DNA of 64,000 nt, from contig OX381708.1 of assembly GCA_947462335.1 (NCBI GenBank), positions 2,108,001 to 2,172,000 on the forward strand, read 5' to 3'. The notes under the pieces were generated by a model. The model saw only the letters and a list, made by a program, of their open reading frames with translations, was not told the origin of the DNA and did no database searches. The DNA comes from Harmothoe impar. Taxonomy: Eukaryota > Annelida > Polychaeta > Phyllodocida > Polynoidae. Below are positions 1 to 64,000 of this stretch, piece by piece; the first letter of the stretch is position 1; the number at the start of each line of letters is the position of its first letter. The position numbers were made by a program, and so were the translations under genes.

Positions 1-1176
1 GCATTCTCCACCATTCGCTTCCGCTACATCTCTAGTGCTGCTTCCTGCGCCTGGTAGACTTCCCGTCGCTGATCCTCCAAGGCTTTTTGCTCCTGGAACA
101 TCTTCTCGATCTGGGCGGTTTGCAACTTGGTCAAGGAGCTTAGGGTATGAAAGCCCTTCACTGCTTCCTCTTGAGCCGCATAGGCTTTTTCGTGTTCTGC
201 TTCCAACTCCTTTTGTTGTTGGAGTATTTTCTTATTCTGAGCCCCTTGCCACTCAGCTTCCGAGGCTCTGCTTCGCCAGATCCTGAAGGTCCAGCAGCCA
301 AGTTTTTCTCCATCTGCTTATCCCGGGTATACCTACCAGGGGTAAGTCTATGTATACTCACCATGCCTCGACCACTAGCCTTTCCTGGCCTGCCCGGGGT
401 AGAAGCCAACAGCGCGCCTTCCACAGTTAATCCCTGACCACCAGGTATGTTTGGTGTGTCCGAGAAGCTCATAAAATGCCCTCTGGACATACTGCCATTT
501 TCTGGCGAAGAAAATGAGGTGCAGATCCAGGCTATCTTTAGCTTCCAACAGAACTGTTGCATTGCCGCCTTCTTCTTTCACAGAAGTTCCACTTTTGACG
601 TAAGACTACAGCGAGTCTCCTTCAGATTCTTGGCTTCTTGAATCATTTCCATCCGGATAACCTTGTTTTCGTCTGCCATCCGCCTTCTTGCCTGGCACAG
701 TCTGTTCAGGTCCATATTTGTTGTATCAAATTTGGACCGAACTCTCGACAAGGATTGTGTTAGCTTGTCGTTCAACGTTACCAGCTCCGACAAACGTGCA
801 TCCTTCTCTTTTAATTTGGAATTGCGATGACATATCGCCCCTTCCAAACACTGTACTTTATCAGTCCATGCTAATGACCAATATGTAGGGCGATGAGTTC
901 CCTCTGTGCAGTGCAGAGTCGCTCCTGAACTCTCGCTTCTCTGGCGTCGTCAAACTGACCCTCCTCCGAATGTACCTCCATCCGAGGTGTGGGTGCAGCT
1001 TGTCCGGACCCCCCGACACAGAATGTCGACAGGTTTATGTCCTGGAGAGATCGATTGATTAGACCTCTGGCCCTTCCCATCAGAGAGAATCCCCTCCCTG
1101 CTGGGGTCATTGCCCTGCCTCGAGCAACTATTCCACTCGTTGGTGTTACCCTAGTAGCAAGCCCGCACGGGGCCAA
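1..1176 (-). pseudogene. Decayed coiled-coil ORF, runs off left edge
   Basis: On the minus strand protein-like sequence continues from about 1176 to the left edge but switches frame several times: an open piece at 871-1176, a Lys/Glu/Arg-rich heptad-like piece at 578-847, a Gly/Pro/Ser-rich piece around 260-460, and a Gln/Glu/Ala-rich coiled coil at 24-206 (EAEHEKAYAAQEEAVKG) ending in a stop. The frame change near 250-290 is visible because the last coiled coil continues upstream only in the shifted frame. I do not recognise the family. The long coiled coils and the repeat-rich setting fit a retroelement gag/ORF1-type protein, but a decayed host gene is equally possible. The upstream end coincides with the inverted-repeat terminus of the transposon shell beginning at 1149, so insertion may have cut it. 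Confidence 0.4.
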
Positions 1177-1982
1177 GTTGGTTTTAGCTCGGATTGGCTG
1201 TTTGAAGTCGGAAAAACTGAGCTGGGTTTCATGTTGGGCAGATGGCTGGGCTGAAGTGTGGCCCCAATCGGGCTGCCCATTATGGGCTCAGATCAGTTTC
1301 AAAGTGGTCTGCCCGCTTTGGATTCATGTGGGGCAGATGACAGGAACCTGCTCTGAGCCCAATTCGGGCAGCCCACTTGGGGCCACACCAAAGCCCAGTG
1401 CCCTAAACCAACGGGTGCCCAATGGTTAGTCCACTCCGGGCCAATGAGGGCTGAGGTTGGGTTTGGATAGGGCAACTGGTCAGGTATTTCTGTTGATTGA
1501 CCCCAGATGTCACTACTATACAATATATAGAGTTTTCCAACAAAGCCAGATGAAATTGACATTATACAATAATACAATAAAATGTGAAAGTGATGTAGAA
1601 TAGGAAACAATGAACAGATGCTCTCACAGTTTGGAAATAAAGTAGACTATATATATTTGAATGAAGAAAAGAAGGTTCTCCAAGCAGCTATCCAGTGTAG
1701 ACACTATTTACGTGGTATTACAATTTGCTTAACACAGTCTCATATGCTCCATGTGGGTATGAACTATGGATTTGAAGGCTAATGTACACCCTAGACACTT
1801 GCTATGCTGCATGTGGCTCAAACCTGATGATAAATGCTTGATACTTCCATTATTGGGTAGGAAGAGTATGATTATGCCTTGGGTTGATTAGCAGGACCTA
1901 GGATATTTGGTTCAACAAATACGAGAAATCATTGTGGAATGATTGAATAGATTCTAAAAACACATAATTATCAAATTAGCTG

Positions 1983-2112
1983 TTCAAAAACAGATCTGAG
2001 CTTGCTTTCAACCCGTCCAAAAACCGATCTGAGCCCACTTTCAACCCATCCAAAAAACGAATTGAACCCGCTTTCAGCCCGTCCAAAAACTGATCCGAGC
2101 CCAAAGTGGGCT
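1983..2112. repeat. Tandem repeat, about 33-bp unit, about 4 copies
   Basis: Imperfect units built around CAACCCGTCCAAAAACCGAT followed by a GAGCCC block recur every 33 bases. The short overlapping ORFs on both strands here are consequences of the repeat, whose period is a multiple of three. Confidence 0.7.
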
Positions 2113-2559
2113 TCTCTTCCAAAACCCGATCTGCGCCCAACATGGGCAGCCCGCACGGGGCCAGACCAAAGCCCAGTGCCCTAAACCGACGGGAGCCCGT
2201 CGGTTAGCCCACTCCGAGCCAGATTTGCAAACACAGTCTGGCCCCGTCCGGGGCCACAGTGTGTTTGATACTAGGGTACTGCCACTCCTCGGGCAGCCGC
2301 TAAATCAGGGGATTAGGTATTACCCTCATCTGACCTCCCTACTTCTTCCAGAGCATGTGGGCGGTAGCTTGCACAGGCTAACCTGTGTATCACTCAGAAC
2401 TGGTTATAAACGAAACTTTGCTCTCCTTAATATCCGTGTTAGGCTATTAAGTCAAGAACAAGGTCGACACAGTTTGGATAAAGTGTACAGGTTGCGAATA
2501 TAGGTTTCACTCAATATAACCTAGACAGACGGAGCTTATCCGGGTGAACTCCCTATAGA

Positions 2560-2800
2560 GTCTTAAGCAGGTCAGTAGGCTCGCAGCCGATATGAACATG
2601 GGTATTTGCACAGGTACAAAGGAACCAACGAGTTGTCGGACGCCGGTTATATAGAGGCAGCCAGCCTGCATGCACACACGCAGACCAGAAGCCTATTGTG
2701 ACCTCTACCCATACCCATAGACAGGAGTAGGTGCTGCCACCTACTGCCGGACTGAAGGGTTCGGACAGAGTTCGCAGCACAGCGTCCAACAGAACCCGCC
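2560..2800. repeat. Dispersed repeat, LTR-like, copy 1
   Basis: This segment is clearly related to 53250-53475: both contain a TATAGAGGCAGCCAGCCT-like string, a CATGCA/ACACACG stretch, CACCTACyG and AAGGGTTCGGxCAxxGTTCGC in the same order and orientation. Its length, the embedded TATA-like string and the nearby gypsy fragments make a solo or broken LTR plausible, but no second LTR or tRNA primer site was found. Confidence 0.5.
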
Positions 2801-3485
2801 ATATAAGTAACCCAAACCCTAGCCCCTACACTTTCCATCCTACTGTGTGTTATGCATTTAGTTTGTCTCCATTTTTTTTGCTCTCATTGTGGACTTGAGA
2901 ACATGTCCACCCATTTGGAATAACATCTCCAACACAATTTAAGGCAATTCGGGTAACTACATCAGCCCGGAGAATTGAGTGCATATCAGGCACGTAAGTG
3001 CTAGGGTATGGACCTATACTCAAAACATCCTTAGACTTCATTTATTATTGTAACAAGGTAAAAGTTATGTTAGTCTCGTATACATCTTGGGACTAACAAA
3101 GAGAAGTCAGTAAGACTAAGGATGAACAACTTTCATTTAATGTTTTATTATGATTCCCCTATATATAAAACGGCATTATTTGGCCGCTGGTCCCCACCCC
3201 ATTGAATCAGGTTTGAGGTGCTTGACAGGACCAGATGAACCAAAAGAGGCGAGATGAAAATATGTACTTTCTTCAAAGCTAACTCGATTTTCTTCTCGAT
3301 TTTGATTGAACTATTATTTTGAGTCCTTCATCTATGGTTCTTCTTCTTTGTAACACACTAATTCTCAGAATTCCATTATATTTAAAAGAAAAACAAGAAT
3401 ACACAATATTACAAACACCCTCGCACAGAGATTCTAGCAACAGGAGAAGACAGATTTTACAAAATTCCGCCATTGTTGAAAAAAA
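2801..3485. other. No gene recognised
   Basis: AT-rich sequence between the LTR-like repeat and the gypsy fragment. The short ORFs here show no recognisable domains. Confidence 0.5.
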
Positions 3486-3761
3486 TTAATTACCACTTAA
3501 ATAAGGCATAAGTGGATGAGAGATCCACTGCCGCATCTGCCTGATGCTATAGTCCTCTTCTTGGGCTTCCCGGATGGAGTCTGCTGACCAAAACACAAGG
3601 TCCTCCTGCCATGCAGGGTCGAAAATGTTTTTGGAAGCCAAGACTGCATTGTGCAATCCACAGCCATCATAGTCAGCGCGTACAGCACATGATGGGTCTG
3701 GGGGAGAAACAATTGGCTCAATTTGCATGTTAGTCAGACCGAGCTCTGATAAGTGTGACAT
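3486..3761 (-). pseudogene. Ty3/gypsy pol fragment (linker before integrase)
   Basis: The 91-codon minus-strand ORF contains FWSADSIREAQEEDYSIRQM followed by a Trp (RQWI). In Ty3/gypsy polyproteins the linker between RNase H and integrase has a similar pattern: a Ser-rich start, xxAQxxDxxI and then a Trp a few residues later. No zinc finger or integrase core follows; the frame stops at 3486. It is therefore a short relic, perhaps from the same insertion as the reverse-transcriptase fragments at 8049-8500. The call rests on pattern only. Confidence 0.4.
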
Positions 3762-4072
3762 TTACCTTCCCATCATCCCGTCAGCTTCCTTGACGTTTGG
3801 GCCTACCTAATTCCAGGACTATCACATAAATTTGACCTGTCAAAATCCCACCTCAGGCCACATCAGGTAACCCATCGGGCAGCCGGCATGGGGCCATACC
3901 AAAACCCATTGACTATTACCTATGTGCTCAAAATGAGTTCTGATCGGTTTTCCTAATTCAGGCAACCTGTTCGGGCTGTGCCTGAATCCCACCCACTAGC
4001 CAGGTAAAACCCAGGTACTGAGGTCTGCCCCAGCAAAAAACAATTTGGACATTTGTGGGCTTGCTACTAGGG

Positions 4073-4690
4073 ATATTCCAATGGCTTACTGCCTCTAACA
4101 GTGGCATTTCTAGAGATCCAATTCATATATCTGAATGGGAGCAAAGACATCATTCTCTGCCAGTCAGTCATTTCTCACAGCCCTCTATAATTGTTGTAGT
4201 TATTGTAAGGCATCACAATAATGGGAAACATTGAAACATACACTGATAATAATACCTATAGTCTGTAGTGACTATACCACCATATTTTGACCCCTGTAGT
4301 CAGGGGACTATACAAGTTAGTCACATATTAGTCATAGGATAGTCAGTAGTGACTATATGTGGATCACACAAATTGATGATGTCACAGGAATGTGTGCACA
4401 GGAAACAGTTAGGATTCAAATTTGAATGGTCCATGGACTTCAGGTAGGCACATCCTCTTCTAAACCATTGTTCTATGGATATCCCTGCTTGTCATATGTT
4501 ATGTTACAGTTGACTGGGGCAACATAAGATGTTATAGGGTGCATGATTTGTCATGTTTGATAGAGTAATCATGGTATTTTATTCAAATTTTTGATAGAGT
4601 AATCATGGTATTTTATTCAAATTTTTGATGTTGAACATAGAAATACATGAACAGTGTATGTCTAGACTAACAGAGCATAATAGACCTTAT
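4073..4690. other. Intergenic; 35-bp tandem duplication at about 4555-4627
   Basis: No gene seen. The string TGATAGAGTAATCATGGTAT with its TTTTATTCAAATTT extension is present twice in direct tandem with no mismatch, so the duplication is recent. Confidence 0.6.
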
Positions 4691-5046
4691 CCTAGCCTGT
4701 CCCCTGGCCTGCCTTATCCTAGCCTGTCCTTGCCCTGCCTTTTCCTAGTCTGTTTATTGCCCTGCCTTATCCTAGCCTGAACCCTGCCCTGCCTTATCCT
4801 AGCCTTCCCTTGCCTTGAGCTATCCTAGCCTGTCAACTACCCTGCCTTATCCTAGCCTGTCCTGGAGTCTACCTCATCCTAGCCTGTACCATGCCCTGCC
4901 TTATCCTAGCCTGTCCCCGAGCCTACCTTATCCTATCCTGTCACCTGCCCTACATATCCTAGCCTGTCCCTTGTCCTGCCCTATCCTAGCTTGTCCCCTA
5001 GCCTGCCTTCTCCTAGCATGTTCATTGCCATGCCTTCTCCTAGCCT
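4691..5046. repeat. 27-bp minisatellite, left half
   Basis: Units of about 27 bp with the core CCTGCCTTATCCTAGCCTGT and a variable CCCTTG/CCCCTGG segment. The array resumes in phase at 6871, so it was one array before the retroelement at 5047-6870 landed. The ORFs across it are repeat artefacts. Confidence 0.9.
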
Positions 5047-6870
5047 TGAGTTTGAGTTTGAGTTTGAAACATTTTTATTGTAGTCTTGGAATGTCGTCGA
5101 CTTTGGCATGAGGGTAGAAGCAACCATCAATCGTGAGGCCTTCAGATGTAGTTTTGACAGTTGCTTTTTTTGTCACTTTGTTGGTTTCAACTACAGATTT
5201 TATGATCCGTCTTGCACGACGAGTGGCTGGTCCTTCGTAGTGTTCTATAGATACATGTGCCCATTTCTTGTTACTTCTGATTTGATTCCTATTTGACATG
5301 ACTCGGTGTAACACCTCGAGGTTGGTGAGTTCCATACAGATGGGAGGTCTTTCTTGCATCATTTTACCCACCCGTTTGGTGCCATATACATCTCTATTTT
5401 CTACCGGTATATGGCATTCCCTGAACATGTTGGCAAGTATACAGTCAATATCCTGACGTGGGTAATGTGGTATACCGTGTACCATGATTTTCCTATCTTC
5501 ACCAGGCACCTTATAAATGACTCCTGGTTTAGATTGGTGTCTGCCCCTTTCATGTCTTCAGGGACATCAGACAGATCAGTGCTTGGGGGACCTTTGACGC
5601 CAGTGAGCAGTTCCGCTCTCCTGTCCTGCTCTATTTGAAGGTTCCTGGCAATCAACTTATCCACTTCCACTTTCCGGGTCCTATCATCATCTTCTTTATT
5701 CTGCTCATATTGAAGATTTTTGGCAACTAGACTATCAATGATAGTTTTCTGGGTTTTCTCTTTTTCTTTGAGCTCGTCCAACTCCCCTAAAATGTCAAGG
5801 AGTTGTCTGTCTACAGAGGCCCTCACCATGGTTTCTAGATCAACTTTAAGATCCCTTGTGATATTATCTTTAATGGTTACTGTTGAGAAGGCCCTAGCTT
5901 TTGTTTCATCTCTGGTGTCTTGCTTCACCGCAGCTAATTGTCCTTTGATATCTATGTCCCTTTTTTCAGTATTGGCTCTGTCCCGACTTACATCGGCACT
6001 GAGTTGGTCAAGATCAGTTCTGAGTGAATCTGTGGTTTTCTTGAAATTTGCTTCTAAGTTTTCAATTTTCTGAACGATGCTACTTTCAATTGAGACTAGT
6101 TTCTCATCAACCCCTGTGATTTGTTTGGTGATGATAGCCTGACTGCCCTGGAGTAAACTGACTAACTTGGCAAATTGACTGCTGTCAAGGTCAGTAACTG
6201 GGACACTCACAGGTGTGTTTTCAACTTGGGTTTTACCTGCATTTGGCGTGTCAGTGTTGGGGGCCTCCTTGCCTGAGGCTGATAAACTGTTGTTTCCAGG
6301 TATAGAATCCTCCTTGGGCGTACTTGTTCTTTGGTCATGCTTAGTCGATGGACGGTCGGGTGAGTCAGGGGCTCCCCTGTACTGGGGTGGCGTCACTCTC
6401 ACCTGGGTCATGGTGGCCTCACTGCCACCTGTCAGGTATGAGGGATCGTTGGGCGTCGTGTCGCTTTCTTCAGCTGTTATATATCCTTGTGATGTCATGG
6501 TACTATCCAGGTCGATCTCCTGTAGGTTATCAGCCATAATCTCTTTCTTTAGATTCCTGGTGGATTTTCTAATAGGTGAAACAGGCTTTCTACCTGCCTT
6601 GGTCTGTTTGGTAGACATGACTTGTTCCTCAGGTATGGCGTCTGTCGTGAGCTAGGGACCCAACGGCCACTATGGCCTAACTTCTTCTAATCCTGGCGTT
6701 CTCTGCATAGCAGCTACAAATAGCCCCCATGGCCTAATTGTAGCGTGCTTTATACCACTCCTAGTGTACTTAGAGCACAGTGGTGCTAGCTTATGCTTAG
6801 TCCTCCCTGATTTAAGTGTCTGCTCCGTATATGCGCGTCCTACCTGGTCGCCATCTTGTCATTCTATGAC
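5047..6870 (-). mobile_element. ORF1-only non-LTR retroelement inserted in the minisatellite
   Basis: Minus-strand element of about 1.8 kb. Its 5' end near 6870 reads GACAAGATGGCGACC, resembling the YY1-like start of L1-type elements. One ORF (5075-6618) follows, then almost immediately AATAAA and a tail of three TCAAAC hexamers at 5047-5066. Joining the flanks restores the 27-bp minisatellite in register. There is no endonuclease or reverse transcriptase, so this is either a non-autonomous ORF1-only element (like mammalian HAL1) or a retroposed ORF1 transcript. Mobilisation by a LINE with hexamer-tailed 3' ends is inference; 19517-19630 shows a similar tail. Confidence 0.7.
5075..6618 (-). 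pseudogene. LINE ORF1-like protein (coiled coil + RRM-like domain), one frameshift
   Basis: The first open frame (6618 to 5401) starts MSTKQTKAGRKPVSPIRKST, has a basic then Ser/Thr/Pro-rich N-terminal region of about 150 residues, and then a long heptad-rich coiled coil (about 150-340). The second frame (5509 to 5075) carries an RRM-like and C-terminal domain beginning KIMVHGIPHYPRQDID and ending HAKVDDIPRLQ. The frames overlap at 5401-5509 and must be joined by a single indel near 5505, because the residues after NLNQESFI in frame one stop looking like the family. The order (coiled coil, RRM, CTD) is that of L1-type ORF1 RNA chaperones, which trimerise and coat LINE RNA. The TAA stop lies inside the AATAAA signal. 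The match is from domain pattern, not from an alignment. Confidence 0.7.
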
Positions 6871-7384
6871 TGTCTCCTGGCCTGCCTTATCCTAGCCTGT
6901 CCCTTGCCATGCCTTATTCTAGCTTGTCCCCTGGCCTGCCTTATCCTAGCCTGTCACCTGCCCTGCCTTATCCCAGCATGTTCATTACCATGCCTTATCC
7001 TAGCCTGTCCCTTGCCCTGCCCTACCCTAGCCTGTCCCCTGCTCTACCTATCCTAGCCTGTCCCCTGTCATGCCTTATCCTAGCCTATACCTATCCTGCC
7101 TTATCCTAGCCTGTCCCTGGCCTGCCTTATCCTAGCCTGTCCCCTGGCCTGCCTTATCCTAGCCTGTCCCTTGCCATGCCTTCGCCTAGCATGTCCATTG
7201 CCCTGCCTTATTCTAGCTTGTCTCCTGGCCTACCTTATCCTAGCCTGTCCCCTGGCCTGCCCTATCCTAGCCTGTCCCCTGCCCTACCTATCCTAGCCTG
7301 TCCCCTGTCATGCCTTATCCTAGCCTGTCCCTTTCCCTACCCTATCCTAGCCTCTCCCCTACCCTGCCTTATCCTATCCTAGAG
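6871..7384. repeat. 27-bp minisatellite, right half
   Basis: Continues the array of 4691-5046 with the same CCTGCCTTATCCTAGCCTGT core; about 19 units. The apparent ORFs such as 6856-7056 and 7176-7382 are repeat translations. Confidence 0.9.
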
Positions 7385-8048
7385 CAGGACCAAACTTGAC
7401 CTGCCTTTCCCTTATTTCTCATGATTGACTATATCTATTAGTCATAGTGACTACTTTAGACCATGAAACCATTAAATTCATAGTCACTTGACTAAATAGC
7501 CCAAATCAGCCGATTTAATGGCTGACTATAGGTTGACTATATGACTAACTTACATTAGACATAGGTGACTAACTAGGTATAGCCGTTTTTTCTACGTTCA
7601 CGTGACTATAGAAACGTAGTCCGTAGTGACTAACATTTCCAGGTCTATTATTATCAGTGTAGTGTTTATCATGTGCATTCATGTTCATATATATATTGTC
7701 CATAGCCCTACCTATTGCCCTGATTAAGGGAAGTTTATTCATGATTCCATACCAGAGGGAGATGTTTTGCAAGCAATTATTGTCATAGATTACTGGACTT
7801 ATCGAATAAATTCACATCGGCAGTATCACATCACTTAGTATTCACTCACTTCTGACATATAAGAAGCAGTATATATAAGAAATGGTTGAACTATTCCCTA
7901 GAATCAAAAAGTATCATGGATCAAGTGACTTTGATCTTGACTTAGGGATCTTAATAGCACTCAAGCATTTTGAAGTATGTACTGTTGGGTGTAATCTTTT
8001 GATTTTTAAGCACAATGGCACCCCTTATGATATCAAAATGTATGTTAT
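7385..8048. other. Intergenic, no gene recognised
   Basis: AT-rich sequence with short palindromic TAGTCA/TGACTA motifs repeated at 7428-7600, also seen at 4260-4360. No coding signal on either strand. The 120-codon plus-strand ORF at 7882-8244 is partly antisense to the reverse-transcriptase relic and is not supported. Confidence 0.5.
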
Positions 8049-8500
8049 TTATGATAACTGGGCAAAATTTTGGCCCTTGGTCATTGATGTCTTGAAATTT
8101 ACCATAACAGTCCTGACTAACAGTACCCTTAGCCCCTTAGCCCTCTCAGCATTGTCTTTGAACATCATCTTCTCAAATGGTGGGGGGGCATTGCAGAGCC
8201 TGGAGAGCCTCAAAGAGTCCCTGGTGGTCATTGGTGGTCGGTAAAAGTGGTCTTCACTCAATTATCTGGGTGCTTCCAGATCTGCCAGTATCAGACTGTA
8301 GATCGAGAGTGCAGAAGCACTGATTTCCTCTGTGGGAATCCAGGCTCTCATCGATACGCAGCATTGGGTAGGCATTCTACCAAGTTACCCCACTCAGCCT
8401 TCTATAGTCAATGCAGAAGGAGCCGTCCTTCTTCATAACCGTCACCACAGGGCTCGAGCATGGGCTCTCACTTGAGATCACGATGCCATCTTACGCTTTG
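8049..8500 (-). pseudogene. Ty3/gypsy reverse-transcriptase relic
   Basis: Reading the minus strand from about 8500, fragments of the gypsy RT domain appear in order but in changing frames with stops: SSPVVTVMKKDGSFCIDYRR (the conserved SSPVVxVxKKDGS-FCxDYR block), then YPMLRIDESLD, then FCTLDLQS (motif A region), and finally LCNAPPPFEKMM (the GLCNAPATFxRLM block) inside the ORF at 8049-8261. The spacing fits one RT domain broken by small indels. The catalytic YxDD region is not found downstream, so the copy is truncated as well as frameshifted. Nearby gypsy debris lies at 3486-3761. Confidence 0.75.
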
Positions 8501-8809
8501 AATAATGTAAAATAGTTAAAAGTTCAATGTATTAGTATACTGAAATATAATAACATGATTTCTCTGCAATAGAATAATATATATGATCGTCAGGTTGACC
8601 TGAGCTGAGAAAAAGCAGAATAGCCCAGATTTCCCCCTATTCCAAATGTATTTTAATTATCAAGCGGTTTATCATGTTTTTTTGTAATACTGAATAAAAA
8701 AATCAAGGTAAATCCTTTGCTTGAAGAAATAAGAAAAGATGGGTTAGAACTGTTAATATATCATCATATAGAAATCACTTACAAATAAAAATAATTCTTA
8801 TTTTTTATA

Positions 8810-8961
8810 GATGCGATTGGAAGCAATGAAGTCAATGGGTGGACAAAGAACATGTTGATAGCACTCAGCAAACGCCTTGAGGATAATGAGAACACACTGA
8901 CGAAGATCAACAAACGGCTTGAGTCAATCAATGATGGACGCCCTTACAGATCTCACCAAAG
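8810..8961 (+). other. Candidate orphan exon, coiled-coil coding
   Basis: A polypyrimidine/TTTTTATAG acceptor-like site near 8809 is followed by an open stretch encoding NMLIALSKRLEDNENTLTKI-like heptads and ending at CACCAAAG|GTATTA. The helix pattern is convincing, but no neighbouring exon was found. It may also be a remnant of a retroelement coiled coil. Confidence 0.25.
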
Positions 8962-9296
8962 GTATTAAAGGAGATTCAACAGAAAGCCTGCCAGAGTGAG
9001 TTGTTGATGGGTGAAATGCTGATAAATACCACCAGCAACCAGCTTTCAAGGGGTTTAACGAGGCAAAGTCAAACGCTCAACAACAAATAGTATCTTTTGG
9101 AGAGTCCTTTTCCAAACCTACCTGCACCATAGCCTGTCTGTGCTTATAGACTGGCAGTCCATCCAGGGAGACTGCATGTTCTGTATGTGCTATTCAGGGA
9201 TCAGTATCACCAAATTGCAAATGAACCCTGTTTCTCCATAGATGAAAATTATAGGTTTAAACTTGACACGTGCTAAATGCATATACATACCTCTAA

Positions 9297-9542
9297 GGCC
9301 AAAAAGAAAAAGCTTTGTTTCAGCTAAACCGACCAACGCTATCATAACAGGGCCGACCTTACGTTATTTTATGCAATTTTGAAGAAATTTCCGTATTTTT
9401 ACCATTCTTCAGTCAATTTTCGGGTCTTCGGACCGGCCGGTTGGTATTTTCATGTTTTAAAAAAAAGTTTAAAAAACAAAAATCCGCTCTACCAACCCTA
9501 CATTTTCTGTCCATGTTACCTGAAACTAACTTTTTTTTGGCC
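9297..9542. mobile_element. Harbinger-type MITE, copy a
   Basis: The ends are GGCCAAAAAG...TTTTTTTTGGCC and the inner terminal segment is the TTTGTTTCAG / CTGAAACTAA inverted pair. The flanks TAA and TAG are compatible with a 3-bp TWA-type target duplication. Same family as 17612, 18211, 29847, 30334, 35861 and 52524. Confidence 0.75.
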
Positions 9543-10009
9543 TAGAAGCATTAGACTGGTGGATTCACATGTATTAGTTAATATGTCTGCATGTAATTGA
9601 TTACCACTTTGAGTACAGTGGATCCCATCCACAGCATGGAAGGGGGGGGGGCGTAAATGTACATTTAACAAGTCTTTATAAGGTATCCAATAATAGCTCA
9701 TTTGGGTTATTGATTATGTATATCGAACACGCGAGAGGCTGCCCTACGCCCTCATATGTCACTATAGACTTACACAGCAAGATTTGAAGATTTTCAGAAA
9801 AGTTGTCAATAAAGATTTTGAACATTTCTGAAGTGTGAGTGACAAATACATTAGTATAACCCCAAAATTCCAAATTATGATGTATACTATTAAAAGATTA
9901 TTGCCTTGTGAATCTTATATGATCGGATGATCGCAAACATTGCCATTACAAAAAAATGTTATAAGGCTTCTGCTTAGACCAAGATAAACACAACTTTATT
10001 ATGAAAAAG
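9543..10009. other. Intergenic, no gene recognised
   Basis: AT-rich sequence with a poly-G run at about 9642-9651. No ORF with recognisable content. Confidence 0.5.
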
Positions 10010-10014
10010 TCACC

Positions 10015-10290
10015 CTATATGGGAGTATTGTGTAACAGCTATATATGTAGCTTATTGTGAAACAGCTGGTATGTAGGTAGCTTATTGTGTAACAGCTATA
10101 TGGAGGTAGCTTATTTTGTAACAGCTATATGGAGGTAGCTTATTGTGTTACAGCTATATGTAGCTTATTGTGTTACAGCTATATGGAGGTAGCTTATTGT
10201 GGAACAGCTATATGTTGTTTATTGTGGAACAGCTATATGTAGCTTATCGTGTAACACCTATATGGGAGGTAGCTTATTGCATGTGGAACA
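10015..10290. repeat. Tandem repeat, about 28-31-bp unit, about 9 copies
   Basis: Units of the form AACAGCTATATGGAGGTAGC followed by TTATTGTG recur with small length changes, each carrying a CAGCTATAT string. Confidence 0.85.
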
Positions 10291-11435
10291 GCTCATCGTG
10301 TTTACTTACGGTTTAGCAGTGCAAATGTACCACTTTCATTATATTAACTGTTGTCATGAATTTCATGTCCTTATGTTTTAAGTGTGCGATGATATGTATG
10401 CTGTCATTTGATGCATACTTTTATGTTATACTTTTGATGTTCAAGTATACTGCGTTATAGCTTACTGTTTGGTCAGTAACAATCTGACATTTCTTTGGAA
10501 AATATAATATGATTGCTCTGGGTGGTTACGCTTTGCTTTGAATATACTGTTTGATTTGACATCAAGATTTGAACATCAAATGATCGTTACTTTCATGAGA
10601 CCATGAGTGAGCCAATTGTGTGCTTATATATAGGCTCCATTAATCCCTAATACCTTGTAATAAACTGCTTGAATTGTGAAACTTGATTTCCTGTGTTACT
10701 GTTTTCCAATAGTTCACCAACTAGAAAATATCTAAGTCCAAAGAAAATAAATTTTGCCCCAAATTACGTGGTCTGAAAATATAGGGTAGCTAAGTCAGAT
10801 AATTAAAAACTTTAAAAATAATCCTTTGTAAGTCATGCCTCGAAAGTAACCAGAAATTGATTTGAAAACCCATCATATCGCCTCTGGAAATAGCCCCAAT
10901 ATTACCTAAAATTGTTATTGGTTTCAAAATCGGAGAAAGATTTTTAGAGCTGGTTCTGTTTTTCTGGGTTGGGTCCGGTAACCTAAAACACGTTTTTTTA
11001 CTGCAATTGGAGAAATACATTATTGCTACACTACCACTGATTCCTAGAGAATTTCATCTTTTCCCATTCAACTATGTTAAAGATGGGTAAGGAGCTGATT
11101 TGGGGTCGGTTTTTATTTTTCTGTTACACATTGTATTTGTATTCATAATGACCTTATCAATGTGTGTGTAAACTTCTAAATCCAACTTACACTTAGAAAT
11201 GCATAAAGTCAAGGTCAAAGGGCCTGTCTTTGTAATAAAGTAGGGTAGCCCAACCTATTCTGACATGGTTTTCTCTCTATTCTATGCATTTCTAGGTATA
11301 AGTATAATTTAAAAGTTTATACACACATTTATATAAGCATTACAAATACAAAATAACGGGGTCTGTATATCACATAGTTTTGAAGGGGTCGAGAGGGTGG
11401 TAGTTTGTCAACAATCACAACAAAAGGGGTCATAT
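10291..11435. other. Intergenic, no gene recognised
   Basis: AT-rich. The stretch 10730-11000 has fragments resembling the Harbinger MITE interior (AGGTTACCGGACCC), so it may be an old diverged copy. 11150-11350 is an imperfect inverted repeat (GTGTGTGTAAACTTCTAAAT and its counterpart near 11300-11335). Confidence 0.4.
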
Positions 11436-11439
11436 ATAG

Positions 11440-14400
11440 AGGGAGTAGTGGACGTGAGGAGCATGTAGTGGACGTGAGGAGGAGATAGTGGACGTGAGGA
11501 GGAGGTAGTGGATGTAAGGAGGAGGTAGTGGACGTGAGGAGGAGGTACTAGACGTGAGGAAGGGGTAGTGAACGTGAGGAGGAGGTAGTGAACGTTAGGA
11601 GGGGGTAGTGGACGTGAGGAGGAGGTAGTGGACGTGAGGAGGATGTGGTGGACGTGAGGAGGAGGTAGTGGACGTGAGGAGGGGGTAGTTGACGTGAGGA
11701 GGGGGTAGTGGATGTGAGGACCAGGTAGTGGACGTGAGGAGGGGGTAGTGGACGTGAGGAGGAGGTATTGGACATGAGGAGGAGGTAGTGGACGTGAGGA
11801 CCAGGTAGTGGACGTGAGGAGGAGGTAGTGGACGTGAGGAGGAAGTAGTGGATGTGAGGACCAGGTAGTGGACGTGAGGAGGAGGTAGTGGACGTGAGGA
11901 GGGGGTAGTGGACGTGAGGAGGAGGTAGTGGACGTGAGGAGGAGGTAGTGGACGTGAGGAGGAGGTAGTGGACGTGAGGAGGGGGTAGTGGATGTGAGGA
12001 GGAGGTAGTGGACGTGAGGACCAGGTAGTGGACGTGAGGAGGAGGTAGTGGACGTGAGGACCAGGTAGTGGACGTGAGGAGGAGGTAGTGGACGTGAGGA
12101 GGAGGTAGTGGACGTGAGGAGGAGGTAGTGGACGTGAGGAGGGGGTAGTGGATGTGAGGAGGAGGTAGTGGACGTGAGGACCAGGTAGTGGACGTGAGGA
12201 GGAGGTAGTGGACGTGAGGACCAGGTAGTGGACGTGAGGAGGAGGTAGTGGACGTGAGGACCAGGTAGTGGACGAGAGGAGGAGGTAGTGAACGTGAGGA
12301 CCAGGTAGTGGACGTGAGGAGGAGGTAGTGGACGTGAGGACCAGGTAGTGGACGTGAGGAGGAGGTAGTGGACGTGAGGACCAGGTAGTGGACGTGAGGA
12401 GGAGGTAGTGAACGTGAGGAGGAGGTAGTGGACGTGAGGAGGAGGTAGTGGACGTGAGGAGGAGGTAGTGGATGTGAGGAGGAGGTAGTGGACGTGAGGA
12501 GGGGGTAGTGGACGTGAGGAGGAGGTAGTGGACGTGAGGAGGGGGTAGTGGGTGTAAGGAGGGGGTAGTGGACGTGAGGAGGAGGTAGTGGACGTGAGGA
12601 GGAGGTAGTGGACGTGAGGAGGGGGTAGTGGACGTGAGGTGGAGGTAGTGGACGTGAGGTGGAGGTAGTGGACGTGAGGAGGAGGTACTAGACGTGAGGA
12701 GGGGGTAGTGGACGTGAGGTGGAGGTAGTGGACGTGAGGAGGAGGTACTAGACGTGAGGAGGGGGTAGTGGACGTGAGGTGGAGGTAGTGGAAGTGAGGT
12801 GGAGGTAGTGGACGTGAGGAGGAGGTACTAGACGTGAGGAGGGGGTAGTGGACGTGAGGTGGAGGTAGTGGACGTGAGGAGGAGGTAGTGGACGTGAGGA
12901 GGAGGTATTTGACGTGAGGAGGGGGTAGTGGACGTGAGGTGGAGGTAGTGGAAGTGAGGTGGAGGTAGTGGACGTGAGGAGGAGGTACTAGACGTGAGGA
13001 GGGGGTAGTGGAAGTGAGGAGGAGGTAGTGGACGTGAGGAGGAGGTAGTGGACGTGAGGAGGAGGTAGTGGACGTGAGGAGGGGGTAGTGGGTGTGAGGA
13101 GGGGGTAGTGGACGTGAGGAGGGGGTAGTGGGTGTGAGGAGGGGGTAGTGGACGTGAGGAGGGGGTAGTCGACGTGAGGAGGGGGTAGTGGACGTGAGGA
13201 GAGGGTAGTGGACGTGAGGAGGGGGTAGTCGACGTGAGGAGGGGGTAGTGGACGTGAGGAGGGGGTAGTGGACGTGAGGAGGGGGTAGTTGACGTGAGGA
13301 AGTGGTAGTGGACGTGAGGAGGGGGTAGTGGACGTGAGGAGGGGGTAGTCGACGTGAGGAGGGGGTAGTGGGTGTGAGGAGGGGGTAGTGGACGTGAGGA
13401 GGAGTAGTGGACGTGAGGAGGGGGTAGTGGGTGTCAGGAGGGGGTAGTGGGTGTGAGGAGGGGGTAGTGGACGTGAGGAGGGGGTAGTGGACGTGAGGAG
13501 GGGGTAGTGGGTGTGAGGAGGAAGTAGTGGATGTGAGGACCAGGTAGTGGACGTGAGGAGGAGGTAGTGGACGTGAGGAGGTGGTAGTGAACGTGAGGAG
13601 GAGGTAGTGGACGTGAGGAGGTGGTAGTGGACATGAGGAGGTGGTAGTGGACGTGAGGAGATGGTAGTGGACGTGAGGAGGAGGTAGTGGACATGAGGAG
13701 GGGGTAGTGGACGTGAGGAGGAGGTAGTGGACGTGAGGAGGAGGTAGTGGACGTGAGGAGGAGGTAGTGGACGTGAGGAGGAGGTAGTGGACGTGAGGAG
13801 GGGGTAGTGGACGTGAGGAGGAGGTAGTGGACGTGAGGAGGAGGTAGTGGACGTGAGGAGGAGGTACTAGACGTGAGGAGGGGGTAGTGGACGTGAGGTG
13901 GAGGTAGTGGAAGTGAGGTGGAGGTAGTGGACGTGAGGAGGAGGTAGTGGACGTGAGGAGGAGGTAGTGGACGTGAGGAGGGGGTAGTGGACGTGAGGAG
14001 AAGGAGGTGGACGTGAGGAGGAGGTACTAGACATGAGGAGGGGGTAGTGGACGTGAGGAGGGGGTAGTGGACGTGAGGAGGGGGTAGTCGACGTGAGGAA
14101 GTGGTAGTGGACGTGAGGAGGGGGTAGTGGACGTGAGGAGGGGGTAGTGGACGTGAGGAGGAGGTAGTGGGCGTGAGGAGGGGGTAGTTGACGTGAGGAG
14201 GGGGTAGTGGATGTGAGGACCAGGTAGTGGACGTGAGGAGGGGGTAGTGGACGTGAGGAGGAGGTAGTGGACGTGAGGAGGAAGTAGTGGATGTGAGGAC
14301 CAGGTAGTGGACGTGAGGAGGAGGTAGTGGACGTGAGGAGGGGGTAGTGGACGTGAGGAGGGGGTAGTGGACGTGAGGAGGGGGTAGTGGACGTGAGGAG

Positions 14401-16310
14401 GGGGTAGTGGGTGTGAGGAGGGGGTAGTGGACGTGAGGAGGAGTAGTGGACGTGAGGAGGGGGTAGTGAGTGTGAGGAGGGGGTAGTGGGTGTGAGGAGG
14501 GGGTAGTGGACGTGAGGAGGGGGTAGTGGACGTGAGGAGGGGGTAGTGGGTGTGAGGAGGAAGTAGTGGATGTGAGGACCAGGTAGTGGACGTGAGGAGG
14601 AGGTAGTGGACGTGAGGAGGTGGTAGTGAACGTGAGGAGGAGGTAGTGGACGTGAGGAGGTGGTAGTGGACATGAGGAGGTGGTAGTGGACGTGAGGAGA
14701 TGGTAGTGGACGTGAGGAGGAGGTAGTGGACGTGAGGAGGGGGTAGTGGACGTGAGGAGGAGTTAGTGGACGTGAGGAGGAGGTAGTGGACGTGAGGAGG
14801 AGGTAGTGGACGTGAGGAGGGGGTAGTGGACGTGAGGAGGAGGTAGTGGACGTGAGGACCAGGTAGTGGACGTGAGGAGGAGGTAGTGGACGTGAGGAGG
14901 GGGTAGTGGACGTGAGGAGGAGGTAGTGGACGTGAGGAGGAGGTAGTGGACGTGAGGAGGAGGTAGTGGACGTGAGGAGGAGGTACTAGACGTGAGGAGG
15001 GGGTAGTGGACGTGAGGTGGAGGTAGTGGAAGTGAGGTGGAGGTAGTGGACGTGAGGAGGAGGTAGTGGACGTGAGGAGGAGGTAGTGGACGTGAGGAGG
15101 GGGTAGTGGACGTGAGGAGGAGGTAGTGGACGTGAGGAGGAGGTACTAGACGTGAGGAGGGGGTAGTGGACGTGAGGAGGGGGTAGTGGACGTGAGGAGG
15201 GGGTAGTCGACGTGAGGAAGTGGTAGTGGACGTGAGGAGGGGGTAGTGGACGTGAGGAGGGGGTAGTGGACGTGAGGAGGGGGTAGTGGACGTAAGGAGG
15301 GGGTAGTCGACGTGAGGAAGTGGTAGTGGACTGGAGGAGGGGGTAGTGGACGTGAGGAGGGGGTAGTGGACGTGAGGAGGGGGTAGTGGGTGTGAGGAGG
15401 GGGTAGTGGACGTGAGGAGGAGTAGTGGACGTGAGGAGGGGGTAGTGGGTGTGAGGAGGGGGTAGTGGACGTGAGGATGGGGTAATGGGTGTGAGGAGGG
15501 GGTAGTGGACGTGAGGAGGGGGTAGTGGACGTGAGGAAGTGGTAGTGGACGTGAGGAGGGGGTAGTGGACGTGAGGAGGTGGTAGTGGATGTGAGGAGGT
15601 GGTAGTGGATGTGAGGAGGTGGTAGTGGACGTGAGGAGGGGGTAGTGGACGTGAGGAGGGGGTAGTGGGTGTGAGGAGGGGGTAGTGGACGTGAGGAGGA
15701 GTAGTGGACGTGAGGAGGGGGTAGTGGGTGTGAGGAGGGGGTAGTGGACGTGAGGAGGGGGTAGTGGGTGTGAGGAGGGGGTAGTGGACGTGAGGAGGGG
15801 GTAGTGGACGTGAGGAGGGGGTAGTGGGTGTGAGGAGGGGGTAGTGGACGTGAGGAGGGGGTAGTGGACGTGAGGAAGTGGTAGTGGACGTGAGGAGGGG
15901 GTAGTGGACGTGAGGAGGTGGTAGTGGATGTGAGGAGGTGGTAGTGGATGTGAGGAGGTGGTAGTGGACGTGAGGAGGGGGTAGTGGACGTGAGGAGGGG
16001 GTAGTGGACGTGAGGAGCGGGTAGTGGACGTGAGGAGGGGGTAGTGACGTGAGGAAGAGGTGGTGGACGTGAGGAGGGGGTAGTGGACGTGAGGAAGAGG
16101 TGGTGGACGTGAGGAGGGGGTAGTGACGTGAGGAAGAGGTGGTGGACGTGAGGAGGTGGTAGTACACTTGAGGAGGAGGTAGTGGACGTGAGGAGGGGGT
16201 AGTGGACGTGAGGAAATGGTGGTGGACGTGAGGAGGGGGTAATGACGTGAGGAGGAGGTATTGGACGTGAGGAACAGGTAGTGGACGTGAGGAAATGGTA
16301 GTGGACGTCT
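11440..16310. repeat. Large 20-bp minisatellite, about 240 units
   Basis: A 4.9-kb uninterrupted array of GGAGGTAGTGGACGTGAGGA with variant units (GACC-AGG, GGGGG, GGTGTGAGG, ACTAGACG, GAAGTGAGGTGG). A few 19-bp units shift the register, for instance near 13403, 14442 and 15420. The period is not a multiple of three and has no stop on the minus strand, so all three minus frames read as a 20-residue Ser/Thr/Pro/His repeat for hundreds of codons; the very long minus ORFs here are artefacts. Longer-range order exists: a block at 13400-13690 recurs about 1039 bp later, and a block near 15540-15720 recurs about 340 bp later. The plus strand is strongly purine- and G-rich. Confidence 0.97.
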
Positions 16311-16342
16311 TCTAACATCCACTACCAACTCCTCAACATGCT

Positions 16343-16762
16343 TGATTGATTGTTAGTTAGTTTAACGTCCGGAGGGCAAGTTGCATTCCTCAACACGCAC
16401 TTTTAAGGGCCTCATTCCACACAGTACAGCCCTTTAAGGGTCCCTCGCTCATTTCCCCTGACTTCCCAAGTGCAACCCCCAACCTCCCATCCCCCTTCCC
16501 AGACATTCCCAGTGATATAGGGACAATTATACCACGATTCTGGCGTTTCCCGTGCCGAGAGTGAATATTTGCCGTGCGGTTATCTCAGGATATACGCACG
16601 CTCAGAATTTATTTTCTAGTCCAAGACGTTCCTACATAATAGGACAAGCTATTGAAAGAAAGCCATAGCCATTTAGGCATACGTAATTCAGTTCATGTGG
16701 GAATTGATCCCCGGTCCCGCACGCCATAGGCGAACGACTTACCCCCAGCGCCACAAGGGCTG
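16343..16762 (-). mobile_element. tRNA-derived SINE, near full length
   Basis: Read on the minus strand, the head at 16762-16700 has tRNA promoter boxes: GTGGCGCTGGGGGTAAG (A box) and GGGATCAATTCCC-like (B box). A unique body of about 350 bp follows. The 3' end is GGACGTTAAACTAACTAACA plus a short ATCAATCA tail. The same 3' end, truncated, is present at 39916-39960 in an intron of the GPCR gene, confirming a dispersed family. Confidence 0.75.
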
Positions 16763-16803
16763 GACAATTTGAGTTGAGGAAACCTAAACGTTACCTACCT
16801 TGT

Positions 16804-16868
16804 CGCGCGGCGGCGGCGGCGGCGGCAGGAGCGGCGGCAGGAGCAGCGGCGGAGGCAGGGGGGGGGAC
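16804..16868. repeat. GGC-rich trinucleotide tract
   Basis: Imperfect (GGC)n with GGCAGGAGC interruptions and a poly-G end. The overlapping Ala- or Gly-rich ORFs reflect the repeat. Confidence 0.8.
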
Positions 16869-16912
16869 GCGCGAAATTCACTTGGTAGGAATGGCCACAG
16901 ACAGCATGAGCC

Positions 16913-16980
16913 GAGATGGTCTAGTGGTAACGCGCGAGACTTCAACGCGGCAGGTCCGGGTTCGATTCCCGGCCGATGCC
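16913..16980 (+). other. tRNA-like sequence (SINE head or tRNA pseudogene)
   Basis: TGGTCTAGTGGTAACGC matches the pol III A box and GGTTCGATTCC the B box, with the right spacing and a CCGGG/CCCGG T-stem. The acceptor and anticodon stems do not pair properly, so a functional tRNA is unlikely. The palindrome at 17043-17144 follows closely and could be the body of the same element. Confidence 0.55.
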
Positions 16981-17042
16981 AGAAGCGAAACCGTCGTGAG
17001 TAACCATTTTACGAGGAAATAGTGGTATAAACGCAATAAAGA

Positions 17043-17144
17043 CTTGTTGGGAAAGCACTCGTTCGCTATATAGCCTTAATAATGCACTCGCCTTCGGCTC
17101 GTGCATTATTTGGCGATATAGCTCACTCATGCTTTCCCAACAAG
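17043..17144. repeat. 102-bp near-perfect palindrome
   Basis: CTTGTTGGGAAAGCA at the left end pairs with TGCTTTCCCAACAAG at the right end. Inside, CGCTATATAGCC pairs with GGCGATATAGC, and AATGCACTCGCC pairs around the TTC centre with GGCTCGTGCATT. Only a few mismatches interrupt the stem. It would extrude as a cruciform or fold as a long hairpin RNA; it resembles a foldback-type MITE. Confidence 0.85.
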
Positions 17145-17428
17145 CCATTAGTGCATCACCAACTGACTCCTAACGTGTAATTTTATCGTATTTTGTACGT
17201 ATCCTGTCCGTATCTTCCCTCCAGATGTCTACTATTATTATAAGATACAGTGAAACACCTCCCAGGTGAGTTCTCTGTAGTTACACACATTTCCCTTAAA
17301 CTGTTAGGGAGTTGATTTACTTTTACAAAGAATAATAAGAGTCGTGTCGGTGTTTATATGCAACTTATTATTTTATTGTTTTCTCATAGCAAATAGGTTT
17401 GGCTGGATATGACGCATATATGTAAAGC

Positions 17429-17611
17429 ATGACTGATCTTAAAGACACCTATAAACAACAAGAACATGTTACAATGCATATTTCAAACTTACTCTACACC
17501 ACACTAGAGAACGGAAAACTAGAGGACAGAGAGTCAACACTAGACCCAGCGACGGCAGAGTCACAGGACACAGATGGACTCCCTCTAACTCCTTTATCAA
17601 ACATTGAGTAA
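17429..17611 (+). CDS. Possible orphan ORF, 60 residues
   Basis: The ORF starts MTDLKDTYKQQEHVTMHISN and is hydrophilic and acidic with no low complexity, which is unusual in this repeat-rich stretch. It stops at the TAA that is also the target duplication of the Harbinger MITE beginning at 17612, so the natural 3' end may have been lost. No splice partners were identified. It could be a terminal exon remnant or chance. Confidence 0.25.
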   Translation: MTDLKDTYKQQEHVTMHISNLLYTTLENGKLEDRESTLDPATAESQDTDGLPLTPLSNIE

Positions 17612-17899
17612 GGCCAAATAAAAAAAGGTTTGTTTCAGGTAACATCGGCAGAAAGTCTAGGGTCCTTAAGGCCGGATTTTTTTTTAAACTTTTTTTTTAC
17701 AGCCCCTCTACAATACCCTTTAATTAAACAAAAAAGGTTTAGACATGGGGAAATCTTTTCAAAATTTTGTAAACCTTAAATTGACCCCAAAAAAGTGTAA
17801 AAATGTAAAGAATTCTTCAAAATTGTAATAAAAAGAGTAGGGTCGGCCCTGTTTTGATAGGGTCGGTCGGGTGACCTGAAAGAAACCCTTTTTTTAGCC
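17612..17899. mobile_element. Harbinger-type MITE, copy b (rearranged)
   Basis: Begins TAA|GGCCAAATAAAAAAAGG with TTTGTTTCAGGTAAC and ends GTGACCTGAAAGAAACCCTT plus TTTTTAGCC. An internal CCTTAAGGCCGG suggests a nested or fused second copy. Confidence 0.65.
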
Positions 17900-18210
17900 C
17901 TGACAAAATACTGATTCGTTGATATGCAAAGGTTATTTCTAATACATTGCACCGCGGTGTAGAAATTTGCCATGTATTTTTCCATAAACTGTGGGTGGCC
18001 TCAATGACCCTAGTGTGGTTGATAACTCTAATTACTCTCCACCTCCATCTCACACTCTCTTGTAGAGACAGACTCAAACTGTTGTACTAACTGCATTCTA
18101 CGTGCATTCTATGTGCATTCTGATATATTCGATTTGTCTCAGGAAAGACGGTAAATGGCGCTGTAACAGTTGGGAAAGACGCCATTACCAGAAGACATGC
18201 AGGTTACTAA

Positions 18211-18441
18211 GGCCAAAAAAAAGGTTTGTTTCAGGTCACCTGACCAACCAAATCAAAACAGGGCCGACCCTACGTTTTTTATGCAATTTTGAAGACTTTT
18301 TTTTTGGTCAATTTTAGGGTCTTTGGAGAGACTGGTCAGTACTTTCATGTTTAAAAAAAAAGTTTTAAGAATGAGAAATCCGACCTACCGACCCTACATT
18401 TTCTGCCCATGTTACCTGAAACAAACCGTCTTTTTTGGGCC
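18211..18441. mobile_element. Harbinger-type MITE, copy c
   Basis: GGCCAAAAAAAAGGTTTGTT at the left and AACAAACCGTCTTTTTTGGGCC at the right form the inverted termini. The flanks are a perfect TAA duplication (18208-18210 and 18442-18444). Confidence 0.85.
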
Positions 18442-20684
18442 TAAATAAGGTACAAGAAGCCGATGCCTTAGCCTCTATATATGTGCAGGGTGTTTTTTTT
18501 TGCCACAGCATCCTATGTAGATATAATGTACATGCGACATTCGCATAGGATATACAACCCGTACTAAAAATGCATTGAGATGTACACACAATGGCTCAAA
18601 AAAGATCTATCAAAAATTAATTGCAATTATCATCCGAATTTCATACAGATGATTCTAGATATAGCTGAGAATAAAATATCTGGAGACAATTAGGACATAT
18701 AGACTGGTTATAAGGGATGGGTGGTTTAGCAGGGGTCTGGGGTAAACTGGTAAACTGCTTCTTTACTTTTTTCATTTTGAGTGTGGATTTATTGAGTCTC
18801 TCACAATATACAGAAAAATGGACGATTGAAGTACTATGATAATCAAAATTATGATACAGTGTTAAAAGAAAAGACCTGCATAATTTTATGCGGCCTTCTG
18901 TTTGTTTTATTGGCACCAATTAATAATATTCTGACATACAGTCTATTTATATATGCATGGTGCATTTGAACCTAAAAGAAAGAGGGAGCTCATGCTGAGA
19001 ATGACATAACAAGAGAACAAAGATGTACCAGACACACTCAACCTATCTATACTAGAGCCACTCAAGGCCAAATCATGGGGCAGTGTAGGTGGATACGATT
19101 TTGTATTTTGTAGCTGTTTTATTTGGCTCTTGATTCCTTCATTATGACTTTCTTTGTGAAATGGGAGCGAAAATGGGGTTACAACTAATTAATGAAAACA
19201 ATGTTTGCTTCCTAATCATGCATGGGATGTCTGATGCATTATAACTCATCATAGAATATAGTGCATTCGCATAGAGTTAGTATGGCTAGGCACATTATTG
19301 GTCTCATGTGACGTCACTCTCCATTTGCTTCATTCAGGTTTAAATGCTACATGCTGCATATATTGATTTATGTCAGAATATTGTTCGTTAATGCTAATAC
19401 AACAAATAAGAGGTCGCTTACAATTACGCTGGTCTTTTCTTTTTTAAGATTCAACAGATACATTCAAGAGGGATGAATGTAAAACATGACATTATTGGAC
19501 AGTAATAGGCATGGCATGTCTGAGTCTGAGTCTGAAGTTATTTTATTTATCCTGGAACTCCATATGGGGCCAGACCCCGTCTTGCTGAGTTCCAGCTCAT
19601 GTGGATGACGTGGAGTCGTATCAGTTAAATGGAAATGCTACTTGTCGAGATGATACTGAAATTCTATTGCTATTTGCATGTAACTCAACATTATTTTAGA
19701 TTGATTTATTATCAGATAGAAAATGAAAAGAAATTGACTTGTCACCGAGCTAATTTTCATGATACAGCCATTTGAGCAAATGAATACCTTAATTATAGAA
19801 AAGAATGGGAAAACAGTAGTTTCTCACATTATCGGTCATGGATTATCCCTCTCTATTGCTATATCAACCAAAACTTGGGAATGTTTCATGGGCATCTATA
19901 GGAACATTCCAGATATAAAATACTAAGGGGTCACCGATGAAATAAGAAAGTTATGAATTTTTCAAAAATACTTATTTTGCCTTAACTATAGGATGCTATG
20001 GGTGTCCCAGTGACTAATAAATGCCATACACACAGGTATAATCTCTGGATGGCAAATAAAATGGTTGGTTAAGGGAAAGTACCATACATTGAATACAAAT
20101 TTAGCCAAAAGAAGAATTTCATTAGTATTGATTTTTGCCACCAGGTGGCCTATGTGTAGGAACCGGCATTTCCCTTTAACCATGAGTCATCACCCTGCAA
20201 TGTTAGTCCTAACCACTCTCCCAATCTCATGGGCCGCAACTGATGCTATTTACCGCATTCCCATGACCCACTTATTATATAGTTGGAGGGTCCATCACTA
20301 GGCACCCTACACTGGTGACCTGTATATGGTTCTATGTTATATTTTGCTCCCCCACTGGGCTGTGGCTATGGAGGTCAGTCTCGCAGTAAAGTTGGTGAAA
20401 GCCAGAGGGGGGGACTTTGTTAAAAGAGGCTGTGCAATTAGTTGAATATTCATTGGTGTATTCTGGATACCATGAACACTATTCATTATGCCTAATGATA
20501 ATTATGTGACCTTTCAATGAATTTAAATGCATGTATTTTCGCCACAATGCAATGCTCAAAGCAGATGGGGGACTTCTAGTGACAGACCCTTATTCTATAA
20601 TACCCACCCAACCACAAAGAATGTGCTTGGCGATGTAGGTTCATGCCCTTGCCCAATCTGGACTGCTGACATAAAGACTAGGTT
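18442..20684. other. Intergenic; retroelement 3' end at about 19517-19630
   Basis: No gene recognised. At 19517-19630 the minus strand reads like the 3' end of a CR1/L2-type non-LTR element: AATAAAATAACT followed by (TCAGAC)3, a hexamer tail like that of the element at 5047. The rest is AT-rich with no coding signal. Confidence 0.5.
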
Positions 20685-20860
20685 AAAGTGACATGGCCCG
20701 ATGATTCGGGCTCAAAAATTAATTTTCTTTAAAATGACCCAGAATGTTCCCATGGCCATACTGGACTTGCTACCTACTTGATATAATTTCATTCACTAGG
20801 ATTAAGCTACTGCAGAATAGAAGGCCTGTTGATCAGGAAAAAGTGTCGGGTCATGTCATA
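20685..20860. mobile_element. Short MITE related to 63303-63674
   Basis: Starts AAAGTGACATGGCCCGATGA, continues with TCAAAAATTAATTTT, and ends with the inverted counterpart CGGGTCATGTCA. The copy at 63303-63674 shares the terminal motif and the first 60 or so bases. Confidence 0.5.
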
Positions 20861-20935
20861 ATTTAGACTCTTTTAGAGTAAGTTTTGCCAAATTAATTGG
20901 TCCATTCTATTGTTTATCAAGTGAACAGTGACATG

Positions 20936-21377
20936 AGTAGTATATATTGTATCGGAACTGGACTATGCTTAAGTACTGTTTATTACTCACTCGATATGCA
21001 GCCAATCATGGGCCTCCATTTGGTCACATGACCCGTTGCCATGGTAACGTGACCTACTTAGGACTCTCAGCCAATTAGAAGCCAGCATTCTGGGTGACCT
21101 ACTGACCTACTTAGAAGCTCTCAGCCAATCAGAGGCCGGCATTCTGGTAACCATGGCAACGTGACCTACTTACATCACGTGACCTACTTAGGCTCAGCCA
21201 ATCAGAAGCAAGCATTCTGGTAACTATGGTAACATGACCTACTTAGGGTTTAGTTTGTAAACAACACCACGTGGCTCTCTTGTTTGTAAACAACACCACG
21301 TGACACGTGACTGTTTGTAAACAAACAAAAAAAAAGTTATATAACTTATATATAGAAATAAAAACACAACAAGATAA
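20936..21377 (+). repeat. Polinton left terminal inverted repeat
   Basis: Matches the reverse complement of 28591-29039 with scattered indels. It is built of internal sub-repeats, each combining GACCTACTTAGG, a CAGCCAATCAGA CCAAT box and CAGCATTCTGG, most followed by an RFX-like palindrome (GTTGCCATGGTAAC at 21035, GTAACCATGGCAAC at 21147, GTAACTATGGTAAC at 21220). CACGTG E-boxes and TTTGTAAACAA forkhead-like strings follow near the inner end. The innermost part is AT-rich (TTATATAACTTATATATAG). Confidence 0.95.
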
Positions 21378-21431
21378 TTTCTTTTTTTTTCATTTTATTC
21401 TTATTTTCATTTCAATCAAAAAAACACAAGT

Positions 21432-21734
21432 TTATGCTTTTTTAGTTTGCTTCTTCGATTTGCAACCGAACAGGCCGCAAAGTCTCACGCCGCCGTCACT
21501 CGCACCACACCTCTGACGTCCTCTCTCCAATAGACATTGCACGACTTTGGATAAATCCAACACTATTTCGGCAAGGCAGAGAATTTTTGCTTCCATGAAA
21601 CGTCCGCCATCGCAACAACCTGTTTTTTCTGTCACAACATCATCATCGATAGCTTCTGACTCACTGTCCGGTCGCTCAGCTTTGGGATTTTGCTCATTCG
21701 CATGGCGCACTTCTTGGGGTTTCTTGTTCGACAT
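21432..21734 (-). CDS. Small Lys-rich ORF overlapping the protease 3' end
   Basis: A 100-residue minus-strand ORF starting MSNKKPQEVRHANEQN. Its first 103 nt overlap the protease in another frame. It has an acidic stretch (SESEAIDDD), six cysteines and a basic end (KSKKQTKKA). It occupies exactly the space between the protease stop and the inverted repeat, which argues for function, but no family was recognised. Shared use of sequence with the protease means part of its apparent coding quality may be a shadow. Confidence 0.4.
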   Translation of the reverse strand: MSNKKPQEVRHANEQNPKAERPDSESEAIDDDVVTEKTGCCDGGRFMEAKILCLAEIVLDLSKVVQCLLERGRQRCGASDGGVRLCGLFGCKSKKQTKKA

Positions 21735-22084
21735 GCTTCAATTAGGAAATGAACGCAATGAGGTCCACAGGTGTCAGCAGAAGTGTCTTGTAGTTGAGCG
21801 CGGTTTCTTTGCCACTTGAACGGAGCAGAGCGTTCCACGAAAGACAAGAACTCCGCACTCAGCGGCGGTAAGCCGAAGGAATCAAAGTAGTACACTTCAC
21901 CCGTGCTCGACACGTAAAACGCTACCCAATGCTGACCTGGTAAATGTTGCGGATCTGTGTTGCTCACGAAACAAGTGTCTTTGATAGGGTGCTTCGGAAT
22001 AGTGTCACAAGAGAAAACACCTAGGAAACGATGTTTTGTGTGAACGTTTTCCTTCAACACTCTACTTATTTCAAGCGTATTCAT
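21632..22084 (-). CDS. Adenovirus-type cysteine protease of Polinton
   Basis: 150 residues. Adenain/Ulp1-fold maturation protease, which in relatives cleaves capsid precursors inside the particle. Visible catalytic set: His52 in QHWVAFY, Asp68 in YYFDSFG, Gln99 in QLQD (oxyanion position) and Cys106 in DTCGPHC. The N-terminus MNTLEISRVL followed by FLGVFSCDTIP is typical of Polinton proteases. I chose the Met at 22084 rather than the longer frame to 22273: the upstream 63 residues overlap the capsid gene and are low-quality, and 22084 lies just after the capsid stop at 22114. It is shorter than adenovirus protease (about 200 residues), as usual for Polintons. The frame is intact with all catalytic residues. 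A TTATAAGAG string at 22252-22260 could be a promoter. Confidence 0.9.
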   Translation of the reverse strand: MNTLEISRVLKENVHTKHRFLGVFSCDTIPKHPIKDTCFVSNTDPQHLPGQHWVAFYVSSTGEVYYFDSFGLPPLSAEFLSFVERSAPFKWQRNRAQLQDTSADTCGPHCVHFLIEACRTRNPKKCAMRMSKIPKLSDRTVSQKLSMMML

Positions 22085-22113
22085 ACGATACGCTAAGTAC
22101 TGCTGTCTTGTCT

Positions 22114-23421
22114 TCAGTTCATGTGGTAGTCGGTGATGGGATGTCGATCTCTGGTCAGCTCGACGACGTTGTCGTACACCAAGTAGAGTAGCACCGTTGT
22201 TGTCGCTTGTAGCGCCGAGCGGAAACTGACTTCCACCCTCAGCTGACCCGCTCTTATAAGGTTCACGCGACACCCGTCGTGCGATCTGTCTGGGGTTAAA
22301 TCGAGGGGGAACACCGTGTAACCGTTCAGGAATTGCTCATATGAAATACCACAGGAGCGCGCGCCCTCGTACATCCACGTTTCCGTGTGTAGCGCCAAGT
22401 ACTCTCTCACGGCCGCTTTGGTTTTAAAGTCGGGCACGTAAGCGTCGTTCGGCACCTTCTGATCGTTCACTACCACTTGAAGTGAGCTGATGTCGTAATG
22501 CTTCATCTCGAACGGGTTCTTGTTGTAGCTACCGTTGAAGGCGTCGTGGTCCAGGAAGCAAATCATCATTGACTTGGGAAGCTGGCCTGTGTTGGAGTGC
22601 GTGTAGGTGTGATCTCTGTTACCTTGAGGGATGGCGTACGTCGTCACCTCCACTCTGTTCACCGGGTAGTCGAAGGGGCCGTGTTCTATCACTGCTCTTT
22701 CGTGCGTTTCTGCTACAGCGTCCGCCACCAACACACGTCGCACGTAGAGCTTTGCTTTGTAGATCTTCAATTTGTAGCCTGCGTCAGGGGCGCACATCAG
22801 ATAGAAAGAGGGCGCTGCCTGTTTCAGAGTGAGATTGATTTCTGTCTCTCCAACGATGAGCTTCGGTTGATGAGCCAGGTCAAAGTGCAGTCGCGCCATC
22901 AGCGAAAAGCGCTGGTTGGAGATTAGCTTCCTGCGCGCAACGTACCCCGCATTCTCGTTAGTCAACGTGTCAAACTGACCAGGCGTATCTTCATGCCACC
23001 CCATGGCGCTCATGATGCCGCGCTTCATGTCTTTGTTGTAGTTGAGTAACCCTTCCAAGTAAGCTCGGTAAGGGTAGGTCTCGGTGTTGCCAGACACTTT
23101 GAAACCGCCGATGGAGACTTGGACGTCTTTGAAGAGCGAGTGAGCCAAGTTGTTCACCGGAGCTACCGCGTCGGTGTCCTCTAGCGCCGCTCCGTTCGCT
23201 TTCAGCACTTGACATTCCCGATGAAGGTAATTCTCGTTCAGGTCTGTGTACTCTTGCGACTTGTTGTTGGTGAAATTTATGTTACCTCCATCCTCTAAAG
23301 AGTTCTTTGTTTCTATCCCGAGGAAAGACGACTTTAAGATAGTAGTCTGAGTCGGCGCTACGGTGTGCAGGTCGAGTTCAGAGAGCGCGCATTCGTTACT
23401 GCTCTCGTGTACGTAAGCCAT
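22114..23421 (-). CDS. Polinton major capsid protein (double jelly-roll)
   Basis: 435 residues, frame intact. The N-terminal SELDLHTVAPTQTTI (about residues 14-28), followed by YTDLNENYLHRECQVLKANG and then LAHSLFKDVQVSIGG and ETYPYRAYLEGLLNY, is the signature order of the Polinton capsid protein family (the proteins annotated in animals as F54H12.2-like), which forms the pseudo-hexameric capsomers of the virion. The length is normal for the family. The start ATG at 23421 follows a TATA-like TATAAATAAAAAGACC about 50 nt upstream. The protease gene begins 30 nt after the stop. Despite being in a host genome the reading frame is undamaged, so the insertion is young or the gene is maintained. 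Confidence 0.92.
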   Translation of the reverse strand: MAYVHESSNECALSELDLHTVAPTQTTILKSSFLGIETKNSLEDGGNINFTNNKSQEYTDLNENYLHRECQVLKANGAALEDTDAVAPVNNLAHSLFKDVQVSIGGFKVSGNTETYPYRAYLEGLLNYNKDMKRGIMSAMGWHEDTPGQFDTLTNENAGYVARRKLISNQRFSLMARLHFDLAHQPKLIVGETEINLTLKQAAPSFYLMCAPDAGYKLKIYKAKLYVRRVLVADAVAETHERAVIEHGPFDYPVNRVEVTTYAIPQGNRDHTYTHSNTGQLPKSMMICFLDHDAFNGSYNKNPFEMKHYDISSLQVVVNDQKVPNDAYVPDFKTKAAVREYLALHTETWMYEGARSCGISYEQFLNGYTVFPLDLTPDRSHDGCRVNLIRAGQLRVEVSFRSALQATTTVLLYLVYDNVVELTRDRHPITDYHMN

Positions 23422-23468
23422 TGTGTTCTCTCTTCACGCTGACGACAGACTGACGCCGGCCACCTCCA

Positions 23469-23486
23469 GGTCTTTTTATTTATACC
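23469..23486 (-). promoter_or_regulatory. TATA-type promoter of the capsid gene
   Basis: Minus-strand GGTATAAATAAAAAGACC, about 50 nt before the capsid ATG. The same motif, with two or three changes, stands before the ATPase (26037-26052), suggesting a shared late-promoter element. Confidence 0.55.
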
Positions 23487-23504
23487 TAAGCGCCTAGGCG
23501 CTTA
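23487..23504. terminator. Perfect 18-bp palindrome at the minor capsid stop
   Basis: TAAGCGCCTAGGCGCTTA is self-complementary. It contains the TAA stop of the minor capsid gene (23502-23504) and abuts the capsid-gene TATA box. Hairpins at transcript ends are known for some large eukaryotic DNA viruses; a 3'-end or processing role here is inference. Confidence 0.45.
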
Positions 23505-23910
23505 CCGGTCGAATACATCTCCTCTACGTCTCTTGCAAGAGCCACCGCCCGTCTGAGGAGAACGCCGGCGACGTTTCGACCCTTTCTTAGACGCGCCAGT
23601 TTTCTTTCCTCCTGAGAACGCCGTACTCGCCAGACTCTTCAGAGCGCCTGCGCCTCAGTCTTTCACGCTGCTCTTTAAAGTCCGACCCGCCAGCACATCT
23701 TTAGCTACACCCACACTGGCGCGGAGCAGCGTTTTTCCCACTGTCTTCAATAGCCGGGTAGCCGAGAGCGCCACCAAAACCGTGCCCGCTCTGGAAAGAG
23801 CGCCCGCTGTACACGTTGATGCCGTTGCCCAGCTGCGCGTTGTAGTAATCGCTGTACCCTCTGCCGACGGTGCGCTTGGGTGGAAAGTACGGAACGCGTA
23901 CACGCATCAT
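23502..23910 (-). pseudogene. Polinton minor capsid/core-like protein, frameshift plus stop
   Basis: From ATG 23910 the frame encodes an Arg/Tyr/Gly-rich N-terminus (MRVRVPYFPP, then YYNAQLGNGINVYSG and GHGFGGALG). Around 23750-23770 the coding sense moves to another frame, which carries LLKTVGKTLL and KDVLAG, motifs of the small basic virion proteins found beside the capsid gene in Polintons and adintoviruses. A TGA at 23655-23657 then interrupts; after it the same frame continues with a very basic tail (SKRRRRSP) to a TAA at 23502. So there are two breaks: one indel and one nonsense codon. All other family genes here are intact, making this the main sign of decay. A programmed frameshift is possible for the first break but would not explain the TGA. 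Confidence 0.8.
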
Positions 23911-23995
23911 TTTTTCTTTGTTTTAGCGCTCAATAGGTCTCAGATGAAGCGTCACGGTCACCTCGCCTCTACTGAATGGGGTGGAATGGCCGGAT

Positions 23996-24012
23996 CGGTC
24001 TCTTAAATAGAT
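23996..24012 (-). promoter_or_regulatory. TATA-like element before the minor capsid gene
   Basis: Minus-strand CTATTTAAGAGACC, about 90 nt upstream of ATG 23910. Confidence 0.35.
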
Positions 24013-24114
24013 GCCGACCTCGGTCAACCTCTTGGAAATAATCCAAATGGTGAAAACTGATAGCTTGCCCGCCGGTCTGTTCGCCGTCTTCCTGAACCTG
24101 GCGGCGTCGCTCAG

Positions 24115-24795
24115 TTATTCCACTATGTTGATGTGACGCTCAGGTTGTATTCTCCGACCCGACATCTCGCGCACCGCACCGTCCTCGTTCCACTTGACCA
24201 GACCGGATTTCTCCAATTTCTTGTACAGCGCAGCGGTCCGGATATGATTCCTCTTGGGAACTTGGTTCACTAACCGCTCAAGTAGGGACGCGCTGGCTTC
24301 TTCAGCAGACTGACGGAGGTGAGCCGGTGGCGAAGAAGTGTAGGATGAAGAGATGTTGCTGTTGTTGGGATTCGCAAGAAAAAATTGCAATCTATTCAAC
24401 AACCTTCGGTATTTCAACATTTTCTCGCTCGATTCCAAAGTGGGATTGTTCAACACTAAGTCCAAGTCCCTGTAGATAAACTGTAGCACCTGGTGCAATG
24501 CCGCGTTGGGATGAAGGGATTGTTCTGCCTGCTTGTGGTAATAGGCCATATCGGTAGGTAGGCGGGCGGCGGTGGCAGGGGTGAAACTCTCGTTCTTTTC
24601 ACTACGCTCATCAGGAAGAGGAGGAAGGTTTGGAGCAGTAGAAGTACTAGCAGCAGCGACTGCAGTAGTAGCAGCGCTACTACTAGCAGCAGTGGGCACA
24701 TGATGAAGTAGACCTGCTCGTGATGATTTGTAGAGCGTCTCAGGATCCACGAGCGCTAAGCGTTTGTAGTGTTGTTGCTGCTCTGAGTCTGTCAT
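24115..24795 (-). CDS. Polinton late protein of unknown function
   Basis: 226 residues from the Met at 24795 (MTDSEQQQHYKRLALVDPET). An upstream ATG at 24876 gives 27 extra Thr/Ala-rich residues, but a TATA box at 24891-24899 would place transcription start near 24866, after that ATG, and LALVDP near the N-terminus fits the family pattern I remember. The middle is low complexity (Ser/Ala/Thr) and then helical. The C-terminus LLERLVNQVPKRN, KLEKSGLVKWNEDGAV and INIVE matches the conserved tail of a protein found beside the capsid genes in Polintons and adintoviruses: a helix, a xxWNxxGxV segment, then NIVxL. Its role is unknown, probably structural or assembly. It ends just before the minor capsid gene's promoter region. 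Confidence 0.7.
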   Translation of the reverse strand: MTDSEQQQHYKRLALVDPETLYKSSRAGLLHHVPTAASSSAATTAVAAASTSTAPNLPPLPDERSEKNESFTPATAARLPTDMAYYHKQAEQSLHPNAALHQVLQFIYRDLDLVLNNPTLESSEKMLKYRRLLNRLQFFLANPNNSNISSSYTSSPPAHLRQSAEEASASLLERLVNQVPKRNHIRTAALYKKLEKSGLVKWNEDGAVREMSGRRIQPERHINIVE

Positions 24796-24872
24796 AGGGG
24801 CGACGGTGGCGATGGCGCTGGCGGTGGTGGTAGGGGTGGTAGTGTCGGCGAGTAGGTGTCGAATGAGGTGTC

Positions 24873-25205
24873 TCATATACGGAGAATGCTCTTTATAAGC
24901 GGTAAGGCCATCCCTATGAGAGCCGGAATGAGGAAACCTCCCTCTTGTACCAAGACGCGTCTCTTTTTTTTTATGGGAGTAGATTTTTTGCCGACCTCCC
25001 TCAACACGTCAGCCGATTCTCGAAGCTTGTCCAGTTGTTTGTCGCTGAGCGGGATGTTCCCTATGAGTAAATTGTGACAGATCTCACTCAACGCTGCGAT
25101 CAGATCGTCGCTTCCAGAGTCTATTAAATGCGAGCAGTCCTTTGGCGAGCACTTAGCTAAGTGCTTGAGAGTGCCAAAGTGTCTTTCGAGTAGATGAGAA
25201 GCCAT
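24873..25205 (-). CDS. Polinton small hydrophobic-tail late protein
   Basis: 110 residues. The C-terminal third has the family hallmark: a GNIPLSDKQLDKLR helix (about 49-62), a basic run KKKRRVLVQEGGF (79-91), then a Pro-containing hydrophobic tail LIPALIGMALPLIKSIL (92-108). Small proteins with this IPLS/basic/QxGGFL/hydrophobic layout accompany the capsid genes in many Polintons and adintoviruses, and are thought to be virion or membrane-active proteins comparable to small adenoviral core or lytic peptides; that role is inference. ATG at 25205, 8 nt after the ATPase stop, suggesting one transcript with it. Its last 4 nt overlap the longer form of the next gene. Confidence 0.8.
   Translation of the reverse strand: MASHLLERHFGTLKHLAKCSPKDCSHLIDSGSDDLIAALSEICHNLLIGNIPLSDKQLDKLRESADVLREVGKKSTPIKKKRRVLVQEGGFLIPALIGMALPLIKSILRI
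24889..24900 (-). promoter_or_regulatory. TATA box for the late protein at 24795
   Basis: Minus-strand GCTTATAAAGAG. It lies inside the 3' end of the neighbouring small gene and only about 15 nt before ATG 24876, which is why the downstream Met is preferred. Confidence 0.5.
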
Positions 25206-25212
25206 TTTGCTA

Positions 25213-25929
25213 CTACTTTCTCTTGTTCTTTTTTTTGTCTAGCGGTACAAATACTAGCTGAGAGTTTATGGCTGTCAAAGAGGAGCGTATTCTCAGATCG
25301 TCAGGTGTTGACTGCTTGAAGTCCAGAAGGAGGTATGAGTGAGGCCGCTTGAGTTCATGGGTAAATATACTAGAGAGGGCCGCCGCGTTGGAGGGAAACA
25401 CCTGGCGAGACAGACTAGCTATTTGCCCCATGTCGCGCGGGTTCTTGAAAACGATCATGTAGTGAGCGTTCAGACTCATAGTTCGAAAGTCGGGTGATTC
25501 CTGGAATAGGTTCTGAGTGATATATATGACGCTCACGTTCCAGTGATGGGAGTATTTAGTAAAGATGTCAGCTACCACTTGCTGATTGGAACTACTCATC
25601 AGATCGTCCAATATCAGTAGAGTGTGTGGTCGTAAAGCGTCTTCTGCTACTTCCACGTCTCCCGCTATAGACTCTTTGCTAGGAAGACCTTCTCTGAATT
25701 CCACACCGTACTGATTTTGCATGTTTTCAAACAGAGGTTGCCACTCGCCGTAATGGTAAAAAGTCTTTTCCACCGGCGGCGTGACCAAATTGTTCACGTC
25801 GCTCAGAAATTGATCCACCAAGCGCGATTTTCCACAACCCGACGGACCGCTTATGATACAACTAAAGGGTCCTTGTAGTCGAGCGTCGAAATGAATTTCT
25901 GTGAAGAGTTTGCTTTTACTACTCGACAT
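25213..25929 (-). CDS. FtsK/HerA (A32-like) DNA-packaging ATPase
   Basis: 238 residues from the ATG at 25929; the six codons before it begin with GTG. Walker A GPSGCGKS is at 28-35, Walker B LLILDD at 104-109, and SVIYITQNLF at about 133-142 is the Gln/Asn sensor segment typical of A32-type packaging ATPases. The enzyme pumps the genome into the preformed capsid. Size and motif spacing are normal for Polintons and the frame is intact. A TATA-like AATAAAAAGG stands about 110 nt upstream. It heads the run of minus-strand morphogenesis genes. No DNA polymerase or integrase lies upstream, where autonomous Polintons often carry them. Confidence 0.93.
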   Translation of the reverse strand: MSSSKSKLFTEIHFDARLQGPFSCIISGPSGCGKSRLVDQFLSDVNNLVTPPVEKTFYHYGEWQPLFENMQNQYGVEFREGLPSKESIAGDVEVAEDALRPHTLLILDDLMSSSNQQVVADIFTKYSHHWNVSVIYITQNLFQESPDFRTMSLNAHYMIVFKNPRDMGQIASLSRQVFPSNAAALSSIFTHELKRPHSYLLLDFKQSTPDDLRIRSSLTAINSQLVFVPLDKKKNKRK

Positions 25930-26036
25930 TTTAGTTTTTTTCAGCACGCGTCAGAGAGTAGTTGTGTGTCTGACTGTCTGCTGTGTTTCGCACTCGAACG
26001 TTCGGTAGTGAATGGTTGTGGAGAAAAGTCAGCGGA

Positions 26037-26052
26037 CCTTTTTATTGATACC
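26037..26052 (-). promoter_or_regulatory. TATA-like promoter of the ATPase gene
   Basis: Minus-strand GGTATCAATAAAAAGG, matching the capsid-gene element GGTATAAATAAAAAGACC. Confidence 0.5.
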
Positions 26053-26141
26053 GGACGGTGTCACAGTAGCGGCGGCAGAAGTGTCTTTTTTTTCTTTTTA
26101 TTTTTGCGATAAATTCTATTTTCACTCAATAGTCATAAATG

Positions 26142-26174
26142 TTTGTATCAGACTCCAGAGGAGTCTGATACAAA
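26142..26174. terminator. Perfect 15-bp-stem hairpin with poly-T
   Basis: TTTGTATCAGACTCC, a 3-nt AGA loop, and its exact complement, followed on the plus strand by a long T run. It lies between the ATPase promoter and the 3' end of the ORF at 26255-26548. Two smaller stems follow: GATCAA/TTGATC at 26233-26252 and GGCAAAGC/GCTTTGCC at 26258-26278. Together they look like a 3'-end or insulating hairpin cluster. Confidence 0.5.
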
Positions 26175-26254
26175 TTTTTTTTTTTTTTAAAAGAAGAGGA
26201 GGAGGAGGAGGGGAGGAGGAGAGAAAAGCGCAGATCAATCTTTTTTTTGATCAT

Positions 26255-26548
26255 TTAGGCAAAGCTCGTCGCTTTGCCGCTTTTTTTTCTTTTTCTGTGT
26301 TGTGACACGATCGTCTCGAAAAAGCAATAAGGAGTGCGAGCGCGGCGGTGACAAATACATATTGGAGCGTATGGTTTAAAATAGTGCGTCCCTATCTTCT
26401 TCAATTCGGCTGCGTTGTAATATGCGGGATAACAAGTGACGACGTCGAAACGTTTAGAGACTGTGTTCACGTCGGCCACAACGCGCGCCCACCGAGTGGG
26501 AGCTGCAGTCACTCCCAAAAAACCGATCGGCTTGTCGAATCGTTTCAT
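26255..26548 (-). CDS. Unrecognised Polinton ORF, 97 residues
   Basis: Starts MKRFDKPIGFLGVTAAPTRW, has a Cys/His-containing middle (PICICHRRAR) and a basic C-terminus (QHRKRKKSGK) that could be a nuclear localisation signal. A TTATAAAG TATA box lies at 26563-26571, about 20 nt before the ATG, slightly closer than usual. The stop sits beside the hairpin at 26258-26278. Codon content is ordinary, not low complexity, and the ORF stands alone with promoter and hairpin-like 3' signals, so I think it is a real gene. No family recognised. It occupies the part of the element where replication genes would be expected, but shows no polymerase or nuclease motif. Confidence 0.5.
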   Translation of the reverse strand: MKRFDKPIGFLGVTAAPTRWARVVADVNTVSKRFDVVTCYPAYYNAAELKKIGTHYFKPYAPICICHRRARTPYCFFETIVSQHRKRKKSGKATSFA

Positions 26549-26562
26549 AGCGCTTATTCTCA

Positions 26563-26573
26563 CTTTATAAGAG
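26563..26573 (-). promoter_or_regulatory. TATA box upstream of the 97-residue ORF
   Basis: Minus-strand CTCTTATAAAG. Confidence 0.4.
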
Positions 26574-26697
26574 GAGGCAGGGTGAGGGGAGTAGCAGCGC
26601 TCTTTCTTTTCATGAAACGCCCAACGCGTGGGGGCGCTGAGAGCGGCTATTATGCCATGGTGGAGTAAATACTGTTCTGAGAAGACGGCTCTCGGCC

Positions 26698-26943
26698 ATG
26701 TCGCTACGTTTTCCTTTTCCGCTCTTGTATAACGATGATTTCTTTGGCACTCGGCTTTGCTTTTCTCGAGAATTCGGAACGCTTCAAGAGAAGCGTGAAC
26801 CTCAACTATGTGACGCTCTCTCCTTTGAGATAAAAAATAGCCGGGCAGTTGAGGAGGGCACTTTGTTCGCGTGTCCGTCTTTTAAAAACTCGCGCCCTCT
26901 GCGGCGCCATATTTCTTTCCTCCGAAAAAAAAAGACTGAGTGA
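26698..26943 (+). CDS. Doubtful plus-strand ORF, 81 residues
   Basis: Starts MSLRFPFPLLYNDDFFGTRL in the context GGCCATGTC. It is ordinary in composition with a basic end. No TATA box was found upstream, and a minus-strand ORF overlaps it, so the coding strand of this 300-bp stretch is uncertain. Confidence 0.25.
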   Translation: MSLRFPFPLLYNDDFFGTRLCFSREFGTLQEKREPQLCDALSFEIKNSRAVEEGTLFACPSFKNSRPLRRHISFLRKKKTE

Positions 26944-26997
26944 AAATAAAAATTTTAAAACAAAAAGCTCAAAGAAAATAATAAGCAATAAGCAGAC

Positions 26998-27168
26998 TCA
27001 GCTCGAAATTTCCTGCTGGCGTGTAAGTGTAGCGGTAGTAGTGTTGGCGGTGACGGTAGGGGCGGCCGGGTGACTGCCGGCGGTGGCGGCGGTCGGCTGG
27101 CCGGCGGTGGCGGTGACGGCGCCGATGGCGGTGGCGGTGGTAGAAGGGTGTGTGGAAAGAGAATGCAT
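26998..27168 (-). CDS. Short Thr/Ala-rich ORF with its own TATA box
   Basis: 56 residues (MHSLSTHPSTTATAIGAVTA...QEISS). CCTATAAAAGACTG lies immediately before the ATG at about 27170-27184. The protein is simple (Thr, Ala, Pro, Gly). A Thr/Ala-rich stretch of the same flavour precedes the late protein at 24795, so this may be a mobile low-complexity segment rather than a gene. Confidence 0.3.
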   Translation of the reverse strand: MHSLSTHPSTTATAIGAVTATAGQPTAATAGSHPAAPTVTANTTTATLTRQQEISS

Positions 27169-27489
27169 CTCAGTCTTTTATAGGAGCGACGAGAGTTCGA
27201 CTTAGTCTGACATTTTCAGCTGTCGCATGCTGACCTGCTGCTATCATAAGAGAAACAAAAGCCCTAATCACGCTTTTCAGCTGGATCCTTCCACCCACCA
27301 GTCATGGATCCAGATGGGAGGGTGGTTTAAAATTAATCCATGTACCGACTGTCATACAATAGTGTAATTAGTTGAACGTGTGTTACCTGTATAAAGGATT
27401 AGGAGGTCATGGGCTTAGAGTGTGTATAGAAAACAACTACAGGTAGCGTGAACAAAGCCGCCCCCTCCCTTTCTGTCACTCTGTCTGTG

Positions 27490-27668
27490 ACTAGAGGGTG
27501 CGCGTGTGGTAAGCGACTTAAATCTAAAGAAAAAAAATCACCCTCTCCTGTAGTCAGCAGTCAGCTGGCCGGCGGCTGGAAAATGTGATTAGAGGGGTGA
27601 GCGCGTAGTAAGTGACTTAAGGCTAATCTAAAGACCTGCCGTGAGTGGGCAGCTGGCCGGTGGCTTGA
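27490..27668 (+). promoter_or_regulatory. Duplicated upstream region of the Ala-rich gene
   Basis: Two imperfect direct copies of about 90 bp (27490-27581 and 27583-27668), each containing ACTAGAGGG/ATTAGAGGG, a GTAAGyGACTTAA string, TCTAAAG and CAGCTGGCCGG (an E-box with flanks). They sit just upstream of the TATA box at 27709, as expected for an enhancer or upstream activating block. Confidence 0.5.
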
Positions 27669-27707
27669 AAAAAGGGGGGAGTCGCCGCCCTACCGCCGCG
27701 GAGTAAG

Positions 27708-27718
27708 GGTATATAAGG
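27708..27718 (+). promoter_or_regulatory. TATA box of the Ala-rich gene
   Basis: GGTATATAAGG, about 115 nt before ATG 27828. The predicted leader carries (CAT)n and (CTA)n trinucleotide runs. Confidence 0.6.
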
Positions 27719-27827
27719 GGGAGTGAAACCGTCTTCATCATCATCATCATCATCATCATCATTCTCTCTACTACTACTACTACTACAACTACTACTACCA
27801 CCACCACGCCTCAATTTGCAGATCACC

Positions 27828-28493
27828 ATGATGGAATGTTACGACCGTAACATGAAGTGGTATGATGAAGCAGCACGCGAATGTGAAGCTGCTGCTGTAG
27901 CCGCTGCTACTGCTGCTGCTAGTGCTGCTCATCGTGCTACTGCTGCATTTACTGCGGCTGTTAGTGACGCTGGTTGTGATGGCGTTGTTGTTGTTGCCGC
28001 TGCGGCTGTGACTGCTGCTGTTGCTGCTGCCGATGCAGCTACTAATGCCGCCGATGCCGACGCTGCTGCTGCTGATGCTGTTGCGGCTGCCGATGTCGCC
28101 GCTGATGTCGCTGCTGATGTTAGGACTGCTGCTGCTAGTGTACGCTCTGTTGCCCTTGCTACTGCCGCTGCTGCTGTTGTTGCTAATGCTCACGCTACTG
28201 CTGCTGCCGCTGCTGCTGCTGCTGCTGCCGCTGCTGCCGATGCTGCTGCCGCTGATGCTGATGCTGCTGATGCTGCTGCTGATGCTGCTGATGCTGCTGA
28301 TGCTGCTGATGTTAGTAGTCGCGTCGACAAAGAATCGTCATTTGTCACACTTAAGCCTCCAGTTGAATGCGCGACAGGTAGTAGGGCTACCAACGCGACG
28401 GCCAGGTGGTGCAAATGGTGTCGTCGCTTCTGCTCGTGCTCTTGCTTTTCTTCCTGCCCTACCTGCTGCTGCTACAGTATAATAGTGTTATAG
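27828..28493 (+). CDS. Alanine-rich protein with Cys-rich tail, Polinton right arm
   Basis: 221 residues from ATG 27828 (context GATCACCATGATGG). A frame extension to 27723 has only a GTG and lies in the (TCA)n leader. The first 20 residues (MMECYDRNMKWYDEAARECE) are a normal amphipathic helix. Then about 150 residues are dominated by Ala with periodic Asp (AADAADAAD), and the end is Cys/Trp-rich (WCKWCRRFCSCSC). The long GCT/GCC/GAT runs show trinucleotide expansion. It is the only plus-strand gene of the element with a clear TATA box and duplicated upstream block, transcribed away from the late genes, so an early or accessory role is possible. No family recognised. Translation of a simple repeat is the alternative explanation. 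Confidence 0.5.
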   Translation: MMECYDRNMKWYDEAARECEAAAVAAATAAASAAHRATAAFTAAVSDAGCDGVVVVAAAAVTAAVAAADAATNAADADAAAADAVAAADVAADVAADVRTAAASVRSVALATAAAAVVANAHATAAAAAAAAAAAAADAAAADADAADAAADAADAADAADVSSRVDKESSFVTLKPPVECATGSRATNATARWCKWCRRFCSCSCFSSCPTCCCYSIIVL

Positions 28494-28590
28494 TGTTTGA
28501 ATGAGAACGCGCGTACTTACACATAGACACTGTAAACAGATGTGCTTTTTTTTGAAAATATAATTTTAGCATAACATGAAAAAAATGAAA

Positions 28591-29039
28591 ATATCTTGTT
28601 GTGTTTTATTTTCTATATATAAGTTATATAACTTTTTTTTTGTTTACAAACAAAACACGTCACGTCACGTGTCACGTGGTGTTGTTTACAAACGAGAGAG
28701 CCACGTGGTGTTGTTTACAAACAAACCCTGAGTAGGTCATGTTACCATAGTTACCAGAATGCTGGCTTCTGATTGGCTGAGCCTAAGTAGGTCACATGAC
28801 GTAAGTAGGTCACGTTACCATGGTTACCAGAAATGCCGGCCTCTGATTGGCTGAGAGCTTCTAAGTAGGTCAGTAGGTAACCCAGAATGCTGGCTTCTGA
28901 TTGGCTCAGAGTCCTAAGTAGGTCACGTTACCATGGCAACGGGTCACGTGACCAAATGGAGGCCTCTGATTGGCTGCATATCGAGTGAGTAATAAACAGT
29001 ACTTAAGCATGGTCCCGTTCCGATACAATATATACTACT
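28591..29039 (-). repeat. Polinton right terminal inverted repeat
   Basis: Inverted partner of 20936-21377. It carries GTTACCATAGTTAC (28741), GTTACCATGGTTAC (28814) and GTTACCATGGCAAC (28927), four CTGATTGGCT inverted CCAAT boxes (about 28770-28973) and several CACGTG sites. Differences from the left copy are mostly single bases and short indels, so the two ends have diverged little. Confidence 0.95.
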
Positions 29040-29045
29040 GACATG

Positions 29046-29846
29046 TAATACACAGGAATTCATGCCTAGAACAATTGATAAAACAACTTGACCCTGAGAA
29101 TGATGACAACATAATAGTTTCTTTAATATTTGAGGCTCAGTCTTTGAGGTTTGAGTGCCTGTTTACAGGGTATTAATTTTGATGATAAAACAATGATGAA
29201 ACCGTATTTACTTTGGCTTTTTTAAAGTCCAACTATTTCCTACCAAAGAGTTTCAGTGACTTATACATGTGAGCATCCTAGTGACTAAATGGTTTGACTC
29301 AATAGATGATTACAACTTGCTACAATCAATTAGGGCTACATTTGGTAGAATTAGTGGTTAAGAAAACATCTACCTGTCCGTCATCAGTCATCACATGAGG
29401 GCTAGAATGCAGGGCTCCAGTACAAATACAGGTTATGTGTTAACAATATATGCATATGCAGTGGTGGCCAAAACTGTCTTAATCTTCTTTGGGGTTCAAA
29501 CTCAGGACCTTACAACTTCAAAGCAGACGCTCTACCAATGAGCTATGAAGGCTGCACTGAGAATCATAGCCCACCACGGTATCAGGAGAAGTTGGCCCCA
29601 AGGAGAAAACGGCCCCAGTGAAGTCGATCCCAGAGTGAAGTCGACCCCTTGGAGAAGACGGCAACTAGTCAGTTGATACTTAAACCCCCATTTGGAATAC
29701 ATAAGGTGCAGGCCACTCCCCTTTAGAAATGAGATGAGATGAGAATGCATAAGCGGTTGTCATCCATTGATTATGATTGTATCATTAAACTGAAATGAAA
29801 CTCCATATCTGTGTGTAGTGGTTAGCGATTTCTAAATTGCCAATAG
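29046..29846. other. Intergenic with tRNA-like SINE head at 29484-29551
   Basis: No gene seen. On the minus strand TAGCTCATTGGTAGAGC (A box) and GAGTTTGAACCCC (B box) form a tRNA-like unit whose anticodon stem does not pair, so it is a SINE head or tRNA relic. To its right is a short repeat of GAAGTCGAyCCC (about 29616-29660). Confidence 0.5.
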
Positions 29847-30143
29847 GGCCAAATAAAAAAAAAAGTGTGTTTCAGGTTACCCGACCCTACCTAGCAAAAC
29901 AGGGCCGACCCTAGAAATTGTTATGCAATTTTGAAAAAATATTGATATTTTAGGTCATTTTGGGGCTGATAGTCTGAGAGTTGAGGTGGTCGTCGGTGAG
30001 TGTGCATTGAAGTTCGTGAGTCAAATTCTGGGTACTTTTCAGACCAAAGTGAAAAAAAAAAGTGAAAAAAAAAAAAATCTGACCTACCTACCCTAGATTT
30101 TCAGACCATGTAACCTGAAACACACCTTTTATTTTTTTTGGCC
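29847..30143. mobile_element. Harbinger-type MITE, copy d
   Basis: GGCCAAATAAA...GTGTGTTTCAGGTTAC at the left and GTAACCTGAAACACACC...TTTGGCC at the right. Perfect TAG duplication (29844-29846 and 30144-30146). Confidence 0.9.
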
Positions 30144-30333
30144 TAGTCAATTTAATAACCAGGCTTTTCCTCATCGTTGTATCCTTGTCTTGTCCCCCAT
30201 TTTTCTCCTGGAGAACCCTTAATTGATTAGTTCTTTTTATTTTGGCATAGGCTCTAAATGCTGTGGCACTTTCAATATGGTGGCAAATCTCTTCATGCAG
30301 TCAGACCTGCTCTCTGTCATGTTTGCCTTCTGA

Positions 30334-30631
30334 GGCCAAAAAAAAAGGTGTGTTTCAGGTTACCCGACCCTACCTAGCAAAACAGGGCCGACACTAGAAA
30401 TTTTTATCCAATTAAAAAGAAAAAAAAAGTATATTTTACCTAATTTTGGGGCTATTTCAGAGTCAATTGGATGGTCCAGGAGTCGACGCCATTGTCGTTG
30501 AGTCAGCGCTGAAGATTGCTAGTCAGTTTTGGGGTACTTTTCAGGCCAAAGTAAAAAAAAATAAAAAAATCCGACCTACCCTACCTAGATTTTCAGACAA
30601 CGTAACCTGAAACACACCTTTTTTTTTGGCC
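30334..30631. mobile_element. Harbinger-type MITE, copy e
   Basis: Same termini as copy d, perfect TGA duplication (30331-30333 and 30632-30634). Copies d and e are close relatives only 190 bp apart. Confidence 0.9.
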
Positions 30632-30974
30632 TGAGTGGAATCGCACAGGCAACTGGTTTCTTCCCACAGCTCACACAGTGTTGTCTCCCGGGTCTTGTCC
30701 TCCCAATATTAGTCGTTATTCTTCTAAGTGTCCAGGAATTTGTTCGGGTCCTGCTCCACCATTTGCATAGAGGCTGAGGGTTGATGAAGTGAAATGATAA
30801 TATTAAATTTCTTCTATAGCAAGGCATATTTAAAGAATAAATCTTTTAATTAATTTTTTTGTACACCATGTTGGGCCTAAAAAATAATGTTATGGTATTA
30901 GTGTTGAATGGTATGCAATGCAGTTTCTCTAGGCCTATTTCTTATATTAATAAAATTTGAAGTGACCCGGGAAA

Positions 30975-31325
30975 AAAATGTGGGCCTTTTCACGGCAAAC
31001 TATGTCCACTTTTTATGGCAAACTATGCATGGCCCCTTTTCACGGCAAACCAAGGCTGCTTTTCTAATTTTGTGGCGAATTATGGCTGCTTTTCAAGGCT
31101 ATCTGCGGCTCATTTTCAAGCCAAACAATAGCTCCTTTTCACACACCTAACAATCAATCCTTTTCATGGCAAACTATGGCTCTTTTTCACGGTAAACTAT
31201 GGCTACTTTTCATGGCAAACAATGGCTACTTTTCACGGCAAACTATGTCTCCTTTTGGCGGAAAACAATGGCTCTCTTTCACGGCAAACTATGGGTCCTT
31301 TTCACGGCTAACTATGGCTGCTTAT
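30975..31325. repeat. Degenerate tandem repeat, about 24-bp unit
   Basis: Units of TTTTCACGGCAAACTATGGC with substitutions, about 14 copies. One unit in inverse orientation is found at about 33170-33195, within the inverted partner described below. Confidence 0.8.
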
Positions 31326-32079
31326 CACGTCAAAATGATACAACAAAATCAAAACAACAGGCACTGTCAAAGAAGTGACGTCATTGCTAGGTGACATTGT
31401 TACATCGCTAGGTAACGTAGCAACGTTGCTTGGTGACATTGCTGCGTCTGTGACGTCATTGCTAGGTGACGTCACTGATTTGCACTCTTCATCCAGAGGC
31501 TTAGTCGAGTTGCATTCTTCAAACAACTCATGTATTTGAATGTGCTAGGAGAGTGTGAAAATAAGCATAATGTCGGCCATTTTGTCCCTTCCCCAAGATT
31601 TTACAGCATTGTGTAGACACCTGTCTTGATTGATCATTACAGATCTATTTATTTTTCAATTGATCTTTATGTAAGTGTTTGATCTTCACAATCGCTGATA
31701 ATCTGCCATCATCTTCAAGATTACTATTAGTGAACATCTTGGGAAAATGCAATTTGAACTTGCCATTTGAATGCTGCAAATCATCCATGAATTTCGACCA
31801 CTGCATAAAGTGATTGGCAAAGCCTAGCCTGAAGCCACTTCGTGGCTTCAGTTGGCTTCAGGCCTAGGCTCACTTTGCTTGGGCTCAATTTAAAACATAT
31901 TAGGAAAAAGGAAATAGAATAAATCAAAATATGAGAAAATATGCCACGGAATATATTAAAATATGAGAAAAAAAGAAAAGTGTATTCAAATACCTGTGCA
32001 TAGGTTCAGTGGTGCTTCTCTTCTGCCCTCAATGCCATCCTCTGCTATAGTCCCGTAACAGACAGTGGAAAACGTGACA

Positions 32080-32152
32080 GCCCCACGGGGGGTCTAACCC
32101 TGGCCCCTCCGCTCCGGAGTTGAGAATGCTACTGCTACACCACATGGCTAGC
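32080..32152 (-). other. tRNA-like unit (SINE head)
   Basis: On the minus strand CATGTGGTGTAGCAGTAGC (A box) and GGGTTAGACCCC (B box) with reasonable spacing. The unconventional anticodon region points to a SINE rather than a tRNA gene. Confidence 0.4.
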
Positions 32153-32384
32153 TGCTTTTCCACTGCTCTGCTACGGTACTTGAGCTACCACAGGTGGGCA
32201 ATGCGCTCTCCACGCACGCACGGGCTGCGCCGAGCGATACGTGCCAGCTACAGTCCCGACACCCATCCATCAAGTTTCTCTCCCTGTCATGCTCTTGTTA
32301 GTTTATCTCGTTGTCAGAATCCAATATATGAGCTGCTCCAGCTTCATTCCTTTTCTCTTGTTCGGAGAAAGAAGCATCTTCTCC

Positions 32385-32673
32385 TCACAGTATGGCCAGC
32401 TCCTTCTGTTCCCCCTTATTTAGAATATGGTATATTTTTTCCCTCAGATCAAGTTCTTGTTGAGTTCGTGAGGGCATGGGGGCAACCACCGCTTCCTCCA
32501 ATCCCATGACGGTATTCTCCACATTGCTATCAACTGGTTTGACCTTTGTCTTTCCCCCACGTTTCACCCCAAGGTGGTAATGGCTGGTAGCCATCCTCCG
32601 GTTCTGCTTTACAGTTCTTTCCTCTTGGCGCTGTGTGGTCTTTCCCACAAGCGTAGCACCAAGCTGACGCCAT
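32385..32673 (-). pseudogene. Zinc-knuckle gag-like relic
   Basis: From ATG 32673 the minus strand encodes MASAWCYACGKDHTAPRGKN followed by CK: a CxxC-xxx-H-x7-C zinc-finger pattern with the H-xAPRGxxC string that recurs in ORF1/gag proteins of animal retroelements. That frame stops at 32530. An adjoining frame continues with a hydrophilic helix (TQQELDLREKIYHILNKGEQ) to 32385, so one indel separates the halves. No pol gene follows. The sequence 32750-33040 upstream contains TATATAAGGGGGCG and could be part of an LTR, but no LTR pair was identified. Confidence 0.4.
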
Positions 32674-33195
32674 CTCCACTAGTAGTGAGTCCTGTGCGTC
32701 GTAATTTATAGAATCCTAATAGATTTATAGGAATCCTAATGAATGAATTTAATTCAAATAATTCTGACAGTTGGAGAGCGCCGGCCTATACATATAGAGC
32801 CACTGAGGAAGCGTCCTCTCTGCGCGAATTTTGAAATCCAACTGTGGTTGACGCTGCGGCGTCCTTAGCGACCACCCACCTGCCACCATGTGGGTGGAAT
32901 GCACACTACCACGACCCCTGCGCCAGAGTGTCCTATATAAGGGGGCGTGGTCACCTTCACTATACAATATACATATATAACCGCCAAGGCTCTTATATAA
33001 ACAGTTTAATACAACTGGACTATACTTCTGGATGGAGAGTGGCACAATTAGTAATGTCACTGCCTTAGCGATGTGGCTACATCACCTAGCAATATCGCCA
33101 CTTCACCTAGCAGTGACGTCAGTCCCTGCAGAGTCTTAACTTGTTTTGATCTTGTTGCCGTTTGAGGCACGATTTGCCGTGAACATGGGCCACAA

Positions 33196-34309
33196 TGTGC
33201 ATTGAGCAGGTGAGGGATGTTTCACATTTTTTCTTCGTTGCAGCCCTCACCAACTTTATTGTAGGAATGAAAGGGTTTTTGGTACATCCATCAATGGATC
33301 TGTCGACCAAATTGACTTCCACCAAATCGTGCACTGATGGAAATGCACGAACGGCAGTGGAATCAGCCCTTAAGATGATACACTAAGTTTAGCCGTAATT
33401 GTGCCAATGCTTTTGATAATGGTGAAGAAACAATAAAAGTTAATGATAACCATTGTCATTTACCTCATTCATGAAATTCATGGATTATTAAGGGCATTAA
33501 ATATATATATCTATATATATTATATAAGGTCTTATTAATGGTCGTGTGTATGCCATTAACGTGTATGTATAGATTTGGTGCTGGCCTTTTCACTAAAAAC
33601 AGATGCTCCTGCTTTTGTTAAAAATTAACCACTGACTTTGAGTAAACGTTTTGAAGTAGCATTAATATTTAGTTTATTGTTTAGACAGTAATCTATATAA
33701 AGTGGTAATGAAAACCAGTTCATTTCAGGGGCTGTCTCCAAAAGTAAATTTTAAAAATCAGTAGTTATTGTATAAATATGTACTGCATATAGATGGTACA
33801 ATGACAGGTGTGTGCAGTACAGACACATGTGCTGTACAACATGGGAGTTAGTAACGACATGCTGTAATTGTACACCGCATTGTCTCCATCCAGGTACTCA
33901 GCACGTGTAGGAGGGGGGAGACCCCTAAAATACACACACTGATATAGGATTTTCTTTAAATTAAAAGGGGACATTGGGACCAAGTGACAAATGACAGGAT
34001 GGATTCAGAGGTACATGAGTATTCCTTTAAGTTGACAAGGGACATAAAGGCATGGTGACAATGACAGGGGGAATAACAAGAGTCATAAGGCAATGGGCAT
34101 TTTCTGAAATCATCAGAGACCATGGGTACCTCTCATCTAGACCACTTCCCCTGTACAGGTGCTCAAGGTCAACACATTTGGAGGATACCAGCAAGCTATG
34201 CCTGTTGGCAACAAGCAGTGGGATTCAGTATACACAAGTGGACATCAGAATTCTGCAACTGTCCAGAACTGGAACTATCGTCAATAAATCATACATGAAA
34301 TCAAGTTGA
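33196..34309. other. Intergenic, no gene recognised
   Basis: AT-rich; a TATA-rich microsatellite at about 33500-33527. The plus-strand ORFs at 33195 and 34052 show no domain, splice or codon support. Confidence 0.5.
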
Positions 34310-34810
34310 TGCCTCTCCCTTCCTCTACCTGCTCACCCCTCTGCCTTCCCCTCTCTCTGCTTTCCCTCTGTCTACTCCCTCCTCTGCCTGCCTGCCCCTC
34401 TGTCTATCCCTGCCTCTGCCTGCCTGCCCCTCTGTCTATCCCTCCCTCTGCCTGCCTGGCCCTCTGTCTACCCCTGCCTCTGCCTGCCTGCCCCTCTGTC
34501 TATCCCTCCCTCTTCCTGCCTGCCCCTCTGTCTGCCTGCCCCTCTGTCTATCCCTGCCTCTGCCTGCCTGCCCCTCTGTCTACCCCTCCCTCTGCCTGCC
34601 TGCCCCTCTGTCTACCCCCTCCCTCTGCCTGCCTGCCCCTCTGTCTACCCCTCCCTCTGCCTGCCTGCCCCTCTGTCTACCCCTCCCTCTGTCTGCCTGC
34701 CCCTCTGCCTACCCCTCCCTCTGCCTACCTACCTCCCTGTTTACCAACTTCTCTTCATCTACCTATCTATATCTGTACCTTTCTCTTTGCCTCCCTCTCC
34801 CCTTGTCTTT
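34310..34810. repeat. Pyrimidine-rich minisatellite
   Basis: Units of about 30-33 bp, core CTGCCTGCCCCTCTGTCTA plus CCCCTCCCT, about 13 copies. The 186-codon ORF of Leu/Pro/Cys repeats here is a translation of the array. Confidence 0.9.
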
Positions 34811-35511
34811 CTCTCCATAACACGGGGAACAGTGGGGGTAGGACAGGGGGACATGGCCACTGCTAGCTGCAGAATTTAGGACATGTAATGGTACCCGATG
34901 AACGGGACGATTAACCTCAGGCAACATCATGAAGGCAATGCAGTCTCCGGGAGTGTCTTCTGAGAGGATGCATTGGGATCTGCTCCAGAACTGAGAATAC
35001 ACCAATGTTAAAAACATGCCAGCATGCCTTGGCACATGCTCTTTGGTTTGTACTTTGGACTGGATTATTAATTTGTTCCTCGTAGTAAGGATAGGTGGAA
35101 CTTTTATCCAGAAGTCACTTAATGATTTCTCCAAACCACGTTGAAAGCCTGCATTATGCTCTCATACAATTACGACTACTATCATTATACTTTTAATAAT
35201 GGAATTGCCTAATAGAAATATGATAAAAAGGAAAAAAAAAATTCCTAATGAAGTTATTTGCAAAGATATTCAACATATTGTAGTTCAGTGAATACACCTA
35301 TATCATAATTTTTACAGCATGTAGCAATTGAGGAATACATCCCAGGAACTCTGATGGCTAGAGCCTTTCTGATGCAGACAAGACGTCTGAATGTTAGTCT
35401 CTGACTGCCTCAATCTTCAAGGACAGGCTTAGTGCTAGACTAGAAGCATTGGTTCAACATGGCAGTGTCTGTCCAGAGACCTCCATGCACCCTGCTGCCA
35501 CCAAGTGGCCT
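34811..35511. other. Intergenic, no gene recognised
   Basis: AT-rich, upstream of the foldback element and GPCR promoter. No coding signal. Confidence 0.5.
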
Positions 35512-35675
35512 CACAGCCAAAAATAATTATCTCATTTCAAGAAAAAATGTTTATCTAACTTGTCTGGCAGACAAATCACTTGTTTTAAGAAAATAATATT
35601 TACTTAAAACAAGTGATTTGTCTGCTAGACGGTTTTAAGATTTTCTTGAAATGAGATAATTATTTTTGGCTGTGC
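35512..35675. mobile_element. Foldback MITE 5' of the GPCR gene
   Basis: CACAGCCAAAAATAATTATC...CATTTCAAGAAAA on the left is the reverse complement of the right end, and the inner AGACAAATCACTTGTTTTAAG arms also pair, leaving only a short loop. It ends about 115 bp before the start codon of the GPCR. Confidence 0.85.
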
Positions 35676-35735
35676 TGTGACAGAGCTGGCCACACCCACG
35701 GCATTGTTCCTTTGTGACTCAGCCTTCAGCCGTTG

Positions 35736-35744
35736 ATATATAAC
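35736..35744 (+). promoter_or_regulatory. Candidate TATA box of the GPCR gene
   Basis: ATATATAAC at 35736-35744, about 50 nt upstream of the start codon at 35791, a spacing that allows a short 5' leader. Confidence 0.4.
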
Positions 35745-35790
35745 ATGTAAGGTCAGCTGGGTGTGGTCAGTGCGCTGCTGGTACCACACC

Positions 35791-38700
35791 ATGCCTCTCA
35801 CCATGGACACCCCGCGCCTCAACACTCAAGGCCTCAGGTAGGTTGGGCACTCTGTTCTAAGGCCTACAAAAAAAAGTTGTGTTCCGGTATCCTGACCGAC
35901 CTTCCGTTTCTGGGACTGATCCTAGTTATTTTGGGGCATTTTTTTTTGTCATTTTTGGGATATTTTTGGTGTTTTTACAACTAAAATTCACCTTTTTACA
36001 AAAAAAAAAGTAAAAAAAAAAAAAAATCAGACCTACCAACCCTCTTTTTTTTGGGCCATGTTACCAGAACACAACAATTTTTAGGCCTTATCTAACACCA
36101 TGGACACCCTCAGGTAGATTAAGGACACTTTGTTCTAATCTAACACCATGCACACCCTCAGGTAGATTAAGGGCACTTTGTTCTAATCTAACACTATGGA
36201 CACCCCTCAGGTAAGTTAAGGGCACTTTGTTCTAATCTAACACCATGCACACCCTCAGGTAGATTAAGGGCACTTTGTTCTAATCTAACACCATGCACAC
36301 CCTCAGGTAGATTAAGGGCACTTTGTTCTAATCTAACACCATGCACACCCCTCCAGTAGATTAAGGGCACTTTGTTCTAATCTAACACCATGCACACCCT
36401 CAGGTAGATTAAGGGCACTTTGTTCTAATCTAACACCATGCACACCCTCAGGTAGATTGAGGGCACTTTGTTCTAATCTAACACTATGGACACCCCTCAG
36501 GTAGATAAAGGCCACTTTGTTCTAATCTAACACCATGGACACCCTTAGGTAGATTAAGGCCACTTTGTTCTAATCTAACACCATGGACACCCCTCAGGTA
36601 GATAAAGGCCACTTTGTTCTAATCTAACACCATGCACACCCTCAGGTAGATTAAGGGCACTTTGTTCTAATCTAACACCATGGACACCCCTTAGGTAGAA
36701 CCCAGTGGGCACAAGACATTGAATCAACATTGATAACTGGTTGTCAATATTGATTCAACATTGATTAAATGTTGATTCAATGTTGAACTGAATTCTGTGC
36801 CCACTGGGAAAAAGGGCACTTTGTTCTAATCTAACACCATGCACACCCCTCAGGTAGATTAAGGGCACTTTGTACTCATAATAGCTCTAGTCTACACAAA
36901 GCATGGTTTAGATTCTTATTATTCCTACCCCTACCTCTGCCTGCTTCTTAAGCCTTTATAGAGAAGGTGGGGGTTATAATTTGTCTTTAAGTAGGTAGAG
37001 CATTTTCCGGAAATAGTAAGATTTCATAATATATCTCACAGAATAATCGGGAAATCAAGTAGAATTCAGATCCACAAACATAATGCCCCTATCATTGATG
37101 CATTAATTTCTATGATTTTCTAAAGTAAAATGTTGCCAGAATGCACCTGGCACTTTCTGCCACCCTACCCCCACCGCTGTCTACCACTGCTCTGGCTCTA
37201 CCGGGGTGTTTTAGCTACACAGGGCTGCACCTTGCCTACTGTGTCCTTTAGAAAAATTGCTTTCATTTAGGTGTCATTTCCTTGATTATGAAGCTGTTTT
37301 CGGAATTTGATTCTATAAGCCCCTCACTCAGAACATGATTTCAATTTCCAAATGAAAGCATCAGATTTCCCATGAAAACTATAGCAAACGGGCGCTTTAC
37401 AGGGGTTATATGCATGCCCAAGGAAAATCCCTTTCGCCAATTTTCGCCAGCATATTTTTGCAACAAACCAAAAAAATATTACTGACAGATCTATATTCTC
37501 CCCAGTAAAGGGGGTTTTGGGTGCTTGACTATATAAGTTGCCTGTACAAAGTATGTAACTTAGTAACATGTGGTTTTTATAGTAATTATTTTCACAGAAA
37601 GTCAAACAAGGTACCTGCATCGTCAGGAGGCTCAATATGTATTAGAGCAAATTAAATTTCACATGATTCACACACTTTCCTGGGAAGGTAGCACCAATGC
37701 CTGTTCTATGAAAACTGTTCCAATCTTCTTAGTGGCACTGACATTGTATTTATTTTACCAATTAATATCTCATTATTGTTAATGGGAAATCTAGAAATAA
37801 AACAGGATGTGAAAGACCTGGCCTTTCCCTGTCTTGTTATATGACATCTGTAATGATACAGTGCTATATTGCAGAGGAAATCATTATTTCAGTATGGGTA
37901 TTAAGCATTGTGACACATACAGGCCCGGGATCTGATACCTACCTACTTTAAGACCAAAATCAAGCTGCCTACTACAAACTGTCTTTTTTTGTGCAGATCT
38001 GCCGTGATTCTCCTGGTGTTCGCCATGACCACAGCCATGACTACAACAGAGCAAGGTAAGACTTATAAAGATTAGGATCAAAGAGGGAATTCCTTACTTC
38101 ATTTAATCAGCCTGTCTCCTATCAGGCCATGTTAAGGTTACAACTGCCACATTATCGCCCCCAGGCCAGGTAATGAGTTGTAGGCTAGGCTAGGCTAGGC
38201 CTCCCTGTTGCTACCGTAAAACCTAGCGTATAAGCCTAACTCGTGTATAAGCCGCACCCTGAGCCTGGGCCGATCCTATAAGCCGCACCTCCAATCGGAT
38301 TCGCGTACTAGCCGAAAGTTTTACGGTATACCCCAGGCAAGGTTTGCAATGACATGAATATATACGTGTGTATACTATCAGAAAGAGGATTCAAGTTCTA
38401 CAGACCCAGCACAGTTTTTCATGTGACAAATCAGTATCAATGTGTGAAAGTAAAGTTAACATGGATATTGTAATGGTCGCGGAAAAATCATCTGGAGAAA
38501 GCGGGACTCGAACTCACGACCCTCAGATCACGTAACCTTCTGCTCTACCAACTGAGCTACTTCCCTGTCTGACAATCTGACCGCGCCGTACGTTACTGGA
38601 TCGGTATGGTAGAGGGGAGGCGGATTACCCGAGTGATATTAAGGGGCTTATCTCCAAGGCACGGGGAATCCGACCCCTACAATATGTTGGATCTCCAGTT

Positions 38701-41700
38701 CATAGGCTAGACCTATAATATAAACAGATAGTCATAGAGTTAAGCGACCCTACTCAAACCTTACCTCCAGTGACGTAGGAAACATAGGTAATAAATAGTC
38801 CATAGTTATACAATGTATACAATGTATAGCCTACTCCTTCCCAGTGAACATTCATACAATATTGGTGAAGGTTCGAAGAAGGTTAAGAATAGAACATTCA
38901 TATTAAATATTTACTAATATCAAAAACGTGATACAAAGAGAATAAAGGTTCATATTGAACTTTGTAGCATTTATTTATATTATGAATAATTCATCTCCTT
39001 CACACCAGGTGGTAGGGTGGTTCACAAGAAGACTTTCTATAGGGGCTCTAACTGTAATCATAATTCTCAATTATTTTATACATTCAACCATCCCTATTCT
39101 AATATAAAGCTACTCTTAACAAACATATGTCTGTTCAATTGAGAACATATTTAAAGAAGTAGATAGAAAGATACAAATACCTAATATCTGGGAATAGAAT
39201 TTATAAATAGCCATAATGCTATATATGTTTCATTGTATCAGTTAAAGGGTAATATCTACTTATGGTCTGTAATAATATAGTGTCTAGAAGTGTTTCCTGT
39301 GCTAAGGATAACTAAAGAGTTTGCTTTATGGGTTAAACATCTGGCCAAACTGTAATTGAGGGAGAGAGAGAATTGATGTTTAAATATGAGTAGACAAAAT
39401 GTTTGAAAAGAACTTTCATGTGAAAGTCATATTTTGTAATGTTTCAATACTGTTTGAAAAACGTTTGAACACTAAAAAACGTCATAGATTACGTTCATAA
39501 ATGTTCAAAACAATTCAATTGTTCACTGGGTTGTGTGAGATCCCAGGTTGAATGATCCATGAAAAACTTTGGATCGAAGTCACCAAGCAGAATGACCCAT
39601 CTCACAGAACAAATTCTGCCAAGCTAGTTAACTTACACCCTGACTGTTTACAATTTATGTTATCTATTAGGAGAAAATGTGGCATTGAAGACAACTGTAG
39701 GAACAACAAGTGATATGGCAATTGCAACAACCGATGAAGAGTTGGTCACCTTTCATCCGGATGATATCCTGAATGATCCAATGTTCAAGAAGTTTAATGT
39801 TATTTTCCCGCAGAATGAAACAATACTGGTAAGTACCTTATATGTGTATGTCCATTGATGCACAGCGCACTGTGGTAATGTAGACTGTTGTAATAAAGAC
39901 TCCCTACCACAGATCGATTGATTGTTAGTTAGTTTAACGTCCGGAGGGCAAGTTGCATTTTGCACCACACAGATGGAATTACCCCCTACTACAGTCTTAC
40001 CAAGTCTTATTCGTTTTTTATATCTTCTACCAGTACACACAGTAGTATGGGTGGCCGTTTATTTACTCTTAAACATATATTGCAAAAAAAAAAAAAAAAA
40101 AAAAAGCTATTTCGGTGTCAAATCGATAAAATACTGATCTTAACATCTCCAATTATCTTCTCAATTATTTTTTCTGGTCGGCCTATGTGACCGTAGTGCT
40201 CTCTAATTAAAAAAAAAATTGCCATGACAGTTTCCTGTTTTTCACTAAAATATCTTAGTTTTTGTGAAATCCTTCGTACAAGGATTACTTTCTTCAGGAC
40301 AAAAATAATCAACATCATTGCTTTTCTCACCAAACCTACACCGTGAAAAAATTCAGTTGAAATTACGGCGAATTAATGTTAGATATTATGATGCATCACC
40401 GTAATTGTGATTTATGGTGAGACACTGTAAAACTCATTACTTTTACATTGAACATCTGTAAACCAGTATAGTGAAACAACGTATTTTCATTGACGGAGAA
40501 TCCCACCAGGTGGCAGCTTGAGTCGATAGGGAGAATCTCGAAGATATAAAAATGCCAATATATGGTTTCTTTGTACAAACATGGCAACAATGGTCAATCA
40601 AAGTCAGGGGAACTTCCTAGAGGCAACCTTGGTCAGTTCCTACCACAGTTTTTAACAAGACATCAGCTTGGCGAATGGAATGGCTATACAGGGTATCATG
40701 GGAAGGTGTGCAACTAGAAGTCCACGGTCAAGTATGGACGTGACAAAGACGTGGACTAGTGTGAAAAATATGCACTAGATGGTGTTACTGCATACCCTAG
40801 TGACTGCCGTGCACACTAGTGGTGTAGAGTCTATTTGTCACGTCCATACTTGACCATGGACTTCTAGTTGCACACCTCCCCATGATACCCCGTATAGCCA
40901 TTCCATTTGCCAAGCTGATGTCTTATTAAAACCTGTGGTTCCTACCGATGTGGCTAGGTACCAAGGGTGTCTAAAGGGAGTTTGTCCTGAGATGAACGGC
41001 GGTAAGGTGCGACAGGCAAGTATCACCATCTCCCATGCAGCGACCAAACCACACTTAATTGGATAACCGGTGCAGCAACCCGACACTCCAGGTGCTTCCA
41101 CGGGACCAGTGGCTCCTCTACAGGGGCAGGTCTGCTGCACCTTATTAGCACAATAGCTTATGCTTGAAGAAGAATATTTCAGGGGGATATCTTCTTCTTC
41201 ATGCAAAGACAGGGACTCCCCTGGTCCCCCAGATAGAAAGCTAACCCTATGCCTAGCCCTAACTGTAATCAGAAAGAACTAAGCTAACCCTAACGGGGGC
41301 GTGGCAAGCAGTTTCAATCAAGGGGGGACTGGGGGGTATTTTGACCCTTTTTGACCCCTTTTTGCTTGACATTTTTGGTTTGACCTTTTTTGAGGTTGGT
41401 CAAAAGTGGGGGGGACATGTCCCCCCCGGTTACCACGCCCCTGCCTAACCCCTACCCTAACCACTGGGCAGGTATCCGGTGTAGTTGGTTTCTTAATAAA
41501 GCATCCCCTGGGGGACTGGGGGATGATCAAGCATGATGGTTTCTTACTAAGCATCCCCTGTATGTGATTTGAAGCATAAGATATGGCCAAAAATCTTATG
41601 CTTGAAGAATAAGATATTGTGCTAATATGGTGCACCTGCTGGGAAAGGGGGTGGTAGAAGGGGGTCAGAATTTCACCCCATCACCTGTAATCCTGAGCCC

Positions 41701-44700
41701 TGCCCCCTTTTGAATAAATCAGGGGCAATGGAGGTCACCTGACCAAATGTTCCTTCTTAATAAACCTAGAAATTAAGGCCATTATGATGTCATGATGACC
41801 TCATTATTACATAATATGCAAGCTAGCAGTCTTCTAAACAAAAACGAGCCTCAGATTGGCTGGTAATCAAATTACACACCATTAATCAAAGGGGAGCCTC
41901 TGATTGTCTGATTCAAATTTGCTGCCACTTCCTGTCACAGGTCATGTGACCAAATGCTAGCCTCTGATTGGCTGCCAGGGGTGGGAGCCGACTCACATAG
42001 GAAACCGTGGAAATTGCTGATACATACTCTACTACTTGCAATTATCACTGCATCTGTATTCCTTGCTTCCTTTTAGAATGGAGTGAGGAATGCAGTGCCT
42101 TACTATGCTTGGTACAAAGGTACACTCGAAGGTTATCGTTATGTTGCCACTAACTTCAACAAGGAGGCAGGAGAAATATCACAAGACCCTATTCTACGTG
42201 CGAAGACATACTGCTGGATGTATTCGTTTATGATTAGTGAGGAGTGGGTATTTCAATGTCTGCCAGGAACTCACCCTGTCTTCAAGGAGCCATTGAGCCA
42301 GACCCCGCTGGCCCTGTTAAGACAAAACATCCCGCTCTCTGTGATTAATGCACTATTAGCATTTACCACAATGGTGCTTGGAATATTTGGTGAGTTATCA
42401 ATTTCCCATCTTCATAATGAAAGGTATATTATTATATTGATATTGATTAAGAATGATAAAGATGGTCAGATCTTCGGATGAGTAGTGGTGGCCTTATTCT
42501 CACAGTTGATGCATTGTCCTGATTATTGAAGTTTTGATGTATTTGATTCTGGGCCCCAATACTTGTGCTGGATGCTCCTGCACATATTTCAGAGCAAAGT
42601 GTGTCTCAAGATCAACTTGCTAAATATGATCGTTAATGACCATCTTTAACTGATCTTACAACTATCAGGTCAGATTTGGTGATTATTGATTTTCATCTTT
42701 AACTGAAGAGTGATCCTTAATATAAAGATAATTCTGGACTATCATTATGAGCCCCCTTAGCCTGAGCATTGTCTCTTTTTTTCTCTGTTGTGCACATTTG
42801 ATTCAGTTTGATGATAATGGGTGTTCCCACTTTTCTGAATGTTTACATTTCAGGGAATATTCTGATTGTTTTTGTGATAAAGACAAAACAGGAGCTAAAG
42901 ACTACAACCAACATCATCCTGGCTTGTATCGCGTCAGTTGACTGTCTGAACTCTGTCATGGTGGTGTCTTATGGGGTAAGTGTGGGTGTAGCTGTGGTCG
43001 TCTCTGTCATGGCGGTGTCCTATGGGGTAAGTGTGGGTGTAGCTGTGGCTGTCTCTGTCTTGGCGGTGTCCATGGGGTAAGTGTGGGTGTAGCTGTGGCT
43101 GTCTCCGTCATGGTGGTGTCCTATGGGGTAAGTGTGGGTGTAGCTGTGGTTGTCTCTGTCATGGCGGTGTCCTATGGGGTAAGTGTGGGTGTAGCTGTGG
43201 TTGTCTCTGTCATGGCGGTGTCCTATGGGGTAAGTGTGGGTGTAGCTGTGGCTGTCTCTGTCTTGGCGGTGTCCTATGGGGTAAGTGTGGGTGTAGCTGT
43301 GGTTGTCTCTGTCATGGTAGTGTCCTATAGGGTAAGTGTGGGTGTAGCTGTGGCTGTCTCTGTCATGGTGGTGTCCTATGGGGTAAGTGTGGGTGTAGCT
43401 GTGGTTTCCATCAAGTGTGAGTTTACATGTGGTTAACATCTGACCTAGGTAAAGGTGGGATCATGCTGTTGGTTGGCTAATCATAAACTATTCTAGATGC
43501 TTTTGCATAACCTCAATAGTTTTAATCTTTTTGCCTGTGCTCTATTGTTAAACACAAATTCCAATTAAATGATAAAGTGTGCATTAATTATATAAACAAG
43601 AGTGTTCACCTGAACCCTTGAATGTGGCATAGCTTCTAAATACAACATGCCCTTTATCATCAGGATGCATGAAAGCATCCCTTGGATGGCAACCGCATGA
43701 AAGGATGTGATGTTGGGGATAAGCATATGTGTTTAATTTCAGTACTTGGATACATTTCTGTGGAGCAGAGCTAGTCTTATGCTAGGCACTGTTGGTTGCA
43801 CAATTGTGAGAAGCATAAAGGAGATGTCTCAGATAGTTGCGACAAACCATCTGGTAACATTGAGTTTTGAGAGGTAAATATACTTGAGCCATCAGATAAA
43901 TATAATATAGTAAATACAGATGCAGTCCTGGTAAGTCGCTTACAGAATCATTCAAACAGCACTTACCGAAGGCGTCAATCAGTTTTACCTCCCCCCCTTT
44001 GAACTATAGTAAGGTGCTGCTTTGTTTGCTAAATAAGAGGCATATGTTCTTACAACCACCCCCCCTTCAGGAGGAGTTGAAATGAGCTAACTTACACACT
44101 ACATAATGGCTCCTCCACACCCAGTATCTACCCCCTAGGGGGTGTTACAGACAAACTATGTAAGTTTAACAACGTGAGTAGGGTTTTACAGAAAGTTCCT
44201 TTCCCCAAATAGACGTAACAGAAAAAATTCACGTTATTGACTTTACATTAATCACCGTAAATTTTTTCATGTAAAAAGCAGCACCATGTCAAGAGCTGGT
44301 GCTGCTTTTCACATGAAAAAGCCTAAACAGCGTAAATTTGAAGACATTAACATAAATTATCAAAATATATGTTAGTATTAACTTAAGTTATCAAATAATG
44401 TTCCACATTAAAGTAAATTCTCTATATTAACGCTATTTATTCCGTTGTTTTCAGGTACTTTGCAATATGTTGGCCAATGAAAACAAGCCTCAGACTCACC
44501 AGGAAGAAGACAATTTGGGTTATTATTGTCAACTGGATCATAGGAGCAGTCCAGGTCATCCCTGTAATATTGATTACAATCCCAGTAAGCTCTGCACATT
44601 ATATATGCAATACAAAATAGGTTGGAAGGTGCATATTCTGATATAGGATTAACCTCATGTTAGCAAAATTCTTTGCATGAAACCCATGCTGTGCCATACA

Positions 44701-47700
44701 TAACGCTTGCCAAATTAAACCTGCTCGATGTTTCTTATCATCAACTTTCCTCTGATTCTGACATGGTCAGATAATCATTATTACTAACTAATGATCTGAC
44801 CTGTCATGGCATTTGGTCATCTGTTGTCCACCATGTTGTATGTAATATCTGTCTTTTTAAACAGGGTCCTGGATATTATTATCAGGAACGCAGCTGTATG
44901 ATGCATGACACATATATAGGAAAATCTACTTATTATATTTTGAATTTCTGCATCTACTTGGCTGTACCTGTGCCTATCCTGTGTTTCACCTGTGTCTGCA
45001 TTGTCCGGAGCTTGCTGTCCAGCATAAAAAGGTCCCGGCAGATGACAGGGGACATGAGGTAGGAATGTAATCTGGTTTCTGCATTACACACAAGCTTCCA
45101 TAGCTTAAGTAGTTTTCCTTCTTCACAAAGGTTATTTCTAAGATGTTTCTGCCACACTAATTAAATGGTGTATTATAGAGAGGCCTGCATTCTCTCATAC
45201 CATAGTTCATTTTCTGCCAGTTTTCTGTCAGTCCTCCCACAGCTGTGTTAACTAAGGGTGGACACCAATATCAGGCATAGGCCACCCACAGTGGCCCAGA
45301 AAGGCCAACTGGAAAACAGTTCAAAACATGAAAAGTGAAATTCAAAACACACAAAAGCAGACCGTGGTCAAAGCCACACTTTTCTTGCATCTGTGAAGTG
45401 GCAACATGAGGTCCTGATGTGATTTGCATCTTACATCATATTCAATTGCAAACTTAACCATGGTCAATGCCACATTTTTCTTCTCGGAAATGTAAGTCGA
45501 TCAGCTCTAGGCAAGCTTCCAAAGTGCTGACTTATTTGGATCTATTTGCCAGCCTGGTAAGCATAGGAGGTGTGGAGACACATGTACTAATTTCCTCTTT
45601 TTTTTAATTAAATTTTTTTTTGTTTTTTTTTTTTGGGGGGGGGGGGTTGACAGTCAACCTGTTGGCATAAATCCATTCCTTAAAGACCTCAGCTTCGCCA
45701 TACAACATTGTGGACACATCAGGTATACTCTTTGAGGCATAAACAATTATATCATCAGCATACAGTAAATATGTTTGTCACATAATCAATATAAAACAAA
45801 CAATAAAGAACCCAGAACTGATCCCTGTGGGACTATATATTTAAACTTTCTTGGATCAAAATGAAGTCCTCTGAGTCCCATTGCTTAAATAGCTTTCAAA
45901 CCACAGATAATTTAAATAACCCATTCCCAATTTAGCTTATTTTTCTAGTTATTGTGTAATAGTGTAATACACTGTCAAAGGCCTTAGTAGTTCATTCATC
46001 AAATCAAAAGTTGCATCACCCTCTCATATATATACCCATACTGATTATCACTGAAATTCTGCCGAATTAGTCATAATTTCACTAAGATGATTACAAACTA
46101 TTTCTTCAAGTTTGTTTGATGTGACAGGTAATAACTAAATAGGTGTCCAACTTTTTACTTGGCCAAGGTCAGTCACCAGCAACTAATTAGTTCTATCTAA
46201 TTATATTTACAGCAGGCAGACCAATGCTGAAAAGGCGCGTCTCAAGGTAAAATTACATATAGAAAGAAAGAAATCCATATATCTGTAATGGTTCTGTGTT
46301 GTGTGTTCATTATTTATAATATAGGGAAGCTTACTGTTTTAGATCTGTACTCTCATATATACAATCGTGGGGGTGCAAAGGGGTCCCCCCTGAGGTCGGA
46401 AAGTCGCCAGAATTAAGGGGTACAGGTCGAAAAGTCGCTTTTTTGGACCCTTTGATCCATTGTCAAATTTGTTCAAAAATCGCCAGGTCGCTTATATAAT
46501 TGCCTTAGGTCGAAAGTCGCCTCCAAAACAGCCCAGGTCACCAGGTCGCTTTTGACCCATCTGCAGCCACAATCTTAGGGAGTAGCACTTTTTAACAAAA
46601 GGGATGATAAATTTGTGGGGAACCAAAAACCCCTTTGAACCAAAGAAATTGCACTCGTTTTTAGTGAAAAGACCTACACGTTATTATAGCTCATAGGGTC
46701 AGCCATGTTCTATTTCAACCTACCTGGGACACCAAATATTCCGACCTGCTCACACAAAAATTCACTGACCCCCCCCCCCCCTTGCCCCGTTGTTAAAAAA
46801 TTACCATTCCCTTACTATTGTAATGGGTTATATGTACTGTTATGGTTAATGTATATTTTTGTTGCAGTTGATAATGTCACACGGTAAACAGTTAATAGCT
46901 TTTTTGTAACCAGTTTTTTCAACTGTATACCGACAGTGTTCACTATATGTTCAAACTATGGTTTATTACCTGGTTTATATTACTGACAATATGTCATTAC
47001 CGACGTGCCATGTTATAATAACCAAAATATCTAATGATTTAGGCATTTTAACTAGAAAATAGTGTTTTACATTATATTTGTAATAATCTATGGCCAAATC
47101 AGGATAAATACATCGTTTTACATAATATATTGACAAACATATTTTAGGTTTACAAACCCAACTAAGTTATTTTATTTCAGAAAAGCCAATCATGTGACTG
47201 GACATTCGGTCCCAGCTACATTTGTTAATCTACTGGACTGGTGGCATTTAAGAAGGACATTGCCACTGTCCTGCATGTTTTCGCAAAGACTGTAAGCTGT
47301 CACCTGCTCACTCCTTTCTTTCTATTCTCCCCAGCTGGCCTACATGCTGATAAGTCTTGTTGTTATCTACATCATCACTGTGACACAAGGAAGGATGTTG
47401 GGTCCTTTAAAACTACTGGGAATGCTAGTGATAGACGGGAAGCGTAACATTGTAATGATTAGTGGTGTCACCGACTCACTCCGTGCTGTGAACAGCTACA
47501 CCAACATCATCGTGTACAGTCTGTTATCAAGGTGAGTTACAACTGCTGCAGTATCAATGTGTATGCATGTCCATCCGCTTGGCTGAGGTTGTGAGCAGAC
47601 ACAACAGACACTGATATTTGCTCGGAATAATGTCCCTAATGTACATGCTTGGGAATGAGATGCTGGAGCCTATACTTTGAAACGTTTGTATGTGGTTTGG

Positions 47701-49331
47701 AATGTCTTTGCTAGCTGGGTAAAGGTCCCAAACAGCTAGAAAACATTTGAAAACGTTTTCTGTTACCTGGGGTACTAAAACTGACGTTTTTAGATCCAGA
47801 AATGGCTTGTAGGATTCTCCTGGGTTGGGGGTATGGGTTATACCCGAGATGCAGCTAGTATACCAGAATTTAAGGTATATTGTAATTATCAACATTTCCG
47901 CATACCCTTCTGCTACTTAGCAACAGCAATTCCAAACATCCCATGTCTAGCAACAGGCATCTGATACCCTGGGATGATTAAATTTCAACTCAGAAGCTTA
48001 CATCATTCAGAAGTCAAGCCGGGGGGGGGGGGGGGGAAGCAGTCTTTAGATGTTTTGACAGCCCAAACTTGGAATTATCTGAAACCTGAATAAAGAAATA
48101 TTATGGAAATATCTAAGTTTAAACTTGGAAAGAAGCCTTTGTAAGAAGTAATGAGATAAAACTGTATAAAGATTATTTGCTGACCTCGATGTCTGGATGT
48201 AGGCCTATATTGTTAAGTAATACAAAATATGAATGACGTGCTGTTATTGATGCTGCGATACATGTAATATATTAGTTTGTAGAGCCTGATGTGATTATCA
48301 ACGATAGACAAACATGAAATATCTGCATATATTGGTTGGTCAACAAATGATTTAAACTCTTTATAAAAAACTATTTAAAAAAAACAAAAAACACTAGTGT
48401 TCTGTTCTGGCTTGTAATATAAATGTAGGTGAAAATTATAAAAAGATTCTGGCTCAGTCTCAAAAGCTTGTAACAATTGGATAGTCTATGACCGAGTGAC
48501 ATCTTTGACCGCGTGACGTCTTTGACCAGGTGACGTCTTTGACAGGGAAGCTAGAAAAAGCTATTTTTTTAATTATTATTTTTTCTCTCTATCTCTACTA
48601 TTTGAAAATAGATGGTTTTTGCATCATACATTGGACTGTGCAGCTCTTTAAAGTCCACGTGATGTAGAAAGTGACATCTTTGACAAGACATGTAACAAGA
48701 AATGTAACATAATGCTATAATTCACGTTATAGGGCCTACATATAAATGTAACAAAAATTAAAATGAATTTCCTTTCACATAGTGTGAAACTATCCTTTGA
48801 TTTTTTTCCACCCATTTCTTTCTATATAGGCCTAATTTATGCTATAATAACGCTTCCTGGTTAAAGATGTCACCCGGTCAAAAACATCACTTGGTCAGAG
48901 ACGTCACCAGGCGAAAGACTATCCAATCGTTACAAAGTCTTGAGACTGACCCTTCCATGCTCCAGTATGGTATAGGGACTCTGATGTTAACCGGGTACAT
49001 TCACCTCTGCAGGCAGTTCCGGGCAGCGTTTAAGGAGGTGCTGTATAGATGCTGCAGGAAGACAGCAGGCCCAAACTCAGGACCACCGAGCATTGAAGTA
49101 ACCCAGGCTCACACAGCAGGCCCAAACTCAGGACCACCGAGCATTGAAGTAACCCAGGCTCACACAGCAGGCCCAAACTCAGGACCACCGAGCATTGAAG
49201 TACCTCAGGCTCACACAGCAGCAAACTCAGGACCACCGAGCATTGAAGTACCCCAGGCTCACACAGCAGCAAACTCAGGACCAGCAAACCACAGCGTTGA
49301 TGTACCCCCGACTCAGACAACTGCAAACTGA
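35791..49331 (+). CDS. Rhodopsin-family (class A) GPCR, 11 exons, 567 residues
   Basis: Exons: 35791-35837, 37997-38055, 39671-39828, 42077-42389, 42854-42975, 43743-43873, 44455-44584, 44865-45058, 46213-46246, 47335-47531, 49013-49331. Every junction is GT/AG and all phases agree. Exons 1-2 give a signal peptide (LRSAVILLVFAMTTAM); exons 3-4 an ectodomain of about 130 residues with an NETI glycosylation site and two cysteines. Class A landmarks follow: GN in TM1, Asp in SVDCLN of TM2, Cys3.25 in VGCTIV, ERY at the end of TM3, Trp in VNWIIG of TM4, an ECL2 Cys (RSCMM), Pro in AVPVP of TM5, NIIVY in TM7 (Pro replaced by Ile), and a helix 8 FRAAFKEVLYRCC with palmitoylation-type cysteines. TM6 lacks CWxP. 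The C-tail is tandem repeats. It is a plasma-membrane receptor, ligand unknown; the odd TM6/TM7 and large ectodomain suggest a lineage-specific orphan. Confidence 0.9.
35861..36087. mobile_element. Harbinger-type MITE, copy f, GPCR intron 1
   Basis: GGCCTACAAAAAAAAGTTGT / TGTTCCGGTA at the left, TTACCAGAACACAACA...TTTTTAGGCC at the right. Flanks TAA and TTA: the duplication with one substitution. It split the first unit of the array derived from exon 1. Confidence 0.85.
36088..36880 (+). repeat. Tandem array derived from GPCR exon 1 and its splice donor
   Basis: About 15 units of about 48 bp: ACACCATGxACACCC(C)TCAG|GTAGATTAAGGGCACTTT, then GTTCTAATCTA. Exon 1 and the start of intron 1 (35787-35860) have the same order: ACACCATG, CCATGGACACC, CTCAG|GTAG, GGGCACT, TGTTCTAA. 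So the array arose from the exon 1 / intron 1 junction and each unit keeps an ATG and a donor. Confidence 0.85.
36711..36808. mobile_element. 98-bp palindromic MITE inside the exon-1 array
   Basis: Ends CCCAGTGGGCACA / TGTGCCCACTGGG, with internal CAACATTGATT / AATGTTGATTCAATGTTG inverted arms. It interrupts one unit of the array between GGTAGA and AAGGGCAC. Confidence 0.85.
38212..38338. mobile_element. MITE with TACCGTAAAAC termini, GPCR intron 2
   Basis: TACCGTAAAAC at the left, GTTTTACGGTA at the right. Interior repeats of GTATAAGCCGCACC. Confidence 0.75.
38494..38568 (-). other. tRNA-like sequence, GPCR intron 2
   Basis: Minus-strand TAGCTCAGTTGGTAGAGC (A box) and GAGTTCGAGTCCC (B box). 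The anticodon stem is poor, so a SINE head or tRNA pseudogene is more likely than a working tRNA. Confidence 0.45.
39914..39962 (-). mobile_element. Truncated SINE 3' end, GPCR intron 3
   Basis: Shares about 44 bp with the left end of the SINE at 16343 (GTTAGTTAGTTTAACGTCCG and AGGGCAAGTTGCATT) in the same orientation, then diverges. Confidence 0.75.
40635..40946. mobile_element. Foldback MITE, GPCR intron 3
   Basis: Arms of about 115 bp (TACCACAG, CATCAGCTTGGC, GGAATGGCTATAC, GTGTGCAACTAGAAGTCCA, TCAAGTATGGACGTGACAAA) are repeated inverted with few mismatches around a loop of about 80 bp. Confidence 0.85.
41849..41975. repeat. Relic related to the Polinton terminal repeat, GPCR intron 3
   Basis: GGTCATGTGACCAAATG and GCCTCTGATTGGCTGC at about 41940-41975 match the right inverted repeat at 28941-28977 with four or so differences over 37 bp. 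Two more GAGCCTC(T/A)GATTG units precede it. It ends 100 bp before exon 4. Confidence 0.45.
42952..43410 (+). repeat. Tandem array of GPCR exon-5 ends with splice donors
   Basis: Nine copies of a 51-bp unit (one is 50 bp): TCTGTCATGGyGGTGTCyTATGGG|GTAAGTGTGGGTGTAGCTGTGG. The first copy is the real exon-5 end (donor at 42976). Further donors lie at 43027, 43077, 43128, 43179, 43230, 43281, 43332 and 43383. The frame is open across the first two units, then TAA at 43078. Confidence 0.93.
44235..44370. mobile_element. Foldback element, GPCR intron 6
   Basis: TTTTTCATGTAAAAAGCAGC/ACCA pairs with TGGTGCTGCTTTTCACATGA around a 10-nt loop. Outer arms (ACCGTAAATTT / CAGCGTAAATTT) are also roughly inverted. 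Confidence 0.65.
48451..48952. mobile_element. 502-bp MITE with 115-bp inverted termini, GPCR intron 10
   Basis: GGCTCAGTCTC, TTGTAACAATTGGATAGTC and three GTGACxTCTTTGACC subrepeats at the left are matched in reverse at 48865-48952 (GGTCAxxxACxTCAC, GACTATCCAATCGTTACAAAGTC, GAGACTGACC). Confidence 0.85.
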
Positions 49332-49760
49332 CGACAAGAAAACCACAGCAGCAACAGCGTTGATGTACCCCCGACTCAGACAACAGCAAACTGACAACCA
49401 GCAAACCACAGTGTTGATGTACCCCCGACTCAGACAACTGCAAACTGACAACCAGCAAACCACAGTGTTGATGTACCCCCGACTCAGACAACTGCAAACT
49501 GACGACCAGAAAACCACAGCATTGAAGTACCCCCGACTCAGCCAACTGCAAACTGACGACCAGCAAACCATAGCAGCAACTGCGTTGAAGTACCCCCGAC
49601 TCAGACAACTGCAAACTGACGACAAGAAAACCACAGCAGCAACAGCGTTGAAGTATCCCCGACTCAGACAACAGCAAACTGACAACCAGCAAACCACAAC
49701 GTTGAAGTACCCCCGACTCAGACAACAGCAAACTAATGACTAGCAAACCACAGCAGCAAC
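49060..49760 (+). repeat. Tandem repeats across the GPCR C-tail and 3' UTR
   Basis: About 48-51-bp units encode GPNSGPPSIEVTQAHTA and shorter variants in the receptor's cytoplasmic tail (49060-49290), then drift into 54-bp units (GTACCCCCGACTCAGACAAC, CAAACTGACGAC) that contain the stop at 49329 and run on to 49760. One other plus frame stays open over the whole block. Confidence 0.9.
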
Positions 49761-50028
49761 AATGTACCCCAGGCTCACACAGCCCTGCACCATGCTTAAC
49801 TATACAAAATGTTTCATTGAAATCAAATTTCTAAAGTCAGTTGAATACTGTTCAATAGTTTAAGATAATTTCCACTGATCTACATTGGTTAGTATTTTGC
49901 AGTGGCATTTATTATATTACGATTTCTGATTCTGATATGAGAAATAGAAAAATATAATTTTAGTCATTGTTGCAGATTTAAAGTGTAAATCATAATTATT
50001 TCAACAAAGGGTGAAGTGTTACTTTCTT
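49761..50028. other. Probable GPCR 3' flank, nothing else seen
   Basis: AT-rich sequence between the C-tail array and the next minisatellite. No clear AATAAA signal was found. Confidence 0.4.
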
Positions 50029-50029
50029 C

Positions 50030-51090
50030 TTCAAGGTACTAGACTCTGTGAATTCACTAGACTCTGTGAATTCACTAGACTCTGTGAAGTCACTATACTC
50101 TGTGAGTCACTAGACTCTGTGAGTCACTAGACTCTGTGAGTCACTAGATGGTGAAGTCACTAGACTCTGTGAGGCACTAAACTCTGTGAGTCACTAGACT
50201 CTGTGAGTCACTAGATGGTGAAGTCACTAGACTCTGTGAGTCACTAGACTCTGTGAGTCACTAGATGGTGAAGTCACTAGACTTTGTGAGTCACTAGACT
50301 CTGTGAGTCACTAGATGGTGAAGTCACTAGACTCTGTGAATTCACTAGACTCTGTGAAGTTACTAGACTCTGTGAAGTCACTAGACTCTGTGAGTCACTA
50401 GACTCTGTGAGTCACTAGACTCTGTGAATTCACTAGACTCTGTGAAGTCACTAGACTCTGTGAAGTCACTAGACTCTGTGAGTCACTAGACTCTGTGAAG
50501 TCACTAGACTCTGTGAGTCACTAGACTCTGTGAAGTCACTAGACTCTGTGAAGTCACTAGACTCTGTGAGTCACTAGACTCTGTGAGTCACTAGACTCTG
50601 TGATGTCACTAGACTCTGTGAGTCACTAGACTCTGTGAGTCACTAGATGGTGAAGTCACTAGACTCTGTGATGTCACTAGACTCTGTGAAGTCACTAGAC
50701 TCTGTGAGTCACTAGACTCTGTGAAGTCACTAGACTCTGTGAAGTCACTAGACTCTGTGAGTCACTAGACTCTGTGAGTCACTAGATGGTGAAGTCACTA
50801 GACTCTGTGATGTCACTAGACTCTGTGAAGTCACTAGACTCTGTGAGTCACTAGACTCTGTGAAGTCACTAGACTCTGTGAAGTCACTAGACTCTGTGAA
50901 GTCACTAGACTCTGTGAAGTCACTAGACTCTGTGAGTCACTAGACTCTGGGAAGTCACTAGACTCTGGGAAGTCACTAGACTCTGTGAAGTTACTAGACT
51001 CAGTGAAGTCACTAGACTCTGTGAAGTCACTAGACTCTGTGAAGTCACTAGACCTTGAAGTCACTAGACTCTGTGAAACTAATAGACTGT
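50030..51090. repeat. 17-19-bp minisatellite, about 57 copies
   Basis: Units CACTAGACTCTGTGA + GT / AGT / ATT / TGT, with an occasional CACTAGATGGTGAAGT variant. The variable spacer length gives mixed register. It is contiguous, so it is not a CRISPR array. Confidence 0.95.
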
Positions 51091-52523
51091 GAAGTTTCTA
51101 GACTACTTTGAACAAAGGGTAGTGACACACCTTAAGCACTAAAATAAGATCTCTTCTAAACACCTGTCTGGGTGTAAAGGGCGTTTTATATTTTTTCTTT
51201 TTACTTGAAGCTGAAAACATAGGGAAATACTATTACCAGCGGACTACATTGCTGCCAGCATAAGCTTTAATTTGATACCAAATTTGAAAATATTTTTCCA
51301 ATTTTAACAAAAATGTTTAAAAAAAAATTTAAAAAAGTTTTCCTCAGATCATGATTTTCATGATGTGCGTGGTGATGAGAAACAACTTTTTTTTTTTGAG
51401 TGGCCTAAGCATTGCTACATATATTGCACTTATATGTTGGTAGTTACCATTACAGATTTATACACATTCACACAAATATCCACACTGAATCATAAAATTC
51501 ATTCTGAAAATGTTTTGCGGGGGGTAAAAAGGCCCCAAAACAATCCTTCAAGAGTCTTCACAGATTTATTCCATCTTTCCTGCTAATTTTCTATATTTAT
51601 GTCATTCCCAGTTAACAACAATTGTTATACAATGTTATGTTTCACTATGGCTGCTTATTGTGGCAAAATGTTATATCAAAAACGTTATTTTAGCTGAGTT
51701 TCCTGCAAAATGATCAGGAATTTCCTAGCTTACAATATCTCATTTTAAAGATTGTGGCACCAATTTAAATTACCAATTCCCTTCAGTGTTTTTTCTTGCC
51801 TGGTTACACGTGTCTAAACAATCAGGTTTCTACTGTGTCCCGCTGTTTCACCCAATGGGCTCCAATTTTATTAAAAATGTCATAAATGTTTGTAGGTTCA
51901 AAGGAGGCACAAGTATCCTCAAGGTCTCACTGTTCTCACGATTTGAACATGAACATATATCCTATTACTTAGTGCACTCACATAATTCACCTGTCTCCCA
52001 CCTTTAAAGCCATGTACAAAGTAAATGCACCTATAGTATAATGAGAGTGTGACACAGGTTGATGGTCAGATACATACAGTTTCACTCTGTACAATGATGA
52101 ACTCAATAAACTTTTTAAAAGCACAATTTACATCTTCTTTGCTTCTCATTGATACATAAATGAATACTGGTCACGTTAACACAGACAGATCAACAAACTG
52201 AATTATGGTCTATGCAAATACAATGACACACAGCTACAAGTACATGTACTTTCTAAATTCTGCCATGATATATTCTCTCTGGGAAGTAAGGATCCCTCAT
52301 CAGTTATGACACTGCATGATTCCTTATCATGCAAATCGTGATAGCTGTTCAACATGGAAACATACATTAGGTGCGGATGAGTAGAATAGAGCCCATCCAC
52401 ATTAATAGCAGTAACTGAATTCATTTCTATTATCACAAAGTGGATCACACACTGGGTAAAGTGGAGTAACTCCATTTCATCAAGGTCCCCGCTTAACCTT
52501 CTACCTAATGTAGACATATATAA
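51091..52523. other. Intergenic, no gene recognised
   Basis: AT-rich. The short ORFs have no domains or splice context. Confidence 0.5.
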
Positions 52524-52769
52524 GGCTGAGGAAAGAAATTGTTGTATTCCGGTAGAATGGCCAAAAAAACAGGGTAGGTAGGTCAATTCTTTTTATTTTT
52601 TTTACCAAATATTTTTATGATAATTTGGTTAATTTAGTACATATTACAACATTTTGCCAGATTTAGGCCCTAAAAACTAATTTTCCTCCAAAATGTCCCA
52701 AGATTTGTTATGGTTGGGCCATTAATATAGGGCAAGTCGGCTACCAGAATACAATAATTTTTTTAGGCC
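52524..52769. mobile_element. Harbinger-type MITE, copy g
   Basis: GGCTGAGGAAAG...TTGTATTCCGGTAG at the left, CTACCAGAATACAA...TTTTTAGGCC at the right; perfect TAA duplication (52521-52523 and 52770-52772). Closest to copy f. Confidence 0.85.
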
Positions 52770-52772
52770 TAA

Positions 52773-53225
52773 TGAATAGAGCTGTGCAAAATGTTTAGGC
52801 AGAATTCCTAATATGTCAGACCCTACAGGCTCACAAACAGGATGAAGGAAATGCACTTTTTGCATACCTTATTTCTGGGCTATTTCCAAGGTCTATAATT
52901 CAGAAATTGCCTGGAATATAATTTCCCATATTGCTATGCGGTCAAACTTGGGAAATATCCATTTGCTTTGAACATGAGGACAAGTCCATATTGAGGGGTC
53001 AAAAGTGCCAATTCTAATTTGTGCCATTTTCACCCAATCATATTTCCTAGAATAATCATTCTTTACAAAGGGTACTACAGATGCCTATTGACATAGTTAT
53101 ATAGTGTAATGGACCTTAACTACAACCAAATAAGTTATGAAATATCATTCAGAAAGGAAGGAGTCAACACTGTTCAGATCAAGTGTTAAGGTTGCTATAT
53201 GAGTCTTTATTACAAACAAGTCAGT
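52773..53225. other. Intergenic, no gene recognised
   Basis: No coding or repeat structure noticed. Confidence 0.5.
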
Positions 53226-53229
53226 GGCA

Positions 53230-53475
53230 GTCCGGACAGTGTCTCGGATCTGTATCAGAATAGGTCAGTTGGCATTCAACTTGCCGTTACCTCAGAGCTG
53301 CCTAGAGCAAGCTAGCGGATCCCTCTGGACGTTGGCTTGTATAGGCAGCCAGCCTACACATGCATGCATGGACCAGTCATCTATAGCGACCCCTGTCCAT
53401 ACCCCAGAGCCGGGGCAGGTGCTTCCACCTACCGTCGGCCCAAAGGGTTCGGGCACGGTTCGCCCTTGCATATTG
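53230..53475. repeat. Dispersed repeat, LTR-like, copy 2
   Basis: Related to 2560-2800 in the same orientation (TATAGGCAGCCAGCCTACA, CACCTACCGTCGG, AAGGGTTCGGGCACGGTTCGC). The ORF at 53224-53532 is a by-product. Confidence 0.55.
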
Positions 53476-55155
53476 CCCAGGTTTTACCACATAGCAATAT
53501 GGGAACACTTTGATACTGCATGTAACCAATAACCCATAGAACCAATTCACATCCTCAGCCCAAACTGATGATGAGATAAAATAAAGGTGTTATACATGTA
53601 ACTATGTAGTAGTGGTAGAAGTGTAGCTTGTCGAGCTATCTGATTATAACCAAGAGACAACAAACATAAGGAGCCACTTTATTGATCTCTTGTAACATAT
53701 AGCAGCACAGTACCCAAGGGATACATTTTCATGACCAGAGGACTTCATAAAAGGTCCCACAAAATATAAAGATGTCATGCCCTATTGTAAAAACAATTAA
53801 AAATTCGAAATCCTACTTAAATGTGTTCCAAACATTGTAACGGTATGATATCTAGGAAATGGATGACAATCAAATTCTTTGTATGTGCAGAATAAGCTAA
53901 GAAAGCAGGTCCGAACCATGTTCTGTTAGTGTATTCTCAATGAGTAGAATAAAATCATGCATAGTTTTATACCTTACATTGACCATCCACAGCAGTAACA
54001 TCAGATTTAAGTAAGATGATAGGGAAGGGGAATGAAGGGAATAGGTAAGAACGGAAGTATGGTCTTGGTTAACAATTTTTAGTCCTAATCATCAGATATA
54101 CTAACTTTAACCCTTTAGTCTTCCAGCCACCTAGACCATTGTTTGCGAGTTTTCACCATTAATAAAGTTTGGTATTTTCAGGCATAAATCCGTTGATATC
54201 TGTTCTAGATCTCAAGTAGCCTAATTAGGCAGAAAGTCGGCCATAGCCAGAGCTTTGGTGATAGGTGGTGATGAGGAAGGTGATTGTAATACACCAATTA
54301 TGAACTCAAATGTATTTGCCTTTGTTACCCAGTAACACAGTACACACTGCACTGACCCTCCACCTGCAGAGAGTTCTGTGAACTAGCACTATTTCCCACA
54401 CTGCCCTATAGGGGGCAGCAGGGAGGTAGCAACCAACCATGGATTGACGTGAACAGTGCATCTATCCCTCCCTCCTCCATTTGTGCACAGTTTGTTGACT
54501 CAGGGTAAATTAACCCTGAGTAAATATACACTGCCTCATTTTGCATTTTAAGACAATTTTGAGACATGGGAGAACGCTTGTCTTTCAGTTGCTATTCAAC
54601 ATAGACAAACGGGGAAAAAAGAGAGACATAGGCAAGATCGGGGGACACAATATTCCTTCAAACTTTTTTTTTAAATCACATTTTTTCTTTGTGATATTGA
54701 ACTGCGATCTTTAACTTTTTTTTCTATCTTTGGCTATTATGTAAATGTATAAAAACCAATCTACCCTTGGTAACGGGCGACCATAGGCTCCAAGGCATTA
54801 ATTTTTTTCGTAGAAGTTAGAAATGATAGTTTGAGCCAAATTGGTGTCATTTCTCTCTTCTACCACCAAACGGGTCAAAAACTGGACATGTTCTATGGTA
54901 ACAAAGTAGGTGATAGGATTATTGTGCACTATAGTCAATGCCAGAGACATAAAAATCTTGTATCAAGTGATATCAAGTGTGTTATCCTCAGTACTTCACA
55001 TGGGGAGTTCCTGTGTCACTTGTCCATAGTATAAAGCAACGAAGTCCCTCCTCCAATACAGTATATAGGTTTTGTCCCTATTCAAAGAAAAGAAGTACAT
55101 TTGTCCCTTCTTCACAACCCCTACATCTACTTTGTTCCTTGTTCCTGTTGCAACC
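53476..55155. other. Intergenic, no gene recognised
   Basis: AT-rich sequence. Nothing with domain, splice or repeat support. Confidence 0.5.
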
Positions 55156-55251
55156 ATGAAGCAAAGGGTGGCGCCACTGCCACTTCTCGTGCACTACGAG
55201 AACTGCGCGAGACAACACGAGAGTTGCCAGCGACAGCGTCAGGAAAAAGAG
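55156..55251 (+). other. Candidate first exon, unsupported downstream
   Basis: ATG at 55156 opens MKQRVAPLPLLVHYENCARQ and a Gln/Arg/Glu-rich run with two cysteines, ending GAAAAAGAG|GTGCGT, a fair donor. A TATATAGG string lies about 90 nt upstream. No second exon was found, so this is weak. Confidence 0.25.
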
Positions 55252-58200
55252 GTGCGTTCAGGGCAGTTCAAAACTGTACCACCCATATCGTCGCCGTTTA
55301 TTGTCTGATCGACTGGCTTTTTGATAGGGACAGAAGGCGGTACATGTCCACAGCCTGCAACTGTCGCCCACACCCACCTGCTCTCCCACACCCACCTGCT
55401 GGCCTGAAATGGAATAACATACATGTATGACACATGACTTTAGGGTGCTTTTTAACAAGGAATTCATTTCTGAAGCCAGAATGGACTGATGAATGATTAT
55501 AAGGGAATACTATATCTAAGTACATGATAAGCAACAGATTCAGCTTACCCTGAGTCATATGTGAGGCCACTCACACGCTCAATCTTTCATATTTAAAGCG
55601 GCACAATCACCGAGCGTGTCCCATTCACATTTCTAGTATTGTTCCACTATACTATGTGGTTAAGTGTGAGTGGTGAGAATGCCCCTTTAACCCCCTATAT
55701 CTGTCCCTCCCTCCTCATTTGTGCACATATAAGGAAGTCAAATAGAAGGTGAACGTTGATATGTTATCTACATTTGTATCTGTATTCACTTGACAGGGGG
55801 TAGCAGAATAGTTGGTTGGCAGGATGGACCACTGCCCAGCTAACAAAAATAAGTTATTTTACACTAAAATTTAATGTTTTATAACAATAGGGAGCCATAG
55901 AGAAATTTTATACTATGTTGTATGGTCTTTTTTATTTACTGGGATGGGACGTAGCGAAGATCATGGGATCATGGCTGTGCATATATCGCATGCGCTTGTG
56001 GAATCTGTATTTCATTATGACCCCCATATCCGCTACGCCCCCCCCCCCAGTTGGCAATAAATAACTCGCCCCTTAGGTGTTACCTGTGCTTATCTCACCG
56101 GCACCCAGCAGTATCCAATGGCTGCACACACTGCACAACCTGCTAAGTGGGAATATGACCAGGCACCTTTTATCTTACTGTCTGGTAATGTCCTCTGACA
56201 CTAGTGTTCTCCTCGATAGACCAATAAATAACCACTACCACACACCGTCTCAAATAACACCCCCACTCCCCTATCTGACATTTATCTGTCCCTCACCCCA
56301 CCATTAACACAAAGATCACATACAACTTGAAATGACAGCTATATCAATCAATATAAATAGACTCACGACTCAGAAGTTTGAATCTCTCTTAAGCAAACAG
56401 CAATTAACCCTTTAAGGGCCCTATAGCGCATTAATGCACCATGTCCTTGCTCGTCATAATACACCCCTAGTGAGTTACTGGCCAGTGCTGCATTCATGAA
56501 TGCATCCTGCCAACTTTATGGGGTGGATCCACCCCCCAAAGGGTCTGCATGATGCACTGGTGAGTTACTAACAGGAGCTGCATAAGTGTATCATGATGAC
56601 AAATAATGAAATAATTCATTTTCGTTGGGGGTACATGCCATCCCAATATTGTACAACATGTACATTATCAGATACAGTTACAAATATGAAAACTCAAACT
56701 CAATTCAAACGTCATCTTTTTGCGACATGTCGTTCTCAAAGGGTCAACTAGATTAGGCTTTAAGCCTCTAGGCTACCTTTATTCACATCCTTTCACTCCC
56801 TACCCAACTGGTAAAATGGACGGTAAAGCGTATTTTTCATCAACTAAACAGGAGGCACATTCATTAACCATTAAGATTGGTTGCTACTTGTTGAATATGA
56901 ACCCACTGCGCTGGTCTCTGTGATTATGGCTTAAATATCTCTGAATGAGCTAATATTAGATAACTGGGTACAAACCTTACATACCCTGATTTTGTCATTT
57001 TGCCAAAACCCTAAAATTATGTGCCGGACCCCCTATCAAACATACTTTTATATATTAGCAAATAATAGAACAATTTTTTGAGAGCAAAAAAGTTCTGTTG
57101 ACTTTGACTGCTATTTTTAACCAATAGACGTATAAAATTATGACAAAATATTCTTACACATTCCCAAAAACATTCGTTTTACCCAGAATGCCATGCCATA
57201 CAATTATGAAATTATTTTTGTATTGAATAGGAACACATATAAATGGGCACTTCACATACAATGTTTCATATTCCTGCGCATAACAAATGATATGAAATAA
57301 AATCAATTAATTTTTCATATTTTTTCTTGATTTTTGGAGAAAAATTTTAAAACTTATTTTTTTAAATTCCATATTAAAAAAAGTAACTCTGGACCCCCTT
57401 CTTTTCTTTTCATTTTCCGATTCTACATGATCTTAAATTCTGTTGACTTTGATCAAAGGGTAGTGACACACCTTAAAGGACGGAACTGTGCCTTGATGCT
57501 TTATGCCCTTTGATGTGACTGTACATGGAGGAGGTAGGGGGGGCAGATAATCTGAAATTTCACCATATCAGGTTAGGGACTATTGGACCACTGGTAGGGA
57601 AGTGTAGAGGGTAATTCTCATGCAGCCCTAGCGAGTAACTCACCAATGCTGTATTTATGCATCATGCTGACCGTGGGGGATTGATACATTCATCACAGGG
57701 CATGATGCATTTATGCAGACATGGTGAGTAGATTCCCCATGGCTGCATTCATGCATCATGACATAAAAGTGCATAACGCAATAGACGTGTCCTGAGATAT
57801 AGAAAGTATGATTTTGGAGGGAGGTCTGCCTTGACTTTCCCTTCCCCACTGCCGCTGGAGGGTGGGTGAGTCGTGACAGCCACAGAGGCCACTTTGTGAT
57901 CGGTGGGGTGGGGGTTGGGGGGGGGGGGGAGGAGGTGGTTGGGTATGACAGGAGGGAGACACAGCTACAAAAGGACCAAACTGTTGTCATACTTTATTTC
58001 ATGTTTATTATATTTTTGTGTTTTTCATGGACATTAAAAATTTGTGAGTGTTTGCACAGTATGCAATATGTACCTGCAAATTCACCTGCAATTTTAGAGT
58101 ATACACTGATTCTACATGAGCAGGGACCTTCTAGTAGAGGGTAGCATGGGAGGGAGACTGCCTTTTGACAGATCCAAAAAAAGATCATCCTATTTAGCAG

Positions 58201-58959
58201 CACATGCTGTGGTGATCCTATATTTTTGGCTATATATGTGTGGGAACTAATATAGTTGCAAGTATTGACACAAGGGGGCAGCGGCGTCTCTCATTCACCT
58301 GGGGCACCTAGGTTATTTTAAACTCACCTGACATGGCTCGCTCGCTCTAGCTTGGTTTGTGTATTACCATTTTTTCTGGAATGTCCGCTAGTAGGATTCA
58401 GGTGGAGACCACATGCAGGGTCTCTAAGAACTGTGTTACATGTCTGGGTTATCATCCGGCACCTGTTGGGAGAAACTGTAGGTACATAGCTGAGCAGCCT
58501 ACATATGTTATTACATTTGACAAATAATTTGAACATTTTACAATACAGCACACACAGTAGGCCCAACCACATCCTAGATCGTAGATAAACAGCATTCTCA
58601 GTAATTCTCGGCAAATAGTAATGTTTGCCTTCCACGTTATATGATGTATATAAGGTTGGGGGGGGGGGGGCTGTGTAAGACGTTAATTATGCAGATGAGT
58701 GGAGTATAGACGAGTGGCCTGTCATCCTACACTCGTCTCCTCCCCCCCCTCCCCCCAATACCCCTTCACCCCTTCTCCACTTCCCTCTTCCCCCTCCCCA
58801 CTCTCTCCGGCCCCTCCACCCCCCCCCCCCCCCACCACCCCTTGCTGAATACCATCACCCTGATGATAAAATGCAGCTCCACTGGTGCGTGGCCGTGTGG
58901 TGACTTTAGGTACACAGTGAGTGAGCAGGTAGTAGTCGTCTCTACACTACACACACAAC
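55252..58959. other. Intergenic with MITE-like CATGATGCAT repeats
   Basis: No gene recognised. 56400-56590 and 57470-57780 resemble the MITE at 59789 (AACCCTTTAAGG, ATGCATCATG strings). 57900-57940 and 58660-58840 are poly-G/poly-C rich tracts; 58735-58840 is pyrimidine-rich. Confidence 0.45.
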
Positions 58960-60471
58960 ATGGCAGCCACACACCTCCTGCTCTGCCTCACCATCTATAT
59001 CCTCACACCTGAGGTTTGTCCACAAGACGTAGAAATCCTATTCAGTAAGTAGTCTGAGCCAGTGATATGGCCCTTTTAAGATGCTATGCTATTCAATTCA
59101 TAGATTGACAAATGAAACTTAGTCCAACCATAAAAAAAGACGTCATCTTATTTGAACAATGGTTTCAATTGATAGTTTTGGTATTAATTTACAATATGTT
59201 GACACAGTAAAACCATGTGGTCTTAGGAGGTAGAACAAGAGGCTTCTGCAGCCTGTGAAGTCACCATGGGACCCAGTACACCAGGTGCTGCACTGTTCAG
59301 GCCTGGAGACTGTAACCAAACAACTTGTGATGTTCTGGTTAGAATATAGTAAAATCTACAATGTCATAATAATATAAAATTATATAGTGCACTTCAGTGG
59401 GCTTATTTAGTGCAATTTGTCAAAAAAAAACACTACAATGCCATTTACATTATGTCTTTTAGGGAATCTAAAAATGGATTCTATAATACTAAGATCATTT
59501 TAGACAAGTAGAAGGGTTTAGGCCTATAATTAGAGATGTTTCCTGTTTACATAATTATGGTTCTTCAGGCCCAAGCTGTGAAATCATGAAGTAGAACATT
59601 TTCTATTTCTTCAAACTGTGCAGATTATTCCATTTGCAGGCACAATATAAGTGGAAATATAGACACTTATCATTCATTTGACACAGGTATTATTTATCTA
59701 TCTCGTCATTAACCTTTGAAGGTTTTATAGCTATTTTTATGCCTGGGGGGCGTGAGACCACACCCTCTCCTTACCCTGGCACCTTCTTTAACCCATTAAG
59801 GACGGATGTCGCTAAAAGATGACATTTGTTGTCATGATGCACCAATGCACTACTCTACTATTGGTGCATCATGACATGGTGCATTAAGGTATCATGCCAT
59901 CCTTTAAGGCTAATGGCAACATAAAGTGCCATATCGTATATATAGCCCTGGTGAATAACTCGCTGATGGCATGATGCATGAGTGTAGCCCTGGTGAGGAA
60001 ACCAACAAAGACTGCATTCAGGCATCATAAGAAGCAAGGGATGGCAGATCAGAGCACTATGCGACCCATAACCCTCCAAGGACGGCATAATGCCTTAATT
60101 CATCATGCCCTTGGTTGTCATGATGCATGAATGCAGTCCTGGCGAGTAACTCACCAGTGCTGCATTCAAGCATCATGACAACCCTATAGGTTGAGACACT
60201 CCCGAAGGGTCGGCATGATACACCAAGGTAGCACCGACTGCATTGGTGCATGATGACCACAAATGTTATCTTTTAGCAAGCTGCGTCCTTAAAGGGTTAA
60301 GGTGCTGACCAGGGGAGGGAGCACCATACCCTGCTACCTCCACCCCCTCTCCCCCTCCTTCTCTCCCTGCCTCCCTTTCTCTCCCATAGCTACAGGGGTG
60401 GGGGATCACAAAATGTTTCCTAGAGTGTTGAAAAATCAAGTGATATGTGTATGTACTGTAAATACATAACC

Positions 60472-60522
<51 letters not shown>

Positions 60523-63500
60523 TGGTGTATATTCAAAGCTATATATCCTAAGAGTTGAGAACTAGATTATTACATATTCAGGAAGGGGGGGAAGGAATCT
60601 TAAATACCCCATGTCCGTCAGGGTCAGGTGGGGGGGTCACTGCAGCCCGACATAAAAAGAATGTTGTGAAAAGTCATAGCTGACCCATTTCCCCTTATCT
60701 GACTGTTCCCCCATCATATGTACAATATGAAGGACATCCCTCAATGGAGCAGTCGGTGTCCTTCCAGGACTCAACCTGCACACTGTTTGTAAGACTTGTG
60801 TTTATACCTTTACAGGGTTCCATGTGTCTGAGGTGGGTGGCTCAGTCACTGCGTACTGTTACCCACATGGTGGCACCTACTCCATCAGACGGTGGGAGTG
60901 GGCAGCAAACCTCCTGAGGCCCTACAGTGTTATCTACAGACAGGACAGTGGAGGTGCAGTGGATGCCCCAGGGGCACGGCCGGACATCGTGCTGAACCCC
61001 GACTGGAGCCTCACTGTGGGCAGCCTCCAGGTGCAGGACAGTGGGGTGCTGGGGTGTTATGTATTTACAGCAGGGGGACAGAGGCTGTATACACAGACAT
61101 GGCTGGTCATTTACAGTAAGTGCCTCTTTGTGTAAATATCATTGTCTACCATCTAGGATGTATTTTAGTCTACTGTGTGTGCTGTATTGTAGATGTATGT
61201 CCATGTTGTTTGTCTACCATCTAGGATGTATTTAAGTCTACTGTGTGTGCTGTATTGTAGATGTTTGCTCATGTTGTTTGTCTACCATCTAGGATGTATT
61301 TAGGTCTGTTGTGTGTGCTGTATTGTAGATGTATGTCCATGTTGTTTGTCTATTATATAGGATGTATTTAAGTCTACTGTGTGTGCTGTATTGTAGATGT
61401 ATGTCCATGTTGTTTGTCTACCATCTAGGATGTATTCAGGCCTACTGTGTGTGCTGTATTGTAGATGTATGTTCATGTTGTTTGTCTATTATCTAGGATG
61501 TATTTAAGTCTACTGTGTGTGCTGTATTGTAGATGTATGTTCATGTTGTTTATCTGCCATCTAGGATGTATTTAAGTCTACTCCTGTATCATGCCCTCCC
61601 CCTCTCCCTGCATCATGCCAATCCCCCTCCCTCCTGCATCATGCCCCTCCCCCTCTCCCTGCATCATGCCAATCCCCCTCCCTCCTGCACCATGCCCCTC
61701 CCCCTCCCCTCCTGCATCATGCCCCTCCCCCTCCCTCCCTCCTGCATCATGCCCATCACCCTCCCCTCCTGCATCATGCCGCTCCCCTCCCCTCCCGCAC
61801 CATGCCCCTCCCCCCCTGCACCATGCCCTAATCTTCCCTCCTGCATAATGTCACTCTCCCTCCCCTCCTGCATCATGCCCCTCACCCCCCTCTATGCCCC
61901 TCCCCTCCTGCATCATGCCCCTCACCCCCCTCTATGCCCCTCCCCTCCTGCATCCTGCCCCTGCCCCTCCCCTCCTGCATCATGCCCCTCACCCTCCCCC
62001 TGCATCATGCCTCTCCCCCTTCCTCCTGCCCCTCTCCCTGCATCATGCCCCTCACCCTCCCCCCCTGCATCATGCCCCTCACCCTCCCTTCCTGCATCAT
62101 GCCCCTCCCCTACCCCCAGCCTCATGCCCCTCACCCTCCCCTCCTGCATCATGCCCCTCCCCCTCCCTCCCCCCTGCACCATGCCCCTCCCCCTCCTGCA
62201 TGATGCCCCTCCCCCTCCGTTCCTGCATCATGCCCATCCCCCTCCCCTCCTGCATCATGCCCCTCCCGGCCCAGCATCATGCCCCTCCCCCTCCCCTCCT
62301 GCATCATGCCCCTCCGCCTCCCCTTGCATCATGCCCCTACCCCTCCCCTCTTGCATCATGCCCCTCACCCTCCTCTACTGCACCATGCCCCTCCCCCTCC
62401 CCCAGCATCATGCCCCTCCCCCTCCCCTCCTGCATCATGCCCCTCCCCTTCCTCTCCTGCACCATGCCCCTCCCCCTCCCCTCCTGCATCATGCCCCTCC
62501 CCCTCCCCTTCTGCATCATTCCCCTCCCCCTCCTGCATCATGCCCCTCCCCCTCCCTCCCTCCTGCATCATGCCCATCCCCCTCCCCTCCTGCATCATGC
62601 CCCTCCCCCTCCCCCAGCATCTTGCCCCTCCCCTCCTGCATCATGCCCCTCCCCCTCCCCTCCTGCATGATGCCCCTCCCCCTCCCATTATGCATCATGC
62701 CCCTCCCCCTCCCCTCCTGCATCATGCTCCTCCCCCTCCCCTCCTGCACCATGCCCCTCCCCCTTGCCTCCTCCAGGACATCACCCTGAACATGACAGCC
62801 TTTTTATTCTTATTTTTTGCACTCATTAGGAGAATGTTAAATCAATGTTACCTGAAAGTTTTTCACATAAAAGAGTCCATTGTATGTAATGCCTATCATA
62901 TAAAAGGTGGCTGACTTAAATATTGTACTTTACAATACATATATCAGAGAGGATAATGCTAAAATGATATTTTGGGCAAATCTTTTTATCAGAATTGACT
63001 TATGATTTGGGGACTAGAGATAATATCAGATTGAACTGAATAGTTTTCAGCATTTATAGACAGTTATCCTAGTTCCCAAAACATGCATATTTTTAATGAC
63101 AATAATGATCCTCATTTTTGTCACCTCTGCAGTATTTGATCTTGATGATGTATTTAACAAATGTAACTTATTTTGGCTTGTAGCATGCAGTGTGATCCTG
63201 TTTTGATTCAAATCCACAAATCATGTTATTTTAGTTCAAGATTTTTACACAGGATGGTAGACAGTAGGCCATCATATATTTGTACTGTGATTGACTAACC
63301 TTCAAGTGACATAGTCCGATGATTAGGGCTCAAAAATAAATTTTGCTAAAATGAACCAGAATGTTCAATGTAGCCATACTTCATGTCCTAACTACTTTTT
63401 AAACATTATTCCCCATAATTCAGATTATAGTTCAGCTAGTTATCAGTTTTATGCTGAATTTAAGACTTTTGGAGTGCACGCTATAAGTCCACCCATTGGA

Positions 63501-64000
63501 AAATACACTGTAAAGGGTTATACCTATGTTAATGGGACCCACTTAAATGTCTCTTATTTTCCATCAATGGTATTTTATTGTGTCTCACCCTACAAATATG
63601 ATATTATGATGACATTTTGAACACATTTAAGTAGAATTTTAAATATGGAAAAATTCGGACCATGCCACTTTCACATTATATGCTCCATCAAATGAAAAGT
63701 GTATACATACATTGTAATTTTCCTGATATTTGACGGTTTTAGACAGGTTGGTGGGTGTCCAGTCTGATACCGGTGTGACACTGCAGTGCCCTGTGCCTGC
63801 TGCTGGATACACAACCTTACAGTAGTAGAACAGTAGAACCTGGAAGTGCAGTGTTTATCACAGATGCTTTCTCTAATTTATTACATGAAAACCTGTAAAG
63901 AAGCTGCATTCATCCTCAGTTATTGTCTGTTGCAGATGAGTGGAGGGAGGCCAGGGTGGGTACCAGTGTGACCCTGCAGTGCCCTGTGGATGCTGCAGGC
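58960..64000 (+). CDS. Immunoglobulin-superfamily gene, 5' part, incomplete at right edge
   Basis: Exon 1 (58960-59044) encodes a signal peptide, MAATHLLLCLTIYILTPEVC. Exon 2 (60816-61115, 300 bp, phase 1 at both ends) encodes one V-set-like Ig domain: GGSVTAYC with the first Cys, RRWEW as the core Trp, SLTVGSLQVQDSGVLGCYV as the DxGxxxC motif before the second Cys, ending TWLVIY. Exon 3 starts at 63936 (again phase 1) with ...EWREARVGTSVTLQCP, the first strand and Cys of a second Ig domain, and is cut by the window end. Symmetric phase-1 Ig exons are classic shuffling modules. The protein is secreted or on the cell surface; adhesion or immune recognition is likely but not shown. Introns are filled with MITEs and tandem arrays, and an Ig pseudo-exon lies at 63743. 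Confidence 0.85.
59789..60300. mobile_element. 512-bp MITE in Ig-gene intron 1
   Basis: Left TTAACCCATTAAGGACG, GCTAAAAGATGACATTTG, TCATGATGCACCAATGC; right is the inverse (GCATTGGTGCATGATGA, CAAATGTTATCTTTTAGC, CGTCCTTAAAGGGTTAA). An inner hairpin GTCATGATGCACCAAT/ATTGGTGCATCATGAC lies at 59833-59877. The terminal TTAA may be the target duplication. Confidence 0.85.
60474..60518. repeat. (TA)n microsatellite
   Basis: Uninterrupted TA dinucleotides, about 22 units, in intron 1 of the Ig gene. Confidence 0.97.
61140..61575. repeat. About 69-bp tandem repeat, about 6 copies
   Basis: Units TCTACCATCTAGGATGTATT, TAAGTCTACTGTGTGTGCTG, TATTGTAGATGTATGTCCAT, GTTGTTTG; begins 25 bp after the donor of the Ig exon. 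Confidence 0.92.
61576..62776. repeat. 1.2-kb pyrimidine-rich minisatellite
   Basis: Units of about 24 bp, core CCCCTCCTGCATCATGCCCC with CCTCCC spacers of variable length. It creates a false 418-codon ORF (61533-62789) and several others on both strands. Confidence 0.95.
62777..63302. other. Intron sequence, nothing recognised
   Basis: AT-rich intronic DNA between the minisatellite and the MITE. Confidence 0.5.
63303..63674. mobile_element. MITE related to 20685-20860
   Basis: Left CAAGTGACATAGTCCGATGA, right TCGGACCATGCCACTTTCAC as the inverse. Confidence 0.65.
63743..63825 (+). pseudogene. Truncated Ig-domain pseudo-exon
   Basis: After TTTTAG the phase-1 frame reads RLVGVQSDTGVTLQCPVPAA and then GYTTLQ stop. 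It is a partial copy of the exon beginning at 63936 (TSVTLQCPVDAAG) and ends in TAG at 63823-63825 where that copy runs on. It would truncate the protein if spliced in. Confidence 0.7.

What the first reader, a model, noticed from the sequence alone, without database searches (positions are those of the whole stretch)
20930..29045. Complete 8.1-kb Polinton with a capsid module but no polymerase or integrase
Seen: matching AGTAGTATATATTG ends, about 445-bp inverted repeats, perfect GACATG duplication, and ATPase, protease, major capsid and late-protein genes, five of six intact. Known: Polintons/Mavericks and adintoviruses carry protein-primed PolB and an RVE-type integrase and are 15-20 kb. 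Neither is found here in any frame. Inference: this is a reverse satellite that brings its own shell and packaging motor but borrows replication and integration. Typical satellites and virophages do the opposite with capsids or polymerases. Intact ends and duplication show it was mobilised at this size or deleted after insertion.
Basis: partly seen in the sequence, partly recalled or inferred. Interest (0 to 1): 0.92.

Follow-up and report, generated by a model that had tools for sequence, protein, structure and literature searches.

The report
Deleted copy of a polymerase-less Polinton
The element is one damaged copy of an abundant virus-like transposon that carries shell, packaging and integration genes but no DNA polymerase, and the same genome holds a second abundant family with very similar ends that carries the polymerase but, as far as it was read, no shell genes, so the two look like halves of one split virus.

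Summary
The ends, inverted repeats, 6-bp duplication, capsid genes and absence of PolB and integrase are real. But the integrase loss is private to this copy: one 2.46-kb deletion (junction 24067-24073) fused a truncated gene to the last ~50 codons of the penton, and 1 of 40 scored genome matches spans that junction. So this copy has no complete capsid module either.

The host genome (1.51 Gb) shows what it came from. Family A: 20 of 20 copies fetched by their ends carry MCP and protease, 18 integrase; the only PolB match lies in a nested element. Ten copies with both ends measured are 10.3-10.9 kb, nine with perfect 6-bp duplications. Lack of PolB thus marks a mobile lineage.

Family B: 9.8-10.0 kb, PolB but no capsid, ATPase, protease or integrase match in the one copy read end to end. 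Its terminal 98 bp match A's at 85-95 of 98, depending on the copy. Forty scored copies of a 1.2-kb PolB probe are ~99% identical. Family F, with PolB, integrase and ATPase (capsid end not read), shares 11 terminal bp.

Best reading: A and B are complementary halves of a split (bipartite) Polinton. Trans-complementation is inferred, not shown.

The parts
20936..29039 (.). whole element, 8,104 bp, a deleted copy of Polinton family A (10.3-10.9 kb)
20930..20935 (+). left target-site duplication GACATG
29040..29045 (+). right target-site duplication GACATG
20936..21380 (+). left terminal inverted repeat; close relatives of its first 98 bp recur at the ends of family B
28590..29039 (-). right terminal inverted repeat
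21632..22084 (-). adenain-like cysteine protease (Peptidase_C5), open
   Evidence: E 3.3e-5
22114..23421 (-). major capsid protein, double jelly roll, 435 aa, open, with private changes at conserved sites
23505..23910 (-). small basic core-like protein gene, broken by one frameshift and one stop
   Evidence: N-terminal part of P0024
23926..24067 (-). 3' remnant of the penton-like gene (last ~50 of ~362 codons, one frameshift near 24035)
24067..24073 (.). deletion junction with 7 bp matched by both sides; about 2.46 kb (integrase, penton 5' part, P0002 tail) missing
24074..24876 (-). P0002-family gene, cut off by a stop at 24115-24117 and by the deletion
24873..25205 (-). pX-like small virion protein (name recalled), open, 110 aa
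   Evidence: matches in L001 and L002; 15 of 16 family copies examined without frameshift or internal stop
25213..25929 (-). packaging ATPase (IVa2/A32-like), open
25951..28570 (.). right region without detectable gene, with simple repeats; its first kb (R1) matches 14 of 20 family A stretches over its whole length at 92-96%

Best explanation
The window element is a defective copy of Polinton family A. Shown: A is a high-copy, PolB-less element of about 10.5 kb (TIR-protease-MCP-core-penton-integrase-P0002-pX-ATPase-noncoding-TIR) that inserted repeatedly with 6-bp duplications; this copy lost 2.46 kb, integrase included, by one deletion between 7-bp matches. Shown: family B is a PolB-carrying element of 9.8-10.0 kb, capsid-less in the copy read end to end, whose terminal 98 bp are close to A's. 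Inferred: A and B are complementary halves of one split Polinton. B's protein-primed polymerase replicates both from the shared ends, and A's integrase and particle proteins serve both.
For: Deletion: 1 of 40 scored matches (724 candidates) spans the junction; the other 39 cover only the P0002 side, from 24067 on. The interval missing here measures 2,248-2,496 bp in 17 of 18 copies and 5,442 in L016; integrase is present in 18 of 20 copies. Mobile PolB-less A: right ends fetched for 13 of 20 copies, 10 gave both ends, 10,296-10,867 bp, 9 of 10 with identical 6-bp duplications; the only PolB match in 20 ten-kb stretches lies in the element nested in L020, and none in 13 right ends. Between copies pN/pS is 0.58-0.61 (MCP), 0.33-0.52 (ATPase), 0.37-0.38 (protease), 0.21-0.43 (pX), as if these genes were used while the lineage spread. 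B: 9,799 bp, duplication TACACC, PolB, and no match inside it to MCP, penton, ATPase, protease, integrase or pX (E 1e-3 in L020, 1e-2 in L039); a second copy in L022 with PolB DNA 96.7% identical over 2.5 kb; 40 scored matches of 99-100% to a 1.2-kb PolB probe, 1,463 candidates; in 5 further copies 6 of 10 predicted ends found, one copy with both (10,028 bp, GCCCTG twice). Ends, first 98 bp: A left-B left 92, A right-B left 95, A right-B right 93, against A left-A right 93 and A left-F 35.
Against: No function was tested. The TIR search scored 40 of 2,118 candidates and was led by A's own left TIR, so a one-piece parent with PolB plus capsid under the same ends could be missed. Only one B copy was read end to end; capsid genes unlike those used as queries could be missed there. 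The shared end is less alike in other B copies: 89-92 of 98 to A's left end in five, 86.7% in L022, and 91.8% for A left against the other end of the first copy. Family F carries PolB and could serve A instead. Integrase and penton show weak or no purifying signal (pN/pS 0.46-0.79 and 0.81-1.58), and many A copies are broken (MCP without frameshift or internal stop in 7 of 18). PolB of the fully read B copy is itself interrupted (1,091- and 244-aa frames).
Confidence: 0.6

Rival explanations
1. A is a satellite of family F: it brings its own capsid, packaging and integrase genes and borrows F's polymerase. B is a separate passenger.
For: F has PolB frames of 1,309-1,379 aa in 33 scored places, 32 of 33 without stops (7,097 candidates); flanks of three copies 99.4-99.6% identical; integrase, ATPase and pX matches in the two copies read further upstream. 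It looks recently active and so was at hand.
Against: The one F end seen shares the first 11 bp with A and 35 of the first 98, whereas the compared B ends share 85-95 of 98. Protein-primed initiation is origin-specific in known systems (recalled).
Confidence: 0.2
2. A and B are two internal-deletion families of one full-length Polinton that still exists, unsampled, under the same ends; neither half helps the other.
For: Only 40 of 2,118 TIR candidates were scored; internal-deletion families are the usual non-autonomous form of DNA transposons (recalled).
Against: No A-plus-B element turned up in the 20 A stretches fetched, apart from B elements nested in A copies; A keeps coding genes with pN/pS below 1 for MCP, ATPase, protease and pX, which plain hitch-hikers would not need.
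Confidence: 0.18
3. One reading: an 8.1-kb lineage without PolB and without integrase, mobilised at this size.
For: Intact ends and GACATG duplication.
Against: Junction spanned by 1 of 40 scored matches; family copies carry integrase (18 of 20) and the ten measured are 10.3-10.9 kb.
Confidence: 0.02

Closest known systems
Polintons/Mavericks (including adintoviruses)
   Same: [quoted passage not shown] same order of this gene block as L001 from a tubeworm MAG.
   Different: Family A has no PolB and is 10.3-10.9 kb; PolB sits in a separate element with similar ends. The window copy also lacks integrase and nearly all of the penton.
Meldvirus genomes without PolB and integrase, Buck and colleagues (PMC11071296, passages read)
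   Same: Genomes with adenovirus-class virion proteins and no recognisable PolB and integrase had already been noted, there and, as cited there, in Starrett et al. 2021 (not seen).
   Different: The passages shown do not describe a partner element with shared ends that carries the PolB; family A keeps integrase.
Bidnaviridae (segmentation mentioned in PMC11071296; the rest recalled)
   Same: A PolB virus group with genes on separate segments in some members.
   Different: Parvovirus-type capsid; no integrase (recalled); not known to me as high-copy genomic elements of this kind.
Satellite phages Mulch and Flayer (PMC10690885, start of abstract in a search listing only)
   Same: Satellites described there as encoding encapsidation genes while depending on a helper.
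   Different: Bacteriophage system; no homology tested.

Membership tests
Polinton/Maverick | TIRs and 6-bp target-site duplication | tested here: met
   window; family A: 9 of 10 perfect, 1 of 10 with one mismatch
Polinton/Maverick | double-jelly-roll MCP, packaging ATPase, adenain-like protease | tested here: met
Polinton/Maverick | penton | tested here: not met
   window: 3' remnant only. Family A: match to P0031 in 19 of 20 stretches. Identity as penton rests on position and recalled motifs; its fold prediction failed (pLDDT 40)
Polinton/Maverick | RVE-family integrase | tested here: not met
   absent in the window copy; present in 18 of 20 family copies
Polinton/Maverick | protein-primed PolB | tested here: not met
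   absent in the window copy and in the family A copies sampled
   8.1 kb here; 10.3-10.9 kb in ten family A copies
Adintovirus as defined in PMC11071296 | PolB with OTU-like domain plus hexon recognisable by BLASTp | tested here: not met
   no PolB; hexon fold present, but BLASTp against the reference adintovirus hexons was not run
Bipartite virus | two complementary elements with common ends | tested here: met
   A and B: complementary genes, ends 85-95 of 98, several B copies; the B interior was read fully in one copy
Bipartite virus | replication and packaging in trans, joint transmission | not testable with these tools
   no expression, particle or biochemical data

The most novel reading that the evidence does not exclude
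A bipartite Polinton: a particle-and-integration element (A) and a polymerase element (B) with common ends that have spread together to high copy in one genome (probably an animal's; species not known here). It would be a segmented member of a group thought to be single-piece, with both segments integrated and countable.
Probability: 0.5. Interest if true: 0.88.

Novelty: new variant of a known kind. Interest (0 to 1): 0.75.

Why it matters
If right, it shows that a Polinton can split into two independently mobile, mutually dependent parts, a step between transposon and multipartite virus and a natural case of division of labour between selfish elements. Because both parts lie in the genome in many insertions that can be compared and dated, the order of events (split, spread, decay) can be read directly. 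It also warns that a Polinton copy without polymerase or integrase should not be called a satellite before its family has been read.

Tried and rejected
Compact integrase-less lineage: rejected, the junction is spanned by 1 of 40 scored matches. PolB remnant in 25951-28570: no Pfam hit and no useful match to L001 PolB; the 208-aa stop-free frame at 26255-26881 is longer than expected (1 of 300 simulations reach it), but its codon score is weak, it has no Pfam match, and its homologues were not searched for; left unexplained. TIR mismatch as an age: not used. The right TIRs of L018 and L023 match the window's right TIR at 97.8% and its left TIR at 94.0-94.5%, so part of the left-right difference is older than the insertion; in the other 6 of 8 copies compared the right TIR was not closer to the window's right TIR. 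Penton fold: prediction poor, not searched further; PDB profile hits to A3 make no sense (best E 0.0049, EGFR). B's frame of at least 496 aa as a relative of F's 512-aa frame: no similarity. IMG/VR scans with ATPase, MCP profile, penton profile and the TIR end: nothing. Phage records with the MCP: nothing.

Literature searches: (one found no paper). None of the titles and abstract starts listed describes a bipartite Polinton; several lists were capped. The library holds open-licence PMC papers only. I read passages of PMC4028283 (and its section 4), PMC8097293 and PMC11071296, and the outline with abstract of PMC11071308; of all others I saw the listing only.

Full report
Observation. The element spans 20936-29039, has GACATG on both sides and TIRs of about 445 bp, about 95% identical. 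Genes on the minus strand: ATPase (Adeno_IVa2 E 2e-5), Peptidase_C5 protease (E 3.3e-5) and an MCP. The MCP has 23 homologues at E up to 0.001, a confident model and Foldseek matches to PBCV-1, SGIV, Sputnik and mavirus capsid proteins (best E 1.2e-15). PolB and integrase were not found (positive control).

What is broken. A 49-residue part of the frame 23926-24114 found six proteins (E 3e-12 to 8e-8, five of them 359-388 aa and one 256 aa). It is the 3' end of a penton-like gene whose first 300 or so codons are missing from the window. The 253-aa ORF 24115-24876 has homologues of 287-395 aa, 5 of 5 longer; homology continues past its stop at 24115-24117 and ends near 24068, where penton sequence begins. 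The small gene between penton and MCP has a frameshift and a stop.

Relatives. A scan of GTDB contigs with the MCP profile returned four loci in bacterial MAGs, three of them in bins of animal symbionts; I take them as animal contamination (inference). L001 (Escarpia laminata symbiont bin) has PolB (1409-aa frame, open at the contig end)-ATPase-pX-P0002-like-integrase (rve plus chromo)-penton-core-MCP-protease; the P0002 match is weak in sequence (E 0.004) and rests also on position. L002 (Bathymodiolus symbiont bin) also has integrase between the P0002-like gene and the penton. So the window's missing interval is where integrase belongs.

Family A in the host genome. The window is G000:C5:2108001-2172000. 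A TIR search gave 2,118 first-look candidates, 40 scored, 39 of them other places at 95-97%. I fetched 10 kb inward from the first 20 of these 39 in list order. All 20 match protease and MCP; 18 match integrase. L032 lost the middle, and in L020 integrase is split by another element. The interval missing from the window measures 2,248-2,496 bp in 17 of 18 copies and 5,442 in L016. PolB matched in 1 of 20 (L020), inside the nested element. The window's right region R1 matched over its whole length in 14 of 20. I fetched right ends for 13 of the 20, leaving out rearranged copies: 10 gave both ends, 10,296-10,867 bp; the duplications agree exactly in 9 and with one mismatch in 1; CCCCAC occurs at two places. 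In L015 the right TIR matched from base 4 only; L014 and L029 showed no right TIR in the stretch. No PolB, integrase or capsid match in the 13 right ends.

The window's junction. A 301-bp probe over the junction gave 40 scored matches of 724 candidates. Only the window spans it; the other 39 cover the P0002 side alone, beginning at probe base 138, that is 24067. A spanning copy would outscore these 162-164-bp matches, so it should have been listed (inference). The two halves overlap by 7 bp. Whether the deletion arose before or after insertion cannot be told.

Selection. Without frameshift or internal stop: MCP 7 of 18, protease 14 of 19, ATPase 7 of 14, pX 15 of 16, penton 12 of 19, integrase 9 of 15 copies that matched over at least 85%. 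pN/pS in pairs within and between two subgroups: MCP 0.61 and 0.58, protease 0.38 and 0.37, ATPase 0.52 and 0.33, pX 0.43 and 0.21, integrase 0.46 and 0.79, penton 0.81 and 1.58. I assigned the subgroups from the match pattern.

Family B. In L020 an element starts with an A-like end at oriented base 4304; its other end lies in L039. Length 9,799 bp, duplication TACACC on both sides, own TIRs of about 1.0-1.1 kb, 89% alike. It has PolB (39% to L001, in two frames of 1,091 and 244 aa in this copy) and a frame of at least 496 aa that reaches the edge of the stretch. Inside it there is no match to MCP, penton, ATPase, protease, pX or integrase (E 1e-3 in L020; 1e-2 in L039); integrase and P0002 matches in L020 and L039 lie outside it, in the interrupted A copy. 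Pfam gave no capsid or integrase hit in the six of its frames that I scanned. A second B copy sits in L022 and has PolB, 96.7% identical over 2.5 kb. A 1.2-kb PolB probe gave 40 scored matches of 99-100%, of 1,463 candidates (only the best are scored). For 5 of these I fetched 500 bp at each predicted end: 6 of 10 ends found, at least one in each copy, 89-92 of 98 to A's left end; one copy has both ends (10,028 bp, GCCCTG twice). The interior of these five was not read.

Ends. First 98 bp, ungapped: A left-A right 93, A left-B left 92, A right-B left 95, A right-B right 93, B left-B right 96, A left-F 35 with the first 11 identical. Lower values: A left-B right 91.8%, A left-L022's B 86.7%.

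Family F. A search with L001 PolB scored 33 places of 7,097 candidates; 32 without stops, 31 in frames of 1,364 aa. Flanks of three copies are 99.4-99.6% identical; the element ends about 1,969 bp after PolB in ...TATACTACT. Upstream of two copies: ATPase, pX, P0002-like and integrase matches; in one copy scanned, a DUF5662 protein (E 2e-21). The capsid end and the other terminus were not fetched.

Reading. What the genome adds is the complementary PolB family with similar ends. Steps shown: A lacks PolB and moves; B has PolB, lacks the particle genes where read, and moves; ends shared. Steps inferred: B's PolB copies A, A's integrase inserts B, both are packed in A's particles. Prior art: 46 of 72 Polintons had full-length MCPs, and nine without MCP also lacked protease and ATPase (PMC4028283); virion-gene genomes lacking PolB and integrase were noted (PMC11071296). 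I found no report of a paired split, within an open-licence library and capped lists.

Limits. Scored matches are the best 33-40 of many; sampling was led by A's left TIR; host species unknown; no function tested.

Noticed in passing
L013-L032 (penton stretch): Between two A subgroups the penton has 22.5 nonsynonymous against 2.5 synonymous near-fixed differences, unlike MCP (6.0 against 3.0), ATPase (0 against 1) or protease (none); it could reflect selection on the vertex protein.
   Followed up: no
G000 PolB family F: L033-L038, L040, L041: A PolB-, integrase- and ATPase-bearing Polinton family with flanks 99.4-99.8% identical between the copies compared, i.e. a recent burst; one copy scanned carries a DUF5662 protein.
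   Followed up: partly
L032, oriented base 6485 onward: A further element with nearly the same terminal 98 bp (94% to B) but almost no other similarity to B in 3.5 kb: perhaps a third family using these ends.
   Followed up: no
L039:2638-3198 (-), inside family B: A 187-aa frame with a sub-threshold Death-domain match (E 0.0031, 18.0 bits against cut-off 22.6).
   Followed up: no
L003 and L004: PolB lies downstream of the protease on the other strand, unlike L001 where it precedes the ATPase: two Polinton layouts.
   Followed up: no
L002:4586-5472: A second integrase-like stretch upstream of the ATPase; no PolB match by tblastn in L002 nor by Pfam in the stretches scanned (1-4900 both strands, 11701-21268 minus strand).
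   Followed up: partly
L013, L022, L024: Tandem partial duplications inside family A copies.
   Followed up: no
window 26255-26881 (-): A 208-aa stop-free frame, longer than chance (1 of 300 simulations), without Pfam match.
   Followed up: partly
window 11445-16308: 4.9-kb array of a 20-bp G-rich minisatellite, 244 copies.
   Followed up: no
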